Assembly (NCBI RefSeq): GCF_035917275.1 | Contig: NZ_CP108509.1 | Location: 806,001-870,000 of the forward strand | DNA from: Streptomyces sp. NBC_01237 | Lineage (GTDB): Bacteria; Actinomycetota; Actinomycetes; Streptomycetales; Streptomycetaceae | Reading direction: 5' to 3' | DNA: 64,000 bases | Shown here: one piece after another, positions 1 through 64,000 of the stretch | How the letters are laid out: every line of letters begins with the position of its first letter | How positions within the stretch are numbered: position 1 is the first letter of the stretch | The notes under the pieces: model-generated | Database searches by the model: none | The model's input: the letters and a program-made list of their open reading frames with translations, nothing else | Told to the model about the DNA's origin: nothing | Program-made: the position numbers and the translations under genes

Positions 1-729
1 TTCGGGCACGGCCGTGCAGGACCGCAGTTCCTGCCGCAGGCGGTGCGCGGTGCTGACGGAGACACCGGCCTCCTGGGCCACTTCGCGCAGCGTCGCCCGG
101 GGCCGCTCCGTCAACAGGGACCGCGCCTTCTCCCGGCGCTCCGGCATGTCGGCCGGGCGCGCCCGGCCGTCCCTGCCCACGCGGGCGACCGAGGGATTCG
201 ACTGAGGAGATTCCTCAGTCGAACACCTCCCCCGTACTGCCCCTACCGTCTTCGGCGACACCCCTGTGACGGCGGCGATGGCCCGGTCCGACCAGTGGGG
301 GTGGGTCGCGAGGATGCGCAGGACCGCCGCCTTGCGGTCCCCGAGTGTCAGGGGAAGGCCATGGCTGATGTTGGCCTGCACCGACCGGACGAACAGATCG
401 GCCGACGCGCCCTCGACATAGCGGACCGTGATGCGGCGTTCCCCGCGCAGGATCGCGGCCCGCAGCCGGTGCATGCCGTCGACCACGCGTCCCGTGTCCC
501 GGTGCACGAGGATCGGTTCGAACTCGGTCCCGCCCTCCGCCAGTGCCTGCGCATGGCCCTCGCTCAGACCTTCCAGTCGCGGCGAGTCCGCCGGCAGCAG
601 GGATTCGACCGGCACTGTGTGAATCGTCGACTGCGGTGCGTCAAACAACTGTTCCACCCCTTCTGCTTGCGGTGCCCCTGGGCCGTGTCCGCAGGCGCCT
701 TCACTGCGAGTCCTCGCCCCTCCGCGCAT
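1..729 (-). CDS. StrR/Bbr-like pathway-specific activator, partial (C-terminus beyond window)
   Basis: The reverse strand is open from an ATG at 729 to the window edge. The product has the StrR/Bbr/Tei15 layout: a short N-tail, a ParB-like segment with VVDGMHRLRAAILRGE, then SVQANISHGLPLTLGDRKAA, a first helix-turn-helix (WSDRAIAAVTGVSPKTVGAVR), the linker ESPQSN, and a second helix-turn-helix near the edge (TLREVAQEAGVSVSTAHRL). Proteins of this family activate streptomycin and glycopeptide clusters, where the 4-hydroxyphenylglycine genes are typical partners, and those genes lie at 16.8-20.2 kb here. ATG 729 gives an N-tail of about 33 residues, as in Bbr. GTG 657 is possible but has no spaced ribosome site. 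A perfect StrR-type operator lies within the coding sequence (197-223). The family call is firm and the direct targets are inferred. Confidence 0.85.
   Translation of the reverse strand, partial: MRGGARTRSEGACGHGPGAPQAEGVEQLFDAPQSTIHTVPVESLLPADSPRLEGLSEGHAQALAEGGTEFEPILVHRDTGRVVDGMHRLRAAILRGERRITVRYVEGASADLFVRSVQANISHGLPLTLGDRKAAVLRILATHPHWSDRAIAAVTGVSPKTVGAVRGRCSTEESPQSNPSVARVGRDGRARPADMPERREKARSLLTERPRATLREVAQEAGVSVSTAHRLRQELRSCTAVPE
197..223. promoter_or_regulatory. StrR-type operator inside the activator gene
   Basis: TTCGACTG, 11 bases, then CAGTCGAA. The arms extend to 12 perfectly paired bases (197-208 and 212-223) around a 3-base centre. This matches the recalled StrR recognition consensus GTTCGActG-N11-CagTcGAAC except for A at the first base. 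It falls in the linker-coding part of the strR-like gene, which suggests autoregulation or DNA looping. Confidence 0.6.
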
Positions 730-867
730 ACGGGATCCCACGCCGTCCTCGTGCCGGGCCGAGGCCGCCGACCGGTATCGGCGCGGGAGGTCCGGGCGGC
801 ACCGGCGGCGTACGAGGGCCGTGGCGGCGTCACACCGAGCGCACCCCGCGCCGTCGCCCGTCCGGCC

Positions 868-1230
868 TCACACCTTCTCGGCGACCACGGTCCTGGGGGC
901 GAGCCCCCGATAGGTGGTGTACGAGAACGGGCTCAGCAGCAACGGGACGTGCAGATGGCTCGGGTCACCTTGATAGTGGAGCGAGACGATGACTTCCCCG
1001 TACAGGCTGTCGACCGCCCGCTCGGCGAAGTACTCACCGGTTTCGAAGACCAGCCGGTAGGACCCGTACGGCAGGGCCGTGCCGCTCAGCGAGTTGATCC
1101 TCCCCGCGCTGTCGGTCCGCGACCGGGACACGACGGGCCACGCACCGTCCTCCCGGGCGTGCAGGGTGACGACCAGATCCGCGACCGGGCAGCCGCTGCT
1201 GGAATCGATGACCCGAACCGAGATGCTCAT
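868..1230 (-). CDS. transthyretin-fold protein, HIUase-like (1)
   Basis: A 120-residue protein of the transthyretin/5-hydroxyisourate hydrolase family. Seen: an N-terminal strand with VRVIDSSSGCPVADL, a TDSAGRI turn that keeps the usual Arg, and a C-terminal HLHVPLLLSPFSYTTYRG block very close to the HIUase signature. True HIUases have His near position 9 (THVLDT...); here it is Arg. The C-terminus also runs about 10 residues past the YRG(S) end that closes the active site. No purine-catabolism gene (uricase, OHCU decarboxylase, allantoinase) is nearby. It sits beside cluster regulators and a more degenerate paralogue. A cluster-specific role is therefore possible, but an uncoupled HIUase cannot be excluded. 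Confidence 0.7.
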   Translation of the reverse strand: MSISVRVIDSSSGCPVADLVVTLHAREDGAWPVVSRSRTDSAGRINSLSGTALPYGSYRLVFETGEYFAERAVDSLYGEVIVSLHYQGDPSHLHVPLLLSPFSYTTYRGLAPRTVVAEKV

Positions 1231-1923
1231 GTGCGGTCACCTCCCGTTCGGTACAGGCCGTTCGGCGTCCGCTCTTCACATGCCATCAACACCGCGTCAC
1301 ATCCTGCGTCATAAGTACGTGAAGGCACTCGCCGGCCGCATGCGGTCCGGGCAGTTCCTCGTCCGGGCCGCATTGTCGCCGGGGCCGACGTGTGCCCTTC
1401 GTGGCACTCCGTGCGGCCCGTCTCTCGCGCCATGCCGTGGGAAAGCCGTCCCGGCCCCGGCGACAATCACCTGCCAAGTGGCGGAAAATCAGCCCCAGAT
1501 GGTGTCGTCCTGGCGGTGGACGCCCGCGAATTCGGCCAGGGTGTACAGCAGAGCCAACATAGCGATCTCCCATGCGGAAACTCATGACCCGGAGGTCCGG
1601 GTGGACACCTCCAGTTCTAGTGAGTTCCCTTTTCGTCCTCCTACCGGAACGCTAAGTACTCGCTAAGCGACCGGGGCCAAAGGACGAGACCGCCCTCGTG
1701 AGTCAACCGCCGGCGCCGATCCGTGGCCATCGCCCTGAAGGGCACCGCGCTCGGCGAGGTGCGGGACCGAGGGATCGCCTTCGCCCGCAGCCGCCCCGTC
1801 AAATTGGGCACGGGTTCCGTCCGCGCCGACGACGAAACCGCCGAACTTCACACGACCGCGCCACCGCAGGGGAGATGACCGGGGTGGGGTCGCCCGTCCT
1901 CGTTCCTCACCCGTGCGCCACGG
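1231..1923. other. intergenic region between the two transthyretin-like genes
   Basis: No convincing gene. A rightward 51-codon frame from GTG 1723 (VAIALKGTALGEVRDRG...) has coding-like composition but no ribosome site, and may be a remnant. The heptamer CGCTAAG occurs twice, 11 bases apart (1650-1656, 1661-1667), the spacing used by SARP regulators. A GGAGGT...ACCTCC hairpin lies just left of it, near 1591-1612. Confidence 0.4.
1650..1667. promoter_or_regulatory. possible SARP-type heptamer direct repeat
   Basis: CGCTAAG at 1650 and again at 1661, exactly one helical turn apart, in non-coding DNA. SARP activators recognise heptamer repeats at 11-base spacing and a SARP is encoded at 2556-5603. 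The site is about 420 bases upstream of the nearest leftward start, so its target is unclear. Confidence 0.25.
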
Positions 1924-2253
1924 CTACTGGCCGACGGCACACACCGCATAGCCGTGGGGGGCGATCACGATCGGAATCTCCTGGTCGATCTCCCACTCGG
2001 CGAACGCCACCACGATGTGACTGTAGAACGGCCGTCTCCCGAGCGTCGTGAAATACCGGTCGCTCTCCAGGACCAGCCGGAACGGCCCGGGAGTGTCCTC
2101 CGGCAGGGACGGGCGGTCCAGCCGCCCGTCCCTGCCGGTCAGCCCGTGCCACACCGTCTGCCACTCGTCCAGGCGAGGCCGTTCGATGCGGATCATCAGC
2201 CCGTCGACGGGCCGCCCAGTGGTTCCATCAGAGACACACACTCCGAGCTTCAC
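1924..2253 (-). CDS. transthyretin-fold protein, degenerate HIUase-like (2)
   Basis: 109 residues, same family as the protein at 868-1230. Seen: LGVCVSDGTTGRPVDGL at the N-terminus, a TGRDGRL turn, FRLVLESDRYF, FYSHIVVAF, and a C-terminal IPIVIAPHGYAVCAVGQ that aligns with the HVPLLLSPxxYxTYRGS block of HIUase. The N-terminal His is Cys, the His before PLLLSP is missing, and the YRGS end is replaced by AVCAVGQ, so hydrolysis of 5-hydroxyisourate is unlikely. The retained fold suggests binding or a new reaction. Co-oriented with its paralogue about 690 bases downstream and followed upstream by the SARP gene. Confidence 0.6.
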   Translation of the reverse strand: MKLGVCVSDGTTGRPVDGLMIRIERPRLDEWQTVWHGLTGRDGRLDRPSLPEDTPGPFRLVLESDRYFTTLGRRPFYSHIVVAFAEWEIDQEIPIVIAPHGYAVCAVGQ

Positions 2254-2507
2254 GTAACACCGGCCTCATCGATTGCATCCTTTGTGGGACGGAACACCGG
2301 TATGCGTCCCGTCTGCGAACATCGGCCCCCGCCGCTACCGCGACGGTTCGGCCCTTCCCTCCCACCGCCCGGCATCCGCTGTCCGGACGGATCTTCCCGC
2401 TGAGGTGGGCATCGTGCCACGCGGCCGTAGGAGACGCGGGAGTTCCGTTTCCAGATGGCCGGTTCCGGTGCCGGTGCCGGGTCCCCGGGTCCGGCTGTCG
2501 GAGACGG

Positions 2508-2537
2508 GAACGACGGCGGAGGGTTCTGCCGTCGTTC
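2508..2537 (-). terminator. hairpin terminator after the SARP gene
   Basis: Perfect 10-base stem GAACGACGGC / GCCGTCGTTC (2508-2517, 2528-2537) with a 10-base loop, 18 bases beyond the leftward SARP stop. The rest of the gap 2254-2555 shows no gene. Confidence 0.6.
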
Positions 2538-2555
2538 GCTCCGAGGGCCCCGGCA

Positions 2556-5500
2556 TCAGCCCGAGCTCGCCCGTGCGTAGGCGGCGGCCGCGTCGTCGGA
2601 GGCAGCGCGGACGTCACTCATGAGACGCGACGCCTCATTCTTCCACCGGGTGGCCTGCATCCGCCCGAAGATGTCCAGCGCCGCGGTGATGTGCTCCTTG
2701 GCGCGTTCGTAGCTGCCCCGGTCCGCGGCCACTTCGCCGAGGGAGAGCTGGACCCGGCCGATGGCGAGATACTCATGGGCCCGGGAAGCGATCACCATGG
2801 CCCGTTCCAGCATCTCGTAGGCCGCGCTGTGACTCCCCTGGTGCGACCGGACAATGGCCAGACCGCGCAGCGCGTAGCACTCGCCCACCGGGTCCCCGAC
2901 CGAACGGACGGTCTCGAGCGCCCGTGAGAAAACGTACTCGGCGTCGGCCACCTCGTCGATCTGCAGATGCGCCTCGCCCAAGCGGCACAGAATCTGCGCG
3001 CGCACCCGCCGGTTGCCCGAGCGCTCCACCGCGGACAGACCGGCCGCCATGGTCTGCTTCCCCTCCGCGATCAGGCCACGGTCCAGGTGGATCTGCGCCA
3101 TGTTGCTCAGCACGTGCGCCTCGGCGGTCGAGTCGTTCACCGCGCACAGCATGGCCAGCGCCTTCTCATAGCCCGCCATCGCCTCGTCGAGGCGGCCCTG
3201 GATACGGTCGACGAACGCGCCATTGCGCAGGGCCAGCGCTTCGCCGTGCACGTCGCCGACCTGACGGAACAGTTCACCGGCGAGCCCCAGGCGGCCTCGT
3301 GCCTCGTCCAGCTTGTACTGGAACATATGCAGTGTTCCCAGGGAGTACAGCATCGCTGCCTGACCACGCCTGTTGCCGTTGCGCTGAGTGACCCCGAGCG
3401 CGATCTCGTGCGTCGTGCGCCAGTCGTCGAAGTAGCCGTACATCTCGAACAGCGTGACCAGGGTCAGCGCCAGATCCCAGCAGAGCTCGTCGAGACCCGC
3501 GCCGGCGGCCTGTCTGACCGCCGTGATCAGACTGACCCGTTCGTCCTCGAACCACCTGAGCGGATCACCGAGTTCCCGGTCGATGACCGATTCGTCGAGT
3601 GCCAGGCGCGGCGCGTGTCCATGGATCAGCGTGTGGTCCCCGCCGTAGGCACGCCGGTGCGCCTCCTCGACCAGGAACAGCCAGGTGCTCAGCACCCGGC
3701 CGAGTACGACCGCTCGCCCGGGGGTGCTCTCGTGCTCGGCCAGGCACTCCTGGGAGTAGACCCGGACCAGGTCGTGCAGGCGGTAGCGGGGGCGGCTGCC
3801 CTTCACCACCTCGACATCGACGAGCTGGGCGTCCACGAGGAACTCCAGGGTGTCCTCGGCCTCCGCCACCCCGACATCGAGCAGGGGCGCCGCGACCCAG
3901 CTGGGGAACTCCGCCGCCTCCAGCATGGACAGTCTTCGGAAGAGGCGCTGCGCGTCGGAGGGCAGGCCCTGGTAGGCCATGGCCAGGCCGGCCCGGACGC
4001 CGACCCCGCCGTGGGTCAGTTCATCCAGCCGCTGGCGTTCGTCACGCAGCCGGGCCACCATCTTGCTCAGGGGCCAGTGCGGCCGGGCCGCCAGCCGCGC
4101 CGCCACGATCCGCAACGCCAGCGCGAGGTTGCCGCACAGTTTTATCAGGAGCAGGGCGCTGGACAGTTCGCTGCGGATCCGCTCGGCGCCGAGGATCCTG
4201 CTGAGCAGTTGCAATGCCTGTTCGGTGGAGAACACGTCGATCCGGACGGAGCTCGCACCCTCCAGACCGGCCAGCCGGGACCGGCTCGTGATCAGAACCG
4301 GACAGTTGGACGATCCGGGTAACAGCCAGCGCACCTGCTCCTCGTCGATCGCGTCGTCGAGAACGATCAGCATGCGCCGGTCGGCGACGAGGTTCCGGAA
4401 CAGTTCCGCCCGTTCCTCGATGCTCGACGGCATTGCCGGGCCCCGTATTCCCAGGCTGCGCAGGAAGCGTTCGAGAATGCGCGTCGGCGCAATCGGCTGG
4501 GCCGACGGTCCTCGCAGCTTGGCGAACATCTGACCGTCGGGGAATCGATTCGCCAAGGAATGTCCGAGGTGCACCGCGAGGGTGCTCTTGCCGACGCCTC
4601 CTTTGCCGGTGATCGAAACGATCCGCAGGGCGTACGGCGTATCCGTGGCCTCTTCCAGCGCCGCTTCGAGCCGGGCGAGCACATCGTCGCGTCCGGTGAA
4701 ATCGGCGATCGCGCCGGGCAGCAGCCGGGGCACCGCCGGTGGTTCGACGAACGTCGCGGCCGATGCCGGCGCGGCCGGCGCCGGTAACGCCGGGCGGGCC
4801 GCGGGCACGGCAGGCACTGCCTGCGCCGCGGGCTGCGCACTCACCGGCTGCGCACCGTCCAGCCGGCCGGACAGGATCGACTCCTGGAGCCGGCGGAGCT
4901 CCTCCCCCGGCTCGATGCCCAGTTCATCGATCAGCTCGCGCCGGCCACGCCGGTAGACCTCCAGCGCCTCGGCCTTACGGCCCGACCGGGACAGCGCCAC
5001 CATGAGCTGGGCGCGGAGGCGTTCCCGCAGCGGGTTCTGCATGACCAGGTCGATCAGCCTCGCCACGAGCCGCTGGTGCAGACCGAGGGCCAGCCGCGCG
5101 TCCACCCACTGCTCCACGACGGCGAGCCGCTGCTCGTCCAGCCGCGCGGCCGGAGCCTGAAGGGCCGTGCTGGTGATGCCACCGCCGAAGCACGAAGACC
5201 CTCGCCAGAGCCCGAGCGCCGTTTCGAAGGCGGACGCCGCCTCGTCGAAACGGCCGGCCTCCTCGGCGGTACGTCCGGCCGAAGCGGCCCGCTCGAAGAC
5301 ATAGAGGTCCAGCTCGTCGTCCCCGACCTCGGCGAGATAGCCGGGCGACCTGGTCTGGATGACATCGGGCAGACCGACCTTCGCCATGCTGGCGCGGACC
5401 ATGGAGACACAGATCTGGATCTGGGCACGCGCGGTGGGCGGCGGTGACGCGCCCCAGACCGCGTCGACCAGCCGACCCATCGGAACGATCCGATTGGGCT

Positions 5501-5603
5501 CCAGCAGCAGAACCGCCAGGACGATTCTCTGACGCTCGGCGGTGATCGGCGCTGGGCCACCAGGGCCGACCACTTCCAACGGCCCTAATAGACGAAAGCG
5601 CAT
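2556..5603 (-). CDS. AfsR-type SARP transcriptional activator (BTAD, NB-ARC, TPR)
   Basis: 1015 residues, the usual AfsR size class. Order: an OmpR-like winged helix (MRFRLLGPLEVVGPGG to about 95), a bacterial transcriptional activation domain (about 96-240, ending EALEVYRRGRRELIDELGIEPG), an Ala/Pro-rich linker, an NB-ARC ATPase with P-loop ITGKGGVGKST near 336 and the Walker B MLIVLDDAID, then tetratricopeptide repeats from about 690. Such proteins bind heptamer repeats next to -35 boxes and recruit RNA polymerase. Codon 6 is TTA (5586-5588), so translation probably depends on the bldA tRNA. It ends in a terminator at 2508-2537, and a palindrome at 5669-5682 lies just upstream. Role as the main activator of the peptide cluster is inferred from position. 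Confidence 0.92.
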   Translation of the reverse strand: MRFRLLGPLEVVGPGGPAPITAERQRIVLAVLLLEPNRIVPMGRLVDAVWGASPPPTARAQIQICVSMVRASMAKVGLPDVIQTRSPGYLAEVGDDELDLYVFERAASAGRTAEEAGRFDEAASAFETALGLWRGSSCFGGGITSTALQAPAARLDEQRLAVVEQWVDARLALGLHQRLVARLIDLVMQNPLRERLRAQLMVALSRSGRKAEALEVYRRGRRELIDELGIEPGEELRRLQESILSGRLDGAQPVSAQPAAQAVPAVPAARPALPAPAAPASAATFVEPPAVPRLLPGAIADFTGRDDVLARLEAALEEATDTPYALRIVSITGKGGVGKSTLAVHLGHSLANRFPDGQMFAKLRGPSAQPIAPTRILERFLRSLGIRGPAMPSSIEERAELFRNLVADRRMLIVLDDAIDEEQVRWLLPGSSNCPVLITSRSRLAGLEGASSVRIDVFSTEQALQLLSRILGAERIRSELSSALLLIKLCGNLALALRIVAARLAARPHWPLSKMVARLRDERQRLDELTHGGVGVRAGLAMAYQGLPSDAQRLFRRLSMLEAAEFPSWVAAPLLDVGVAEAEDTLEFLVDAQLVDVEVVKGSRPRYRLHDLVRVYSQECLAEHESTPGRAVVLGRVLSTWLFLVEEAHRRAYGGDHTLIHGHAPRLALDESVIDRELGDPLRWFEDERVSLITAVRQAAGAGLDELCWDLALTLVTLFEMYGYFDDWRTTHEIALGVTQRNGNRRGQAAMLYSLGTLHMFQYKLDEARGRLGLAGELFRQVGDVHGEALALRNGAFVDRIQGRLDEAMAGYEKALAMLCAVNDSTAEAHVLSNMAQIHLDRGLIAEGKQTMAAGLSAVERSGNRRVRAQILCRLGEAHLQIDEVADAEYVFSRALETVRSVGDPVGECYALRGLAIVRSHQGSHSAAYEMLERAMVIASRAHEYLAIGRVQLSLGEVAADRGSYERAKEHITAALDIFGRMQATRWKNEASRLMSDVRAASDDAAAAYARASSG

Positions 5604-5668
5604 GACCGTCCTTCACATCCACGACACAGTTCCCGCCGGTCAGCTACGCACCAACATCATATCTACCT

Positions 5669-5682
5669 GACCCGATCGGGTC
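5669..5682. promoter_or_regulatory. palindrome upstream of the SARP gene
   Basis: GACCCGATCGGGTC is a perfect 14-base palindrome 66 bases upstream of the SARP start, in AT-richer intergenic DNA (CATCATATCTACC alongside). This is a plausible operator. The cognate regulator is unknown. Confidence 0.3.
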
Positions 5683-5860
5683 TATCCAGTGAACGGCGTT
5701 ACTGAAGTGGCCGGAGATTCAGCGAAGGGACGCAATGTGTGGATTCACCGCAGTTCCGAGAAGGCGGCCGAGCCAAATTGTCAGAAATTCAACTACGGGA
5801 CGAGACCCTCGGGCGCATGACGCCGGGACCGGCCGGGGCATCGGCCGCCCCACGGTCCGG

Positions 5861-8626
5861 TCACCGCCGCCGCGCGTCGGTGAGGTCCACCGTCGCCGGT
5901 CCGCCCAGCAGGGACGGCAGGTCCGCGCGGCGGCTGATACGCAGCTTTCGGTACGTGCGGGTCAGGTGCTGCTCGACCGTGCTGACCGTGACGTGCAGAC
6001 CCTCGGCGATCTCCCGGTTGGAACAGCCGACCGCGGCCATGGCGGCCACGCGGCGCTCCGCCTCGGTGAGCCCGTCACCGCCGTCGGCCAGGGTCGGCAG
6101 CGGGGTGGCGCTCTCCACCGCCAGGCCCCGGACCAGGGCTTCGGCGTGGCAGTCCGCGGCCACGATGACCGCGCGGCGCTCGGCCGCCGCGGCCCGCCGG
6201 AACTCCCCCAGGGTCCGGTAGGCACGGGCCAGGTCGGCGAAGGTCAGGGCGAGTTCGTACCGGTCGCCGTCGTCGGACTGCAGCAGCTCCGCCGCCTGGC
6301 GCAGCAGCGTGGGCCGGTGCGCCGGAGCGCCGGCTCCGGCCAGGACCCGGGTCGCGGTGCCGCGGACCCGGTTCGGCATCACGGTGAACCTGGCCGACTG
6401 CTCCTCGAGTATCCGCCTGGCGTCGTCCGGGCGGCCCAGTCCCAGGTACACCTCGGCGACATCGGTTCGCCACGGGATCAGGCCAGGCGTGTCCATCCCC
6501 CACTGGCACAGCTTGGCACCGCACCGGCGCAGATCCTCCAGGGCCATCTCCAGGTGGCCGGTGGCCAGCCCGAACCGCGCCCGCGCGTACTGGTAGTGCA
6601 TGCCGTAGCGGGTGTCGAACATCGCCTCCGGTACCCGGTGGTCCAGGTAGGCCTGTGCCTCGTCGTAGCGGCCCATCGCGGTGGTGGCCAGGATCAGTGT
6701 GCTCAGCGGCGCGCCGACGGTCACTCCCCAGCTGATCGCCGGCAGGGTGGCGAGCGCTTCACCCGCGTACCGCAGGGCGTCGGTCAGGTCGCCCCGGCGC
6801 AGGGCGATCTCGGCCCGCACCGCGCCGAGTCTCGCCTGTCTGCTCGGCGTGTGCCGCGCCTGCATCCGGTCCAGGAACAGGTCGCACCAGGCTGTCGCAC
6901 GCTCGGCCCGCCCGCTGTACGCGAGGGTGAGGAGCGCGCTTTCGACGGTCTCGGTGGACAGCTCCTCCGGCCGGGTGCCGTGGAGCACCCGTTGCGCCAC
7001 GCCGACGGCTTCCTGGGAGGAACCTTCGCCGAGTACGGCGGCCAGCGCGGACACCGCCTGCAACCGGCGGTCGGCGCTCACCGAGTGCGTGGGGGGACGT
7101 CCGGCACCGGACCGCGGGCCGAGCGCGGCCAGGAACGACGGATAGGTGTGCCTCAGCCGGCGCCGGGTGATCTGTAGCTCGGTGGCTGTCTCCGGGTCCA
7201 TCACCTGCCCGGATCCGGCGAGGTGCCCGAGCACCTCCTGGGCCTGTTCGAAGCGGCCGTGCCAGAGCAGCGCCCGGACCAGCGTGAGCGCGTCGGCACC
7301 GCGCAGGCAGCCCTTTCGCATCGCCTCGACGAGTTCGCCGAGGCGGCCGCTGGACACACCGGGGTTGATGCTCCACTCGGCCCGGATCAGAGCGGCGGTG
7401 ATGCGTGCCCGCCGGAGCGAGTCCGTGCAGACCAGCCGGGCCAGCCGGAGGCAGTCCACCGCACGGCCGGCCGCACCGTCCCGCAGCGCGTGCGCCGCGG
7501 CGTCCTCCAGTGTCGGCAGCGCCCATGGCTCCTCCAGGGCACCGCCGTCGGCCGGCGCACCGGCGCGGAGCAGGTGGTCGGCGACCACCTCGGTGCCGGC
7601 ACCGCGCTCGTGGGCGAGGACCGCGGCGCGGACGTGCAGCCGGGCGAGTTCGTCGGAATCGATCGCGCCGACCACCGCGTCGCGGGCCGCCTCGTGCCGG
7701 AAACCGTCCATGGTGAGCAGTCCGCAGGCGATCAGCGCGTGCACCGCCTCCGTGGTCCGGGCGGGGCTCAGCCCCACCAGGCTGTCCAGGTTGTCCAGTT
7801 CGCCGAGCACCACGTAGCCGCTCAGCACACGGACCATGTCCGGGCGGCCGCGGCGCAGACAGGACAGTACGGATTCGCGGTAGCGCGGACCCGCCTCGTC
7901 ACCACCGAGGTGGTCGCGGACCAGCGCCTCGACCAGCAGCGGGTTGCCCCCGCTGTAGGCGTGCCAGTCGGCGGACCGCTCGTCGGCGATCGCCTCGCCC
8001 AGGTGCTGGGCCACCAACTGCCGCACGCCTGCCGGGGATACCTGCGTCACCTCGACGCGGTGACAGTTGGGCTGCCGCAGCAGGCCGGCCCCGAAGCGGA
8101 ACTCGGTGTCGCACCCGTGCCCGCTGTGCGTGAACACCGCGAGCACCCGGGCGCTGTTCAGCCGCCGCGCCAGGTACGCCAGACACGTCAGCGAGGCCTG
8201 GTCGGCCTGGTCCACGTCGTCGACGGCGATGTACAGCGGGCACCGTTCGGCCAGTTCCAGCAGAACGGTGCAGAGCCCGTGCACGATGCCGTCGTCCACC
8301 TGCGCTCCGGCGCCCTGGCACCGGGCGGCGCGCACGCCGTCCTCGATCAGCGCCACGGCCCGCGCCCGGTCCTCGGGGTCCAGCGGCGCGTCGTCCACCA
8401 ACTGCCGCACCACTCCCAGGGGCAGGTGCCGCTCGTCCTTGGATCCCAGCGCCGACAGCGGGAGCATTCCCAGACTCAGGGCACGATCGGCGAAGTTGTG
8501 CACCAGCACACTCTTGCCGGCCGCCACCGGTCCGGAGACCAGCACGGCGCGTCCGTGTCCGTCCCGCGCCTGTTCGGCCAGCGCGTTCAGTAGCGCCAAC
8601 GGTGTTTCGCGCTCCACCAGTTCCAC
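5861..8626 (-). CDS. LuxR-family LAL regulator
   Basis: 921 residues from the chosen GTG at 8626, which has GGAG six bases upstream and gives the typical LAL start VELVERETPLALLNAL. An upstream ATG at 8710 would add 28 atypical residues without a ribosome site. Seen: Walker A GPVAAGKSVLV near residue 31, Walker B-like LYIAVDDVDQAD, a long helical middle, and a C-terminal LuxR helix-turn-helix (LTEAERRVAAMAAVGCSNRE, then HVTVSTVEQHL) at about 855-914. Large ATP-binding LuxR proteins are cluster-situated activators of polyketide and peptide pathways. It lies downstream of mbtH, past that gene's terminator, so it probably has its own promoter. Confidence 0.9.
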   Translation of the reverse strand: MELVERETPLALLNALAEQARDGHGRAVLVSGPVAAGKSVLVHNFADRALSLGMLPLSALGSKDERHLPLGVVRQLVDDAPLDPEDRARAVALIEDGVRAARCQGAGAQVDDGIVHGLCTVLLELAERCPLYIAVDDVDQADQASLTCLAYLARRLNSARVLAVFTHSGHGCDTEFRFGAGLLRQPNCHRVEVTQVSPAGVRQLVAQHLGEAIADERSADWHAYSGGNPLLVEALVRDHLGGDEAGPRYRESVLSCLRRGRPDMVRVLSGYVVLGELDNLDSLVGLSPARTTEAVHALIACGLLTMDGFRHEAARDAVVGAIDSDELARLHVRAAVLAHERGAGTEVVADHLLRAGAPADGGALEEPWALPTLEDAAAHALRDGAAGRAVDCLRLARLVCTDSLRRARITAALIRAEWSINPGVSSGRLGELVEAMRKGCLRGADALTLVRALLWHGRFEQAQEVLGHLAGSGQVMDPETATELQITRRRLRHTYPSFLAALGPRSGAGRPPTHSVSADRRLQAVSALAAVLGEGSSQEAVGVAQRVLHGTRPEELSTETVESALLTLAYSGRAERATAWCDLFLDRMQARHTPSRQARLGAVRAEIALRRGDLTDALRYAGEALATLPAISWGVTVGAPLSTLILATTAMGRYDEAQAYLDHRVPEAMFDTRYGMHYQYARARFGLATGHLEMALEDLRRCGAKLCQWGMDTPGLIPWRTDVAEVYLGLGRPDDARRILEEQSARFTVMPNRVRGTATRVLAGAGAPAHRPTLLRQAAELLQSDDGDRYELALTFADLARAYRTLGEFRRAAAAERRAVIVAADCHAEALVRGLAVESATPLPTLADGGDGLTEAERRVAAMAAVGCSNREIAEGLHVTVSTVEQHLTRTYRKLRISRRADLPSLLGGPATVDLTDARRR

Positions 8627-9050
8627 CGCGAACTCCAACCATGGGTCAGTGAGAAAGAGGGAAAACCATTCCTCGGCCAGGCAGTAGGTCGCATACGTGT
8701 GCTGCGGCATCAGTGCATGCGTCTTCGCAACGTGCCCTCGTCGATGAGCCGCGGCGACTGCCGGGCGTTCCGGTCAGCGACGCGACCCATGCTTACCGCC
8801 CGGCTCATCGACCGGCTATCAGCGCGCTATCGGGTGTCACAGGCATCGGCCGTGCACCACGATGCGGAAACGAAAGAATCCTGATAGTGAACCGGTGACG
8901 GCGTCGGGGATTACCGAGGCGTCCAACGCACTCGGGACGAGTGCAGAATATCAATTCGATTCGTCTTCGTCCGCGCCTTCGTCAGCGGTACGCTGCCGCC
9001 CGCTTCCCGTCCGAAGCCTCACGCGGTGCGGGCCGGCGCGGAACACGCAG
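8627..9050. other. promoter region of the LAL regulator
   Basis: No gene seen. A 12-base perfect inverted repeat, GTCGATGAGCCG / CGGCTCATCGAC (8740-8751 and 8801-8812), is separated by 49 bases. The stretch 8880-8970 is unusually AT-rich for this DNA and could hold the LAL promoter. Confidence 0.4.
8740..8812. repeat. 12-base inverted repeat upstream of the LAL gene
   Basis: GTCGATGAGCCG at 8740 and its exact complement at 8801-8812, 49 bases between the arms. It lies 30 bases upstream of the alternative ATG and 114 upstream of the preferred GTG of the LAL gene. Could be a pair of half-operators bridged by a dimer, or a leader hairpin. Confidence 0.35.
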
Positions 9051-9085
9051 CCAGGGATCACGCCGCCTTGCGGCGTGATCCCTGG
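9051..9085 (-). terminator. strong hairpin terminator after mbtH
   Basis: Perfect 16-base stem CCAGGGATCACGCCGC / GCGGCGTGATCCCTGG with loop CTT, 19 bases beyond the mbtH stop. It separates the biosynthetic run from the LAL regulator. Confidence 0.8.
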
Positions 9086-9104
9086 CAGTCCTGGGGAGGG
9101 CGCG

Positions 9105-9320
9105 TCAGCCGGCCTGGTCCATCGCTTCGACGAGGCTCTTGGGACGCATGTCGACCCAGTGTTCGTTCACGTAGTCCAGGCACGTCTGCCGGGTCGTGCT
9201 CGGCAGGACGACGGTCCAGCCGGCCGGGACCTCTGCGAAATCCGGCCACAAAGAATACTGCTCCTCCGCATTGACCAGAACGCAGTATGAGGCATTCTCA
9301 TCCTCGAACGGATTACTCAT
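9105..9320 (-). CDS. mbtH: MbtH-like NRPS adenylation-domain chaperone
   Basis: 71 residues, the standard MbtH length. Seen: [24 protein letters not shown], then the invariant PAGW, a [12 protein letters not shown] block and a C-terminal tail. MbtH proteins bind the N-terminal part of NRPS adenylation domains and are needed for folding or activity of many of them. Likely partners here are the adenylation domains at 20.5-41.1 kb. The ATG at 9320 has AAGGAG upstream at long spacing. A 114-base gap separates it from the lysine aminotransferase-like gene and carries a copy of the GTAGGGGTTG motif, so mbtH may have its own promoter. Followed by a strong terminator. Confidence 0.95.
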
Positions 9321-9392
9321 GAGCCACCGCACTCCTTGTTTCCGCCGAAATACAAAGCTGCCCGTATTTTCGCCGCGCCACATCCTTCTGAC

Positions 9393-9410
9393 AACCCCTA
9401 CGCCCCCGTA
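9393..9410 (-). promoter_or_regulatory. cluster promoter motif upstream of mbtH
   Basis: On the leftward strand TACGGGGGCG is followed directly by TAGGGGTTG, about 71 bases before the mbtH start. The same GTAGGGGTTG core, also tandem, stands before the discrete adenylation gene (20372-20391) and the NRPS pair (31721-31751). Probably the site of a cluster activator. Confidence 0.4.
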
Positions 9411-9434
9411 CGCGATGCCGGATCCCGGAGTTCA

Positions 9435-10715
9435 TCACGCACTGATCGAGGTGAGAACCGCGTCCACCGCGGCAACCCCCTTGTCCAGGTCGTCGAGCCC
9501 GATGGTGAGTGCCGGGCGGAACCGTACGGCACTCCCCCCACCGGGCAGCAGCAGCACCCGGTGGAAGCGGCGCAGGCGGTCCAGGACCTCATTGCGCAGT
9601 ACCGGATCCGGCAGGTCGAACGCCCACATCAGGCCCAGGCCACGCACGTTGCGCACGAGCGCCGGGTGGGCCGCGGCCAGGTCGGCGAGCAGCCGGCCCA
9701 GGTGTCCGCCCTTGGTCTCGGCCGCTTCGACCAGGCCGTCCCGTTCGATGATCTCCAGGATCCGGGTGGCCCGCACCATGTCCACCGTGTTGCCGCCCCA
9801 GGTGGAGCCGAGCCGGTCCGGCACGGCCAGCGCGCCCTCGGGCACCTGGTCCACCCGGCCGCCCGCCATCAGGCCGCACACCTGGGTCTTCTTGCCGAAG
9901 GCCACCACGTCCGGTGCGAGCCCGAGCCGCTGGTAGGTCCACGGCGCGCCGGACATGCCGCAACCGGTCTGCACCTCGTCGAGCACGAACAGCACGTCGT
10001 ACTCATGGCACAGGTCCTGCATGCGCAGCAGGAATTCCCTGCTGAGATGCCGGTCTCCGCCCGCTCCCTGGATCGGCTCGGCGATGAAGCAGGCGATCCG
10101 GTCGCCGCGCTCGGCCAGATGCCGTCGCGCGACCTCGACCGCCGCTCGTTCGCCGCCGGGCCCGGGCACCGGTACGCGCGGCCACGTCCACACCGGGAAC
10201 CGCGCGGTCACCGTCGGCGAGGTGTTCGTCAGACTCAGCGTGTAGCCGCTGCGCCCGTGGAAGGCGCTCTCCATGTGCAGGACTTCCAGGGGCGCCGCCG
10301 GGTCGAGTCGCGGTCGCTGTGCTCGCCAGTCGAAAGCCACCTTCAGCGCGTTCTCCACGGCCAGGGCGCCGCCGTCGATGAAGAACAGGTGCGGCAGTCT
10401 CGTGTCGCCCAGCACCCGGCTGAACGTCGCCGTGAACCGCGCGTACTGCGCGGTGTAGATGTCGGAGTTGGTCACCTTGTGCAGCGCGGCCCTGGTGAGT
10501 TCGGCCAGGAACGCCCGGTCGCCGGTCATGCCGGGGTGGTTCATGCCCAGGGGCAACGAGCCGTAGAACGTGAGCAGGTCCAGGTACTCCTCGCCGCCGC
10601 GCGCGTCGACCAGCGTGCTGCCGCGGCTGCGTTCCAGGTCCAGTACGAGGTCCAGGCCGTCCATCAGGACATGCCGGGACAGTTCGTCCAGGGCGTTGTC
10701 CGCCGTGATCTCCAT
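9435..10715 (-). CDS. lat: L-lysine 6-aminotransferase-like class III aminotransferase
   Basis: 426 residues of fold-type I, class III PLP aminotransferase. It matches lysine 6-aminotransferase (LAT) block by block: GLDLVLDLERSRGSTLVDA, LPLGMNHPGM, VTNSDIYTAQYARF, LPHLFFIDGGALAVENALK, FHGRSGYTLSLTNTSPTVTA, and the PLP-lysine block VVAFGKKTQVCGLMAGGRVD. LAT converts lysine to 2-aminoadipate semialdehyde/piperideine-6-carboxylate, as in cephamycin pathways. No piperideine-6-carboxylate dehydrogenase is present. It starts one base after the HAD gene in an operon of carbohydrate-like enzymes, so its substrate may be a keto or aldehyde intermediate of that set rather than lysine. Confidence 0.85.
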   Translation of the reverse strand: MEITADNALDELSRHVLMDGLDLVLDLERSRGSTLVDARGGEEYLDLLTFYGSLPLGMNHPGMTGDRAFLAELTRAALHKVTNSDIYTAQYARFTATFSRVLGDTRLPHLFFIDGGALAVENALKVAFDWRAQRPRLDPAAPLEVLHMESAFHGRSGYTLSLTNTSPTVTARFPVWTWPRVPVPGPGGERAAVEVARRHLAERGDRIACFIAEPIQGAGGDRHLSREFLLRMQDLCHEYDVLFVLDEVQTGCGMSGAPWTYQRLGLAPDVVAFGKKTQVCGLMAGGRVDQVPEGALAVPDRLGSTWGGNTVDMVRATRILEIIERDGLVEAAETKGGHLGRLLADLAAAHPALVRNVRGLGLMWAFDLPDPVLRNEVLDRLRRFHRVLLLPGGGSAVRFRPALTIGLDDLDKGVAAVDAVLTSISA

Positions 10716-10716
10716 G

Positions 10717-11361
10717 TCACACCTCGTTACGCTGGTAGCGCCGCAGATCCAGCTCGTTCAGGCTGGGCAGCACCGCGTCGGCACCGGCCAGTCCGGCTGC
10801 CCCGGCCGGCTCCCAGGGCACCGCCACGCAGCGCAGACCGGCCGCCCGGGCGGCGCGGACCCCCAGCGGGGAGTCCTCGACGGCCAACGCGTCGTCGGCA
10901 GCCACCCCGGCACGTTCCAGCGCGAGCAGGTACAGGTCCGGTTCGGGCTTGTGCCGGTCGGTGTCGTCGCCGGTCACGAGGAAGCCGAAGCGGTGCCGCA
11001 GCCCGAGCCGCCGCAGGTGTTCCTCCACCCAGGCGCTCGGGCTGCTGGACACGATCGCGGCACCCTCGGCCGTGGACAGCAGCCGGTCCACGCCGGGCCG
11101 GGCCGGCGCGGCGGCGCACCGGGCGCTGCGCCGCTGCCGCTGCCAGGCCCACTCGTCGTCCCCGACCGGCCGGCCCAGCCGGGCGGCCAGGTCGGCCAGC
11201 GCGATCCGGGCTCCGGCCGAGTTGCCGAGCATCCTGGCCCGTACCTCGCCGCTCAGCGGAACCCCGAGCCGGTCGTAGAGGTCCTGCCAGGCCAGCAGCG
11301 CGGCCCGTTCGGTGTCGCACACCACACCGTCGAAGTCCAGCAGCAGGAACGGCGTGGGCAT
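10717..11361 (-). CDS. HAD-superfamily phosphatase (beta-phosphoglucomutase-like)
   Basis: 214 residues. Motif I LLDFDGVVCD carries both catalytic aspartates. Motif II is AIVSSSPS, the motif III region is HKPEPDLYL, and motif IV is AVEDSPLGVRAA. This is a subfamily IA HAD with a helical cap, typical of small sugar-phosphate phosphatases and phosphomutases. The ATG overlaps the stop of the RmlD-like gene by one base, indicating translational coupling. Likely role: removing phosphate from a NeuB- or transketolase-derived intermediate. The substrate is not deducible from sequence. Confidence 0.85.
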   Translation of the reverse strand: MPTPFLLLDFDGVVCDTERAALLAWQDLYDRLGVPLSGEVRARMLGNSAGARIALADLAARLGRPVGDDEWAWQRQRRSARCAAAPARPGVDRLLSTAEGAAIVSSSPSAWVEEHLRRLGLRHRFGFLVTGDDTDRHKPEPDLYLLALERAGVAADDALAVEDSPLGVRAARAAGLRCVAVPWEPAGAAGLAGADAVLPSLNELDLRRYQRNEV

Positions 11362-12251
11362 CAGTGGTTCACCGGCCCACGGTCGGCAGCGGTGAGCCGG
11401 GCGCAGTACCGGGAGAGGGCGTCGGTCCAGTGCGGCATCGCGTGCACGAAGGCCGCCGCGCGGGTGCTGTCCAGGCGTGAGTCGCGCGGCCGGCCGCCGA
11501 AGAAACCGGCGTCGGCCATGGACATCGGCACCGGGTGGGCGGTGCCGAGGCGTTCGGCGAGTGCCAGACCCACCTGGTACCAGCTCGCCCGGCCCCGGTT
11601 GGCGATGTGCAGCAGGCCGCGGACGGCCAGTGCGCCGGGCAGCAGCCGTACGAGCGCGGACGCCAGGTCGGGCACGTAGGTCGGGCTGCTGAACTGGTCG
11701 TCGATCAGTCGCGGCCGGCCGCCGTCGAGGAACTCCCGGGCGGCGGTGAGCACCTGGTCCAGGCGTGGGTCGCTGCCGCCGTACAGCCAGGACGTGCGCA
11801 CCACCAGGTGGTCGGGCACGACCTCGACGATCCGCTCGCCGGCCAGTTTGCTCAGGCCGTACACGCTGACCGGGGCGGGTATGTCTTCCTCGTTGTACCC
11901 GGCCGGACCGGGCGCCCGGCCGTCGAACACGTAGTCGCTGGAGATGTAGATCAGCCGGCTGCCGTTCCGCCGGCAGGCCTCCGCGACGTGATGGGTGCCG
12001 CCCACGTTGACGCGCAGGGCCGTCGCCGGGTCCCGTTCGCAGGAGTCCACCACCGCGTTCGCGGCGGTGTGCACCACCACGTCGGGCCTGAAATCGGCGA
12101 TCGAGTCCCGGACGGCGGTCTCGTCGCCGATGTCGAAGTCGCAGAGGGACACCCCGAGGACCGGCCAGTGGGCGGTTTCCGGCCGCGTCGCGAGCTCCTG
12201 CCGCAGGGCGGTGCCCAGCATCCCGTCCGCGCCGGTGAGGTAGACGCGCAT
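11361..12251 (-). CDS. RmlD-like NAD(P)H-dependent keto-sugar reductase
   Basis: 296 residues of the extended SDR/RmlD substrate-binding family. Seen: N-terminal Rossmann motif YLTGADGMLGTAL (TGxxGxxG), HTAANAVVDSCE, LIYISSDYVFDG, catalytic YGLSKLAGE (YxxxK), RTSWLYG and DDQFSSPTYVPDLA. Family members reduce 4-keto groups of nucleotide sugars or related polyols. No dTDP-sugar synthesis genes (rmlA/B/C) are nearby, so the substrate is probably not dTDP-linked. The ATG shares one base with the stop of the RraA-like gene, and the HAD gene overlaps its end. Confidence 0.85.
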   Translation of the reverse strand: MRVYLTGADGMLGTALRQELATRPETAHWPVLGVSLCDFDIGDETAVRDSIADFRPDVVVHTAANAVVDSCERDPATALRVNVGGTHHVAEACRRNGSRLIYISSDYVFDGRAPGPAGYNEEDIPAPVSVYGLSKLAGERIVEVVPDHLVVRTSWLYGGSDPRLDQVLTAAREFLDGGRPRLIDDQFSSPTYVPDLASALVRLLPGALAVRGLLHIANRGRASWYQVGLALAERLGTAHPVPMSMADAGFFGGRPRDSRLDSTRAAAFVHAMPHWTDALSRYCARLTAADRGPVNH

Positions 12252-12925
12252 CACAGGTGTCCGAACTCGGCGATCAGTTCGGCGACCGACAGGCCGGAGC
12301 CGATCTTCTCGCGGATCACCCGCTCCCTGTCGATGTTCATCCTCGTGCGGGCGAGCACGGTCTCGGCCTCGTCCTGCGGTACGACCGCGATGCCGTTCTC
12401 GTCGGCGACCAGGATGTCCCCCGGGTTGATCACCTGACCGTCGATCACCACCGGCACGTTCACCTGGACCGGCTCGGTACGGTCGTGCACGGCGGTCGGG
12501 GAGGGCCTCGGGACGGTGCTGCGGTACCAGACCGGGAAGTCCAGGTCGCGGATCTCGTCGACATCGCGGATGGCGCCGTCGACGATGCCGGCGGCCAGAC
12601 CGATCTGCCGCGACAGGGTGGACATCAGGCCGCCCCACATCGCGGTGCGGGTGGTGCCGTGGCAGGCCACCACGATCACGTCGCCCGGCTGCGCCCGGGT
12701 CAGCACCGGCATGCAGTCGACCAGGTCGTCGATGGAGAGATTGACGGTGAGCGCCGGTCCGGCGATCTTGTGATGGTGCTTCACCGGCAGCAGCCCGCCG
12801 ATCGCGCCGACCCTCCGCCGGGCATCGGTGACCAGGCAGCTCGGGCTGTACTCGGCGAGCACCGCCCGGAAGGCCTCGACGATCTCCTCGGGTGGGCGGT
12901 TCAGCTCGTTGCGGACAGTTTCCAC
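12251..12925 (-). CDS. RraA/HMG-aldolase-family pyruvate aldolase-like protein
   Basis: 224 residues from a GTG at 12925 preceded by GGGAGA, with 25 bases overlapping the 3' end of the transketolase gene. Seen: GPALTVNLSIDDLVDCMPVL, GDVIVVACHGTTRTAMWGGL, and GIVDGAIRDVDEIRDLDFPV. The DG-x-RD motif near 117 binds metal and pyruvate enolate in class II HMG/CHA aldolases, and NPGDILVADENGIAVVP is also typical. The family contains real aldolases and the RNase E inhibitor RraA. Actinomycetes lacking canonical RraA targets usually have the enzymes. Could add or remove a pyruvyl unit in the NeuB-transketolase pathway, or decarboxylate an oxaloacetate-like group. Confidence 0.8.
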   Translation of the reverse strand: METVRNELNRPPEEIVEAFRAVLAEYSPSCLVTDARRRVGAIGGLLPVKHHHKIAGPALTVNLSIDDLVDCMPVLTRAQPGDVIVVACHGTTRTAMWGGLMSTLSRQIGLAAGIVDGAIRDVDEIRDLDFPVWYRSTVPRPSPTAVHDRTEPVQVNVPVVIDGQVINPGDILVADENGIAVVPQDEAETVLARTRMNIDRERVIREKIGSGLSVAELIAEFGHL

Positions 12926-14862
12926 GGTGTGTCTCCCGTCGGTTGGGTGGTACGGGTGCGGTCCAGGACGTCCGCGCCGATCAGATGTGCCAGGTGCGCC
13001 GCGTCCATGCCGTGTGCGGCGAGTACTTCCGCGTCGGTGCCGCAGCGCGGTACGTCCGTGAGGCCGACGCCGCGGAAGGCGGTTCCGTCCGCGGCGCCCG
13101 TCTCCATCAGCTGACGGGCGATCAGGTCGGCCTGGCCGCCGCCGCTGTACTGGTGCTCGACCACGAACACGTGCGAAGTGCCGGTCAGCACCTCGCCCAG
13201 CCACACCGGGTCGACCCGGTTGTGCCAGGGCAGGTCCACCACGGTCAGCGCGAGGCCCTGTGCGGCGAGCAGGTCGGCGGCGCCCAGCAGCTGCGCGAGG
13301 ACCACCGGACCGGCGCCGAGGACGACCGCCCGGCCGCCGGTACGCAGTACCCGGCCCTGTCCGACCACCAGGGGCGCGGGCGGCAGATCCGCCAGTTCGG
13401 CGGGGACCGGCTGGCTGGACAGCCGCAGGTAGACGCTGTCCGGGGTGGAGCGGCAGTAGCGCAGGGCGGCGGCCAGCTGGGCCGGGTGGGACGGTTCCAG
13501 GATGGTCAGACCGGGGACGGCGCACAGCGCCGACACGTCGCGGACCGCCTGGTGCGAATGTCCGGGCCCGGCGGGCAGCAGCCCCGCGAGCGATCCGACG
13601 TACACCGCCGGCCGCCGCTCGGTGGCGTTGTTGTAGATGTGCTCGTTGGGGCGCGCGTGCAGGAAGCAGGAGAAGGAGTGCACGAACGGCCGCAGACCCC
13701 CGGCCGCCAGTCCGCCCGCCATCGAGACCATGTCCTGCTCGGCGATGCCGCATTCGACGAAACGGTCCGGGTGGGCCTCGCGGAACGGGATCAGGCCGGT
13801 GTCGAGCACCAGGTCGCCGTCGAGCGCGACGATCCGCGGATCCTCGTGTGCCGCCTCGGTGAGTAGCCGGCCGTACAGCTCGGGCAGCCGCACTCCGGCC
13901 GGTTTCACCGGCAGGTCCAGCGTTCGTTCGACCGGCCGGAGGGGTGACAGACCGTGGCTGCGGAGTATCCCGTCGGCGGTGTCGGTCAGCTCCTGGTGCG
14001 CGGAGCGGTAGTCCTGCGGGCTCGGCGCACCGCTGTGGTGGCGGTAGCGCCATTCGCCGGGTGCCATCGAGGTCGCGGCGAACGTGGGGCATCCGCCGCC
14101 CTTCACCGTTGCCGCGATGATCACCACGGGCTGCTCCGGGTAGTCCTCGGCGCGGCGGGCGAATGCCTTCTCCAGCTGCCGGGGATCGTGCCCGTCGCAG
14201 TGCAGCACGCCCCAGCCCGCGGCGGTGAACTTGCCCGGCAGATCGCCGAGGTCGCTGACATCGGTGACGAACGTGTCGGACTGCAGGCGGTTGTGGTCGA
14301 CCACCACGGTCAGCTCGCCCATCCCGTACCGCGCGGCGCTGGGCAGCGCCTCCCAGTTCTGGCCCTCCTGCAGTTCGCCGTCCCCGGTCATCACCACCAC
14401 CCGGGAGACCCGCCCGGCCAGGCGATGGGCGAGGATCAGGCCCTTCGCCTTGGAGATGCCCATGCCCAGGGAACCGGTGTTGAAGGGCATGTGCGGGGTG
14501 CCGACGTCGGGGTGACCGGGCAGCCCGTCGATCCGCCGCAGCCGGTGCAGGAGGTCCTCGTCCAGCGCTCCGAGCGCGATCATCGCGGCGTACAGTCCGG
14601 GCGCGTCGTGCCCCTTGGACGAGAAGTACACATCGCCGTCGGCCTCGAACGGCTGGTCGAGCTCCTCCAGCAGCAGCCAGCTGACCACGTCGGCGGCGCT
14701 GAAGCTGGAACCGATGTGGCCCGACCCGGCACGGGCGATCATGTAGAGGGTGTTGATCCGGGACATCGCCGCGAAGGCGAGGGCCCTGTCGTACGGATCG
14801 TCGACATGGCCCAGGACGCGCTCGAACTCGGTGCGCGGTATCCAGGCCAAGGAGCTGTCCAT
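12901..14862 (-). CDS. transketolase, full length
   Basis: 653 residues in one chain, with the ThDP-binding N-domain (GSGHIGSSFSAADVV at about 50, TGDGELQEGQNWEAL at about 157), the pyrimidine domain (RFVECGIAEQDMVSMAGGL, catalytic Glu near 373) and the C-terminal domain. Actinomycete paralogues of secondary pathways are often split into two genes; here they are fused. The ATG at 14862 follows GAGGAGAAGCC. Transketolases move a two-carbon ketol unit between ketose and aldose (phosphates). In this operon it could make the aldehyde acceptor for the NeuB-like enzyme or extend its product. A housekeeping role is unlikely given its place inside a coupled cluster operon. Confidence 0.92.
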   Translation of the reverse strand: MDSSLAWIPRTEFERVLGHVDDPYDRALAFAAMSRINTLYMIARAGSGHIGSSFSAADVVSWLLLEELDQPFEADGDVYFSSKGHDAPGLYAAMIALGALDEDLLHRLRRIDGLPGHPDVGTPHMPFNTGSLGMGISKAKGLILAHRLAGRVSRVVVMTGDGELQEGQNWEALPSAARYGMGELTVVVDHNRLQSDTFVTDVSDLGDLPGKFTAAGWGVLHCDGHDPRQLEKAFARRAEDYPEQPVVIIAATVKGGGCPTFAATSMAPGEWRYRHHSGAPSPQDYRSAHQELTDTADGILRSHGLSPLRPVERTLDLPVKPAGVRLPELYGRLLTEAAHEDPRIVALDGDLVLDTGLIPFREAHPDRFVECGIAEQDMVSMAGGLAAGGLRPFVHSFSCFLHARPNEHIYNNATERRPAVYVGSLAGLLPAGPGHSHQAVRDVSALCAVPGLTILEPSHPAQLAAALRYCRSTPDSVYLRLSSQPVPAELADLPPAPLVVGQGRVLRTGGRAVVLGAGPVVLAQLLGAADLLAAQGLALTVVDLPWHNRVDPVWLGEVLTGTSHVFVVEHQYSGGGQADLIARQLMETGAADGTAFRGVGLTDVPRCGTDAEVLAAHGMDAAHLAHLIGADVLDRTRTTQPTGDTPWKLSATS

Positions 14863-14888
14863 GGCTTCTCCTCGTGGATGGGTCGGTG

Positions 14889-15698
14889 TCACCAACAGCC
14901 GAACCCGCCGTCCACGGCGAGTTCGGTACCGGTGACGTAGCGGCTCAGGTCGGACGCGAGGAACAGCAGCGGTCCGGTGAGATCCTCGGCTCGGGCCATG
15001 CGCCGCAGCGGCACGCGGGCGTGGAACTTCTCCCGGAACGCGGGGTCCTGCGCGCCCAGTACACCGCCCGGCGACAGGGTGTTGACCCGCACCCCGGCCG
15101 GCCCCCACAGCGCCGCGAGGTACCGGGTGAGCGAGGCGACGCCCGCCTTGGACATGCCGTACGCGGGCGGTTTCAGGAACGGCGGATCCACCGGCAGGTG
15201 CTCGTACATCCGGGGGTCGGGCGCCAGGCCGCCGTACATCGATCCGATGTTGATGATGGATCCGCCGTCGTGCCGGGCCATCCACGACCCGAACACCTGG
15301 CACATCCGCAGCGTCCCCTGGGCGTTGACCGCGAGTATGCCGCCGGACACCTCGTCCGGGATGTCCTCGAAGCGCCAGCTGGCGCCCTGGGCCGACGGTG
15401 GACTGTCGACACCGGCGTTGTTGATCAGAATGGTCGGCTCGCCGGCCAGTTCGAGGCAGTCGTCGAGCGCGCGGCGCAGGCTGCCGGTGTCGGTGATGTC
15501 CGCGACCACCGTCGCGAACCGCTTCGGGTCGTGGCGGTCCAGCACCGCCCGCAGCTCCGGCCCGCGGGTGTCCCGCACGTCCAGGCCCAGCACATCGGCA
15601 CCGGCACCCAGCAGGGCGTCCACCCATACGGCGCCGAGCCGTCCGGACACCCCGGTCACGACGGCGACCGATCCGGTCAGGTCAATCGCGGTCGGCAT
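14889..15698 (-). CDS. short-chain dehydrogenase/reductase (PtmA-like)
   Basis: 269 residues, classical SDR. Seen: VVTGVSGRLGAVW (TGxxGxxG cofactor loop), ADITD, NNAGVD, NIGSMYGGLAPD, catalytic YGMSKAG, and C-terminal DLSRYVTGTELAVDGGFG. The loop form and the MYGGLAPDPRMYE-type insert resemble SDRs that accompany NeuB genes in surface-sugar and flagellin-glycan loci (PtmA type). It overlaps the NeuB-like gene by 17 bases, and 26 bases separate it from the transketolase start. Probably oxidises or reduces a hydroxyl of a polyhydroxy acid intermediate. Confidence 0.85.
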   Translation of the reverse strand: MPTAIDLTGSVAVVTGVSGRLGAVWVDALLGAGADVLGLDVRDTRGPELRAVLDRHDPKRFATVVADITDTGSLRRALDDCLELAGEPTILINNAGVDSPPSAQGASWRFEDIPDEVSGGILAVNAQGTLRMCQVFGSWMARHDGGSIINIGSMYGGLAPDPRMYEHLPVDPPFLKPPAYGMSKAGVASLTRYLAALWGPAGVRVNTLSPGGVLGAQDPAFREKFHARVPLRRMARAEDLTGPLLFLASDLSRYVTGTELAVDGGFGCW

Positions 15699-16749
15699 CG
15701 CCGTCCACCAGACCGTCCAGGGTGATGTCGGCGTCGGCCGTCAGCGGTCCGCCGAGGTGGCGGCCCACCACGTCGGCGAGCCGGTCGGGAGTCAGCCCGT
15801 CGCCCGGCGACTTGATCGCCACGTCCTCCAGGGTGAGGCGATGGCCTGCCGGCAGGTCCCGTTGGGCGACCAGCTTCTTGCCCATCTTGTTGACCGCGGG
15901 CCGCTCGCCCGGCATGACCTGCTTGTCCCGGCCGCCCAGCGAGCGCCGCACCCGGCGCAGCCCGTCGACCATTTCGGCCATGTCCGCCTGCTCCAGCGAG
16001 AACTTGTGGTCGCTGCCGGGCCGGGTGCGGTCGAGAGTGACGTGCTTCTCCACCACCCGGGCGCCGAGCGCGTACGCGGTCCAGGCGGCCCACGGGCCGA
16101 GGTCGTGCCCGGAGAAACCGACCACCGTCTCCGGGAACTCTGCCCGGTAGGTGCTCAGCACCGCCAGGTTCAACTCCTCGGGTTCGGCCGGGTACATCGC
16201 CGTGCACTGCAGCAGCGCGAGGTCCGGGTTGATCGGCAGAACGGTGCCGCAGGCGCGCCGTACGGCCTCCATGTCGGCGCCACCGGTACTCACGATCAGC
16301 GGCTTGCCCACCTTCGCCGCGTAGGCGAGCAGTGGTGTGTTCCTGATGTCCCCGGACGCGATCTTGATCGCCGGCACACCCAGTTCGGCCAGGAAGTCCA
16401 CGCTGGCGAAGTCGAAGGCGGTCGCGATGAAGTCCACGCGCAGTTCGGCCGACAGCTGCTGGAGGTACGTGTACTCGTGGGTGCCGAACTCGAGGAACTC
16501 GCGATGGGCCCCGTACGTCGGGCCGAAGCTGTTGCGTCCGGTGTAGGGGGAGTCGAACATCGCCCTGGTGTAGAGCGAGCGGTTGTTCCGCTTCTGCAGC
16601 TTGACCGCACTGGCCCCGGCCGCGGCTGCCTGACGTACCAACTCCTCCGCCTTGCCGAGATCGCCCTCGTGGTTGTGGCCGATCTCGGCGATCACATAGG
16701 CGTCGGTCCCGTCCGAAATGATCCGGTCATTTACCGTCAGCGCTCTCAT
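15682..16749 (-). CDS. neuB: NeuB-like PEP-dependent 2-keto-3-deoxy acid synthase
   Basis: 355 residues. The TIM-barrel part has VIAEIGHNHEGDL, AVKLQKRNN, FDFASVDFLAELGVPAIKIASGD, VSTGGADM, LLQCTAMYP, GFSGHDLG and VVEKHVTLDRTRPGSDHKFSLE, all NeuB hallmarks for PEP, metal and sugar-aldehyde binding. A C-terminal SAF (antifreeze-like) domain follows (about 290-350). The family condenses PEP with an aldose to give a 2-keto-3-deoxy-ulosonic acid. It begins five bases after the hpgT stop, so it belongs to the same transcript as the hydroxyphenylglycine genes. No CMP-sugar synthetase is nearby, arguing against a sialic-acid glycan. The acceptor aldehyde is unknown. Confidence 0.9.
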   Translation of the reverse strand: MRALTVNDRIISDGTDAYVIAEIGHNHEGDLGKAEELVRQAAAAGASAVKLQKRNNRSLYTRAMFDSPYTGRNSFGPTYGAHREFLEFGTHEYTYLQQLSAELRVDFIATAFDFASVDFLAELGVPAIKIASGDIRNTPLLAYAAKVGKPLIVSTGGADMEAVRRACGTVLPINPDLALLQCTAMYPAEPEELNLAVLSTYRAEFPETVVGFSGHDLGPWAAWTAYALGARVVEKHVTLDRTRPGSDHKFSLEQADMAEMVDGLRRVRRSLGGRDKQVMPGERPAVNKMGKKLVAQRDLPAGHRLTLEDVAIKSPGDGLTPDRLADVVGRHLGGPLTADADITLDGLVDGDADRD

Positions 16750-16754
16750 GGTTC

Positions 16755-18083
16755 TCAGGTCCTCTCCAGAAGATCGGTCACCAGCGAAGCGAACCGGTCC
16801 AGACCGAGGTCGATCTTCTCCGGCGTGAGCGAGCTGCAGGACAGTCGCAGCTGCCGCAGACCGCCCCCTGCCGCGTAGAAGTGGTGCATCGGCGTCCAGA
16901 TGACCTTGTGCCGCTTGGCCGAGTAGGCGAGCAGGTCGTCGTCGGCGACGAACGGCACCGTGACGACCAGGAAGAATCCGCCGTCCGGTCGGTTCCAGGT
17001 GACCGGCGACGTTGTCGGGAACCGCGCGGCCAGCCCGTCGAGCAGATGCCGCAGCCGCTGTCCGTACCGCGCGGTGGCGTCCCGGTTCGCCTCGCGCAGA
17101 GCGAAGTCGCTCTCCAGCAGCCTGCCCCCGATGACCGCCTGCGCGATCGGCGGGGTATTGACCGTGATCATGCTCTTGATCTTCGAGAGCTCGTCGGCGA
17201 GGGTGCCGACGAGCTCTCCGTCCCGCACGACCGGCTGCTCCGCCACCACGAACCCGATCCGGGCACCGGGCAGGGCGGTCTTGGCGTACGAGCCGAGATA
17301 GACGACCCGATGGCCCGTGTCCAGCGACTTGAGCGTCGGCTTCGGGGGCGCGCCGTCACCGAAGAAGCCGTACGGGTTGTCCTCGATGAGCAGGATGTCC
17401 AGCTCCGCGGCCAGTTCCAGCAACCGGTGCCGGGTCGGTACGTCGAGACTCAGTCCGGTCGGATTGGCGAAGTCGGGCACCAGATAGCAGGCCCGGGGCC
17501 GCAGTCCGGCCTCGCGTGCGCCGCGCACCTTGGCCGCCAGGTCGTCCAGGTCGATGCCGCCGGAGCCGCTGTCGACCGGCACGAGGGGCATATCGACCAG
17601 ACGGGCCGCGCCGGTGATGCCCACATAGGCCGGCGAGGTCGCCAGGAGCACATCGCGGTCACCGGCGCGCAGCGCGCGCAGCACCAGGACCATGGCCTCC
17701 TGACAGCCGACGGTCACCAGGATCGACTCCGGGTCGACGTGGATGTTCTCGTCGGTCACCAGGTTGCGCGCCACCAGGTCCTGGATCACCCCTTTCGTCG
17801 CGCCGTACTGGTAGAGCCGGTTGCGGGCCACCTCCGCGCCGTGGGGCGTGCCGTCGGTGACGTACGCGGTCCAGGTACGCAGAAAGCGGTGGACGTCCTC
17901 CACCGAGAAGGCGCCCGGGTCCGGCCGTCCGGCCGCGAAGGAGACCGCGTCCGGGTACCGGTCGGACACCTCGTTCAGCAGGTTCATCGACAGCAGCGCC
18001 GGATCGGACAGCGACCCGTGCAGGTCGGCCAGGTCCATCACCGCCCCGGGGCGTGCCGTCCGGGCAGCGGACGACTCGGTCAT
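16755..18083 (-). CDS. hpgT: 4-hydroxyphenylglycine aminotransferase
   Basis: 442 residues from ATG 18083, which overlaps the Hmo stop (ATGA). A fold-type I aminotransferase closely resembling glycopeptide HpgT: ADLHGSLSDPALLSMNLLNE, DAVSFAAGRPDPGAF, LVTVGCQEAMVLVLRAL, YLVPDFANPTG, LLIEDNPYGFFG, and the PLP-lysine block YLGSYAKTALPGARIGF (Lys near 266). It transaminates 4-hydroxyphenylglyoxylate to L-4-hydroxyphenylglycine, usually with tyrosine as donor. It completes the trio HmaS-Hmo-HpgT. Confidence 0.92.
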   Translation of the reverse strand: MTESSAARTARPGAVMDLADLHGSLSDPALLSMNLLNEVSDRYPDAVSFAAGRPDPGAFSVEDVHRFLRTWTAYVTDGTPHGAEVARNRLYQYGATKGVIQDLVARNLVTDENIHVDPESILVTVGCQEAMVLVLRALRAGDRDVLLATSPAYVGITGAARLVDMPLVPVDSGSGGIDLDDLAAKVRGAREAGLRPRACYLVPDFANPTGLSLDVPTRHRLLELAAELDILLIEDNPYGFFGDGAPPKPTLKSLDTGHRVVYLGSYAKTALPGARIGFVVAEQPVVRDGELVGTLADELSKIKSMITVNTPPIAQAVIGGRLLESDFALREANRDATARYGQRLRHLLDGLAARFPTTSPVTWNRPDGGFFLVVTVPFVADDDLLAYSAKRHKVIWTPMHHFYAAGGGLRQLRLSCSSLTPEKIDLGLDRFASLVTDLLERT

Positions 18084-19189
18084 CGCGCCTCCCGTTCGTT
18101 CGTTCCGGGCGCCCACCGCACGCCCAGCCGCCCGGCCGCGTCCACGTGCGGCGCGCCGGCGAGGGCCATCGACACCTCCAGTTCGGTGCGCAGCAGTTCC
18201 AGCGCCCCCCTCACGCCCTGCTCGCCGCCGGAGGCCAGTCCCCACAGGACCGGCCGGCCGAGCAGCACGCCGGAAGCACCGAGGGCCAGCGCGCGCAGCA
18301 CGTCGGTGCCGCTGCGCACACCGCTGTCCAGCAGCACCTCGCACGCGTCGCCGACCTCTTCCCGGATCGCCGGCAGGGCCAGGAGGCTGGGTACGGCGCC
18401 GTCCAGTTGCCGGCCGCCGTGATTGGACACCACCAGGCCGTCCGCGCCGAGGTCCACCGCGCGCCGCGCGTCCGCCGGGTCGAGAACTCCCTTGAGCACC
18501 AGCGGTAATCGCGTCCGTCGCCGGACCCATTCCAGGTCGGACCAGGACAGTGTGGGGTCGATCACCGCGGCCGCGTGCCCGCCGACGCTCTGCCCGGCGC
18601 CGCGTTGGGTGTCGGCCAGGTTCACCGGTGCGGCGTGCGCGGGCACGGCGAACCCGTTGCGCAGATCGCGCAGCCGTCGGCCCATGAACGGAACGTCCAC
18701 GGTGAGGATCAGGGCGCGGGCGCCCAGCCGTTCGGCCTCCCCGATCAGCCACTCGGTGCGGGCCCGGTCGCGCAGCCAGTAGAGCTGGAAGAACAGGTCA
18801 CCGCCGGAGCCGGACAGTTCGTCCAGCGGGCAGCCGGCCAGGGTCGCCGCCGTGAAGGGGATGCCGGCCGCCGCCGCCGCACGGGACACCGCGGGTTCGC
18901 CGTCCGGGTGCACCACCGAGTGGAACGCCATCGGCGCCACCGCGACGGGCATCGACGTGGGCGCCCCCAGCAGGGTGGTCGTGGTGTCGGCGGTGTCCAC
19001 CCCGGACAGGACGCGAGGGACCAGGTGACACCGGTCGAACGCGGCCCGGTTGGCGTCCAGCGTCGACTCGCGGCCGCTTCCGCCGGCCACGAAGTCGTAC
19101 ACCTCGGGCGGCAGCACGGCGCGGGCCCGGTCCTCGATGTCGGAGAGGGTGAGCGGATCCGCCGCCAGGACGGCCTGTCCGCCGGTCAC
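18080..19189 (-). CDS. hmo: 4-hydroxymandelate oxidase, FMN-dependent
   Basis: 369 residues of the FMN alpha-hydroxyacid oxidase family (glycolate oxidase/mandelate dehydrogenase). Seen: PPEVYDFVAGGSGRE at the N-terminus, VAVAPMAFHSVVHPDGE, FFQLYWLRDR, LTVDVPFMGRRLRDLRNGF, VLKGVLDPADA, the catalytic VSNHGGRQLDG block near 250 (His base and Arg), and LLDSGVRSGTDVLRALALGA for FMN phosphate. It oxidises 4-hydroxymandelate to 4-hydroxyphenylglyoxylate. Start and stop overlap both neighbours by four bases, showing tight coupling in the hydroxyphenylglycine set. Confidence 0.92.
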   Translation of the reverse strand: MTGGQAVLAADPLTLSDIEDRARAVLPPEVYDFVAGGSGRESTLDANRAAFDRCHLVPRVLSGVDTADTTTTLLGAPTSMPVAVAPMAFHSVVHPDGEPAVSRAAAAAGIPFTAATLAGCPLDELSGSGGDLFFQLYWLRDRARTEWLIGEAERLGARALILTVDVPFMGRRLRDLRNGFAVPAHAAPVNLADTQRGAGQSVGGHAAAVIDPTLSWSDLEWVRRRTRLPLVLKGVLDPADARRAVDLGADGLVVSNHGGRQLDGAVPSLLALPAIREEVGDACEVLLDSGVRSGTDVLRALALGASGVLLGRPVLWGLASGGEQGVRGALELLRTELEVSMALAGAPHVDAAGRLGVRWAPGTNEREAR

Positions 19190-20196
19190 GCCCGGTCCTG
19201 TCGCTCGACCGCCTCGTACAGCTTGCGGATGTTGTTGCTGCCGAACGTGGTCGCGCCGCGGCGTTCGATGATCTCCATGAAGAGGGTGCGGCGCGGGTGC
19301 TCGGACCGGGTGAAGATCTGGAACAGCTCACCGTCGTGATCCCGGTCGACGAGCACGCTGTGCTCGCGCAGCTCCGACACCGGATGGCCGGAGGACCCGT
19401 GCCGCTGTTCGAGGTTCTCGTAGTAGGTGTCGGGCGTGGACAGGAACCGCACGCCGGCGGTGCCGAGATCGGCCACCGCGTCCACGATGTCCGGCACCGC
19501 GAAGGCCAGGTGCTGCACACCGCTGCCGCCGTGCTTCTTCAGGAAGTCGTCGATCTGGCCAGGGGCGGCACCGCTCATGGGCTGGAGCAGCGTCAGCGTC
19601 ACCCGCCCGCACGGGCTCTGCACCACCTTGGACTGCATGGCCTGCGCGCCGACGTGGATGTCCTCCTCGAACACCACCTGCCAGCCCAACAGCCGCCGGT
19701 AGGACTCGACGGTTCGCTCCAGTTCACCGTTCTCCACGCAGACCGCGATGTGGTCGACGCACAGCAGGTGCCGCTCGGCCGGCGCCGTGGGCCCCGTGGT
19801 CTCCTCGGTGCGCACCGGTGCGATACCGGGCAGCGACCAGGGTCCACCGGCGGGCCGGCTCACAAAGGTGTGCGTCACGTCGCCGAAGGCTTCGAGCACC
19901 GTGGGGTCCGGCTCGTCCACCAGCAGGGCGATGTCACTCACGCCGTCGCCGTGCCGGGTGGTGAACAGGGTGGCGGGATGGTCGTCGGTGCGGCCCTCCA
20001 GCAGCACCAGGACGACGTCCCGCTGCCGCACCGCCACGGCGGTGAACTCCGGGGTGTCCCCGGCGGCGATCACCTCGAAGCCGTAGCGGTCGACGAACTC
20101 GGCCGCACGGGCGCGGGCGTCACCGACGGAGAGTGTGATGTGGTCGATGCCGGCGTCGACGGCGTGCTGATTTCTGGTCTGGGGTGCGGACGACAC
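19186..20196 (-). CDS. hmaS: 4-hydroxymandelate synthase
   Basis: 336 residues from GTG 20196, preceded by GGGGGAATTC; upstream ATGs lack such a site. Two vicinal-oxygen-chelate domains related to HPPD. The iron ligands are visible as VDHIAVC (His near 147), VQHLAF (His near 227) and FMEIIE (Glu near 309). The QSKVVQSPCGRVTLTLLQP and GQIDDFLKKHGGSGVQH blocks and the end FGSNNIRKLYEAVE match HmaS more closely than HPPD. It converts 4-hydroxyphenylpyruvate and O2 to 4-hydroxymandelate and CO2. First gene of the leftward operon. No prephenate dehydrogenase is nearby, so the precursor must come from primary metabolism. Confidence 0.93.
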   Translation of the reverse strand: MSSAPQTRNQHAVDAGIDHITLSVGDARARAAEFVDRYGFEVIAAGDTPEFTAVAVRQRDVVLVLLEGRTDDHPATLFTTRHGDGVSDIALLVDEPDPTVLEAFGDVTHTFVSRPAGGPWSLPGIAPVRTEETTGPTAPAERHLLCVDHIAVCVENGELERTVESYRRLLGWQVVFEEDIHVGAQAMQSKVVQSPCGRVTLTLLQPMSGAAPGQIDDFLKKHGGSGVQHLAFAVPDIVDAVADLGTAGVRFLSTPDTYYENLEQRHGSSGHPVSELREHSVLVDRDHDGELFQIFTRSEHPRRTLFMEIIERRGATTFGSNNIRKLYEAVERQDRA

Positions 20197-20451
20197 GAAT
20201 TCCCCCAAGGATCGATAATCGGTTTCAACGGCGGGAACAAGAATTTCCAGATCCCGGTACCGCGACGAAAAAACGCTACGGACGGGCACGGAAGAATGTC
20301 AATGCACCCTGCTGGGAGCCGCCCAACAGTGCGGAACACCCCTTCCCGCACCTGGGTACCGGGGTATCCGCTATGGGGTTCGTAGGGGTTGCGCGCGCCA
20401 CCGCGGCGGGTGAATATGCGTGCGATCGAAGCTGCGGACAAGGAGCGGTAC
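20197..20451. promoter_or_regulatory. divergent promoter region between hmaS and the discrete adenylation gene
   Basis: 255 bases without a gene between diverging starts. For the rightward gene, TATGGGGTTCG is followed by TAGGGGTTG (20372-20391), an 11-base-spaced direct repeat sharing its core with the mbtH and NRPS promoters. An AT-rich patch near 20260-20295 may serve hmaS. Confidence 0.5.
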
Positions 20452-21903
20452 GTGCTGATTCATCAGGCACTCGACGAGCGCGCGGCAGAATACGGCGGCC
20501 ATATTGCACTGATGGGCGACAATGGCCCGGTCACTTATTCCCAGCTTGTTTCGGCGGCAGATTCGTATGCGGCCTCACTGGTCGAGGCAGGGGTGGGACC
20601 GGGCTGCCTGGTGCCGGTTCGCATCGCCCGATCGGCCCGTATGGTGACGTTGCTGCTGGCCGTGCTGAAGACGGGTGCGGCGTACTGCCCCATCGATGTG
20701 AAGTGGCCGGACGAGCGCGTACGGGAACTGCTGCGCCTGCTGCGGGCACCACTCTTCGTCACGGACACACCGCTCGCCGGCGCACCGTGCTGGATCCCAC
20801 CGTCCGCACCCGCACCCGGGTCCCGGACGGTCCGGGCGGACATCGGGCCGGACGACCCGGCCTGTGTCTTCTTCACCTCCGGCAGCACCGGCGCCCCCAA
20901 GGGCGTGGTGACTCCGCACCGGGCCGTGCTGCGGCTCTTCGACAGCGGCCCCCTGGCGGCCTTCGGCCCCGGGCGGGTGCTGCCGCAACTCGCCCCGGTC
21001 GGCTGGGACGCCTGCGGACTGGAGCTGTGGGGCATGCTGTGCCGGGGCGGCACCGTGGTGCTGCCGGACGAGGACCATCTGCTGCCGGACGCCCTGCGCG
21101 ACCTGATCGCACGACACGGCGTGAACACCCTCGTCCTGGTCGCCTCCGTGGTGAACCTGCTGGTACGGCTGGATCCCGACTGCTTCCGGGGGATCGATCT
21201 GATGTTCATCGGTGGCGAACGTCTGGCACCCGAGCCCGTGCGCGCACTGCTGCTGTGCCATCCGGACACGACCGTCCACAACTGTTACGGCCCGGTGGAG
21301 AGTTTCGCCTTCGCCACCATGCATCACATCCGGCCCGAGGACTGCGACCGGGCGCAGGGCGTGCCCATCGGGCGGCCGGTGCCCGGCACGGAGATCCACC
21401 TGATCGACGGCGAGCTCTGCGTCGCGGGCTCGGGGCTGGCCCAGGGATACCTGCGCGACCCGGAGCGCACCGCCGAGCGGTTCGTCACCGTCGATGTCCG
21501 TGGTGTGCCGACAAGGGTCTACCGCACCGGTGACCGCGCGGTACGCGACGCCGAGGGAGTGCTGCACTTCCTGGGCCGTGCCGACCGGCAGGTGAAGATC
21601 CGCGGATACCGGGTGGAGCTGGGCGAGGTGGAGAGCCACGCCGCGGGCCGCGCCGGTGTGCGCGACTGTGTGGCGGTGGCGCTGTCCGGCCGGAGCGGCG
21701 CGTACGAACGTCTGGCGCTGGCCTTCACCGGCGAGGCGGACCCCGACCGGGTGCGCGCGCAGCTGCGCGACCGGCTCCCCGGCCATCTGGTGCCCGATCT
21801 GGTGCGCCGCCTCCACGACCTCCCCCACAACGCCAACGGCAAGGTCGATCACCGAGCCTTGACCGAGCTGCTGCTCGCGTCCCGTCCCCAGGAAAGGGGC
21901 TGA
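20452..21903 (+). CDS. discrete NRPS adenylation enzyme
   Basis: 483 residues from GTG 20452, placed six bases after AAGGAG; this is preferred over TTG 20389 or ATG 20416. Only an adenylation domain is present: A3 [15 protein letters not shown]5 NCYGPVES, A7 YRTGDRAVR, A8 RGYRVELGEVE, A10 HNANGKVDH. No carrier domain is fused; a free carrier protein is encoded at 24164. Specificity positions read by eye give D-A-L-V-F-G-C-A-F-K, which I do not recognise. It should activate an amino acid and load it on the free carrier for modification by the intervening methyltransferase and P450. The next gene starts three bases after its stop. Confidence 0.9.
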   Translation: MLIHQALDERAAEYGGHIALMGDNGPVTYSQLVSAADSYAASLVEAGVGPGCLVPVRIARSARMVTLLLAVLKTGAAYCPIDVKWPDERVRELLRLLRAPLFVTDTPLAGAPCWIPPSAPAPGSRTVRADIGPDDPACVFFTSGSTGAPKGVVTPHRAVLRLFDSGPLAAFGPGRVLPQLAPVGWDACGLELWGMLCRGGTVVLPDEDHLLPDALRDLIARHGVNTLVLVASVVNLLVRLDPDCFRGIDLMFIGGERLAPEPVRALLLCHPDTTVHNCYGPVESFAFATMHHIRPEDCDRAQGVPIGRPVPGTEIHLIDGELCVAGSGLAQGYLRDPERTAERFVTVDVRGVPTRVYRTGDRAVRDAEGVLHFLGRADRQVKIRGYRVELGEVESHAAGRAGVRDCVAVALSGRSGAYERLALAFTGEADPDRVRAQLRDRLPGHLVPDLVRRLHDLPHNANGKVDHRALTELLLASRPQERG

Positions 21904-21905
21904 CG

Positions 21906-22919
21906 ATGACCACGTACACCGAGACCACCGACAAGATCGTGGAGGACTACCTCACCCTCGTCGACGACAGCATGGTCGCGGTGCTGCCGCACGCCTTGCG
22001 CATCGCCGTCGAACTCGGCGTCGCCGATGTGATGGACTCCTCGGCCACACAGCCCGTAGCGGCCACGGCGAGCCTGATCGACGCCGCCCCGGACGCCCTG
22101 GGCCGGCTGCTGTCCGCACTGGCCGCGGCCGGATTCTTCGCCGGCGACTCCGCCACCGGCTTCCGGCTGACCGCGCTCGGCGCGAGGCTGCGACGGGACC
22201 ACCCGCGCAGCCTCTCCGCGTCACTGGTCAATGCCGAGAGCCAGTTGGCCTGGCTGCGAGCCACGGACACCTTCCGTACCGGTGCGGCGTCCTTCGACGG
22301 CGACGGCGGGGGCGACTTCTTCGGTGTCAAGAACACCCGCCGTGGCGCGAACGTCGCGTTCCTGCGCCGGATGCGGGAACGTACCGGTCGTCTGTACCGG
22401 CAGGCGGCCGAGGCCGTCGACTGGTCGCGGTCGGAGGTCATCCTGGACATCGGCGGTGCCGACGGCTTCCTCCTGGGAGAGATCCTCTCGGTGGCCCCGC
22501 ACGCGAGCGGCATTCTGTTCGACCGCCCCACGGTGATCGACGAGGTGAACCTCCGCGGCGGTGTGCCCGGTTGCCGCGCCGTGCCGGGTGACTTCTTCGC
22601 CGCGGTGCCCACCGGCGCGGACACCCACCTTCTGTGCAGCGTCCTGCACGACTGGACCGACGACCAGGCGGTGGACATCCTGCGGTCGAGCCGTCGCGCG
22701 CTGGCGGCCGGCGGCCGGCTGGTGGTGATCGAGATGCTGGTACCGGAGGACGGCGCCCAGCACATCAGCCGCTGGAGCGACCTCGGCATGATGGTCCTCA
22801 CCGGCGGCCGGGAACGCGGCCTGGCCGGGTTCACCCGGCTCCTGGAGGCCGCCGGCTACCGGATGAACCACGTCTCGGCGATCCCGGGGTCGCCGTTCTC
22901 CGCGATCGAGGCGCGCTGA
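21906..22919 (+). CDS. SAM-dependent methyltransferase (O-methyltransferase family 2)
   Basis: 337 residues with a dimerisation winged helix (about 15-90; VLPHALRIAVELGVADVM) and a methyltransferase fold (SEVILDIGGADGFLLGEIL as the SAM loop near 180; LLCSVLHDWTDDQAVDILR; GGRLVVIEMLVPED). The HDW block contains the His-Asp pair typical of plant-type O-methyltransferases in actinomycete clusters. It has a good ribosome site (GGAAAGGGG) and sits between the adenylation enzyme and the P450. Likely methylates a hydroxyl on the carrier-bound amino acid or later on the peptide. Confidence 0.88.
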   Translation: MTTYTETTDKIVEDYLTLVDDSMVAVLPHALRIAVELGVADVMDSSATQPVAATASLIDAAPDALGRLLSALAAAGFFAGDSATGFRLTALGARLRRDHPRSLSASLVNAESQLAWLRATDTFRTGAASFDGDGGGDFFGVKNTRRGANVAFLRRMRERTGRLYRQAAEAVDWSRSEVILDIGGADGFLLGEILSVAPHASGILFDRPTVIDEVNLRGGVPGCRAVPGDFFAAVPTGADTHLLCSVLHDWTDDQAVDILRSSRRALAAGGRLVVIEMLVPEDGAQHISRWSDLGMMVLTGGRERGLAGFTRLLEAAGYRMNHVSAIPGSPFSAIEAR

Positions 22920-22925
22920 CCGACG

Positions 22926-24140
22926 ATGGACATCGACCTGCTCACGCCGGATGTCTTCGCCGGACAACGGCATCTGGACCAGCTCGCGGCTGTACGCGCC
23001 CGTCCGGGCCTGACCTGGCACCCGGAGCCGGACGGTCCCGGGTTCTGGGTGGCCGCCCGGTACGACGACGTCCAGACGGTGCTGGGCGATCCGGCCACGT
23101 TCAGTTCCCGCGCCGGCATCAGGCTCGGCGGATCGGACGAGGCGGCCCGCCTGGTCGCCGACCGGATGATGGTGGTCAGCGACCCGCCGCGGCACGGCCG
23201 TATCCGCCGCGTGGTGGGCGCGCCGTTCACCCCGGCGGCGCTGCTTCGCTGGCACGACCGGATCGTCGCGGGCGTCACCGACCTGGTGGACGAGGTGGTC
23301 GGGACGGATGTCGCCGGACCCCTGGGGGATCGGCCGGACAAGGCGGCCGGGCCGCTGGTCCGGGACGCCGTCGGTGACCTGACCCAGCGCCTGCCCAACC
23401 AGGTCATCTGCGCCATGATGAACCTGCCCCGGGCGGACTGGCCGTTGATCGGCAGACTCACCACCGACGGTCTGGACTCCCCCGACCCCATCGACCGGCT
23501 GGACGCCAACGCCGAGATCTTCGGCTACTTCGCCGACCTGATCGACCGGCGGCGCGCCCGCCCCGGCGACGACCTCATCAGCGCACTGCTCGCGGCCGGC
23601 GGCGACCTGACCGACGAGGAGCTGCTGATCAACTGCAGCGGAGTGCTGACCGGTGCCAGCGAGACCGTCCGGTACGCGGCGGCCGGAGCGCTGCTGGTCT
23701 TCGGCGACCGGCCCGATCTGTGGGCGGCGCTGCGCGCGTCACCGGAGTTGCTGCCCACCACCGTCGAGGAGGTCCTGCGCTGGACCAGCCCGGGCCTGCA
23801 CGGGCTGCGTACGGTGACCCGCCCGGTGACGGTCTCCGGCAGCGATCTGCTCCCCGGCGAGCGGGTGACCGCCTGGCTCTGCTCGGCCAACCGCGACCCG
23901 GCGGTCTTCCCCGACCCGGACACCTTCCGGCCCGACCGCACCCCCAACCGGCATGTCGCGTTCGGCTGGGGCCCCCACGTCTGCGTCGGGTCCCGGGTCG
24001 CCAGGCTGGAGCTGACCGCCCTGCTGACCGCGCTGATCCGCCGAGTGCGCACGATAGCCCCGGCCGGCAGGCCGGTGTGGAGCACCGGCAACTTCATCCA
24101 TGGACTGACCAGCCTGCCGGTGCGACTGAGCCCGGCGTGA
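22926..24140 (+). CDS. cytochrome P450 monooxygenase
   Basis: 404 residues. Haem loop FGWGPHVCVGSRVARLEL with the ligand Cys; the I-helix oxygen motif is GASETV; ETVRY and the K-helix EEVLRW (ExxR) are present; DPPRHGRIRRVV is the C-helix heme-propionate block. Class I bacterial P450 needing external ferredoxin and reductase, none of which is encoded nearby. Embedded in the adenylation-methyltransferase-P450-carrier operon, it fits the NovI/NikQ pattern of hydroxylating an aminoacyl carrier protein. Beta-hydroxylation is the commonest outcome, but the regiochemistry cannot be read from sequence. Confidence 0.9.
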   Translation: MDIDLLTPDVFAGQRHLDQLAAVRARPGLTWHPEPDGPGFWVAARYDDVQTVLGDPATFSSRAGIRLGGSDEAARLVADRMMVVSDPPRHGRIRRVVGAPFTPAALLRWHDRIVAGVTDLVDEVVGTDVAGPLGDRPDKAAGPLVRDAVGDLTQRLPNQVICAMMNLPRADWPLIGRLTTDGLDSPDPIDRLDANAEIFGYFADLIDRRRARPGDDLISALLAAGGDLTDEELLINCSGVLTGASETVRYAAAGALLVFGDRPDLWAALRASPELLPTTVEEVLRWTSPGLHGLRTVTRPVTVSGSDLLPGERVTAWLCSANRDPAVFPDPDTFRPDRTPNRHVAFGWGPHVCVGSRVARLELTALLTALIRRVRTIAPAGRPVWSTGNFIHGLTSLPVRLSPA

Positions 24141-24163
24141 GCCCGCCAAGGAGCTGATGGACG

Positions 24164-24400
24164 ATGGGTACCACCGAAATCTCCGAGATCTGGCAGGAGG
24201 TTCTGGGCGTCCCGGTCGGGGACGACGACGACTTCTTCGCCCTGGGCGGTCAGTCACTGGCCGCCATGGAGGTGGTGGCCGCGGTGCGCAGGCGCCTCGG
24301 CATCACGGTCCGGGTCCGGGTCCTGCTCGAACACCCCGTGCTGGCGGACTTCGCCGGCCAGCTCGCCCGGTCCGGGGAACGGTCCCCGGACAGGGCCTGA
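24164..24400 (+). CDS. free-standing peptidyl carrier protein
   Basis: 78 residues, one PCP domain: ISEIWQEVLGVPVGDDDDFF, the phosphopantetheine site LGGQSLAAMEV (Ser near 33), and a C-terminal helix ending AGQLARSG. ATG 24164 has AAGGAG upstream. As the last gene of the discrete operon it is the expected partner of the adenylation enzyme at 20452 and the on-carrier substrate of the P450. Transfer to the NRPS would need a condensation domain accepting it in trans, since no aminoacyl transferase is seen. Confidence 0.9.
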   Translation: MGTTEISEIWQEVLGVPVGDDDDFFALGGQSLAAMEVVAAVRRRLGITVRVRVLLEHPVLADFAGQLARSGERSPDRA

Positions 24401-24412
24401 CAACCCGGTCCG

Positions 24413-24451
24413 CAGGACGGCGGGAGCGGATTCCTCGCTCCCGCCGTCCTG
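24413..24451. terminator. bidirectional hairpin between convergent operons
   Basis: Perfect 16-base stem CAGGACGGCGGGAGCG / CGCTCCCGCCGTCCTG (24413-24428, 24436-24451) with a 7-base loop. It lies 12 bases after the carrier-protein stop and between it and the convergent NRPS gene. Confidence 0.8.
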
Positions 24452-24512
24452 TACGTGCGCTCCCACCGTCCTGTACGTACGCTCCCACCATCCTGTACGT
24501 ACGCTCGCCCGG
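24447..24512. repeat. three tandem 22-base repeats
   Basis: Three head-to-tail copies of a 22-base unit starting TCCTGTACGTACGCTCCCAC (24447, 24469, 24491), with one to four differences between copies. Each contains the self-complementary GTACGTAC or a one-base variant. The first copy overlaps the terminator arm. There are no spacers, so it is not a CRISPR array. Confidence 0.75.
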
Positions 24513-24576
24513 CCTCGCGTTCACACGCCTCCCGGCAAGCCCGCGGGCACGGACTCCGGTGGGCCGGGGTGGCTTC

Positions 24577-27500
24577 TCACGACCGGCCCAGCCGGTCCAG
24601 AATGCTGCGCAGACTCTCCGCCAGTGCGGTCAGGTGGGGCTGCTGCATCATGGTGTGGTGGTCACCCGGGACCGTGTGGAGTTCGAAGCCGCCACGGGCG
24701 AGGACACGCCACGAGCGGGTCTTGGGCCTGCGCGGTCGCTGCCGCGCCGACAGCAGCACCAGGCGGCCGTCGACCGGACCAGGGCGGTGGCCCAGCAGTG
24801 CGCGGGTGTTGGCCTCGAAGACCCGTATCCGGTCCCGCATATCGTCCCGGATGCCTTCCGGGACGAGAGCCGCGCGCTCCAGGAGGTCCAGCAGCAGCCC
24901 CTCCTGACGGTCCGGCGACAGACCCCGCAGTGCGGCCTCGTCGTACCGGGGTGCCGGCACCCCTGCCAGACCGGCCAGATCATGGACGAACCCGCCGAGG
25001 AGCACCGCGCGGTCCGGCAGCTCCTCGCCCAGGTACGGCGGCATTCCGCTGTCCAGCATGACGACCAGCGCGACCGGTTCGCCCGCGGCGGTCAGCTGAC
25101 CGGCCATCTCCGCTGCCACCACACCGCCCAGGGACCAGCCGCCGAGATGGTAGGGGCCGTGCGGCTGGACGGCCCGGATCGCCTCGACGTACCGCGCGGC
25201 CAGGCCGGTCAGTGTCGTGGTGAGCGGACCGCCTTCGAGCCCCGGATCCTCCAGGCCGTAGAGCGGCTGCTCGGGGTCGAACAGGCGGGCCAGCGGCAGA
25301 TACGGCACCACGGATCCGCCGACGGCGTGGACCAGGAAGAGCGGCGGCCGGCTGCCGGTGGGTTTGATCGGCACCAGCGGCGACGGCTGGGTCCGCTGCC
25401 GGCGGGACGGTTCGAGCAGCATGGCGGTCATCTCCACGGTCGGAGCCGAGTACAGGTCGCGCACGCCCAGTTCGACGCCGAACTCCCGGCGGATCTCGGC
25501 ACGCAGCCGGGTCAGGTCGAGTGAGGTGCCGCCCAGGTCGAAGAAGTTGTCGTGTGCGCCGATCCGGTCGGTGCCCAGCAGGCCGGACCAGATCCGGGCG
25601 ACCTCGTCCTCGGTGGCATTGCGCGGCGCGACGAACTCACCGGCGCGGCTCGGCTCCGGTGCGGGCAGCGCGCCCCGGTCCACCTTGCCGTTGCCGGTCA
25701 ACGCGATGTGGTCCACGGGTACCAGTGCGGAGGGCACCATGTAGTCGGGCAGGCGTGCCGCCAGGTGCGCGCGGATCTCGGCGAGGTCGCCGGGACCGGC
25801 GGCCGCCTTGGCCACCACGTAACCGACGAGACGGTTGTCACGCATGGTCACGCACGCGCTGGCGACGCGCGGGTGTGCGGCAAGGACGGCTTCGACCTCG
25901 CCGAGTTCGATCCGGAACCCGCGGACCTTGACCTGCTGGTCGATGCGGCCCAGGTACTCCAGGCCACCGTCGGCGCGGCGCCGGGCCAGGTCGCCGGAGC
26001 GGTAGAGCCGGGCGCCGGGCGTCCCGCCGAACCGGTCGGCGACGAATCGCTGTGCGCTCAGACCGGGCCGGTTCAGGTAGCCCCAGGACAGACCGGCGCC
26101 GCCGACGAGGAGTTCGCCCGGTACGCCGATGGGTGCGGGCTGCCCCGCCCGGTCGACGACCCACAGTGACAGGTCGGGGATCGGCTCGCCGATGGGGCCG
26201 GCGTTCTCGTCCAGGAGTTTCCGGGTGAGCGGGCAGTACGTGACATGGACCGTGGTCTCGGTGATGCCGTACATGTTGACCAGCCGGGGGCGGTCCTCGC
26301 CGTGCCGGTCGAACCAGCGCCGTACCGAGTCGGTGTCCAGCGCGTCACCACCGAAGATCACGTATCGCAGGGACAGCGGTTCCGGGCGTTCCTCGTCGAC
26401 CGCGGCCAGCTGCCGGAACGCGGCCGGGGTCTGGTTGAGCACCGTCACCTTCTCCCGGGCCAGCAACCGCTGGAAGTCCTCGGGCGAGCGGGTCTGCCAG
26501 AGCGGCACCACGACCAGCCGGCCGCCGTGGACGAGGGCGCCCCACAGTTCCCAGACGGAGAAGTCGAAGGCGAACGAGTGGAACAGCGTCCACACGTCCC
26601 GCTCGTCGAACCGGTACCGGTCCTGGGTGGCCCGCATCAGCCGGACGACCTGGCCGTGCGGAACGGTGACCGCCTTGGGTTCCCCGGTCGAGCCGGACGT
26701 GTAGATCAGGTAGGCCAGGTCGGCACCGGTCACGGTCACGTCCGGCACCGGGAGGTCCCCGTCGGTGTCGGCGTCCAGCAGGAGCGCGGACACCGGCACC
26801 TCGGTCCCTCGCTGGGTGACGACCACCGACAGGCCCGCGTCGGCGGCCATGTAGGACAGCCGCTGCGCCGGGTAGTCGGGGTCCAGCGGCACGTACGCGG
26901 CTCCGGCGCGCAGGATGCCCAGGATCCCGACGACAAGGTCCGTGTCCCGGCGTGTGCACAGGCCGACCAGGCTGCCCCGGGCGACCCCTCGGGCGGCCAG
27001 CCGGGCGGCCAGCCGTTCGGCGCGCCGGGCCAGTTGCCGATAGGTCGTCCGCTCCTCACCGGCGACCACCGCCACCGCGTCGGGGCGCAGCCGGACCTGT
27101 TCGGCGAACAGGTCCCACAGCGAGGCGTCGGCCGGCACCTCGCTCCGCGCGGCGCTCCACCGGTGCAGCAGCGCGGCCTCGTCCGGACCGGGCAGGGCGA
27201 AGTCGCCCACCGTGGCGTCCGGGACGCTCACCGCACGGGTCAGGGCACGGCCCAGGTGTTCCAGGAGCCGGGTGATCCGGTCGTTGTCGAACAGGTCGGT
27301 GGCGTACTCGGCCTGCAACCGCAGTCCGCCGTCGGCGGTGACGGTGGCGTGCGCGGCCAGGTCGAAGCGGGCGACCGAACCGGCCACGGGCAGTGGTTCG
27401 GCGCTGACCGTTCCGAACGCCGGAGCGGCTGCCGGGACCTCGTCTGCGTGCAGGGTGAGGCTGATCTGGAAGAGCGGGTTGCGGCCCGGTTCGCGGACCG

Positions 27501-30500
27501 GCCGCAGCTGTTCGACCAAGGTGCTGAACGGGAGGTCCTGATGTGCGGTGGCGCCCTGCACGGCCAGTTCGCAGCGGCGCACCAGCTCCCGGAAGGTCGG
27601 GTTGCCGCCGACGTCGGCGCGCAGCACGACGGTGTTGGCGAAGTAGCCGACCAGGGGTTCGAGTTCGGGGCGGTTGCGGCCGTAGAACACCGAACCGATG
27701 CCGATGTCGTCCTGCCGGGTGTGCCGGGAGAGCACCACCAGGAATCCGGCCATCAGCACGGACAGCAGCGATCCGCGTTCGGTCTCGGCCAGCCGGCGCA
27801 GCGCCGCGCCGAGGCCGTCCCGCAGGTGGAGTTCCACCGTGGCCCCGGGGTGCCCGGCGCCGGTGCCGCGCGGGCGGTCGGTGGGGAAGTCCAGCTGCGG
27901 CAGCGCGTGCAGTTGTTCGCGCCAGTAGCCGAGCTGTTTGTCCAGCACGTCGTCGGCGAGCCAGGTGCGCTGCCACACGGCGTGGTCGGCCGGCTGGATG
28001 TCCAGTGCCGGAAGGGTGGCGTCCGGATCGGTGTACAGGGTGGACAGTTCATCGAGCAGGACGCCCGCCGACCATCCGTCGGCGATGATGTGGTGGGTGC
28101 ACAGCACCAGCACGTGCTCGACCGGGCCGAGCCGCAGCAGTTCCGTGCGCAGCAGTCGGTCGGCGGCCAGGTCGAACGGGCGGGTGGCGGCCTCGGCGAG
28201 CGCCTCCGGCACACCGTCCGGGTGGACCGGGGTCACCGCGAGCGGCCAGGCCGGCGGGGCGGGATCGGTCACCTGGACCGCGGCGCCGTCCACCGTGACG
28301 AACCGGGTGCGCAGGCTCTCGTGCCGGGCGACCAGTCGGCCCAGGACGCGGGAGAGCCGGTCCACGTCGAGGCGGCCTCGCAGTCGCAGCGCGAGCGGCA
28401 CGTTGTAGACCGGGGAGTCGGGGTCGAGCTGGTGCAGGAACCACAGCCCTTCCTGCTGGTACGACAGTGGCAGCGCGGCCGCCCGCGAAACGGCGGGGAT
28501 GCGTCGGCCGCCGGACGGTTCGACGAGCCAGGTGGCGAGTTCGGCGACGGAGGGCGCCTGGAACAGGGTCGCCACACCGAGGTCCACATCGAACGTGGTA
28601 CGGATCCGGTTGATCAGCCGGATCGCGAGCAGCGAGTGGCCGCCGAGCATGAAGAAGCCGTCGTGCACGCCGACCCGCGGTACCCGCAGCACCTCGGCGA
28701 ACAGGGCGCACAGGGCGCGTTCCCGGTCGTCCCGGGGGGCCACGTAGTCCGTTCCGGAGGCGGCCTGATCGGGGGCCGGCAGCGCCCCCCGGTCGATCTT
28801 GCCGTTCGGGGTGAGCGGCAGCTGTCCGAGCGGGACGAGCGCGGAGGGCACCATGTACGGCGGCAGCACCGAGGCCGCCGCGGCACGGATCCCGGCGAGG
28901 TCAGGCAACGCTACGGCGGGCACCAGGTATCCGACGAGGCGCTTGTCGCCCGGCCGGTCCTCGCGGGCGTGCACATGGGCCTGCGCCACGTGCGGGTGGC
29001 GGACCAGCGCGCTCTCCACCTCGCCGGGTTCGACCCGGAAGCCGCGGATCTTCACCTGGGTGTCGGCCCGGCCGGCGAACTCCAGGGTGCCGTCGGCGCG
29101 CCACCGGGCGAGGTCGCCGGTGCGGTACATCCGGGTGCCGGGTGCGCCGAACGGGTCGGCTACGAAGCGTTCGGCGCTCAGTCCGGCACGGCCGGCGTAT
29201 CCGCGCGCCAGACCGGCACCGGCCGCGTAGAGCTCGCCGACCACCCCGACCGGTACCGGCCGCAGCCGGTCGTCGAGCAGGTAGACGGCGGTGTCGTCCA
29301 TCGGCCGTCCCAGCGGCACGCTGCCCGGCACGGTGTCCGGGTCGTGCAGTGACATCTGCACCGAGCACATGGTCAGTTCGGTGGGGCCGTACGTGGCGCG
29401 GACCCGCAGGCCCGGGTGGCGGCGCAGGACCGCGCGGACCGCGGCGGGGCTGATCACGTCGCCGCCGGTCATCACCTCGCGCAGCCCGGCGAAGCAGTCC
29501 GGGTCCTCCTCGGCGATGACCTGGAAGAGGCCGGAGACCAGCAGCACGTCGGTGAGGCCGGCGGCCCGCACGACGGCGCCGTCGACATCACCGACCGGTG
29601 CCACGACGACCTCCCCGCCGGACAGCAGCGGCACCCAGATCTCACAGGTCGACGCGTCGAAGGCGTGCGGTGAGTGCAGCAGCGCGCGGCGGGGCCGTTC
29701 GTCCTGCCAGCACTGGTCGCGGGCGAACGCGAGCACTCCGCGCTGGGTGGTGACGACTCCTTTGGGAGCACCGGTCGAGCCCGAGGTGAACATGATGTAC
29801 GCGGCCTGTTCGGGGTGCGCGACACCGGCCGGTACGGCGGCGCGGTCGGCCGCGGTGGCCCGGAAACCGGTGACCGTCAGGGTCTCCACCTCGGCGCCGG
29901 TCACCACGTCGTGGTCGCGCAGCGCGTCGTCGACCAGCAGCAGTTCCACGCCGACCTGGTCCAGCATGTCGCGCAGCCGTCCGGCCGGCGCGGTCAGCGG
30001 CAGCGGTACGAAGCAGCCGCCGGCCTTGAGCACCGCGAGCATCGACACGATCAGGTCGGCGGAGCGCTGCTGAAGGAGCGCGACCCGGGTCTCGGCCGCC
30101 ACCCCCAGCCGGCTCAGGCGGCCGGCCAGCAGGTCGCTGCGCCGGTCCAGTTCGGCGTAGCTCAGCGAGCCGTCCGTATCGGAGACGGCGGGCGCGGTGG
30201 GGGTCCGGACGGCCTGCTGGGCGAATGCCGGGGCGAGTCCGGTCGACGGTGCGGTCCTGGTCGTGCCGTTCCACCCGTACAGCACGGTGTCGCGTTCGCG
30301 GGGGTCCAGCAGGTCGATGTCGCCCAGGGCCCGGTCCGGGTCGTCCACCACCGCTTCGAGCAGCCGCACCAGGCGGTGGGCGAGCGCCGTGACCGTGGCC
30401 CGGTCGAAGAGTTCGGTGCGGTAGACGAGTTGCGCGGACAGTTCGAGCGGCGTGCCGTCGGCGGCGTACCGGTCGGTGAAGCCGACCGACAGGTCGAAGT

Positions 30501-31620
30501 GGGCCGCGATGGTCCGGTTGCGCAGTTCCGTCACGGTCAGGCCGTCCAGCGTGTACTGCGCGGCGGCGTTGTTCTGCATCACCAGCGCGACCTGGAAGAG
30601 CGGGTGCCGGTTGAGCGCCCGGCTCGGGTTGAGCGCCTCGACGAGCCGGTCGAACGGCAGCTCGGGGTGTGCGAGGGCGGCGATGTCCGCCTCCCGGGCC
30701 CGCGCGAGCAGCTGCCGGAACGTCGGATCCCCGCCCGTGTCCAGACGCAGCACCAACGTGTTCACGAAGAACCCGATCAGGTCCTCCAGGTCCTCGTCGG
30801 CGCGGCCCGCGTCCATCGTGCCGAGCGGAATGTCGCTACCGGCTCCCAGCCGGGTCAGCAGGGCCGCGAAGGCCGCGTGCACGACCATGAACAGCGACGC
30901 GTCGGCATCGCGCGCGAGCCGCAGCAGCCGCGCGTGCAGGGCCGCCGGCACTTCCAGCCGTACCTCACCGCCGTCGTCTCCGGAGATGTCCGGCCGTGGC
31001 CGGTCCAGTGGCAGCGGCAGCTCGTCGGGCAGGCCGGCCAGCCGCCCGGTCCAGTGGTCGAGGAGTTCCGCACCGTCCTGGCCGTCGAGGAGTTCCCGCT
31101 GCCACAGCGCGTAGTCGGCGTACTGGACGGGCAGCGGCTCCCAGTCGGGTGCGGCACCGGCCCGGCGGGCCCGGTAGGCGGCGCCGAGGTCGCGGCCGAG
31201 CACCGCCATCGACCAGCCGTCGCCGACGATGTGGTGGAGCACCATGTACAGCGTGTGGCTCCGCGCACCGGTGCGCAGCAGCCATACCCGCAGCGGCAGG
31301 TCCTTTGTCAGGTCGAACGCGTGCCGGGCCAGCCGGTCCAGGGTCGTGGGCAGTTCGGCCGCCGTGACGTCCAGGCCGGTGACGAACTCGGCGACGTCCA
31401 CGGTGTCGCGGACCCGCTGCCGCGGCTCCCCGTCGATCTCGGGAAAGACGGTGCGCAGGCTCTCGTGCCGGGCCACCAGGTCGCCCAGGGCGGAGCGCAG
31501 GGCCGCGGTGTCGAGCGGGCCCTCCAGCCGGAGCGCGAGCGGCAGGTTGTAGGTCCAGGCTCCGGTGTCGAGGCGGTTGAGAAACCACAGGCGTTGCTGC
31601 GCGAAAGACAACGGGAACAC
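24577..31620 (-). CDS. NRPS, two modules plus thioesterase: C-A-PCP-C-A-PCP-TE
   Basis: 2347 residues from GTG 31620, which follows GCAGGAGGATCC; the frame stays open further upstream without a site. C1 ([10 protein letters not shown] near 128), A1 ([13 protein letters not shown] near 612; positions D-A-C-L-M-G-T-M-C-K), PCP1 ([10 protein letters not shown] near 995), C2 ([11 protein letters not shown] near 1175), A2 ([11 protein letters not shown] near 1642; D-F-W-N-I-G-M-V-H-K, the threonine code), PCP2 (DLGGTSLDL near 2025), TE with GWSLGG serine (near 2162), Asp in MLDSG and His in GDHHTMM. No epimerisation domain. Opening with C and closing with TE, it must follow the three-module protein encoded divergently, giving modules 4 and 5 of a pentapeptide. 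The A1 substrate is uncertain. Confidence 0.93.
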
Positions 31621-31828
31621 GGATCCTCCTGCGCCTGCGAGGCATCGACGGTCGTCGGCCGCACACGATAGGACGGTTCCCGCGGAAGCAAGGTCACCAA
31701 GTCCGAAAAGGCCGTGCCCGAAGGGGTTTTGGCGGCCCCGCCTAGGGGTTGTCGCACATCTTGCCGTCCGCTCATCATGGGCCAGCCCGCATGGGACCAC
31801 CGGCACACATCGATCATGGAGAGCCGCG
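31621..31828. promoter_or_regulatory. divergent NRPS promoter region
   Basis: 208 bases between the two NRPS starts. AGGGGTT occurs at 31722 and again at 31744, exactly 22 bases (two turns) apart. The second copy reads CCTAGGGGTTGTCG, matching the mbtH and adenylation-gene promoters, and ends 78 bases before the rightward start. The GGAGAG site for that start is at 31818. Confidence 0.5.
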
Positions 31829-34800
31829 ATGCCGTTTTCGCCGGAGCGCTTGCCGTCAGCCGATTCCGACTCGCCCGCTTCCCTGCACGGTCTGGTGGCC
31901 CGGCACGCGGCGGATCACGGAGACGCACCGGCACTGCGCTGCGGCCGGGCCGAGTTGCGCTACGCCGAACTGGACGCCCGCGCCAACCAACTGGCCCACG
32001 TGCTGCGTGGTCGCGGCGTCGGCGCCGAGGATGTGGTGGCGCTGGCCCTGCCGCGCTCGGCCGACCTGATCGTCGCCATGCTCGCGGTCGGAAAGGCCGG
32101 CGGCGCGTTCCTGCCGGTCGACATCCATCACCCGGCCGAGCGGATCGCCTTCATGTGCGCCGACAGCGCGCCCCGCGCCCTGCTGGCCACCGAGGCGGTG
32201 CTGCCAGGGCTGCCGGACACCCCGGGCACCGCCCAGTTGTCGCTGCCGGAGCTCCTGGCCGAGGCTGCCACGGCGCCGGTGACCGCCCCGGACCCGGTGG
32301 ACCATCCGCTGTCACTGGCGTACGTCATCTACACCTCCGGTTCGACGGGCAGGCCCAAGGGGGTCGCGGTACCGCACCGAGGGGTCGTGCCCTTCGCCAC
32401 CGGCCTGGTGGACCGGATGGCGGCGGGCCCGCGCTGCGTGGTGTCGCAGCTCGCCTCGCCCAGTTTCGACGCCATGATCATCGAGGTGCTGCTGGCGTTC
32501 GCGCCGGGCGGCACCCTGGTCGTCTCGCCCCCCGACGCGCTGGTCGGCGAGGACCTGGCCGCGTTCCTCGCGGACAACCGGATCACCCACGCGTTCGTAC
32601 CGCCGTCGGTGCTGGCGACCGTGCCGCGGACCGAACTGCCGGAGCTGCGGGCGCTGATGGTGGGGGGTGAGGCGTGCGGGGCGCGGCTGGTGGACACCTG
32701 GAGCCGCGGCCGCAGGATGGTCAACGGCTACGGTCCCACCGAGACCACCATGGCGATCACCCTCTCGGCCCCGCTCGTGCCCGGGCCGGACGCACCGCCG
32801 ATCGGCTCCGCGGCCGGCGACAGCCACCTGTACGTACTGGACGACGGCCTGCGCCCGACTCCGCCCGGCGAGATCGGCGAGCTGTACAGCGGAGGCGGTG
32901 GCGTCAGCCGCGGATACGTCGACCGCGCCGGGCTCACCGCACAGCGCTACGTCGCCGACCCGTTCGGGGCGCCGGGCACCCGGATGTACCGCACCGGCGA
33001 CCTGGTGCGGCAGCTGCCGGACGGACAACTCGCCTACTGCGGCCGTGTCGACGACCAGATCAAGATCCGGGGCCTGCGGATCGAACCGGGCGAGATCGAG
33101 ACGGTCCTCACCGGGCACCCGGCGGTGGAACAGGCCCGGGTCCTGGTGCACGAGGACCAGCTCGGCGAGAAACGGCTCGCCGCCTACCTGGTCGCCGCAC
33201 CGGCACGGGACACCGACGACGGCAACGCCGAACGGCATGTCGACGAGTGGCAGCAGATCTACGACTCGTTCTACGACCGCTCCGACAGCGCGGGCTTCGG
33301 AGCCGACTTCTCCGGCTGGAACTCCAGCTACACGGGTGAGGGCATCCCCGTCGAGCAGATGGCCCGCTGGCGCGAGGCGATCGTCACCCGCGTACGGGAC
33401 TTCGCGCCGCGGCGCGTCCTGGAGGTCGGTGTCGGATCCGGTCTGATCCTGACCCCACTGGTCGGCCAGGTGGACGAGTACTGGGGCACCGACTACTCGG
33501 CGTCCGCGATCGAGGGGCTCCGCGACCGGCTCGCCGGCGAAGCGGACACGGCCGGGAAGGTCACCCTGCGCGTGCAGGCCGCCGATGTGACCACCGGCCT
33601 GCCGCCCGGCCACTTCGACACGATCATCATCAACTCGGTCGTGCAGTACTTCCCCCATGAGCGGTACTTGCGGGACGTGCTGGCCAAGCTGCTGGACCTG
33701 CTCGGACCGGGCGGCCGGCTGATCGTCGGTGATGTGCGGTGCCTGCCGCTCGTGGACAGCATGTGGACCGGCATCCGGCTCGGGCAGCTCGATCACGATC
33801 CGGGACCCGGGGTACTGCGCCGTGAGATCGAACAGGCGGTGGCCCTGGAGAAGGAGCTCCTGATCGATCCGGGCTTCTTCGGCACCGTCGGCGCCGGCGC
33901 GGTCGATGTGCGGATCAAGCCGGGCACCGACCACAACGAGCTGACCAAACACCGCTATGACGTGGTGCTGCACAAGGTCGGCACCGACGCCCAGAACCTC
34001 TCGGCGGTCCCGGCACTGAGCTGGGGGCTTGATGTCCGGGGTCCCGAGGACCTCGCCGCGCGTCTGGCCGGCGGCACCGCGCTGCGGCTGACCGGGGTGC
34101 GCAACGCCCGGGTCGCCGGTGAGGCCGCCGCCGCACGAGCGGTCCGGGCGGACGCGCCGGTGGAGACCACCCGCGCCGCGCTCGCGGGGCCGGGCGACCG
34201 GATCGACCCGGAGTACTGGCACTCCCTCGCCGCGGCGCACGGACGCACCGCCGTGGTCACCTGGTCGGCGGACGGCCCGGACCTGCTCGACGTCCTCTTC
34301 CCGGCCGCCGACGGCACACAGGTGCTGGACGGTGTCTATCTGCACCGCGGCTCCACCGGCTTCACCAACGACCCGATCGCCACCCGCCGCCGCGGGCTGC
34401 TCGTCGCGGCCCTGCGTGACTGGTCCAAGGAGCGCCTCCCGTCCTACCTGGTGCCCTCCGCGTTCATGGTGCTCGACGCGCTGCCCCTGTCGGCGAGCGG
34501 CAAGCTGGACCGGCGGGCGCTGCCCGAACCCGACTTCCGCGGCGACGGTTCCGGCCGAGCACCCCGTGACGCGCGGGAGAAGCTGCTCTGCGAACTCGCC
34601 GCCGAACTGCTCGACCGGTCCTGGATCACCATCGACGACAACTTCTTCGACCTCGGCGGCCACTCACTGCTCGCCACCCGTCTGCTCAACCGGATCCGGG
34701 GCGCCTTCGGCGTCCGGCTCGGGCTCGACGCGCTGTTCGCCACGCCCACCGTCGCGGGTCTCGCGGCCGCCATCGCCAAGACCACGGGGCAGGAGGCGCC

Positions 34801-37800
34801 GGCCCTGGTCGCGGCCCCGCGGCCGGAACGCGTCCCGCTGTCCTGGGCGCAGCAGCGCCTGTGGTTCGTCAACCGGATGGATCCGCTCGGCTGGACCTAC
34901 AACCTCCCCGTGGTGGTGCGCCTGGCCGGCCCGGTGGACCGGGCCGCGCTGGTCGCCGCGGTCGAGGACCTGATGGCGCGGCACGAGTCGCTGCGCACCC
35001 TGTTCGACGAGCAGGACGGGCAGCCGTACCAGCGGATCCTTCCCCGGGTGGCGGCGAGTGATCTGGTCCGGGTGCTGGACGTGGACGAGTCCGGCCTGGA
35101 CCGGGCCGTGCGGGCCGCCTGCCGGCAGCGTTTCGACATCACCGCGGAAGTGCCGCTGCGGGTACGGCTGCTGCGCACCGCGCCGGACCGGCATGTGCTG
35201 GTGCTGGTGCTGCACCACATCGCCGGCGACGGATGGTCGATGCAGCCGCTGGCACAGGATCTGGCCACCGCGTACGCGGCGCGGGTCGCCGGAGACCCGC
35301 CGGCCTGGCAGCCACTGCCGGTGCAGTACGCCGACTACGCGCTGTGGCAGCGCGACCTGCTCACCACCAAGTACCAGGAGCAGCTGACCGGGTTCTGGCG
35401 CGACTACCTGACGGAGCTCCCGGAGGAACTGGCCCTGCCCTACGACCGGCCCCGCCCCAGCGGCGCCGACCACGACGGCGCGCTGCTCCCGCTGCGGATA
35501 CCCGCGTCGCTCCACGCCGGGCTGCTGGCCCTGGCACAGCAGAGCCGGACCACTCTCTTCATGGTGCTGCACGCCGCCCTGGCCGCGCTCTACACCCGGC
35601 TCGGCGCCGGAACCGACATCCCCATCGGCACCGTGGTCGCCGGGCGCGGCGACGACAAGCTCGACCACCTGATCGGCTTCTTCGTCAACAACCTGGTGCT
35701 GCGCACCGACACCGCGGGCGACCCGACCTTCCGCGAACTCCTGGAACGCACCAGGACCGACGACGTGGCCGCCCTCAGTCAGCAGGAGCTGCCCTTCGAC
35801 CGTCTCGTCGAGGCGCTCAACCCGGCTCGCGCACTCGGCCGCCACCCGCTCTTCCAGACCATGCTGGTCCTGCAGAACAACGCGGATGCCGGCTTCGGCC
35901 TGACCGGCCTGGACGTCGAGGTAGTCCGGTCGACGCCGTCCGCCGCGCAGCTCGACCTCTTCGTGAACCTCACCGACACCTACCGGCGGGACGGCACCGC
36001 CGACGGCATGGTCGGCGAGATCGTCTACCGCACCGGGCTCTTCGACCCGGAGACGGTACGGTCGCTGGCCGACCGGTTCATCCGCGTCCTCCGGGCCGTC
36101 GCCGCCGACCCCGACCAGCGGCTGGGCCGGCTCGACGTGCTCGACGGCGACGAGCGCGACACCATTCTCCGGTCCTGGAACGACACCGAGCGGCCGCTGC
36201 CGGACGCGTCGTTGCCGCGGCTGTTCGCCGCGTGCGCCGCGGCGACGCCCGACGCGGTGGCGGTCACCGGGCCGGTCACCCTGACCTATGCCGAACTGGA
36301 CCGGCGTGCCAACCATCTGGCGCACCGTCTGATCACGGCCGGCGCGGCCCCGGACCGGCCGGTGGCACTGCTCCAGCGGCGGTCGGCCGACCTCATCGTG
36401 TCCATGCTCGCGGTGCTCAAGGCCGGCGCCGCGTACCTGCCGCTGCCGTCGGCCGCTCCCGCGGACCGGCTGCGGCAGATGACCGACCAGGTCGGCGCCA
36501 CCGTGCTCGTCACCGACCGGCCCCACGAGCCGTCGGACCTGACCGTGCTGGTACCCGGCGACGGCGAGTCGTCCGAGCCGCCCGGCCCGGACCCGCACCC
36601 GGACCAGGCCGCCTACGTGATGTTCACCAGCGGCTCGACCGGTGTTCCCAAGGCCGTCGTCCTGACGCACAGGAACACGGCCGGGTTCGTCCGCGACCGG
36701 ATCTGGCGGGCCGGCGGCACGGTGCTGATGCACTCCGCCACCGGATTCGACGCGTCGGTGCACGAGATCTGGACACCGCTGCTGACCGGCGGCACGGTCG
36801 TGGTGGCCTCCGAGGAGATCCTGGACGCCGCCGGCCTGGCCCGCGCGGTGACCACGCACGGGGTGGACCGGATCTGGCTCACCTCCGGTCTGTTCGGGGC
36901 TCTCGTGGAGAACCCGGACTGCTTCGCGGGCATCCGGGAGGTCCTGACCGGCGGCGACGTGGTGCCGCCCGCGGCGGTCGGACGGATCCTGGACCGCCAC
37001 CCCGGGCTGACGGTCAGGGCCATGTACGGTCCGACCGAGACCACCACCTGCTCCACCCGGTTCTCGATGTCCGGCCCGCAGGCCGTGCCCGGCCGGGTGC
37101 CGATCGGCACTCCGATGGACAACACCCGGCTGTACGTGCTCGACGGGCAGCTCCAGCCGGTGCCGACCGGGGTCCGGGGTGAGCTCTACATCGCCGGCTC
37201 AGGGGTGTCGCGCGGATACGGCGGACAGCCCGGCCTGACCGCCGAACGGTTCACCGCCGAGCCGTGGGGGCCGCCCGGCAGCCGGATGTACCGCACCGGT
37301 GACATCGTCCGGTGGCGAAGTGACGGCACGCTGGACTTCGTCGGGCGGGCCGACGCCCAGGTGAAGATCCGCGGCTTCCGGGTCGAACCCGCCGAAGTCG
37401 AGTGCTCGCTCACCACCCTGCCGGAGGTCGGTCAGGCGTTCGTCACGGCCCATGAGGACCGCGCAGGCGACCGCAGGCTCGTCGCCTACCTGGTGCCCCA
37501 CGGCGCGGGCCTGGACGTCGCCGGCGTACAGGACCGGGTCGCCGCGGCGCTGCCCGACTACCTGGTGCCCAGTGCCTATGTCGTCCTCGACCGGCTGCCG
37601 CTCACCGGCAACGGCAAGGTCGACCGGCGGGCCCTGCCGGAGCCCGAGTTCGAGACGGGCACCGGGTACACGGCGCCGCGCACCCCCACCGAGGAGATCC
37701 TCGTCGAGCTCATGGGCGAACTGCTCGGCAGGGCGCGGGTCGGCGCCCACGACAACTTCTTCGACCTCGGCGGCCATTCGCTCCTCGCCACCCGCCTGGT

Positions 37801-40800
37801 CAACCGGGTCCGTACCCACCTGGGAGCGGAGCTGGGCGTCGCGGACCTGTTCGAGGCCCCGACCGCGGCGGCACTCGGCGCACGGCTCGGCTCCGGCCAC
37901 GGGGCGAGCCGGACCCGCAGCGCCCTGCTGCCTGCCGCTCGGCCGTGCCCGTTGCCCCTGTCCTACGCCCAGGAGCGGTTGTGGTTCCTGTCCCGATGGA
38001 ACGGGCTGGGCTGGCCGCTGGTGCTGCGCCTGGACGGGGCACTGGACTTCGATGGGCTGAGCGCCGCGGTGGGCGATCTGCTGGAACGGCACGAGACGCT
38101 GCGCACCCGCTTCCCGGAGGCCGACGGGGTGCCCAGCCAGCTGGTCCTGGAGAAGGCCGGCCCGGACGAGGTGCTGCGGGTGGTCCCGGTGGACCCGGCC
38201 GACCTGGACCGGGAACTGAGCGCCGCCGCCGGCCACCGGTTCGACCTCACCACCGACCTGCCGCTGCGGCTGCACCTGTTCACCACCGGCACGGACCGGC
38301 ACACGCTCCTGCTGCTGATGCATCACATCGCCGGCGACGGCTGGTCCCTGGCCCCGCTGACCCGGGACCTCGCCCAGGCGTACGCCGCCCGTGTCCGTGG
38401 TGACGCGCCGGTCTGGCGCCCACTGCCGGTCCAGTACGCCGACTACACGCTGTGGCAGCGGGCCCTGCTCGAAGGACCGGCAGGGGAGGACCTTTCGGCG
38501 TACTGGACCGGGCAACTCGCCGGCCTCCCGCAGGAACTGGCACTGCCCTACGACCGGCCCCGTCCCGACTCGTCGGACCTGCGCGGCGCACTGCTGCCGG
38601 TCACCCTGCCCGGTCCGCTGCACGCCGGCCTGCTGGACCTGGCCCGGCACACGCACACCACCCTGTTCATGGTGCTGCACGCCGCCCTCGCGACGCTCTA
38701 CACCCGGCTCGGTGCCGGCACCGACATTCCCATCGGCACCGCGGTCGCCGGGCGCAGCGACGACAGCCTCGACCATCTGATCGGCTGTTTCGTCAACAGC
38801 CTGGTCCTGCGGACCGACACCGCCGGGGATCCGAGCTTCCGCGAGCTGCTGGGCCGTGTGCGGGAGCTGGACCTGGCCGCCTACGCCCACCAGGAGCTGC
38901 CGTTCGACCGGATCGTCGACGCGCTCAACCCGGCCCGCACACTGAGCCGGCACCCCCTCTTCCAAACCATGCTGGTGCTGCAGAACAACGCCGATTCCGC
39001 TTTCACGCTGTCCGGCGTGGACGTGTCGCCGGCGCCGGCCGAGGGTGCGCTCGACGCGATCCGGGTCGGTCCGGTGGACTTCGACCTCAACCTGAGTTTC
39101 GTCGAGCACCACGGGGACGGCCGGGCGCCGGAGGGCATCACCGGCGAGGTGCGCTACCGCACCGATCTGTTCGACCGGGACACCGTGGCCGCTCTGATGG
39201 ACCGGCTCCTGCGGGTCCTGAGCGCCGCCGTCGCGGATCCGGACGCGCCGATCGGGCGGATCGACCTGCTTTCCGAAGCCGAACGACGGGCCGCGCTGTC
39301 GGGCCGGCGCGACACCGCGCGGCCGGTGGTCGACGAGGACCTCGCCGTCCTGTTCACCCGGAAGGCCGCCGCCGCCCCGGAGGCGATCGCCGCGGTGGAG
39401 GGCGACAGGTCGATCAGTTACCGGGATCTCGACCGGCGCGCCAACCATCTGGCGCATGTGCTGGTGGCGGCGGGCTGCACGCCCGACGCTCCGGTGGCGA
39501 TACGTCAGCCGCGCGGTATCGACTACCTCGTGACAGTCCTCGCCGTCATCAAGGCGGGCGGCGGGTATCTGCCCCTGCCCGGGTCCGCGCCACTGGCCCG
39601 GCAGCAGCGGATGGTCGACCACATGCGGGCCGGTCTGCTCGTCACCGACCGTCCCACCGGGCTGACCGGGGTCACGATCATCACGCCCTCCCCCGGTACC
39701 CAGGAGCACGGCCCCACGATCACCGCCCACCCGGACCTCACGGCGTACACGATGTTCACCAGTGGCTCGACCGGCACGCCCAAGGCGGTCAGCGTCTCGC
39801 ACCGCAGTGTCGCCGAGTTCGTCACCGACCGCGCCTGGGAACGGCTGCGCCCGGCCGACGCGCTGATGCACTCGCCGACGTCGTTCGACCCGTCCACCTT
39901 CGAGATCTGGCTGCCCCTGCTGACCGGCGGCCGGGTGGTGATCGCGCCGGAGGGGGACCTCGACACCGACGTACTGGCCCGCACCATCGTCGACGGGAGG
40001 GCCACCACCGCGGTCTTCACCTCCGCGCTCTTCAACCTCATGGTGGCCGAGGCCGGCGGCGCACTGTCCGCGCTGGACCTCGTATGGGTGGCCGGTGACG
40101 TGGTGTCGCCCGCGTCGGTCGCGGACCTGATGGCCGACGCGCCGCACACCTCGGTGGCGGCCGCCTGGGGCACCACGGAGACCACCATCATCTCCTCCTG
40201 GTATCCGATCGCCACGGCGCCGGCCCGTACGGTGCCGATCGGCCGGGCCATGGACAACACCGGGTTGTATCTCCTCGACGAGCGTCTGCAGCCGGTGCCC
40301 GCCGGGGTACCCGGTGAGGTGTACGTGACCGGGACCGGCTTGGCCCGGGGCTACGCGCATCAGCCGGACGTGACCGCCGCGCGGTTCGTGGCCGACCCGT
40401 ACGGACCGGCCGGTGGACGGATGTACCGCACCGGCGACCTCGCCAGGTACCGGCCCGACGGGGTGCTCGAATTCGACGGCCGCGCCGACGCGCAGCTGAA
40501 GGTCCGTGGTTTCCGGATCGAACCGGCCGAGGTCGAAGCGGCCCTGACCGGCCACCCGGACGTGGCCCACGCGACGGTCACCGGGGACGGCGAACGGCTG
40601 ATCGGCTATCTCGTACCGCCGGATGTGGACGTGGCCGCCGTGCGGGAGCACGCCGCCCGGACGCTCCCGGACTACATGGTGCCGAGCGTGTTCGTCACGC
40701 TGGACCGGCTGCCGCTGACCGGCAACGGCAAGGTCGACCGGAAGGCGCTGCCGGCACCCGGCCCGAGCGCGTCCGACACGGCCTACGTGGCCCCCCGGGA

Positions 40801-41083
40801 CGAGCGGGAAGCCGCTCTGTGCGCGATGTTCGCCGAGATCCTGAAGGCACCGAAGGTCGGTGTGAACGACAACTTCTTCGACCTCGGCGGCCACTCCCTG
40901 CTGGCCACCCGCCTGCTCAACCGGGTGCGCACCCGGTTCGGCGCGAGCCTCAGCGTGGCCGCGCTCTTCGAGTCCCCGACGGTCGCCGCACTCGCCGCTC
41001 ACCTCGGCCGGTCCGCGAACCGCACCCGGCCGAAACTTCGCCGGCGCACCGGGCCCGCCGCCGGGGAAGGGGATTCCCGATGA
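31829..41083 (+). CDS. NRPS, three modules: A-nMT-PCP-C-A-PCP-C-A-PCP
   Basis: 3084 residues from ATG 31829, five bases after GGAGAG. It begins directly with an adenylation domain ([13 protein letters not shown] near 167; positions D-A-I-F-M-G-G-M-A-K) interrupted by an N-methyltransferase ([15 protein letters not shown] near 473, SAM loop [10 protein letters not shown] near 530). Then PCP1 ([10 protein letters not shown], about 945), C ([10 protein letters not shown], 1128), A2 ([11 protein letters not shown], 1597; D-A-H-W-L-G-M-T-C-K), PCP2 (1975), C ([10 protein letters not shown], 2164), A3 ([11 protein letters not shown], 2640; D-P-F-V-W-A-A-I-I-K) and PCP3 (3014). With no leading C domain it is the initiating synthetase and its first residue is N-methylated. 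Codes ending G-x-x-C-K resemble hydroxyphenylglycine-type sites only loosely. The chain passes to the divergent two-module protein. Confidence 0.93.
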
Positions 41084-41334
41084 GGCCATGGGCGACCACC
41101 CCATGTGTCCGTGCCCACCGGAACGGTCGGCACGGCGACCATCCCGCTGATGTGCCGGGCGGCGCGTACCTCGACGAACCCGACCGGTTCGCGCGCACCG
41201 CCGCACTCGCTCTCCCCCTGCCGCCCGCCGGCAGGGGACCCGTGACAGCGGGACCGAAGACCGGCGCGGCGCCGACCGTGCCGCGCCCGCCGGCCGAGCA
41301 CCCTACCGGTCCGGCACCGCAGAACCCGAGATGA
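41080..41334 (+). CDS. small coupled ORF of unknown function
   Basis: 84 codons starting in an ATGA overlap with the NRPS stop and ending in an ATGA overlap with a possible upstream start (41331) of the following methyltransferase. Third-position GC is high, as for real genes here. The product ([20 protein letters not shown], later [20 protein letters not shown], then a Pro-rich tail) has no motif I recognise. The double coupling argues for translation, while the low-complexity tail and better ribosome site of the next gene at 41361 argue for a spacer or remnant. Confidence 0.3.
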
Positions 41335-41360
41335 TCGTCGAAATGGAGTGGGAGAGCGCG

Positions 41361-42344
41361 ATGTCAAGCATCAGTCCCTCTGAGACCGCAGCCGATCTCG
41401 CCGCCGTCGCGGCCCTGCTGGAAATGGCCGACCGGCTGGGCATCGTCCCACTGCTGGAACGCGGCGAGCCGGTCACCACGGCACAGCTGGCCGCGGCCGC
41501 GGACGTGCCGGAAGAGGGCATGGGAGGTTTCCTGTCCGCACTGGTCGCCGCCGCGCTGCTGGTGCCGGCCGGTGGCAAGGAGTTCCGGATCCCGGACGAC
41601 TTCGCCGACCGGATCTACCAGTCCGGCTACCTCACCTGGTCGTTGAGGGCCAACCAGCCGTACGTCGAACATCCCGCCGAGTTCCTGCGCGACCCGGTCG
41701 GTGCCGCCGCGCAGTACCAGCGCAACGGACGTGAGGTCGCGGTCAGTTCCCGGTGGATCGGAAGTCAGGGCTTCTACCCGGCCGCCACCGAGGCGATCCT
41801 CGCCGCGCGGCCGCAGCGGATCGTCGACCTCGGCGCCGGTGCCGCCGGCCTGCTGATCGATCTGCTCGGCCGGCTGCCGGGCAGCACCGGGGTGGCCCTG
41901 GACATGAGTGCCGGCGCGTGCCAGGAGGCGGCCCGCGCGGCGCTGGCAGCGGGCGTCGGCGACCGTCTTGAGGTGGTGGAGCGGCCGATCCAGTCCATCG
42001 CGGAGGACCCCGCGCCGGTGGCCGGTGCCGACGTCATCCACGCCGGTTTCGTCTTCCATGACATCGTGCAGGAGGGCGACGTCTTCGACCGGGTGCTGCG
42101 CAGGTGCCGGGAGGCGCTGCGGCCCGGCGGCATCATGGCGATCACCGACGCGGTGCCCTACGCCTCGGCGGAACGCGAACGCAGGTTCAGCGCGCTGTTC
42201 ACCTACCTGCACGCCGGTTTCATGAACGTGGAGCTGCCTCCGGAGGAGGACTGGCTGGCCCGCTTCCGGCAGGCCGGCTTCGAGCAGGCCCGGTGCGTGC
42301 CGCACCGGTTCCCCGCCGGCCGGCTCTTCATCGCGGCCAAGTGA
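41361..42344 (+). CDS. SAM-dependent methyltransferase, winged-helix type
   Basis: 327 residues from ATG 41361, four bases after GGAGAG, the same site geometry as the upstream NRPS; ATG 41331 would add ten residues. N-terminal helical dimerisation/winged helix (AAVAALLEMADRLGIVPLLE), then RIVDLGAGAAGLLIDLLGRL as SAM loop (residue 150 onward), ADVIHAGFVFHDIVQEGDVF, and a GGIMAITDAVPYA block. The layout and size recall the MppJ/SgvM C-methyltransferases of alpha-keto acids as well as O-methyltransferases, and I cannot separate these by eye. Downstream of and co-directional with the NRPS, hence probably a cluster tailoring enzyme. Confidence 0.85.
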   Translation: MSSISPSETAADLAAVAALLEMADRLGIVPLLERGEPVTTAQLAAAADVPEEGMGGFLSALVAAALLVPAGGKEFRIPDDFADRIYQSGYLTWSLRANQPYVEHPAEFLRDPVGAAAQYQRNGREVAVSSRWIGSQGFYPAATEAILAARPQRIVDLGAGAAGLLIDLLGRLPGSTGVALDMSAGACQEAARAALAAGVGDRLEVVERPIQSIAEDPAPVAGADVIHAGFVFHDIVQEGDVFDRVLRRCREALRPGGIMAITDAVPYASAERERRFSALFTYLHAGFMNVELPPEEDWLARFRQAGFEQARCVPHRFPAGRLFIAAK

Positions 42345-42836
42345 GCCGTCGTGGACTGCTGACGGTCGTGCGCGGCGGCCCGGCGGCCGGAGCCCGCGGA
42401 CCGGAGGGCGCATCCACGCGTCCGGGAGGAACTGGCGGCGCCCGAGCCGCAGATGCCCGTGCGGGGGTGCGACCGGGCGCGGTCGGCACCGGTCGCCTCG
42501 GGTGACGCGCTCTTCCTTCGTGACGGGCACCGCGCCGAGACGTTCGAAGCGTCGTCCGGCGCGGTGCCCGGTACGCCGGGTCAATGCGCCGACTCCGGGC
42601 ACCGGCTGCGGACCGGCGGGCCGGCCCGGCAGATCGACGGCGCGCACAGGGAGTTCGCCTGCCGATCCGCGCCCCGGTCGCGGTCGGTCGCGGGCCCGCC
42701 GACCGGTCGGCCCGCGACCCCGGGACCGGCCGACGGCAGGCCCCGGACCCGGACTTCCGGGTCGCGGAGAGGTGCCCGGACCGGTGAGGAACCGCCCGCC
42801 GCCCGCCGTCCGCCGTCCGCCGCCCGCGAGGGTGGC
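42345..42836. other. gene-free GC-rich spacer
   Basis: 492 bases between the methyltransferase and a convergent regulator gene. Every frame gives only Arg/Pro/Gly-rich, low-information translations without ribosome sites. No repeat or hairpin of note. It may be degenerate sequence at an insertion boundary. Confidence 0.4.
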
Positions 42837-43466
42837 CTACGCGGGCGGCTCCGCGGTGGGCTCCTTCGGCGCCCAGAACATCAGCAGGAACTCGACCGGT
42901 ACGACGGCGTTCGCCTCGTCGTCGGGGCGGTTGAACTCTTCCATCAGCGCGGACAGCCGGGACCGGAACTCGGTGGCCCGTTCCGGCGTCAGCCGACGGT
43001 CCAGCGCCACGACCATCGGGCCGAGCGGATCCGGCTTCTCCCCGGCCTCGGGCTCCGGTTGGAAGCGACCGCTGATGATGTCCCGTACGAGCCGGTCGCG
43101 GAAGTCGTTCAGCGTCGCGGCGAACGCGTCGGCCAGTTCGCCCGCGTTGCCCGGCGCGGCCAGCAGCTCATGGCTCAGCCGCAGGGCGAACTGCGCCACC
43201 TGGTACTGGCTCTCCTGGATGCCCGAGACCATCCGGGTCCGCGCCACCTTGATCAGGCCCGCCGCCTCAAGCACCTTGATGTGCCGGTAGAGCCGGGTGG
43301 TCGGCTGGTCCAGAAGCCCGGCGATGTCCTTCACCCTGTGCGACGCCCGCACATCGCTCATCATCGTGCGAAGGATCGCCAACCTCAGCGGGTCGGACAG
43401 GGCCTTCAGCGTCTCCACGTCGTCCACCTCCCGGACGACCGCCACCGCGTCGGCATCGTCAGCCAT
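42837..43466 (-). CDS. ArsR-like winged-helix transcriptional regulator
   Basis: 209 residues from ATG 43466, preceded by GGAGATGGGTCA. The N-terminal winged helix reads VETLKALSDPLRLAILRTMM, SHRVKDIAGLLDQPTTRLYRHIKVLEAAGLIKVA, an ArsR/HTH-20 pattern with an extended C-terminal region that probably binds a ligand. No metal-binding Cys pair is evident. Divergent from an MFS exporter, with an inverted repeat over the exporter start (43516-43531), so it likely represses the exporter in the absence of a ligand such as the cluster product. Confidence 0.85.
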   Translation of the reverse strand: MADDADAVAVVREVDDVETLKALSDPLRLAILRTMMSDVRASHRVKDIAGLLDQPTTRLYRHIKVLEAAGLIKVARTRMVSGIQESQYQVAQFALRLSHELLAAPGNAGELADAFAATLNDFRDRLVRDIISGRFQPEPEAGEKPDPLGPMVVALDRRLTPERATEFRSRLSALMEEFNRPDDEANAVVPVEFLLMFWAPKEPTAEPPA

Positions 43467-43515
43467 TGACCCATCTCCGTTTCCTCGTAGCGAACCATTC
43501 ATCCACACGCTATCG

Positions 43516-43531
43516 TTCACGCATGAGTGAA
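43516..43531. promoter_or_regulatory. candidate operator over the exporter start
   Basis: TTCAC-N6-GTGAA inverted repeat straddling the ATG of the exporter gene, in the 56-base gap to the divergent ArsR-like gene. Position and symmetry suit repression of the exporter. Confidence 0.4.
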
Positions 43532-44791
43532 TGCTTACGTCAGGGTGATAGCGAGGTTCCCGCCGCGCCAGTACCCCTGCGCCGTAACCGGCGTTTTCAG
43601 ACTCTGTGGATCGGGGCTGCCGCGGCCAACCTCGGCCTCGAAGCCGTGGAGGTCGCCTATCCCCTGCTGATCATGTCCCTGACCGGGTCACCGGCGCTGG
43701 CCGGGCTCTTCGGGTTCGCCCAGATCGGCACCGCCCTCCTGGTCGGACTGCCGGCCGGCGTGGTGGTCGACCGGTGGGACCGGCGGCGCATCCTGTTGAT
43801 CTCCGAGGGGGTCCGCGCACTCACTCTCGCGTTCATCGTCCTCAGTCTGACGGCCGGGCAGGCGAACTTCGGCCTGCTGATCCTGGCGGCGGTCGTCCTG
43901 GGCGCCGGTACGGCCTTCGGCGCACCGGCCAGGATGCTGCTGATCCGCGCTGTCGTGCCGGACCATCAGCTGACCGCGGCGCTCAGTCAGGACGAGGCGC
44001 GCAGCGGAGCCGCCGCCCTGGCCGGACCGCCCCTCGGCGGGGCGCTCTACCTGGTCTCCCGCACATTCCCCTTCGTCGCGGCGATCGTCGGCTTCGTGAT
44101 CTCGTTCGTCTGTGCCCTGGTGATACGCGTGCCCAAGGCGGAGAAGCACACCGAGCCGGTGAGCGATGAGCCGAGGAGCGCCCTCGCGCCGCTGACCACC
44201 GCCTTCTCCGGACTGCTCGAACTGCTCGGTGACCGACTCCTGCGGTCCGCGCTGCTCCTGATCAGCGTTTTCTACTTCAGCATCACCGCCGCGATCCTGA
44301 TGGTCATGGTGACCCTGCGGGACCAGCACCACTCGGCCGGCACGATCGGTCTGGCTCTGTCGGGTACCGCCGTCGGCATGCTCGTCGGGTCGGCGCTGGT
44401 GCCGCGGCTCAACCGGCTGCTCAGCCCCGGCGCGCTGCTGCTCTCCGCGTCCACGCTGACCACGGTCGCGGTGGCCCTGCTGGCGCTCCCCCTCGGACCG
44501 GTCTGGGTCTTCGCCATGCTGACCCTGGCGGCACTCGGACTGCCTGCGCTGAAGATCCTCGTCGACATCATGATCTTCCGACAGACCCCGGACCACCGCC
44601 GAGGCCGTGCCATCGCCGCGACGATCACCCTCATCGGCGCCGGATCCCCGCTCGGCTCCCTGGTCGGCGGTCTGGCCCTGCAGTTCCTCGGCGTCACCGG
44701 CGCCATCGCGCTGATCGCGGGCGTCCAGGCCGTGATCACCGCTGCCGGGCTCGCGAACCGGCACGTCAGGTCCGCCCGCTGGCCCGCATGA
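43523..44791 (+). CDS. MFS exporter (EntS/MFS_3 type)
   Basis: 422 residues, about 12 hydrophobic segments. Motif A-like loop GVVVDRWDRRRILLISEGVR follows TM2-3, and the other half has LVPRLNRLLSPGALLL. The N-terminus RRNRRFQTLWIGAAAANLGLE is typical of the EntS-like drug and siderophore exporter family. No ribosome site precedes ATG 43523, so it may be leaderless or read from a short leader. Codon 5 is TTA (43535-43537), suggesting bldA control. Its stop overlaps the sulfotransferase start (ATGA). It probably exports the peptide or its sulfated form. Confidence 0.88.
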   Translation: MSECLRQGDSEVPAAPVPLRRNRRFQTLWIGAAAANLGLEAVEVAYPLLIMSLTGSPALAGLFGFAQIGTALLVGLPAGVVVDRWDRRRILLISEGVRALTLAFIVLSLTAGQANFGLLILAAVVLGAGTAFGAPARMLLIRAVVPDHQLTAALSQDEARSGAAALAGPPLGGALYLVSRTFPFVAAIVGFVISFVCALVIRVPKAEKHTEPVSDEPRSALAPLTTAFSGLLELLGDRLLRSALLLISVFYFSITAAILMVMVTLRDQHHSAGTIGLALSGTAVGMLVGSALVPRLNRLLSPGALLLSASTLTTVAVALLALPLGPVWVFAMLTLAALGLPALKILVDIMIFRQTPDHRRGRAIAATITLIGAGSPLGSLVGGLALQFLGVTGAIALIAGVQAVITAAGLANRHVRSARWPA

Positions 44792-45885
44792 GTACCCGCC
44801 TCCTCACGAAAGCGAGCTCAGCCATGCTCAAGCAGCCCATCTTCATCGTCGGCCATCCCCGTTCCGGCACCAGCCTGGTGCGCAGCCTGATCGAGCGCAG
44901 TGAGCACGTCTGGAGCATCGGCCGCGAAGGCAAGCCGATATGGGAACGTGACAGCCTGCACCCCGGCCGGCGGGGCTGGCACTCCAACGCCCTGGACGCC
45001 TCCGACGCGACCCCCGAGGTGGCGGCACGGCTGAACGCGGACCTGCTCGCCGCCGCGCGCAGACCCGGTGCGGAGTGGTCCGTCGACGACAAGCTCGACT
45101 TCCTCGACTTCCTCAGCGCCCAGGGCCCCCAGCCGTACTACTACGACGTGCCGCTCAAGGCCCTCCAGCAGCGCTTCCCGGGCGACTTGCCGGAAGGCCC
45201 GCCCACCACACGGGACGGCGGTGAGCTCGACGAGATCACCCCGTTCTGCTTCCCACCGCGCGGCCCGCGCCCCACTGACGCCGAACTCGCCGACGGAATC
45301 CGGCTGGTGGAGAAGAGCATCCAGTCCTGCTTCCGGATCCCGTTCCTGCAGGCCCTCTACCCGGACGCCACGTACGTCTTCGTCATCCGTGATCCGCGCA
45401 CCAGCATCGGCTCCCTGATGGACGCCTGGCTCAACCCGCGGATGTTCTTCTCCTACAAGGTTCCGGTGCCGCTGCGCATCAAGGGCTACTCGGACGTGTT
45501 CCCGTGGGGCAAGGAGTGGTGGAACCTGAGCCTGCCGCCCGGTTGGCAGGACTGGGCGGACCTGCGTCTGGCCGAGGTCTGCGCACACAACTGGCTGACC
45601 CACAACCAGGCCGTCCTGGACGCGGCCCGGAACATGGCCGCCACCGGCAACTCCGTACTCGTCCGCTACGAGGACGTCCAGGCCGACCCCGTCGCCACGA
45701 TGGAGGCCGTGGCCGAGGCGGTGAACCTGCCCTTCGCCGATGCCTGGGGCCGCCGCGACCTCCCTGTCGTGATGACCCAGACCGTTCCCGACCCGGACAA
45801 GTGGCGCCGCCACGAGTCCGAGATCCGTCAGGTCCTGCCGATCGTCCGCGACCTCGCCGAGAAGGCCGGCTATGACGTCGGCTGA
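44788..45885 (+). CDS. PAPS-dependent sulfotransferase
   Basis: 365 residues. The 5'-phosphosulfate-binding loop is PIFIVGHPRSGTSLVRSLIE near 20, and the 3'-phosphate motif is YVFVIRDPRTSIGSLMDAW near 205. Later blocks WADLRLAEVCAHNWLTHN and VLVRYEDVQADPVATMEAV are typical of the bacterial sulfotransferase_3 family. ATG at 44788 overlaps the exporter stop; ATG 44824 gives a shorter but plausible protein. Transfers sulfate to a hydroxyl or amine of a small molecule. Given coupling to an exporter next to a hydroxyphenylglycine-containing NRPS cluster, a phenol or hydroxyl on the peptide is a reasonable but unproven target. Confidence 0.88.
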   Translation: MSTRLLTKASSAMLKQPIFIVGHPRSGTSLVRSLIERSEHVWSIGREGKPIWERDSLHPGRRGWHSNALDASDATPEVAARLNADLLAAARRPGAEWSVDDKLDFLDFLSAQGPQPYYYDVPLKALQQRFPGDLPEGPPTTRDGGELDEITPFCFPPRGPRPTDAELADGIRLVEKSIQSCFRIPFLQALYPDATYVFVIRDPRTSIGSLMDAWLNPRMFFSYKVPVPLRIKGYSDVFPWGKEWWNLSLPPGWQDWADLRLAEVCAHNWLTHNQAVLDAARNMAATGNSVLVRYEDVQADPVATMEAVAEAVNLPFADAWGRRDLPVVMTQTVPDPDKWRRHESEIRQVLPIVRDLAEKAGYDVG

Positions 45886-45934
45886 GCCGTCCGGCGCTCG
45901 ATCGGCGACGGACAGCCGTCGTACGATCCCGGCC

Positions 45935-46942
45935 ATGAGAGCCATTCAGGTCAGTCGCGCCGGCGGGCCCGAGGTGCTCGAACTCGTCGACCTGCCACGC
46001 CCATCACCGCGAGCGGGCGAGGCACTGGTACGGCTCGCCGCCGCCGGGGTCAACTATGTCGACGTCTATTTCCGATCCGGCCTCTATCCGCAGGAACTGC
46101 CGTTCGTGCCCGGGCAGGAGGGCGCCGGTACGGTCGTCGAGGTCGGGCCCGGAGTGCGTGAGGTCGCCGTCGGTGACGTGGTCGCCTGGGCGAACCTGCC
46201 GGGGTCCTATGCGGAATACGCGCTGTTGAGCGCCGACCGGCTGGTTCCGGTGCCGGACGGACTGGCGCCGGAAATGGCGGCGGCCACCCTGCTGCAGGGC
46301 ATGACCGCTCACTACCTGTGCCACGACACCTATCCCGTCCAGGCCGGCGACACGGTCGTCGTGCACGCCGCCGCGGGCGGCGTCGGCATGCTGCTGACCC
46401 AGCTCGTCCGGCTGCGCGGCGGCACGGTGATCGGCACCGCGTCGACCGGGGCCAAGGCGGAGGCAGCGCGTGCCGCCGGCGCCGTCGAGGTCGTCGGCTA
46501 CCGGCCGGGCGCACTGCCGGCGGCGGTGCGTCGGCACACCGGGGGACGCGGCGCCGCCGCGGTGTTCGACGGCATCGGCGGTCCGACGTTCGACGAGAGC
46601 CTCGCCGTGCTGCGCCCGCGCGGAGTCCTGGCGGTCTACGGGCAGTCCGGCGGCGCGGTGCCACCGTTCGACCTGCAGCGCCTCAATGCCGCCGGGTCCG
46701 TGTACGTCACCCGACCGAACCTGACACACCACATCCAGGACCGGGCGGAGCTGCTCCGCCGAGGAACGGCCGTGCTCCAACTGGTCCGCGACGGGCGTCT
46801 GCGGGTCAGCATCGGACAACGGTTCGCCCTGCCCGCCGCGGCGGCCGCCCATGCGGCCCTCGAAGCGCGCACCACGATCGCCAAGACAGTGCTCACCTGC
46901 GGCGGTGCACCGGAGCATGCGGGCTCCGGGGCGTCGTCCTGA
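45935..46942 (+). CDS. quinone oxidoreductase-like zinc-independent MDR
   Basis: 335 residues from ATG 45935 (MRAIQVSRAGGPEVLELVD). Typical QOR features: VNYVDVYFRSGLYPQELPFVP, GQEGAGTVVEVG, LLQGMTAHYL, cofactor loop VVHAAAGGVGMLLTQL, and a C-terminal AHAALEARTTIAKTVL. No zinc-ligand Cys set, so an NADPH-dependent enone or quinone reductase. It follows the sulfotransferase by 49 bases. Probably an independent detoxification gene, possibly the last gene of the exporter transcript. Confidence 0.88.
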   Translation: MRAIQVSRAGGPEVLELVDLPRPSPRAGEALVRLAAAGVNYVDVYFRSGLYPQELPFVPGQEGAGTVVEVGPGVREVAVGDVVAWANLPGSYAEYALLSADRLVPVPDGLAPEMAAATLLQGMTAHYLCHDTYPVQAGDTVVVHAAAGGVGMLLTQLVRLRGGTVIGTASTGAKAEAARAAGAVEVVGYRPGALPAAVRRHTGGRGAAAVFDGIGGPTFDESLAVLRPRGVLAVYGQSGGAVPPFDLQRLNAAGSVYVTRPNLTHHIQDRAELLRRGTAVLQLVRDGRLRVSIGQRFALPAAAAAHAALEARTTIAKTVLTCGGAPEHAGSGASS

Positions 46943-47052
46943 CTGCCGGGGCGTCACTTTCCCCATGGGCTGTCCCGGCACCCTGCGAAGAACCGGACTC
47001 CGATCGGCCGGGTACACGGTCACACCCTCGCGCACGGCGCGAGAAACGCGTA

Positions 47053-47622
47053 TCAGCCCTGCCGCAGCACCTCGTTCAGCAGCCCGACCGTCTCGTCCAC
47101 ACCTATGTCCGAGTTGTCGATCAGCGATGCGCCGCTGTCTCGCCAGCCGCTCATCCGGTCATGGATGATCCTGATCATCCCGGGGGAGAGACGACGATGG
47201 CCGCCGCGCGTGGCGTTGCGCCCCTGAAGGGCGTCGAGCGAAGGCATGAGAACGACCAACCGCACGTCGATGCCCGCGAGTTCACGCTCCCATCCGGCCA
47301 GGCCCACGGCTTCCCAGTCGGGGAACACCGCATCGTCCACCACACAGCCGTAGCCGATCCGCGCGTATTCACGCACGGCCAGGGCCACACAGCTTCTGGC
47401 CACGGTGTACTGACGTTCCGACAGCTCGTCCCAACCGTCCTCGGGGTTCGCATAGCCCGACTTCACCCAGTCCCGCACATCGTCGAGGGAGATGTGCACG
47501 GTGGGGGTCGGCCGACTGCCGGCCCAGGCGTCCGCCAGGGTGCTTTTCCCCGCACCGGCGGGTCCAGTGATCAGAAGCATGCTGGATACCTCGTCGGCCT
47601 CATCGGGCTTCTCCGACTTCAC
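47053..47622 (-). CDS. P-loop AAA/zeta-like kinase
   Basis: 189 residues from GTG 47622 (site AAAGGA). Walker A LLITGPAGAGKSTLADAW, then VHISLDDVRDWVKSGYANPE, CVVDDAVFPDWEAV and VRLVVLMPSLDAL. Single-domain small-molecule kinase of the AAA_33 type, acting on an unknown metabolite. No motif ties it to the peptide cluster. Convergent with the quinone reductase. Confidence 0.8.
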   Translation of the reverse strand: MKSEKPDEADEVSSMLLITGPAGAGKSTLADAWAGSRPTPTVHISLDDVRDWVKSGYANPEDGWDELSERQYTVARSCVALAVREYARIGYGCVVDDAVFPDWEAVGLAGWERELAGIDVRLVVLMPSLDALQGRNATRGGHRRLSPGMIRIIHDRMSGWRDSGASLIDNSDIGVDETVGLLNEVLRQG

Positions 47623-47732
47623 TGTTCTCGTCCTTTCAGGGGGACAGCGAGTGTCCTCGACCGGGCGCCCGACCATATCCGCTGGTCACAGCCGCTCGTC
47701 GACGGCCGCGACCCGCGCCGTCGCAACAACCC

Positions 47733-48188
47733 TCAGACGACGTCGAATTCGTTGCCCTCGGGGTCCCGCATGGCGGCGGCGTAGCGCCCCGTGTCCGGTT
47801 CATCCTTGATCCGCAGCACGGTGGCACCAGCTTTGACCAGCCGTTCCACCGTGGCCTCGACCCGCTGCGTGCGGACGTCCAGTGGGACGTCACCGCCCCC
47901 GCCGGCCTTCAGGTCGAAGTGCCACCGGTTCTTGGCGGTCTTCGGCTCCGGAACCTGCTGGAACCACACTCTCGGTCCTCGTCCCGCAGGATCGACGATC
48001 GACTCCGCAATGTCCCCGGCCCCGGCCGGCAACTCCGCCTCGGGTACCCCCGTCGACGCCCAGTGAGCGCGCCATGTGGCGTGCCCGCCCGGCGGGGGCT
48101 CAGGCACGTAGCCCAGGGCCTCGGCCCAGAAGGTCACCATTCTCCGCGGATCGGAGCAGTCGATCGTGAGTTGCAGCGTCATCTCCAT
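47733..48188 (-). CDS. VOC (glyoxalase-like) family protein
   Basis: 151 residues from ATG 48188 (MEMTLQLTIDCSDPRRMVTF). Glyoxalase_6-type fold: WAEALGYVPEPPPGG, RVWFQQVPEPKTAKNRWHFDL, VERLVKAGATVLRIKDE and DPEGNEFDVV. The His and terminal Glu metal positions are retained. Common unassigned actinomycete VOC protein, possibly binding or protecting against a small molecule. Divergent from the methyltransferase at 48294. Confidence 0.85.
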   Translation of the reverse strand: MEMTLQLTIDCSDPRRMVTFWAEALGYVPEPPPGGHATWRAHWASTGVPEAELPAGAGDIAESIVDPAGRGPRVWFQQVPEPKTAKNRWHFDLKAGGGGDVPLDVRTQRVEATVERLVKAGATVLRIKDEPDTGRYAAAMRDPEGNEFDVV

Positions 48189-48293
48189 GCTCGGAGCATC
48201 CCAGACGGGTCCGACAGCCGATCCACTCGCGCAACAGTGCCTGGGACCCACTCCCCGGCGGGCCGCCGCCGCGGTCGGCTACCGTGTCGGACC

Positions 48294-48938
48294 ATGGACG
48301 TGGACAGCTGGCTGGCGGACACCCGGAGCTCCTACGACACGGTCGCGGTCAGCTACGCCGACCAGTTGCGTGAGGCCCTGGCCGGGAAGCCGTATCTGCG
48401 GGCGGCGCTGGCGCTGTTCGCCGAGATGGTTCGCACGGCCGGTGGCGGGCCGGTGGCGGATGTGGGCTGCGGACCGGGACACGTCACCGCACACCTGCAT
48501 GAGTCGGGCATCGAAGCGTTCGGTATCGACCTTTCACCCGTGATGATCGACGTGGCTCGACGTGACCACCCGGACCTGCGGTTCGAGGTGGGCTCGATGA
48601 CCGATCTCCCCCTCGCCGACGCGTCGGTCACCGGCCTGCTCGCCTTCTGGTCGCTGATCCATGTACCCGACGACGCGATCCCCGCGGTCTTCGCCCATTT
48701 CCGGCGGGTGGTGCGACCTGGTGGACCCTTGCTGCTCGGCTTTCATGCCGGCGACGAGTCGCGGCTCAAGACACAGGGATACGGCGGCCACCCGATGAGG
48801 GTCCATGTCCACCGCCGCCGGCCCGCCCGCATGACCGCCTGGCTCAGCGATGCCGGCTTCACTGTGGAGGCCCAGCTGCTGACCGACCCCGACGAGCCCG
48901 TCCCAGGAGCCGTCCTCTTCGCGCGCCGCCAGTCCTAG
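48294..48938 (+). CDS. class I SAM-dependent methyltransferase
   Basis: 214 residues. Methyltransf_11/25 fold with PVADVGCGPGHVTAHL as SAM loop, FGIDLSPVMIDVARRDHPDL, LLAFWSLIHVPDDAIPAVF, and GGPLLLGFHAGDESRLKTQG. Widespread small-molecule methyltransferase of unknown substrate. Its stop runs directly into a terminator hairpin at 48939-48973. Confidence 0.85.
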   Translation: MDVDSWLADTRSSYDTVAVSYADQLREALAGKPYLRAALALFAEMVRTAGGGPVADVGCGPGHVTAHLHESGIEAFGIDLSPVMIDVARRDHPDLRFEVGSMTDLPLADASVTGLLAFWSLIHVPDDAIPAVFAHFRRVVRPGGPLLLGFHAGDESRLKTQGYGGHPMRVHVHRRRPARMTAWLSDAGFTVEAQLLTDPDEPVPGAVLFARRQS

Positions 48939-48973
48939 CGGCTGCCCCTCCGCGGTTCGGGGAGGGGCAGCCG
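48939..48973 (+). terminator. hairpin terminator after the methyltransferase
   Basis: Perfect 13-base stem CGGCTGCCCCTCC / GGAGGGGCAGCCG (48939-48951, 48961-48973) with a 9-base loop, starting at the base after the stop codon and also serving the convergent kinase gene. Confidence 0.75.
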
Positions 48974-49002
48974 GAACACGCCCGGGCACCTCGGATGCCG
49001 TC

Positions 49003-49605
49003 TCAGCAGAAGCTGAAGCGTTCGGCGGCTTCGACGGGCGTGACCCCTTGCCGACGCCCGGGGACGTCGTGGACGGCTGCCGCGCCCTCGGCGCGCAGTC
49101 GGTCGGTGCCAGCGTCCCGCACCATGATCGCGGCATAGGCGCGGACATCTGCGGCGGAGACATCCGGGCGCGCCCGCTCGCTGTTCTGTCGCAGCAGGTC
49201 GGTGGTGTCGGAGGTGAATCGCAGCACGGTCACAGGCGCGTCGAAGCGGTGGGCGATGGTGAGGAGCCGTGCGCGGGCCTGCGGGGTGACATTCGTCGAT
49301 TCGGCGACCGCACCGCGCCCTGCGGCAAGTCTGGCAATGATCCTGCGATCGCGTTCCTCGAAGACACGTGCGTCCACCGCATCGCCATCGCAGTCCGGTC
49401 CGGCGGGCGGTTCACCGACGAGCTCCGCGCGGATCTCGTCGCTGGACACCACGGCTTCCGCGTCGATCCGCCGTCGTGCGATCAGCGCCCGGACGAAGCT
49501 GGTCTTGCCCGAGGCCGGTGGCCCGACGAGGACGACGAGCCCCGACGGCACCCGGATCGTCTCCCGGCCGGCGGGAACGGGATCCTGATTCATGGTGTGG
49601 GACAT
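49003..49605 (-). CDS. P-loop kinase, polynucleotide-kinase-like
   Basis: 200 residues from ATG 49605 (GAGGAG eight bases upstream). LVVLVGPPASGKTSFVRAL is Walker A; VVSSDEIRAELVGEP, VFEERDRRIIARLAAGRGAVAESTNVTPQARA and VTVLRFTSDTTDLLRQN follow, the pattern of PNKP/AAA_33 kinases that often occur with phosphatase or repair partners. It stands alone here. Same broad superfamily as the protein at 47053 but not a close copy. Confidence 0.82.
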   Translation of the reverse strand: MSHTMNQDPVPAGRETIRVPSGLVVLVGPPASGKTSFVRALIARRRIDAEAVVSSDEIRAELVGEPPAGPDCDGDAVDARVFEERDRRIIARLAAGRGAVAESTNVTPQARARLLTIAHRFDAPVTVLRFTSDTTDLLRQNSERARPDVSAADVRAYAAIMVRDAGTDRLRAEGAAAVHDVPGRRQGVTPVEAAERFSFC

Positions 49606-50561
49606 GTCGAGCGGCTCCTCGTCATGGATGTCGAGCCACCGGCGCAGGTGTGCTGTTGGGACATGGGCGGGTTCTTCGGCACAGGATCCATCCTGCCGGG
49701 TGCGGGCCTCCGGCGCGCCATGATTGCCGTCCCGGCCATGGATGCGACGAGTGCGGTGGGGTGAGGGGGTCCACACCCTGAGTAACGCGGCTGCGGCCGG
49801 CCGGGCGGACCCGTCACGGAAGGTGGCCCCTCCCCGCGGCAGGGCGGCGGCAACTTGTGCACCGCCGGGCGGAGTTGCCGCCGCCCGCTGTGTCCGTCAG
49901 AGCCGTGGGCGGGCTTCGGCCGCCCGGCGGGCCAAGGGCTGTCCCGAAATCCCTGGCGGGCGCACGACGACAGCTACGGCACCTCGCGGCGTTGTCGGAA
50001 AGCCCCAATACATCCCGTATACGGATGTCCCTCTCCGCCTTGCGACGCACCGCACCCGAGGCCGCGCGCTGATCCACCAAGGATGACGGGACAGCCCTCA
50101 GCCGCTGCCGGGGTGGGTGGGAGCCGGTGCGCTGCTGCCGGTGCAGGAGGGGAGGCCGGCCACCAGCTCGGTGAGGGCCGGATCGCCTGCGCAGCGTCGC
50201 GCGTGCAGGTCGGCGATCTTCCGGGCGATGTCGGGGTCGGATCGAGCTCGTCGAGGTAGCGGCGGCGCGTCGCCGTGCGCTGCGGGCCACGCCGGTCGTA
50301 CCCGGACAGGGGCGACACCGACGAACGGCCCGGCACCCGCTACGGACGCGCCGGGCGGAGCCCGTGCTGAGCCGGGACTTCGCCCCCTCCGGCACGTCAA
50401 GGCCGTCGAGAAGAGGAAGGCCGAGCGGAAGGCGGGCGGCGGAGTCCTCGGCACCGTCGGCACCGGGCAGGGGGGTGCCGTCGATGCGGACCGGCCCGTG
50501 CCACGTCAGCCCCCTCGCCGAGAGCTCCCCACGACCGGCGGGCCGTCGCCATATCCCTCGA
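49606..50561. other. intergenic region with a possible gene remnant
   Basis: 956 bases without a confident gene. On the leftward strand two frames meet near 50240: one ends ATRRRYLDELDP and the other continues SDPDIARKIADLHARRCAGD to a stop at 50098. This looks like the tail of a frameshifted gene. Upstream of it the frames are Arg/Pro-rich without recognisable domains. Confidence 0.3.
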
Positions 50562-51605
50562 TCAGCACTCCGCGACGCTGTCGTCAGCCACTGACACGGC
50601 ACGATCCGGGGACCGGTGCGGGGCCGCGGGCCGGGGCGGTTGCGCCCTCGGATTCCCGCTTCCCGCCTCAGCGGCGTCGTCCGCACGTACGGAGCGTTCG
50701 AGGGAGTCGGTCAGCCACAGGTGGGACGTGCCGAGTGTGACCGGGCTGCCGCCCGCCTCGGCCACGAGGCGCCAGTAGCGGCGCATCCGCGGGACGCGGT
50801 CGGCCGCTACGTGGGCCAGTAGCCCGCACCGGAACCGCGGGGTGTCGCGGCCGCCGCGCACCGCGGCGTGCGCCGCGACGAACCGGTCGAGTGCGTGGCC
50901 CGCCCGGGGCGGCTCGCCCGCCCGCACCATGGGCCCGGCGAGTGCGCACGCCTCGCTGATCCCGCTCATCAGCTCATCCTGGTCGGCGACCAGTTCGGCG
51001 TTGTCCCGCGCCATGGCCAGCAGGCCGCGGGTCAGCGCCCGGTCGCCCGCCAGGGCGTACAGCTCGGCGAATGCGACCACCTGCGACGGGGTCGGATCGG
51101 TGGGCGGCTCGGGCACGGCCATGGTCACGAACGCGGTGAGCATGGCCTCGGACACCGGGGCTGCCGTCGCGCGTCGCCAGAAGCCGATCAGCGCGTCCCG
51201 GGCGGCCGCACCGTTGTCCACGGCGGCCAGCAGTTCCAGCCTCGCGGCCCGGTCGGCCGGCCCTGCCTCCTCCACCGCGCGCAGCGAGGCCCGCCGCCAG
51301 GCCAGCCCGGCAGCCTGCACGTCGAGCGCGGCCCGCTCCGCCGCGACGACCTCGGCCACCGAGCGTTCACCGGCGAGCACCTGCCTGATGGAGGGCAGCC
51401 CCAGCCCGAGCCTGCGCAGCCGCCTGACCAGGCCGAGCCGCTCCACGGCCGCCCGGTCGAACCTGCGGTGCCCACCCGTGCTGCGTACCGAGTCGATGAT
51501 GCCCTCGTCGCAGTAGAAGCGAACGGTCCGCACCGGCACACCGGTCAGCCGTGCCAGGTCACCGATCCCGAACGTCTCGTCGAGCAAAGGCACTTGAATC
51601 TCCAC
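50562..51605 (-). CDS. MerR-family regulator
   Basis: 347 residues from GTG 51605. N-terminal MerR domain FGIGDLARLTGVPVRTVRFYCDEGI, STGGHRRFDRAAVERLGLVRR, GLPSIRQVLAG, followed by a long C-terminal effector region of about 240 residues, all helical in appearance, with VVAFAELYALAGDRALTRGL and LAHVAADRVPRMRRYWRLV. A CTCCA-N6-TGGAG repeat overlies its start region and the divergent promoter (51600-51615). Probably senses a small molecule and controls the divergent enzyme gene. Confidence 0.88.
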   Translation of the reverse strand: MEIQVPLLDETFGIGDLARLTGVPVRTVRFYCDEGIIDSVRSTGGHRRFDRAAVERLGLVRRLRRLGLGLPSIRQVLAGERSVAEVVAAERAALDVQAAGLAWRRASLRAVEEAGPADRAARLELLAAVDNGAAARDALIGFWRRATAAPVSEAMLTAFVTMAVPEPPTDPTPSQVVAFAELYALAGDRALTRGLLAMARDNAELVADQDELMSGISEACALAGPMVRAGEPPRAGHALDRFVAAHAAVRGGRDTPRFRCGLLAHVAADRVPRMRRYWRLVAEAGGSPVTLGTSHLWLTDSLERSVRADDAAEAGSGNPRAQPPRPAAPHRSPDRAVSVADDSVAEC

Positions 51606-51615
51606 TGGACTGGAG
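51600..51615. promoter_or_regulatory. MerR-type operator candidate
   Basis: CTCCA-CTGGAC-TGGAG inverted repeat in the 52-base divergent gap, overlapping the first codons of the merR-like gene and 43 bases from the rightward start, as expected of a MerR site within a promoter spacer. Confidence 0.4.
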
Positions 51616-51657
51616 TTCCTACCGTACCGGCCTGACCCCTTGAGAGGAGCTTTCGTG

Positions 51658-52419
51658 ATGACGGAGACACTGGACACCGCACGGCTCGTGGCGGGCCTGC
51701 GGGAGCAGACCGGAGCGTTCACCCGCGCGGTCGCCGGAAGGGACCCGGACGCTCCGGTGCCCACCTGCCCGCGATGGCGGCTGCGCACCCTGGTCGGGCA
51801 TGTCGGTCAGGAGCACCGGTGGGCGGCCGAACTGGTCCGCAAAGGCGAGCGGTTGCCCGTTCCCGACCCTCGGCAGGCGGACCCCGGCGCCCCGGACGCA
51901 TGGGCCGGATGGCTGCGCGAGGGCGCGGAGGAACTGATCCGCGCGATCGAGGAGACCGGACCGGACACCGGGACACCCACGTTTCTCGGGCCGCGACCGG
52001 CTGCCTTCTGTCTGCGCAGGATGCTGAGCGACACCTGCGTCCACCACTACGACGCGGCGTTCGCGACGGGCACCCCGTTCGGGGTCGCCGATGACCTCGC
52101 GGCCGACGTGATCAGCGAGAGCCTGGACCTGCTGTCCGCTTCGGCCTTCGAGAGGGTCCGGCCGGCGGTCGCAGAGCTGCGTGGCAGGGGCGAACGCATC
52201 GGGTTCCGGCCGCGGTCCACGGACGGCTGGGTGATCACCAGAACGCCTGAGGCAGTGCGGTGGGTACGTGGGCCGGTCGAGGCCGACGTGGTGGTGTCGG
52301 GGGCGGTGGCCGACCTCATGCTGGTGTTCTCCCGCCGCGTACCGCCGGAGGACGACCGGGTGACGGTGACGGGCGACCGTGCGTTGCTGGACCACTGGCT
52401 GGCCCGCGCGGTGTTCTAG
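51658..52419 (+). CDS. maleylpyruvate isomerase-family, mycothiol-dependent-type protein
   Basis: 253 residues from ATG 51658 (GAGAGGAGC upstream). DinB-like fold: RLVAGLREQTGAFTRAVAG, TCPRWRLRTLVGHVGQEHRW with the metal His, CVHHYDAAFATGTPFGVADD with the other His residues, and a C-terminal sterol-carrier-like part ending DHWLARAVF. Members use mycothiol and a divalent metal for isomerisation or detoxification. Divergent from the MerR regulator that probably controls it. Confidence 0.87.
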   Translation: MTETLDTARLVAGLREQTGAFTRAVAGRDPDAPVPTCPRWRLRTLVGHVGQEHRWAAELVRKGERLPVPDPRQADPGAPDAWAGWLREGAEELIRAIEETGPDTGTPTFLGPRPAAFCLRRMLSDTCVHHYDAAFATGTPFGVADDLAADVISESLDLLSASAFERVRPAVAELRGRGERIGFRPRSTDGWVITRTPEAVRWVRGPVEADVVVSGAVADLMLVFSRRVPPEDDRVTVTGDRALLDHWLARAVF

Positions 52420-52441
52420 CCCGGCCGGTCCGCACCTCGTC

Positions 52442-52475
52442 GACGCCGCCTCCCGGCCTTCCGGGAGACGGCGTC
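52442..52475. terminator. bidirectional terminator hairpin
   Basis: 15-base stem (52442-52456 with 52461-52475) with one G-T pair and loop CCTT, between the convergent mycothiol-type gene and helR. Confidence 0.7.
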
Positions 52476-52492
52476 GCCCTGCGGAGCCGCTG

Positions 52493-54640
52493 TCAGGGGC
52501 TCGTGAGGATGACGAGTTGCCGAGTGGCCCGGGTCATCGCGACATAGCGGTCGACCGCTCCTTCGATGCCCTTGCCGAACGCCTCCGGGTCGATGAGGAC
52601 GACCAGGTCGAATTCGAGCCCCTTCGACAGTTCCGGAGTCAGCGACCGCACGCGGGACGTCTCCCGGAACGCGGGATCGCCGATGACACAGGCGATCCCG
52701 TCGGCGTGTGCGTCGAGCCAGGTGTCCAGGATCGCGGTCAGATCCGCAGCACAGCCGTGGAGGACGGGCACGTCGGCGCTGCGGATGGAGGTCGGCACGT
52801 TGGCGTCCGGGAGCACGGCGCGGATCACCGGCTCCGCTTCCGCCATGATCTCTTCCGGCGTCCGGTAGTTGACGCTCAGCGAGGCCAGCTCGACCCGGTC
52901 GAGCCCGACCCGTTCGAGCCGTTCCCGCCACGTCTCCGTGAACCCGTGCCGGGCCTGGGCACGGTCCCCGACGATGGTGAAGCTCCGGGACGGGCACCGG
53001 AGCAGCAGCATCTGCCACTCCGCGTCGGTCAGTTCCTGGGCCTCGTCCACGACGATGTGCGCGAACGGGCCCGCGAGCCGGTCCGGCTCGGTGCCGGGCA
53101 CCGCGGCCCCGTCGCCCAGGGCGTCCCGGATGTCCCGTCCGTGCAGCATCGTCACCGCGCCCTCGCCGTCGTCGTCGGCCTCCAGCAGGGCGTCGACGAC
53201 ATGGGCCATGTGCTCGCGTTCGGCGGCGACAGCGGCGTCGTGGCGACGCCTGTGTCGCGACGCTTCCGGATCGCCGACCCGCTGCCGTGCCGCGTCCAGG
53301 ATCGGCAGGTCGGACACCGTCCACGCCCGGGCGTCCTCGCGCTGGAGCCGCTGGATGTCCTCGCGGCCGAGCCAGGGAGCGCACATGCGCAGGTAGGCGG
53401 GTACCGACCACAGGTCTCCGACGAGGTCCGCCGCTTCGAGCAGCGGCCACGCGCGGTCGAAGGCCGTGATCAGCTCCCTGTTCCGCAGCAGCGACCTGCG
53501 GAGCAGGTCGGCCGAGCCGTCGCCGTCGTACTTGTCCATCAGGATCGTGAGCAGTTCCTCCCAGACCTGGTCGCGTGCCTCGTTGTGGGGAGCGCCCGGT
53601 CCCGCCGACGCGAAGGCCACGGCCCAGTCGTCGGCGCTCAGCCGGATGTCGGACCACTGGGTCGTGACCGTCATCCCCCTGGTGGGCGGCTCCTCGTAGA
53701 AACTGACGGCCCTCTCGATCGCCTTCACCAGATCCGCGGACGACTTCAGGAGGGCCACGTCCGGATCGGCCTCGGCCGTCGCCGCGGCTCCCTCGGGGAC
53801 GAGGTCGCGCAGGGTACAGGTCTGTACGCCCTCCTCCCCGAGGCTGGGGAGGACATCGGCGACGTAGCCCAGATAGGGCTGGTGCGGACCGACGAACAGT
53901 ACGCCGCCCCGGCGGTGGCCGAGGCGAGGGTCGGAGTGGAGGAGGTAGGCGGAGCGGTGCAGAGCGACGACGGTCTTGCCCGTACCCGGACCGCCGTCGA
54001 CGACGAGCGCGCCGCGGGATCCCGCCCGGATGATGGCGTCCTGGTCGGCCTGGATGGTGCCGAGCACATCGCGCATCCGTGGCGACCGGTTGCTGCCCAG
54101 GCTCGCGATGAAGGCGGACTGGTCGTCGAGCGCGGCGTGCCCGGCGAACCCGTCCGGGGTGAACACCTCGTCCCAGTAGTCGCTGATCCGCCCATGTGTC
54201 CAGCGGTACCTGCGGCGGCTCGCCAGGCCCATCGGGTTGCCGTGGGTGGCGCCGAAGAACGGCTCGGCCGCGGGGGAACGCCAGTCCAGCAGCAGCCGTC
54301 GCCCCTCGCTGTCCGTCAGGCCGAGTCGTCCGACGTACACGGGCTCGGGGCTGTCCGCGCCGACCATGTGCCCCAGGCACAGATCCAGACCGAAGCGACG
54401 CAGCGCCCGCAGGCGACCGGTCAGCCGGTGGATCTCCGTGTCCCGGTCCATCGCCTGACGGCCGACGCCGCCGGGCGACCTGCGCTCGGCGTCGAGGCGG
54501 TCGGACAGCTCGGCGATCGACTGCTCAAGGCACTGCGCGATGGCCGCGAAGTGCTCCTCGTCGCCGCCGATCAGCGTCGGATCGTCCTTGGGGGAAAGGC
54601 GGTCGGGAAGGTCAAACGCCCTTGTGGTCAGGGGGTTCAC
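52493..54640 (-). CDS. helR: HelR-type RNA polymerase-recycling ATPase
   Basis: 715 residues from GTG 54640 (GGAG eight bases upstream). A UvrD-like helicase core without DNA-repair context: GALVVDGGPGTGKTVVALHR (Walker A, about 205), HIVVDEAQELTDAEWQMLLLR (Walker B), TIVGDRAQARHG, YVAMTRATRQLVIL. An N-terminal coiled segment (EEHFAAIAQCLEQSIAELSD) matches the HelD family secondary-channel arm. HelR proteins remove rifamycins from RNA polymerase and confer resistance. Lying downstream of the Rgt-like gene with no strong promoter between, it is probably co-expressed from the element at 56123. Confidence 0.88.
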   Translation of the reverse strand: MNPLTTRAFDLPDRLSPKDDPTLIGGDEEHFAAIAQCLEQSIAELSDRLDAERRSPGGVGRQAMDRDTEIHRLTGRLRALRRFGLDLCLGHMVGADSPEPVYVGRLGLTDSEGRRLLLDWRSPAAEPFFGATHGNPMGLASRRRYRWTHGRISDYWDEVFTPDGFAGHAALDDQSAFIASLGSNRSPRMRDVLGTIQADQDAIIRAGSRGALVVDGGPGTGKTVVALHRSAYLLHSDPRLGHRRGGVLFVGPHQPYLGYVADVLPSLGEEGVQTCTLRDLVPEGAAATAEADPDVALLKSSADLVKAIERAVSFYEEPPTRGMTVTTQWSDIRLSADDWAVAFASAGPGAPHNEARDQVWEELLTILMDKYDGDGSADLLRRSLLRNRELITAFDRAWPLLEAADLVGDLWSVPAYLRMCAPWLGREDIQRLQREDARAWTVSDLPILDAARQRVGDPEASRHRRRHDAAVAAEREHMAHVVDALLEADDDGEGAVTMLHGRDIRDALGDGAAVPGTEPDRLAGPFAHIVVDEAQELTDAEWQMLLLRCPSRSFTIVGDRAQARHGFTETWRERLERVGLDRVELASLSVNYRTPEEIMAEAEPVIRAVLPDANVPTSIRSADVPVLHGCAADLTAILDTWLDAHADGIACVIGDPAFRETSRVRSLTPELSKGLEFDLVVLIDPEAFGKGIEGAVDRYVAMTRATRQLVILTSP

Positions 54641-54827
54641 GGTACGAGCTCCGATCTGAGGTCTCCGGCGCCCTTGCGCACGGCCAAGGGCTGTCCCGCG
54701 TGACGAATCCGGTGGCCATGACGGGACACGCTCCGCCCGGCGGGGACCCCGTGGCCGCTGTCCGTCGAGGCCGCCGGGATCTGTGGGTTCTTGTGTTCCG
54801 GGTCCCGCCCGATGGTCCGGTGCGGTG

Positions 54828-56063
54828 TCACGCGGGCTCGGGCGGCCGTTCCCGGCCGAAGGTGTCGAGCAGCAGCTTCGCGGCCACCTCGGCCCCGTCG
54901 GCGCGGATCGTGCCGGCCACGGCCCTCGCCCGTGCGCCGGTCCCGGGGGCCAGGGCCGTACCGAGCGCGGCCGACAGGGACTCGAAGGTCGGGGTCGGGC
55001 CGTCGTGTGCCGCGCCGATGCCCAGGTCGGCCACTCGGCCCGCCCAGTACGGCTGGTCGGCCATCTGGGCCACCACCACCTGGGGCGCACCGGCCCGGGT
55101 GGCCGTCGTCGTGGTGCCCGCGCCGCCGTGGTGCACGACGGCGGCCACCCGGCCGAACAACTGCTGCTGGTTGACCTCGCCGACCACGAAACAGTCGTCC
55201 CGGTCGTCGATCGCGGCCAGGTCCGCCCAGCCGCGCAGGACGACCGCGCGGCGGCCGTGCGCCCGGACCGCTTCGAGGGCCACCCGGGCGACCTCCGTCG
55301 GGGCGAGCATGGGCATGCTGCCGAAGCCCACGTACACCGGTGGTGCTCCGGCGTCCAGGAACGCCTCCAACTCGGCGGCGAGCGGCTGGACATCGGGCAG
55401 GATCCACGCGCCGGTCCGGACGACGTCGAAGTCCGGCGTCTCCTGCCACGGGTCCAGGACCGGGTCCGTCGCCAGCCACGGCCGGTCTCCGATGACGTAG
55501 TCACGGACGTGGTCCACCGGTGGCAGGCCGATCGACGCCCGGTTCGTGTTGAGCGCCTCGCCGAACAGTACGTCGATGCTCTCGGCGTCCAGGTCCCACA
55601 GCACCTGGTTGTCGGTCACCTCCGGCGGGAACGGCCGCCCCGGATACGCCGGCGGCGGGTGGTGCGGCGACGGCAGGGTGAGCTGCTGGAAGGTCACGGA
55701 CACGGAGGGGATGCCCAGCTTCTCGGCCACCGAGCGCGCGCCGGCCGCGGCCGGCATCATGCCGGTCGCCACCAGCACATCGCATCCCTCGGCCGCCGCG
55801 ACGACCGTGTCGAACTGGGCGGCGATCACCTCGGCCGCCCGCCGGGGAAGGGACGACGCGGGCGGCGCCGCCTTCGTCCACGCGCGCGCCGACGGGCCGA
55901 CCGGCACCAGCGGCACGCCGACACCGGCCAACCGCTGCGCGAAGTCCTCGTCGGGCGGCGCGCACACCCGCGCTTCCGCGCCGAGCTCACGCAACCGCAC
56001 CGCCAGTGCCACCAGCGGTTCGACGTCTCCGCGCGACCCATACGTAGACAACAGCACACGCAC
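54828..56063 (-). CDS. rgt: Rgt-like macrolide/rifamycin glycosyltransferase
   Basis: 411 residues from GTG 56063 (GGGAGAG upstream). GT-B fold, family 1: MRVLLSTYGSRGDVEPLVAL at the N-terminus, PVYVGFGSMPML between domains, and the C-terminal UDP-sugar site VVHHGGAGTTTTATRAGAPQVVV. Similar enzymes glycosylate rifamycin or sterols/macrolides. A perfect rifamycin-associated element 60 bases upstream and helR downstream identify it as the rifamycin-glucosylating resistance type rather than an enzyme of the peptide cluster. Confidence 0.85.
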   Translation of the reverse strand: MRVLLSTYGSRGDVEPLVALAVRLRELGAEARVCAPPDEDFAQRLAGVGVPLVPVGPSARAWTKAAPPASSLPRRAAEVIAAQFDTVVAAAEGCDVLVATGMMPAAAGARSVAEKLGIPSVSVTFQQLTLPSPHHPPPAYPGRPFPPEVTDNQVLWDLDAESIDVLFGEALNTNRASIGLPPVDHVRDYVIGDRPWLATDPVLDPWQETPDFDVVRTGAWILPDVQPLAAELEAFLDAGAPPVYVGFGSMPMLAPTEVARVALEAVRAHGRRAVVLRGWADLAAIDDRDDCFVVGEVNQQQLFGRVAAVVHHGGAGTTTTATRAGAPQVVVAQMADQPYWAGRVADLGIGAAHDGPTPTFESLSAALGTALAPGTGARARAVAGTIRADGAEVAAKLLLDTFGRERPPEPA

Positions 56064-56122
56064 TGAGTGACTCTCCCATTTTCGCAGGTCCTGGCCTCGG
56101 CGGACGATTCTGCGGCATGACC

Positions 56123-56142
56123 GGGGCCTTGCCGCAAGCCCC
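56123..56142 (-). promoter_or_regulatory. rifamycin-associated element (RAE)
   Basis: On the leftward strand GGGGCTTGCGGCAAGGCCCC, identical to the recalled RAE consensus, 60 bases upstream of the Rgt-like start. Such elements drive rifamycin-inducible resistance genes in actinomycetes. Confidence 0.8.
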
Positions 56143-56342
56143 CCTGTGCGCTATACCTTGGGAGTGGAAAGGAGTGGGTACTCCCCCTTTCCCGGTCTCG
56201 TCCACTGCCGACGGACACCCTCCTCCCTGAGCGAAGCGTCGACGTACGTCCGCCGACAGCTCCAGCCGTCCCGGTGGCGGGTCGCGTACACGAGGTCGTA
56301 CGCCGGTGACACCTCGCGCGCCGACGGGGGCGCGGCGCCACG

Positions 56343-58865
56343 TCACCGGCTGACGTCGGGCTCCTTCACCACCGCGGTGGGCGGCGTCCGCGAGGCGGGG
56401 AATCTGGCCGGTGCGTAGTTCGGCTGCCGCAGGCGGTACACGTGTCCGAGATGGTGCTGAAGCCGGGCGTGGCGGAACTGATAGACCGCACCGGTCCGGC
56501 GCAGCACACCTCGGCGGTAGGCGTCGTCGAGGAAGGCACCCGTGTTCCAGGGAAGCTTCCCGGTGAGCGGCAGCCAGACGCGGACCAGGGTCAGCCACTG
56601 CCCCCAGGCGGTGAAGCACAGTGCGTAGGAGAAGGCACCGCCGAGCCCTCCGACCGCTCCGATGAGGATTCCGTTGGGCAGGCTCCAGCCCAGCGGCCCG
56701 AACACCCCCCGGAACACGTCGACGATCAGGAACCCGCCGAGGGCGATCGCCACGCTGAGCACGGGAACGATGACGAGGATCTGCCGGCCCACCGTCGCGC
56801 GGTTCGCGGACAGCAGGCTGATCGGAGTGGCCGCGGAGGATACGTCCAGCGGCGCTTCGAGCGCCGCGATGACCCCGAAGACCAGCCCGGCGGCCGAGCC
56901 GAAGATCAGCCCGAAGATCAGCATGTCGATGAGCGCGCTCTCGAACACGTCGGGAAGCGCGAGCGGATGCCCGTAGTACAGCGCGCGTTCGAGGGCGAAG
57001 GCGCACGCGCACCCGGTCCCCATCACGAATCCGCCCAGCAGCACGGCGCCGAACCGGGCGGCGAACGTGCGCAGCGGTCTGCGGCCGATGCCGTTGGATC
57101 TGGTGTGCAGCCGCAGGCGCACCTGACTCGGCGCGAAGACACCGCCGTCCAGCGCGGCCAGCACGGCGTAGACGGATCCGAAGGCGAGGCCACCGGCCGG
57201 CCCCATCATGGCTCCCTGCGCGAGGATCTCGCCGGGCGTGATGACGCCGGCGAGCAGTCCGACCAGCCAGGTGGACACCGTGATGCAGAGCGCGGATGCC
57301 AGCACGACGGCCGTGGTGCGCGTCGAGCGTCGCAGCGAGTCGCCGATCTGCCACCACGCGAGGTCCTGCCGGTCCCGGTCGAGGCGAACCATGTGGTGGG
57401 CGAGGTATCCGAGCCAGCGCCGGGCCCGTTCCGGGTCCCAGTTCCGCGGTGGACGCCGGGACCCGCCGATGCCCCGCTCGGGGACGCGCGGCCGGTAGAC
57501 CGCGGGCACGAAACCCGCCAGCAGGTGTTCTTCCAGTGCGTGCTCGGTGGGGAACCGCTCGGTGTTCAGCAGTTCCGCGGAATCCCTGTCCGGCGCTTCG
57601 CTGTACATCGTCCGCGCCAGGACGACCATCAGGGGGGTGCTCAGAACCCTGGCGAGATGCACGCCCGACTCGGCCTTCGGGGACCGCAGTTCCTCCAGGA
57701 CGGTGTCCCAGGCCCCTGCCCTCCGGTCGGGCCCGGGGCTGTGGGCGGCGGGCCGGGCGGTCCGGGGCAGGTAGGCCGTGAGGTCGTCGGGGGTGAGGTC
57801 GGTGAGTTCGATGCCGGCCGCCCAGACCAGTGGCGCCCGTGCCGCCCGCACCGCCTCGGCGTACTCGTCGCGCCGGCTGGTCAGCACGAGCGGCAGCGAG
57901 GTCGCGTTGAGGGCTTCGAGCGTCTCACGGCGCAGGCTTTCGGCGATCTCGTCGAACCCGTCCAGGACCGGCAGTACGAGATCGGCGTCGACCAGCGCGG
58001 CGGCCAGGGTCATTCCGCCGGGAGTCCTGCGGGCCAGATGCTGATAGTCCCGCAGCAGCCGGCCGATCAGCCAGTCCCGCAGGGTGATGGCCGTCGCGTC
58101 CCAGTCACCGATGCTGAAGATCACCGGTACCCGGCCGGAAACCGCGGGGCTCTCAAGGAAATTCAGGATCAGCCTGATCGTCAGAATGGACTTTCCCGAT
58201 CCGGCCCGGCCGAGAACGACCAGACGTCCGGACGGGATCTTCCGGTAGACGTCCGCCACACTGCGCAGATCGCCGCTCAGTTCCACACGGGGCGAAGTGG
58301 CTCCCGGTGGCAGGCGTTCGATGTTCTCCGCATGGTCGGTCAGGTCCGCGGGTGCCGGTTGCCATCGCACCGGCAGCGGAAACGGGTCGTGGACCCGGTG
58401 CTGCTCCTCCTCGCGCCGCCAACGGCGTCCGACCTCTCTCGCCAGTTCGGCAGCGACGCCGACGAGCGCGTCACCGGCCGACGACGAGAGCGAGGCCGGG
58501 CCCGGGAGCGGTACGGAGGGCGGGTCCGGGGGCGGTGCGGAGGGCGACAGTGAGGGCGGGTCCGTGGGCGGTGCGGAGGGCGCGCTGTCGGCTTCCGCTG
58601 GACCGGCGACCGTCTCCGGTTGTTCCGGGGCCGTCGAGGCATGGTCCTTCGCGAGCATGGCAGCCAGGCGCCTGCGGTCCTCCGGGGTGGGTTCCAGAGC
58701 GTCGGCGAGCAGGTTCACCGTGCCCAGCCGATGGTCGGTGGCCTTTCCGGTCTCCAGCCGGCTGATGGTGCGAATGCTCACCCCGGACCGTTCCGCCAGC
58801 TCTTGCTGCGTCAGCCCCGCTTGATTCCGCAGCCGGCGCAGCAACGTGCCGAGCTGATCCGTCAC
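56343..58865 (-). CDS. XRE-NACHT NTPase with C-terminal membrane segments
   Basis: 840 residues from GTG 58865 (GGAGG upstream). Order: XRE helix-turn-helix (LGTLLRRLRNQAGLTQQELA, SGVSIRTISRLETGKA), a Pro/Ser-rich linker of about 60 residues, a NACHT NTPase with LVVLGRAGSGKSILTIRLI (Walker A) and LVLPVLDGFDEIAES (Walker B), then five or so hydrophobic segments from about residue 510 to 770 (e.g. VVLASALCITVSTWLVGLLAG, LIFGLIFGSAAGLVFGVIAAL), and a basic tail. DNA-binding, STAND ATPase and membrane parts in one chain are common in Streptomyces but mostly uncharacterised. Roles as a membrane-tethered regulator or antiphage sensor are both possible. Confidence 0.85.
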   Translation of the reverse strand: MTDQLGTLLRRLRNQAGLTQQELAERSGVSIRTISRLETGKATDHRLGTVNLLADALEPTPEDRRRLAAMLAKDHASTAPEQPETVAGPAEADSAPSAPPTDPPSLSPSAPPPDPPSVPLPGPASLSSSAGDALVGVAAELAREVGRRWRREEEQHRVHDPFPLPVRWQPAPADLTDHAENIERLPPGATSPRVELSGDLRSVADVYRKIPSGRLVVLGRAGSGKSILTIRLILNFLESPAVSGRVPVIFSIGDWDATAITLRDWLIGRLLRDYQHLARRTPGGMTLAAALVDADLVLPVLDGFDEIAESLRRETLEALNATSLPLVLTSRRDEYAEAVRAARAPLVWAAGIELTDLTPDDLTAYLPRTARPAAHSPGPDRRAGAWDTVLEELRSPKAESGVHLARVLSTPLMVVLARTMYSEAPDRDSAELLNTERFPTEHALEEHLLAGFVPAVYRPRVPERGIGGSRRPPRNWDPERARRWLGYLAHHMVRLDRDRQDLAWWQIGDSLRRSTRTTAVVLASALCITVSTWLVGLLAGVITPGEILAQGAMMGPAGGLAFGSVYAVLAALDGGVFAPSQVRLRLHTRSNGIGRRPLRTFAARFGAVLLGGFVMGTGCACAFALERALYYGHPLALPDVFESALIDMLIFGLIFGSAAGLVFGVIAALEAPLDVSSAATPISLLSANRATVGRQILVIVPVLSVAIALGGFLIVDVFRGVFGPLGWSLPNGILIGAVGGLGGAFSYALCFTAWGQWLTLVRVWLPLTGKLPWNTGAFLDDAYRRGVLRRTGAVYQFRHARLQHHLGHVYRLRQPNYAPARFPASRTPPTAVVKEPDVSR

Positions 58866-59120
58866 TTGGGTGCCCCTCCACTCGCGAGCGCGGACAGCGG
58901 CGAGTGTAGTCCGGTGACCGGCCATATATGGCCGGTGCTCTGTCCTGTCCCCCGAGCCGGGTGGATACGACGATCAGTGGTGCCGGGCCCATCGGCGGGT
59001 GGTCCTGCCGGGCAGCGGACGCCGGGATCGCCCGGCCGGCCCGGCGGCGGGAGCGTGCCGGAGCCGAAGGGCTGTCCCACCGACTGCCCGGAAACGGGAT
59101 ACGAGATACGAGGAATCGCC

Positions 59121-59360
59121 ATGGCATACCGCTGCTGGTGCGGAGAATGCGCTTTCAGGACGCCATGGCTCAGCGAGTCCCAGGCCGAGACGCGGCAGAT
59201 CCAGCACTACGCCGAGAGGCACCCGGGCCTTGAGCCCGGCGGCCATGTGGAAGTCAGTCGCAGGAGTCCGAACGGGGGTACGGGATGTCTTCGGGTGGTG
59301 GGAATCCTCGTCCTGTTGCTGATCCTCGCGGCCGCATGCCGTCAGTGGTACGGGAATTGA
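59121..59360 (+). CDS. Cys-rich microprotein with C-terminal membrane anchor
   Basis: 79 residues from ATG 59121 (GAGGAATC upstream). N-terminal AYRCWCGECAFRTPWLSESQ gives a compact Cys cluster and a later His (IQHYAERHPG), resembling a small zinc finger. The C-terminus CLRVVGILVLLLILAAACRQ is one transmembrane helix. No function known to me. It lies between the divergent XRE-NACHT gene and a secreted protease. Confidence 0.65.
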   Translation: MAYRCWCGECAFRTPWLSESQAETRQIQHYAERHPGLEPGGHVEVSRRSPNGGTGCLRVVGILVLLLILAAACRQWYGN

Positions 59361-59470
59361 GCCCGAGGGCTCTGCCTGCCCACCGGAATGGGACGTCCGG
59401 GCGGCCGGGCGGAGGGGACACCGCCCCGCCCGGCCCTGAACACGTCGAATCACCGAGGAAAGGAATACGC

Positions 59471-60358
59471 ATGCGTCAACGGCGAATTGTCGGTCTTCTT
59501 GCCGGAGTCCTGGGACTTCTTTTGGCCCTGACGGGCACCACCGGCGCCACGGGCGCTGTCGCGGCCGAGGCCAGGACGGCAGCGGTCGCGGGAGGGGAGA
59601 AGCGTGTCTTCAACGCCATGCAGATCATCTTCCAGCCGGACACACCCGATCTCTTCTGCACGATCGGAGCGGTCGGCACGGACACCTACGGGCGGAACAT
59701 CGCCATCTCGGCGGGGCACTGCCTGCGCGGCGAGCAGTACGCCGACCGTGACATCCCCGAGAACATCCAGCCCGTCTACGATCGCGGCGACGCCGGCTTC
59801 GGCCCCATCGGGTACGTGCGGTACTTCAAGGATCCCGAGGGCTCGATGACGGGGCACGCCACCAAGGACTACATGATCATCGAGCTGGTGCCGACGGTGA
59901 TTCCCTCCTCGCAGGGCCCGCACCTGAAGCAGGTGGGTGAGACCGCGGTTGCCGGCGGGCAGCCCAGCCCCAACGCCCTCACCCCGCCGCTGGCCGTCGA
60001 ACGCCTCCTCGGCACGGCCCTGTTCGACAACAACGAACTGGTGGTGTCCGGTCAGCTCGGTGTCTACTACGGACGCATCACCAACAACTCAAGCGGTATT
60101 TACCAGTCCTGGGCTCCGCACAAGGCCGGAGACTCGGGGGGACCGGCGATCTGGCACGTGCCCGGCAGCGCCTACCCCTCGTCCGAGAACGGCTTCCGGG
60201 CGACCGGCCCCTGGGCGGGGATCACCAAGGCCATCTTCCTGGGAGTCCCCCAGTACGCCTATACGAGCTCCGCGAACATCCTCGCCGACCTTCGTGCCCG
60301 GGATGCCGCACACCCCGGCGTCTACGGCGCGGGATTCCGCGTCACCACTAACCCCTGA
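59471..60358 (+). CDS. secreted trypsin-like serine protease
   Basis: 295 residues from ATG 59471 (AGGAAAGGAA upstream). Signal peptide MRQRRIVGLLAGVLGLLLAL, cleavage probably after AVAAEA. Chymotrypsin fold: IAISAGHCL (catalytic His), KDYMIIEL (Asp), and KAGDSGGPAIWH (Ser). Shorter than mammalian trypsins, like other Streptomyces exoproteases. Exported by Sec and acting outside the cell. No obvious propeptide domain. Confidence 0.9.
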   Translation: MRQRRIVGLLAGVLGLLLALTGTTGATGAVAAEARTAAVAGGEKRVFNAMQIIFQPDTPDLFCTIGAVGTDTYGRNIAISAGHCLRGEQYADRDIPENIQPVYDRGDAGFGPIGYVRYFKDPEGSMTGHATKDYMIIELVPTVIPSSQGPHLKQVGETAVAGGQPSPNALTPPLAVERLLGTALFDNNELVVSGQLGVYYGRITNNSSGIYQSWAPHKAGDSGGPAIWHVPGSAYPSSENGFRATGPWAGITKAIFLGVPQYAYTSSANILADLRARDAAHPGVYGAGFRVTTNP

Positions 60359-60575
60359 GGGCCATGCGCGGGCAGACGGCAACCGCACCGCATGCCACGC
60401 CACCGGGACGGCGACGCCGCACCGTGGCCGAACGCGGGCGGCAGGAACCTCTCGCGGCAGCCGGCCGGCCCTCACCGCAGGCCGGCACCGCCCGACGCCC
60501 GGTCCACCGAACAGCCGGCCCCGTGGAGCGGCCGAAGTGTCCCTCCCCCACGGAAAACCGAAAGCAGAACGCCCT

Positions 60576-61682
60576 ATGAAACCCATGATGTCCGGCGCAC
60601 AGATCCGCGCCACGATACGCGCCAGGGCGGCCGCCGCCGCGATCGCCGCGACGGCGGTGCTGAGCGCACTGTCCGCACCGGTCGCCCACGCGGACACCCC
60701 CGTGATCCCGAGCTTCACCGACGGCTACGGCCTGACCCAGGTCACCGACGCCACCGAGGTGCACTCCAGCACCGACTTCACGATCACCGTGACGACCCCG
60801 CAGCTCTCCGGCCGGCACAAGATCCGCGTCTTCCTTCCCTCCGGCTACCGGACGGAGCCCGCCAGACGGTGGCCCGTGGCGTACTTCCTGCACGGTGGGG
60901 GCGGCACCGTGGACGACGCCGCCGCTGCCCCCGCTCTGCGCTCGGACTCGATGATCACCGTGGTCCCGGACGGCGGCCTGAAGGGCTGGTACGCCGACTG
61001 GGTCATGCAGAGAACCGCTCTGGGCGCGGCCAACTGGGAGACCTTCCACATCAGCCAGGTCATCCCGTTCATCGACGCCAATCTGCGCACCGTCGCCGAC
61101 AGGGGACACCGGGCGGTCGTCGGTCTCTCGATGGGCGGTTACGGAGCCCTGCGGTACGCCGAGGCCCACCCCGGCCTCTTCGGCCATGTCGCCTCCCTGT
61201 CCGGCGGCATCGACTTCGGCATGGCGGAGATCCGCGCGGCCGTCCTGGCCACGGAGCTCAACCTCACCGGCGCGTGGTGCGCGGTGAGCACCTCCACCCC
61301 GTCCGGCACCGGCCGGTGCACCGGCTACGGGCCCTATGTCGACAGTGACGCGATCTTCGGCTCCCCCTACCCGGTCCTCGACGCGGACCGTGTCTGGAAA
61401 GCGGTCAACCCCGCCGCCCCGGCCAACCTCGCCGCCCTGACCGGGACCGGAGTCACGCTCTACACCGGCAACCAGGGGCCCATAGACCACTTCACCGAGA
61501 TCGCCGCCAGGACCGTCAAGGACCGCCTGGACGTGCTCGGACTGCCCAGCCGCCTCATCAACTACGGCAACGGCTCCACGCTGGCTCCCACGTGCGACGG
61601 CGGCCACAACTACGGCTGCTGGGCCCCCGCGCTCGCCGACTACATTCCCCGCCTCGCGACCGAGTTCGCCACGGCGAGCTGA
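60576..61682 (+). CDS. secreted esterase D/antigen-85-like hydrolase
   Basis: 368 residues. Tat-less signal region ARAAAAAIAATAVLSALSAP, cleaved near AHADT. Alpha/beta-hydrolase: PVAYFLHGGGGTVDD oxyanion loop, VVGLSMGGYGALRYAEAHPG nucleophile elbow (Ser), and CDGGHNYGCWAPAL with the catalytic His. The family includes mycolyltransferases and polysaccharide esterases. Streptomyces members are extracellular esterases of unclear substrate. Followed by a hairpin terminator. Confidence 0.88.
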   Translation: MKPMMSGAQIRATIRARAAAAAIAATAVLSALSAPVAHADTPVIPSFTDGYGLTQVTDATEVHSSTDFTITVTTPQLSGRHKIRVFLPSGYRTEPARRWPVAYFLHGGGGTVDDAAAAPALRSDSMITVVPDGGLKGWYADWVMQRTALGAANWETFHISQVIPFIDANLRTVADRGHRAVVGLSMGGYGALRYAEAHPGLFGHVASLSGGIDFGMAEIRAAVLATELNLTGAWCAVSTSTPSGTGRCTGYGPYVDSDAIFGSPYPVLDADRVWKAVNPAAPANLAALTGTGVTLYTGNQGPIDHFTEIAARTVKDRLDVLGLPSRLINYGNGSTLAPTCDGGHNYGCWAPALADYIPRLATEFATAS

Positions 61683-61687
61683 CCTCG

Positions 61688-61712
61688 GGGAGCCGTGCCG
61701 CACGGCTCCCCG
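61688..61712 (+). terminator. hairpin terminator after the esterase
   Basis: Perfect 11-base stem GGGGAGCCGTG / CACGGCTCCCC with loop CCG, five bases after the stop. Confidence 0.75.
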
Positions 61713-61792
61713 GAGGACGGCGGACCGATCACCGGGGGGTGAGTTCCCACGGACACGTCCGGTGCGGGGAGGAGACACGCGAGACTGGGTGC

Positions 61793-62005
61793 ATGTCTCT
61801 TCCCCGTACCGAGTGCCCCGAGCCCGGGTGCGGCCGCGATGTCGCGGTCAGCCGCAAGGGGCTCGTCTACCGCCACGATCCGGCATCGGGCAGGACCGCG
61901 GAGCTGAAGTCGTGCCCCGGGAGCCTGAAACCGGTCCGGGCCCCGGAGGGCGACCCGGTGCTGTTCGTCACCCCGGGGATGCCGGAGCCGGCCCGGTTGT
62001 TCTGA
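61793..62005 (+). CDS. small zinc-ribbon-like protein
   Basis: 70 residues from ATG 61793. ECPEPGCGRDVAVSRKGLVYRHDP with a Cys pair and a later Cys (LKSCPGS), plus His, suits a single zinc knuckle. Conserved-looking actinomycete microprotein of unknown role. Followed immediately by a strong terminator. Confidence 0.65.
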   Translation: MSLPRTECPEPGCGRDVAVSRKGLVYRHDPASGRTAELKSCPGSLKPVRAPEGDPVLFVTPGMPEPARLF

Positions 62006-62006
62006 G

Positions 62007-62052
62007 CAGCAGGGCCCGGCGCGACGGAAGGTGCTCGCGCCGGGCCCTGCTG
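62007..62052. terminator. strong terminator, 18-base stem
   Basis: Perfect stem CAGCAGGGCCCGGCGCGA / TCGCGCCGGGCCCTGCTG (62007-62024, 62035-62052) with a 10-base loop, between the convergent microprotein and aminopeptidase genes. Confidence 0.8.
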
Positions 62053-62114
62053 TCCCGGCGGGTGATCGACAGGCTCTGAAGATCGTCGGGTGCCGGGCCC
62101 CTTCCTCGACGCGC

Positions 62115-63527
62115 TCAGCCCGCGAACCGGGCCATCCATGCCTCGACGTCGTCCGCCGACCGCGGCAGGCCCGCCGACAGGTTCTCGTTGCCGTCGTCGG
62201 TGACGACCAGATCGTCCTCGATCCGGACGCCGATGCCGCGCCACTCCTCGGGCACCGTCAGATCGTCCGGCTGGAAGTACAGTCCCGGCTCGACGGTGAG
62301 CACCATGCCCGGCTCCAGAACACCGCCGACGTACTCCTCGTCCCGGGCCTGGGCGCAGTCATGGACGTCCAGACCGAGCATGTGACCGGTGCCCGCCATG
62401 GTGAATCGGCGCTGGAGGCCGAGTTCGTACGCCCGGTCGGCGGGGCCTTCGATGAAGCCCCATTCGACCAGCCGGGCCGCCAGGTAGCGCTGGGACGCCT
62501 CGTGGAAGTCGCGGTAGGCGGCGCCCGGCTTGACGGCGGCGATGCCTGCCTCCTGCGCCTCGTACACCGCGTCGTAGACCTTGCGCTGGAGCGGTGTGAA
62601 GGTGCCGCTGATCGGCAGGGTGCGCGTGACGTCGGCGGTGTAGAGGGTGTGCGTCTCCACGCCGGCGTCGAACAGGAGGAGGTCCCCCGCCCGTACCGGA
62701 CCGTCGTTGTCCGTCCAGTGCATGATCGTGGCGTGTTCGCCCGCGGCGCAGATCGAGCCGTAGCCGACGGCGTTGCCCTCAAGGCGTGCGCGGCGGAAGA
62801 ACGTGCCCTCGATCCAGCGCTCGGACGACGCGATCGCCCGGGAGAGCTCACCGATCACATCGGTGAATCCGCGCACGGTGGAGTCCACGGCCTTGCGGAG
62901 CTCGGCGATCTCCCAGTCGTCCTTGACGAGGCGGAGGTCGCTGAGCGCCTCTTCCAGTTCGGAGTCACGCTCCTCCTCGGTGGTGACGGCGGTCTCCAGG
63001 GACGGGTCGATCCCGCGGACGATCCGGGTCGGCACCGCGGTGGCGGCGGCCAGGTCATCGGCCGCCGCGCGGACGTCACGGCAGGGCAGGCCGAGCACGA
63101 GCTGCGACTCGGCGAGGGAGCGGCGGCGGCCCATCCACAGTTCCGCCGTGGGGCCCGTCCAGAATTCGTCGTTGTTCCTGCTGTCCCGCGGCAGCTGGTA
63201 GCAGTAGGCGTCGTGGCCGCCGTCCGCACGGGGTTCGAGGACGAGGGCGCCGTCCCGGGCCCGGTCCCCCGTCATGTGCACATAGCCCGAGTACGGGCGG
63301 AACGGGTAGGCGTCGTCGTTCGACCGGACCTTGAGGTTCCCCGAGGGAATCACGAGGCGTTCGCCCGGGAAGCGCGCGGAGAGCGCGGTGCGGCGGCCGG
63401 CCGCGTACGGGGCCTGCTCGGCGAGCCGCAGGTCGTGCCGCTCGGTGTCCGCCCACCCCGTCCGCATCAGAGCGGACAGTTCCTCGGAGATCCCTGAGTA
63501 GAGACCGTTCTTTCGGCCTTTCGCCAC
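62115..63527 (-). CDS. pepP: aminopeptidase P (Xaa-Pro aminopeptidase)
   Basis: 470 residues from GTG 63527 (AGGAAGG upstream). M24B metallopeptidase: N-terminal AMP-N domain, then dimetal ligands in LLFDAGVE and YTADVTRTLP (Asp, Asp), GHMLGLDVHD (His), VEPGLYF (Glu) and IGVRIEDDLVVTDDG (Glu). Removes N-terminal residues preceding proline, cytoplasmic. Housekeeping-type gene, unrelated to the cluster. Its promoter lies in the 214-base gap to the divergent regulator. Confidence 0.92.
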   Translation of the reverse strand: MAKGRKNGLYSGISEELSALMRTGWADTERHDLRLAEQAPYAAGRRTALSARFPGERLVIPSGNLKVRSNDDAYPFRPYSGYVHMTGDRARDGALVLEPRADGGHDAYCYQLPRDSRNNDEFWTGPTAELWMGRRRSLAESQLVLGLPCRDVRAAADDLAAATAVPTRIVRGIDPSLETAVTTEEERDSELEEALSDLRLVKDDWEIAELRKAVDSTVRGFTDVIGELSRAIASSERWIEGTFFRRARLEGNAVGYGSICAAGEHATIMHWTDNDGPVRAGDLLLFDAGVETHTLYTADVTRTLPISGTFTPLQRKVYDAVYEAQEAGIAAVKPGAAYRDFHEASQRYLAARLVEWGFIEGPADRAYELGLQRRFTMAGTGHMLGLDVHDCAQARDEEYVGGVLEPGMVLTVEPGLYFQPDDLTVPEEWRGIGVRIEDDLVVTDDGNENLSAGLPRSADDVEAWMARFAG

Positions 63528-63741
63528 GTCGTACGCCTTCCTGTGGGTGGGTGCCTCAGCGGCGAGGGGCCGCGGGAGCCGCGCGGACTGCTTCCGCTCG
63601 CGGTGCGTCCCGGGCGCCCTCGCTGCCGCCGGTCGTCGGCGGCTCCCGGACGGTATCGCGCACAATGAGCGTTCGGTGCCAAGGACCGCCACTGGCACAG
63701 ATCCGCCAAAACCCTGGCCGGAGCCGTCGATAATGGGGTTC

Positions 63742-64000
63742 ATGACGAACGGGAAACTCGGCGAGGCCCTGCGGCTTCTGGGAATCGATCACGCGGCGGT
63801 CCGGGTCTATCTGGCGCTGCTGGAGCTGGCCCCCGCGCCGCTCAGTGCGATCGGGACCGCGGCGGGGCTGGACGGTGCGGATCTCGCCGCGTCGTACGGC
63901 GCGCTGGTCGACGCCGGTCTCGCCAGTGCCGCCGAGGAGGGCGAGGACGTGGTGGCGCCGGTTCCCCCCACCGCGGGCCTGGAGATCCTCGCCCGGCACC
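63742..64000 (+). CDS. transcriptional regulator, N-terminal part (runs off window)
   Basis: 86 codons are visible: MTNGKLGEALRLLGIDHAAV, then VYLALLELAPAPLSAIGTAAGLDGADL, which is a TrmB-like winged helix as found at the start of many actinomycete helix-turn-helix regulators (often with a C-terminal LuxR domain). An in-frame ATG at 63733 is also possible. Divergent from pepP. The rest lies beyond the window. Confidence 0.6.
   Translation, partial: MTNGKLGEALRLLGIDHAAVRVYLALLELAPAPLSAIGTAAGLDGADLAASYGALVDAGLASAAEEGEDVVAPVPPTAGLEILARH

Follow-up and report, generated by a model that had tools for sequence, protein, structure and literature searches.

The seven-gene cassette described here, which encodes NeuB-, SDR-, transketolase-, RraA-, RmlD-, HAD- and LAT-like proteins, probably forms a single pathway to a non-proteinogenic, and probably polyhydroxylated, alpha-amino acid for an NRPS, and would have been recruited from the synthesis of ulosonic-acid (sialic/KDO-like) sugars. 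The cassette lies within a 64,000-nucleotide stretch of DNA from Streptomyces sp. NBC_01237, referred to throughout as the window. This reading is offered as the best explanation of the gene content, co-inheritance, genomic contexts and residue changes, from which we infer every reaction, the order of the steps and the product. No description of a NeuB-transketolase-RraA set was found in the titles or abstracts of the open-licence literature searched.

Gene run and operon layout

The genes were originally predicted, from the letters of the DNA, as seven overlapping or near-abutting genes at 9435-16749, and they hold up as such: all are open reading frames on the minus strand and each has a strong family match. 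With their neighbors, they are as follows.

9105..9323, minus strand: MbtH-like protein (PF03621, E 3.9e-28)
9435..10715, minus strand: LAT-family class III aminotransferase (NCBIfam L-lysine 6-transaminase, 569 bits, cut-off 521)
10717..11361, minus strand: HAD-IA phosphatase (family match)
11361..12251, minus strand: RmlD-like extended SDR reductase (E 9.5e-70)
12251..12925, minus strand: RraA-like protein of the 4-hydroxy-2-oxo-acid aldolase / oxaloacetate decarboxylase superfamily (E 4.2e-37)
12922..14862, minus strand: full-length transketolase-family enzyme (three transketolase domains)
14889..15698, minus strand: SDR oxidoreductase (family match)
15682..16749, minus strand: NeuB-family PEP-condensing synthase (PF03102, E 2.8e-69, with a SAF domain)
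16755..18080, minus strand: class I/II aminotransferase, which we take to be HpgT (family match)
18080..19189, minus strand: Hmo, an FMN-dependent alpha-hydroxy-acid oxidase of the hydroxymandelate oxidase type (family match)
19186..20289, minus strand: HmaS, of the hydroxymandelate synthase type, 4HPPD family (family match)

Overlaps are found between NeuB and SDR (17 nt), transketolase and RraA (4 nt), RraA and RmlD (1 nt) and RmlD and HAD (1 nt), and gaps between SDR and transketolase (26 nt) and between HAD and LAT (1 nt). HmaS, Hmo and HpgT lie upstream of NeuB in one run, with HpgT 5 nt before NeuB, and MbtH is found 111 nt downstream of the LAT-like gene. The seven genes are confirmed to continue a single operon with the hydroxyphenylglycine (Hpg) genes. 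The order HmaS-Hmo-HpgT-NeuB-SDR-transketolase-RraA-RmlD-HAD-LAT-MbtH is found again in five loci (L003, L004, L005, L046 and L047); a further locus, L019, keeps it except that one additional gene separates HpgT from NeuB and that MbtH is located elsewhere.

The window has HmaS, Hmo and HpgT together with NRPS genes, as expected of a hydroxyphenylglycine NRPS cluster. The other window genes of relevance are listed below.

20416..21903, plus strand: stand-alone adenylation domain
24577..31806, minus strand: NRPS, C-A-T-C-A-T-TE
31565..41083, plus strand: NRPS, A(MT)-T-C-A-T-C-A-T
45872..46942, plus strand: quinone-reductase-like MDR oxidoreductase, a possible cassette member
54828-56063: GT1-type glycosyltransferase, perhaps a cluster member, some 38 kb away from NeuB and next to a helicase-like gene and an HTH-NACHT gene

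A minus-strand reading frame at 20575-21852 was dropped, as the adenylation domain is encoded by the plus-strand frame. The real start of the plus-strand NRPS is probably downstream of the listed GTG. Five A-domain codes were read by eye, and no polyhydroxy residue could be assigned to any of them. The code of the last A domain of the minus-strand NRPS, DFWNIGMVH, is one that we take to be threonine-like, and another, DAHWLGMTC, is presumably the nearest of those read to the Hpg code.

The cassette in other genomes

The cassette is common to NRPS and ATP-grasp peptide systems in eight actinomycete genera. Protein searches, each listing the best 120 relatives, were made, and 22 loci with this transketolase were read, all of which carry NeuB, SDR, transketolase and RraA, with RmlD and HAD present in 21; L016 and L017, which have a NeuB relative and neither transketolase nor RraA in the stretch read, were left out of this number. 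The number of loci carrying the set rejects a chance gene order. A transaminase adjoins the cassette in every locus, and is LAT-like in seven and BCAT-type in 15. By context, seven belong to the hydroxyphenylglycine type and have the LAT-like gene, one belongs to another NRPS cluster and 14 have the BCAT-type aminotransferase; in 13 of these 14 the cassette is found beside a relative of ATP-grasp ligases. Co-occurrence of the set with hmaS/hpgT was seen in seven of the 22 loci, but the set is not special to Hpg clusters, and uniqueness to them is rejected by the 15 loci with other contexts.

In these sister cassettes a representative BCAT scores 280 bits against a cut-off of 246, and an FAD oxidase of the aldonolactone-oxidase family scores 329 bits against 292. 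The ALO, BCAT and AKR genes of the sister cassettes are absent from the window, and the products of the two kinds of cassette may therefore differ. L019 holds a BCAT relative (40%) besides its LAT-like gene, so that LAT need not replace BCAT there. The MDR gene of the window, distant from the cassette, may belong to the pathway, since 11 of the 15 loci with other contexts have a relative, 53-62% identical, close to the cassette; in the six further loci of the Hpg type, none was found within the stretches read.

Intergene distances co-vary over the 20 loci in which none of the six genes is missing (r 0.51-0.95), and also over the 13 of these that are not of the Hpg type (r 0.30-0.84, with a permutation p <= 0.024 in all 15 gene pairs), a co-variation that may also reflect species relatedness. 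It supports the view that the cassette genes are one co-inherited unit, and the prediction that they be read as one pathway is strengthened to that extent.

The LAT-like aminotransferase

Judged by its residues, the LAT-like enzyme is not an ordinary lysine transaminase. It shares with the lysine enzyme Rv3290c (2cin) its family, the catalytic Lys and the equivalent of R422; unlike Rv3290c, it has Ala218 in place of the glutamate switch, Glu243, as well as Gly for N328 and Gly at position 64, and it belongs to a clade of its own that is tied to the cassette in Streptomyces. Among the best 120 homologues listed, 25 have Ala or Ser at the switch and form one clade (support 0.99). The switch is Ala in all five cassette-linked Streptomyces LAT genes and Glu in all ten read of the 16 others found. 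Loss of the glutamate suggests that the transaminases of this clade have shifted to an alpha-keto acid as substrate, although the score above the L-lysine 6-transaminase cut-off counts against such a change.

That score, together with the lysine epsilon-aminotransferases that are the nearest PDB structures, would suit an enzyme engaged in ordinary lysine epsilon-transamination (aminoadipate semialdehyde / pipecolate), with the six other genes making a separate hydroxylated acyl or hydroxy-acid unit. This is unlikely, given that the Glu switch and further clade-specific positions are changed, that in Streptomyces the form with Ala goes together with the cassette and that the LAT-like enzyme occupies the place of the transaminase in the sister cassettes. 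It is a little less likely again that the enzyme aminates the terminal aldehyde of a polyol, generating an omega-amine and hence a diamino or cyclic imino acid, while the alpha-amine comes from another transaminase such as HpgT. The class III omega-transaminase fold would allow this, and the FAD oxidase of the sister cassettes could yield a terminal aldehyde, but the window is without that FAD enzyme and loss of the switch would favor a substrate with an alpha-carboxylate. Alpha-amination by the LAT-like enzyme is the reading followed below.

Probable sugar-acid ancestry of the cassette

In alignment with the Neisseria enzyme, whose numbering is used here, the window NeuB keeps the PEP and metal residues E25, K53, Q55, T110, K129, S132, S154, Y186, H215, E234, H236 and D247, and has Ala for N184, Asp for E134 and Ser for R314. 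The Arg at this last position presumably recognizes the N-acetyl group of the substrate; Ser occupies it in the window protein and in all of the best 120 relatives listed. The protein falls below the NCBIfam equivalog cut-offs for both NeuB (273 against 400 bits) and PseI (203 against 340 bits). The genome has another, different NeuB (36%), located on contig C1 beside a CMP-transferase, with Ala at the R314 position. Both this protein and the NeuB of a capsule-type locus, L039, are without the R314 and N184 types. The window NeuB appears to lack the residues for N-acetyl recognition, as do its sugar-locus relatives.

The transketolase keeps the conserved active-site His and the catalytic Glu. 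From the phosphate-binding set of the human enzyme, which we take to be R318, S345, H416 and R474, it retains R474 only, and its subfamily lacks three of the four. The L039 transketolase lacks the same residues, and the losses in NeuB and transketolase are accordingly rejected as proof of amino-acid use, being found in sugar-type relatives too.

Among the best 25 NCBIfam matches listed for the SDR, all below cut-off, the top ones include mannonate, gluconate 5- and KduD sugar-acid dehydrogenases. The RmlD-like protein passes its cut-off narrowly (228.6 against 224.05 bits), and a dTDP-sugar role for it, in the dTDP-rhamnose pathway, is rejected, as the sole RmlC match of the genome sits on another contig. 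Plasmid records hold RraA relatives of less than 60% identity only and no transketolase match at 1e-60; two loci with an RraA of about 40% and neither NeuB nor transketolase (L040 and L041) led nowhere.

The nearest relative of the cassette outside peptide clusters is L039, in which a diverged NeuB-SDR-transketolase trio adjoins a CMP-transferase, a glycosyltransferase and capsule genes; because of this trio, the cassette looks to have been recruited from ulosonic-acid sugar synthesis. L045 contains another transketolase relative with a CMP-transferase among glycosyltransferases. Given these two loci, the trio has no inherent specificity for amino acids.

The seven genes had been described as unaccompanied by a CMP-transferase, rmlA/B/C or glycosyltransferase. 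For the window as a whole, this stands for the CMP-transferase and for RmlA, RmlB and RmlC, none of which is found among the window proteins scanned with Pfam, but not for the glycosyltransferase, given the GT1 gene. A PF02348 CMP-transferase is near the cassette in none of the 15 genomes compared and on another contig in 13, many of these assemblies being fragmented; relatives of the genome's own CMP-transferase are likewise missing from the stretches of the 22 loci. A linked CMP-NulO synthetase and glycosyltransferase, named beforehand as the finding that would refute an amino-acid or acyl product, was met in L039, a distant relative only. The lack of a CMP-transferase near the cassette in the 15 genomes, and of relatives of it in the 22 loci, makes a CMP-sugar product unlikely. 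That the cassette makes a ulosonic-acid sugar, activated by an unlinked enzyme, which glycosylates the peptide, is very improbable: the L039 and L045 loci, the GT1 gene and the single PF02348 gene of the genome, on a different contig and adjoining the other neuB, would be in keeping with it, but no PF02348 gene is nearby in the 15 cassette genomes compared, the operon is without a glycosyltransferase and the sister cassettes adjoin amino-acid ligases and a transaminase.

Proposed pathway

One inherited unit, peptide-making contexts and no nearby PF02348 together make an amino acid or acyl unit for the NRPS the best reading, as had been proposed. In the pathway to an amino acid, NeuB would condense PEP with a small aldehyde that carries no N-acetyl group to give a 2-keto-3-deoxy acid. 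The SDR would take part in remodelling the chain, as would the transketolase, by transfer of a C2 ketol unit with a non-phosphorylated partner, and RraA, through an aldol-type reaction on the pyruvyl side. The RmlD-like enzyme, and perhaps the distant MDR, would set the oxidation level and the HAD enzyme would remove phosphate. The switchless LAT-like transaminase would then aminate the alpha-keto acid, a task that would fall to the branched-chain-type transaminase in the sister cassettes, and an A domain of the NRPS would load the resulting amino acid.

More tentatively, these steps may represent a general and undescribed route by which PEP and an aldehyde derived from sugar are converted to alpha-amino acids of a single type, combining a NeuB aldol reaction, transketolase C2 transfer, RraA and a transaminase. 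Such a route would have come from capsule-sugar synthesis, would be shared by the otherwise unrelated NRPS and ATP-grasp systems in the eight genera and would mark a hidden peptide family with a common residue. In a bolder form, RraA could close a ring by an intramolecular aldol reaction; the resulting polyhydroxylated cycloalkylglycine would suit a transaminase of branched-chain type. Products of the hydroxynorvaline type, dihydroxylysine and polyhydroxypipecolate were also considered and found no support.

If the proposal is correct, a pathway for cell-surface sugars now serves to produce an amino acid, and the loss of one glutamate, a simple evolutionary change, accompanies a change of substrate in a lysine transaminase. 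The combination of NeuB, this transketolase subfamily and RraA could then also be used to mine genomes for NRPS and ATP-grasp peptides that are still unexplored. New here are the switchless LAT-like clade, the L039 trio with its CMP-transferase, the residue losses in NeuB and transketolase and the possible MDR member.

Relation to known systems

The NulO pathways (NeuB, SpsE and PseI; 1xuu, 1vli and 8h2c) share with the window NeuB the fold and the PEP and metal residues. The window differs from them in the equivalog scores, in Ser for R314 and Ala for N184 and in the missing nearby CMP-transferase, and has transketolase, RraA and a transaminase instead.

NRPS clusters with built-in pathways to non-proteinogenic amino acids include those of the Hpg glycopeptides and CDA. 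The window resembles these in its Hpg gene trio, MbtH and tailoring genes, but its operon adds to the Hpg genes another pathway for a precursor, this one of the sugar-acid kind.

Thiamine enzymes provide C2 units for natural products such as vazabitide/ficellomycin and anisomycin. In scleric acid, transketolase-type domains supply a C2 glycolic unit, and an NRPS module, an ATP-grasp enzyme and an MFS transporter are encoded in the same cluster (PMC6335953). Neither NeuB nor sialic is a word used in the text of that paper (PMC6335953). As described there, the scleric acid enzyme is split and works with lipoyl and acyl-carrier partners (PMC6335953), whereas the window encodes a full-length transketolase together with NeuB and RraA.

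The cassette in its window

The seven genes at 9435-16749 belong to a cassette with a NeuB-SDR-transketolase (TK)-RraA core accompanied by RmlD-like, HAD and aminotransferase genes. From its context, its co-inheritance and its transaminase, we conclude that the cassette is a real, conserved and co-inherited precursor pathway, and that its product is likely an amino acid. Open reading frames and family matches bear out the coordinates and gene names originally proposed for this set, which forms part of a hydroxyphenylglycine (Hpg) operon.

20289 down to 9105, minus strand: in order, HmaS, Hmo, HpgT, NeuB, SDR, TK, RraA-like, RmlD-like, HAD, aminotransferase of the L-lysine 6-transaminase (LAT) family, MbtH
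20416-21903: stand-alone A domain, near the operon

From HmaS to MbtH, neighboring genes overlap by 1-17 nt or are separated by at most 26 nt, with the exception of the 111 nt ahead of MbtH. Two NRPS genes, of domain order A(MT)-T-C-A-T-C-A-T and C-A-T-C-A-T-TE, lie around the operon, together with genes for an O-methyltransferase, a P450, an MFS transporter, a sulfotransferase and a quinone-reductase-like oxidoreductase (MDR). The A-domain codes of the two NRPS genes, read by eye, are DAIFMGGMA, DAHWLGMTC, DPFVWAAII, DACLMGTMC and DFWNIGMVH, the last of which we take to be Thr-like. In the NRPS at 31565-41083, the methyltransferase lies within the A domain of the first module, with no condensation domain ahead. 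An EryCIII-like glycosyltransferase gene at 54828-56063, flanked by helicase-like and HTH-NACHT genes, is of unclear cluster membership. The genome as a whole encompasses 10.19 Mb in 4 contigs.

Distribution and co-inheritance

A NeuB protein scan of genome contigs gave 17 loci, 15 of them with TK; these 15, together with the window and G520, G349, G186, G953, G451 and G612, constitute the 22 cassette loci compared. Pfam assignments on representatives supplied the family names, and tblastn then traced the families across the loci. Eight genera are represented among the named loci: Streptomyces, Actinomadura, Actinophytocola, Nonomuraea, Actinokineospora, Pilimelia, Micromonospora and Acrocarpospora. 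All 22 harbor NeuB-SDR-TK-RraA, and 21 also harbor RmlD and HAD; the exception is L013 (Micromonospora rosaria), where the core, a branched-chain-type aminotransferase (BCAT) and an MDR lie between two NRPS genes. The two A-domain codes read in M. rosaria are both of types differing from those of the window.

The co-occurrence with Hpg genes raised in the original prediction holds in part: the seven-gene set with its LAT-like gene recurs beside Hpg genes in 7 of the 22 loci (the window, L003 from Streptomyces sp. TSRI0281, L004, L005, L019, G451 and G612), and the other 15 are found in other contexts. An NRPS proper falls within the stretch read for four of the seven (the window, L003, L004 and L019). 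The position of TK in the L003 genome matches that in the genome classed as the same species. In L019, from Acrocarpospora, the first two A-domain codes are DAIILGAMA and DAHWLGLTC. Here a WelO5-like gene (9165-9986) separates HpgT from NeuB, and the LAT-like gene is directly followed by one of MqnA/MqnD type (PF02621; 17179-18003).

The remaining 14 loci all contain an FAD oxidase of the aldonolactone-oxidase family and a BCAT. An ATP-grasp ligase relative is found in the stretch read for 13 of them (the exception, L015, stops at a contig edge) and an aldo-keto reductase relative in 11, being absent from the L010, L018 and G349 stretches. Additional genes encode glutamate mutase and a GntB-like hydroxylase (L011, L012, L014, G520), a TauD-type oxygenase (L006, L007), or a second class III aminotransferase and an aldehyde dehydrogenase (L008, L018). 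Of the 15 non-Hpg stretches, 11 (all but L008, L009, L010 and G349) hold a relative (53-62%) of the window MDR at 45872-46942. The six other Hpg-type stretches, which end short of the corresponding distance, show none.

ATP-grasp ligase clusters that combine the cassette with variable second-amino-acid genes are seen at L006-L011, L012/L048, L014, L018, L032, L034, L036 and L038. Several also hold a family of ~445-aa proteins without a Pfam or NCBIfam match, ATP-grasp-like by eye. These clusters apparently represent a family of small peptides not yet described.

The cassette is rare. In evenly drawn, overlapping samples that cover part of what exists, TK (E <=1e-150) was found in 8 of 392 Streptomyces genomes (five of Hpg type, three of ligase type) and, across the class, in 6 of 394 genomes, including the diverged G750; RraA (1e-30) was found in 4 of 296 phylum genomes, two of which hold only 40% relatives, and the stretch read around these shows neither NeuB nor TK. 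For the six genes in common, pairwise distances correlate over 20 loci (r 0.51-0.95), as they do among the 13 non-Hpg loci (r 0.30-0.84; permutation p <=0.024 in all 15 gene pairs). SDR-RraA is the weakest pair, and species relatedness may account for part of the correlation.

Active sites of NeuB and transketolase

Aligned to Neisseria NeuB (1xuu), the cassette NeuB keeps the PEP and metal residues. The position of R314, which we take to be the residue reading the N-acetyl group, is Ser in all of the best 120 NeuB relatives listed, among which the N184 position is Ala (115) or Ser (5); in that alignment, the R314 position is also where PDB chains 4ipi and 4ipj depart from the wild type. Because the residue types at both positions are changed, an N-acetylated substrate would be unlikely. 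These changes were rejected as a marker of amino-acid versus sugar use, since the NeuB of the G750 locus L039 (Ser at 314, Ala at 184) and the other NeuB of the window's own genome (Ala at 314, Ser at 184) are changed too. The same active-site changes are also found in NeuB relatives (60-62%) at L016:3510-4610 and L017:10001-11065, where the stretch read lacks TK and RraA. That of L016 adjoins an MFS gene and the ATP-grasp-like family, and may represent a shorter version of the cassette.

Compared with human TK, the cassette TK keeps the His set and the catalytic Glu. In all 20 cassette TKs and all 120 L039-like TKs listed, S345 is Asp, H416 is Leu, D424 is Pro and R318 is replaced; R474 is kept, with a gap in one cassette TK. 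The TK of L045, the G190 locus, has Tyr at the 416 position. Given the roles of R318, S345, H416, D424 and R474 in human TK, the changes point to non-phosphorylated partners for the whole TK subfamily.

The LAT-like aminotransferase

The LAT-like protein scores above the L-lysine 6-transaminase cut-off and has Ala where Mycobacterium tuberculosis LAT has what we take to be Glu243, a number consistent with the 2cin and 2jjh sequences; PDB chain 2jjh has the same Ala relative to wild-type 2cin. Among the 120 best homologues listed, this position is Glu in 95, Ala in 22 and Ser in 3, and the 25 non-Glu proteins form one clade (support 0.99) with further differences at positions 52, 55, 79 and 303. 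The R422 equivalent and the catalytic Lys are kept in all 120.

LAT (1e-110) is found in 21 of 392 Streptomyces genomes. The five matching at 88% or above all have Ala, and their genomes are precisely the five with an Hpg-type cassette; among the 16 remaining LATs (50-58%), each of the 10 read has Glu. A further four non-Glu LATs, more distant, appear to come from the same assemblies as listed NeuB relatives, including S. antimycoticus, Micromonospora and Acrocarpospora (L019), which suggests cassette linkage for the three outside L019. Several other non-Glu LATs listed have no partner among the best 120 NeuB relatives listed. As the LAT-like gene sits where the other loci have BCAT, and an unpaired Arg would suit an alpha-carboxylate substrate, we propose that the enzyme would aminate the alpha-keto acid, although L019 has a BCAT relative (40%) in addition to its LAT.

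A possible sugar origin

The CMP-transferase family (PF02348) was searched in 16 genomes and TK was placed in 18, so that 15 genomes, the window's own included, have both answers and a TK. The original prediction that no CMP-transferase accompanies the set is upheld, with none near the cassette in any of these 15 genomes. Where TK and PF02348 share a contig, the closest PF02348 gene lies ~285 kb (G008) or ~2 Mb (G003) away; in the other 13 genomes it is on another contig. The PF02348 search covers the genomes of 15 of the 22 loci, and the CMP-transferase results as a whole are limited by fragmented assemblies. The sole PF02348 gene of the window's own genome is on C1, adjoining the other neuB (C1:5626310). 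Its protein has no relatives in the 22 stretches (E up to 1e-8), and the same query detects the one in L039.

In G750, from another family of the class, the L039 contig begins inside NeuB (52%) and continues with SDR (49%), an aldehyde dehydrogenase, a PF02348 protein and TK (48%). Wzy_C, FkbM methyltransferase, HAD, capsule-synthesis, GT and C5-epimerase proteins are also present; RraA-type matches in G750 reach at most 38% and lie on other contigs. In G190 (L045), genes for an aldehyde dehydrogenase, an ApbA-type reductase, a CMP-transferase-type protein, identified by its 54% match to that of L039, and an enolase-superfamily protein precede a TK relative (45%), among glycosyltransferases; NeuB has no match in the stretch read. 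L039:1-5541 and L045:4033-10326 are capsule-type loci in which a CMP-transferase and an aldehyde dehydrogenase accompany a member of the TK subfamily, and possibly concern ulosonic-acid sugars of a novel kind. The L039-type TK subfamily is broad: its best 120 matches listed include some from MAGs of Binatia, Opitutaceae and Thermoleophilaceae.

Because the TK loci of G750 and G190 hold CMP-transferase-type genes, NeuB-SDR-TK looks like a ulosonic-acid module adopted by peptide clusters, although the direction is inferred and the full trio comes from one locus (L039). In the peptide clusters, RraA and a transaminase would have replaced CMP-sugar activation.

Comparison with known systems

No description of this enzyme combination was found in the titles and abstracts of the open-licence literature searched. 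In scleric acid biosynthesis, transketolase-type domains deliver a C2 glycolic unit, and the cluster includes an NRPS module, an ATP-grasp enzyme and an MFS transporter (PMC6335953). That system differs in using lipoyl and acyl-carrier parts, and its description does not mention NeuB (PMC6335953). Precursor pathways inside peptide clusters are of a known kind, and the enzyme set here is unusual.
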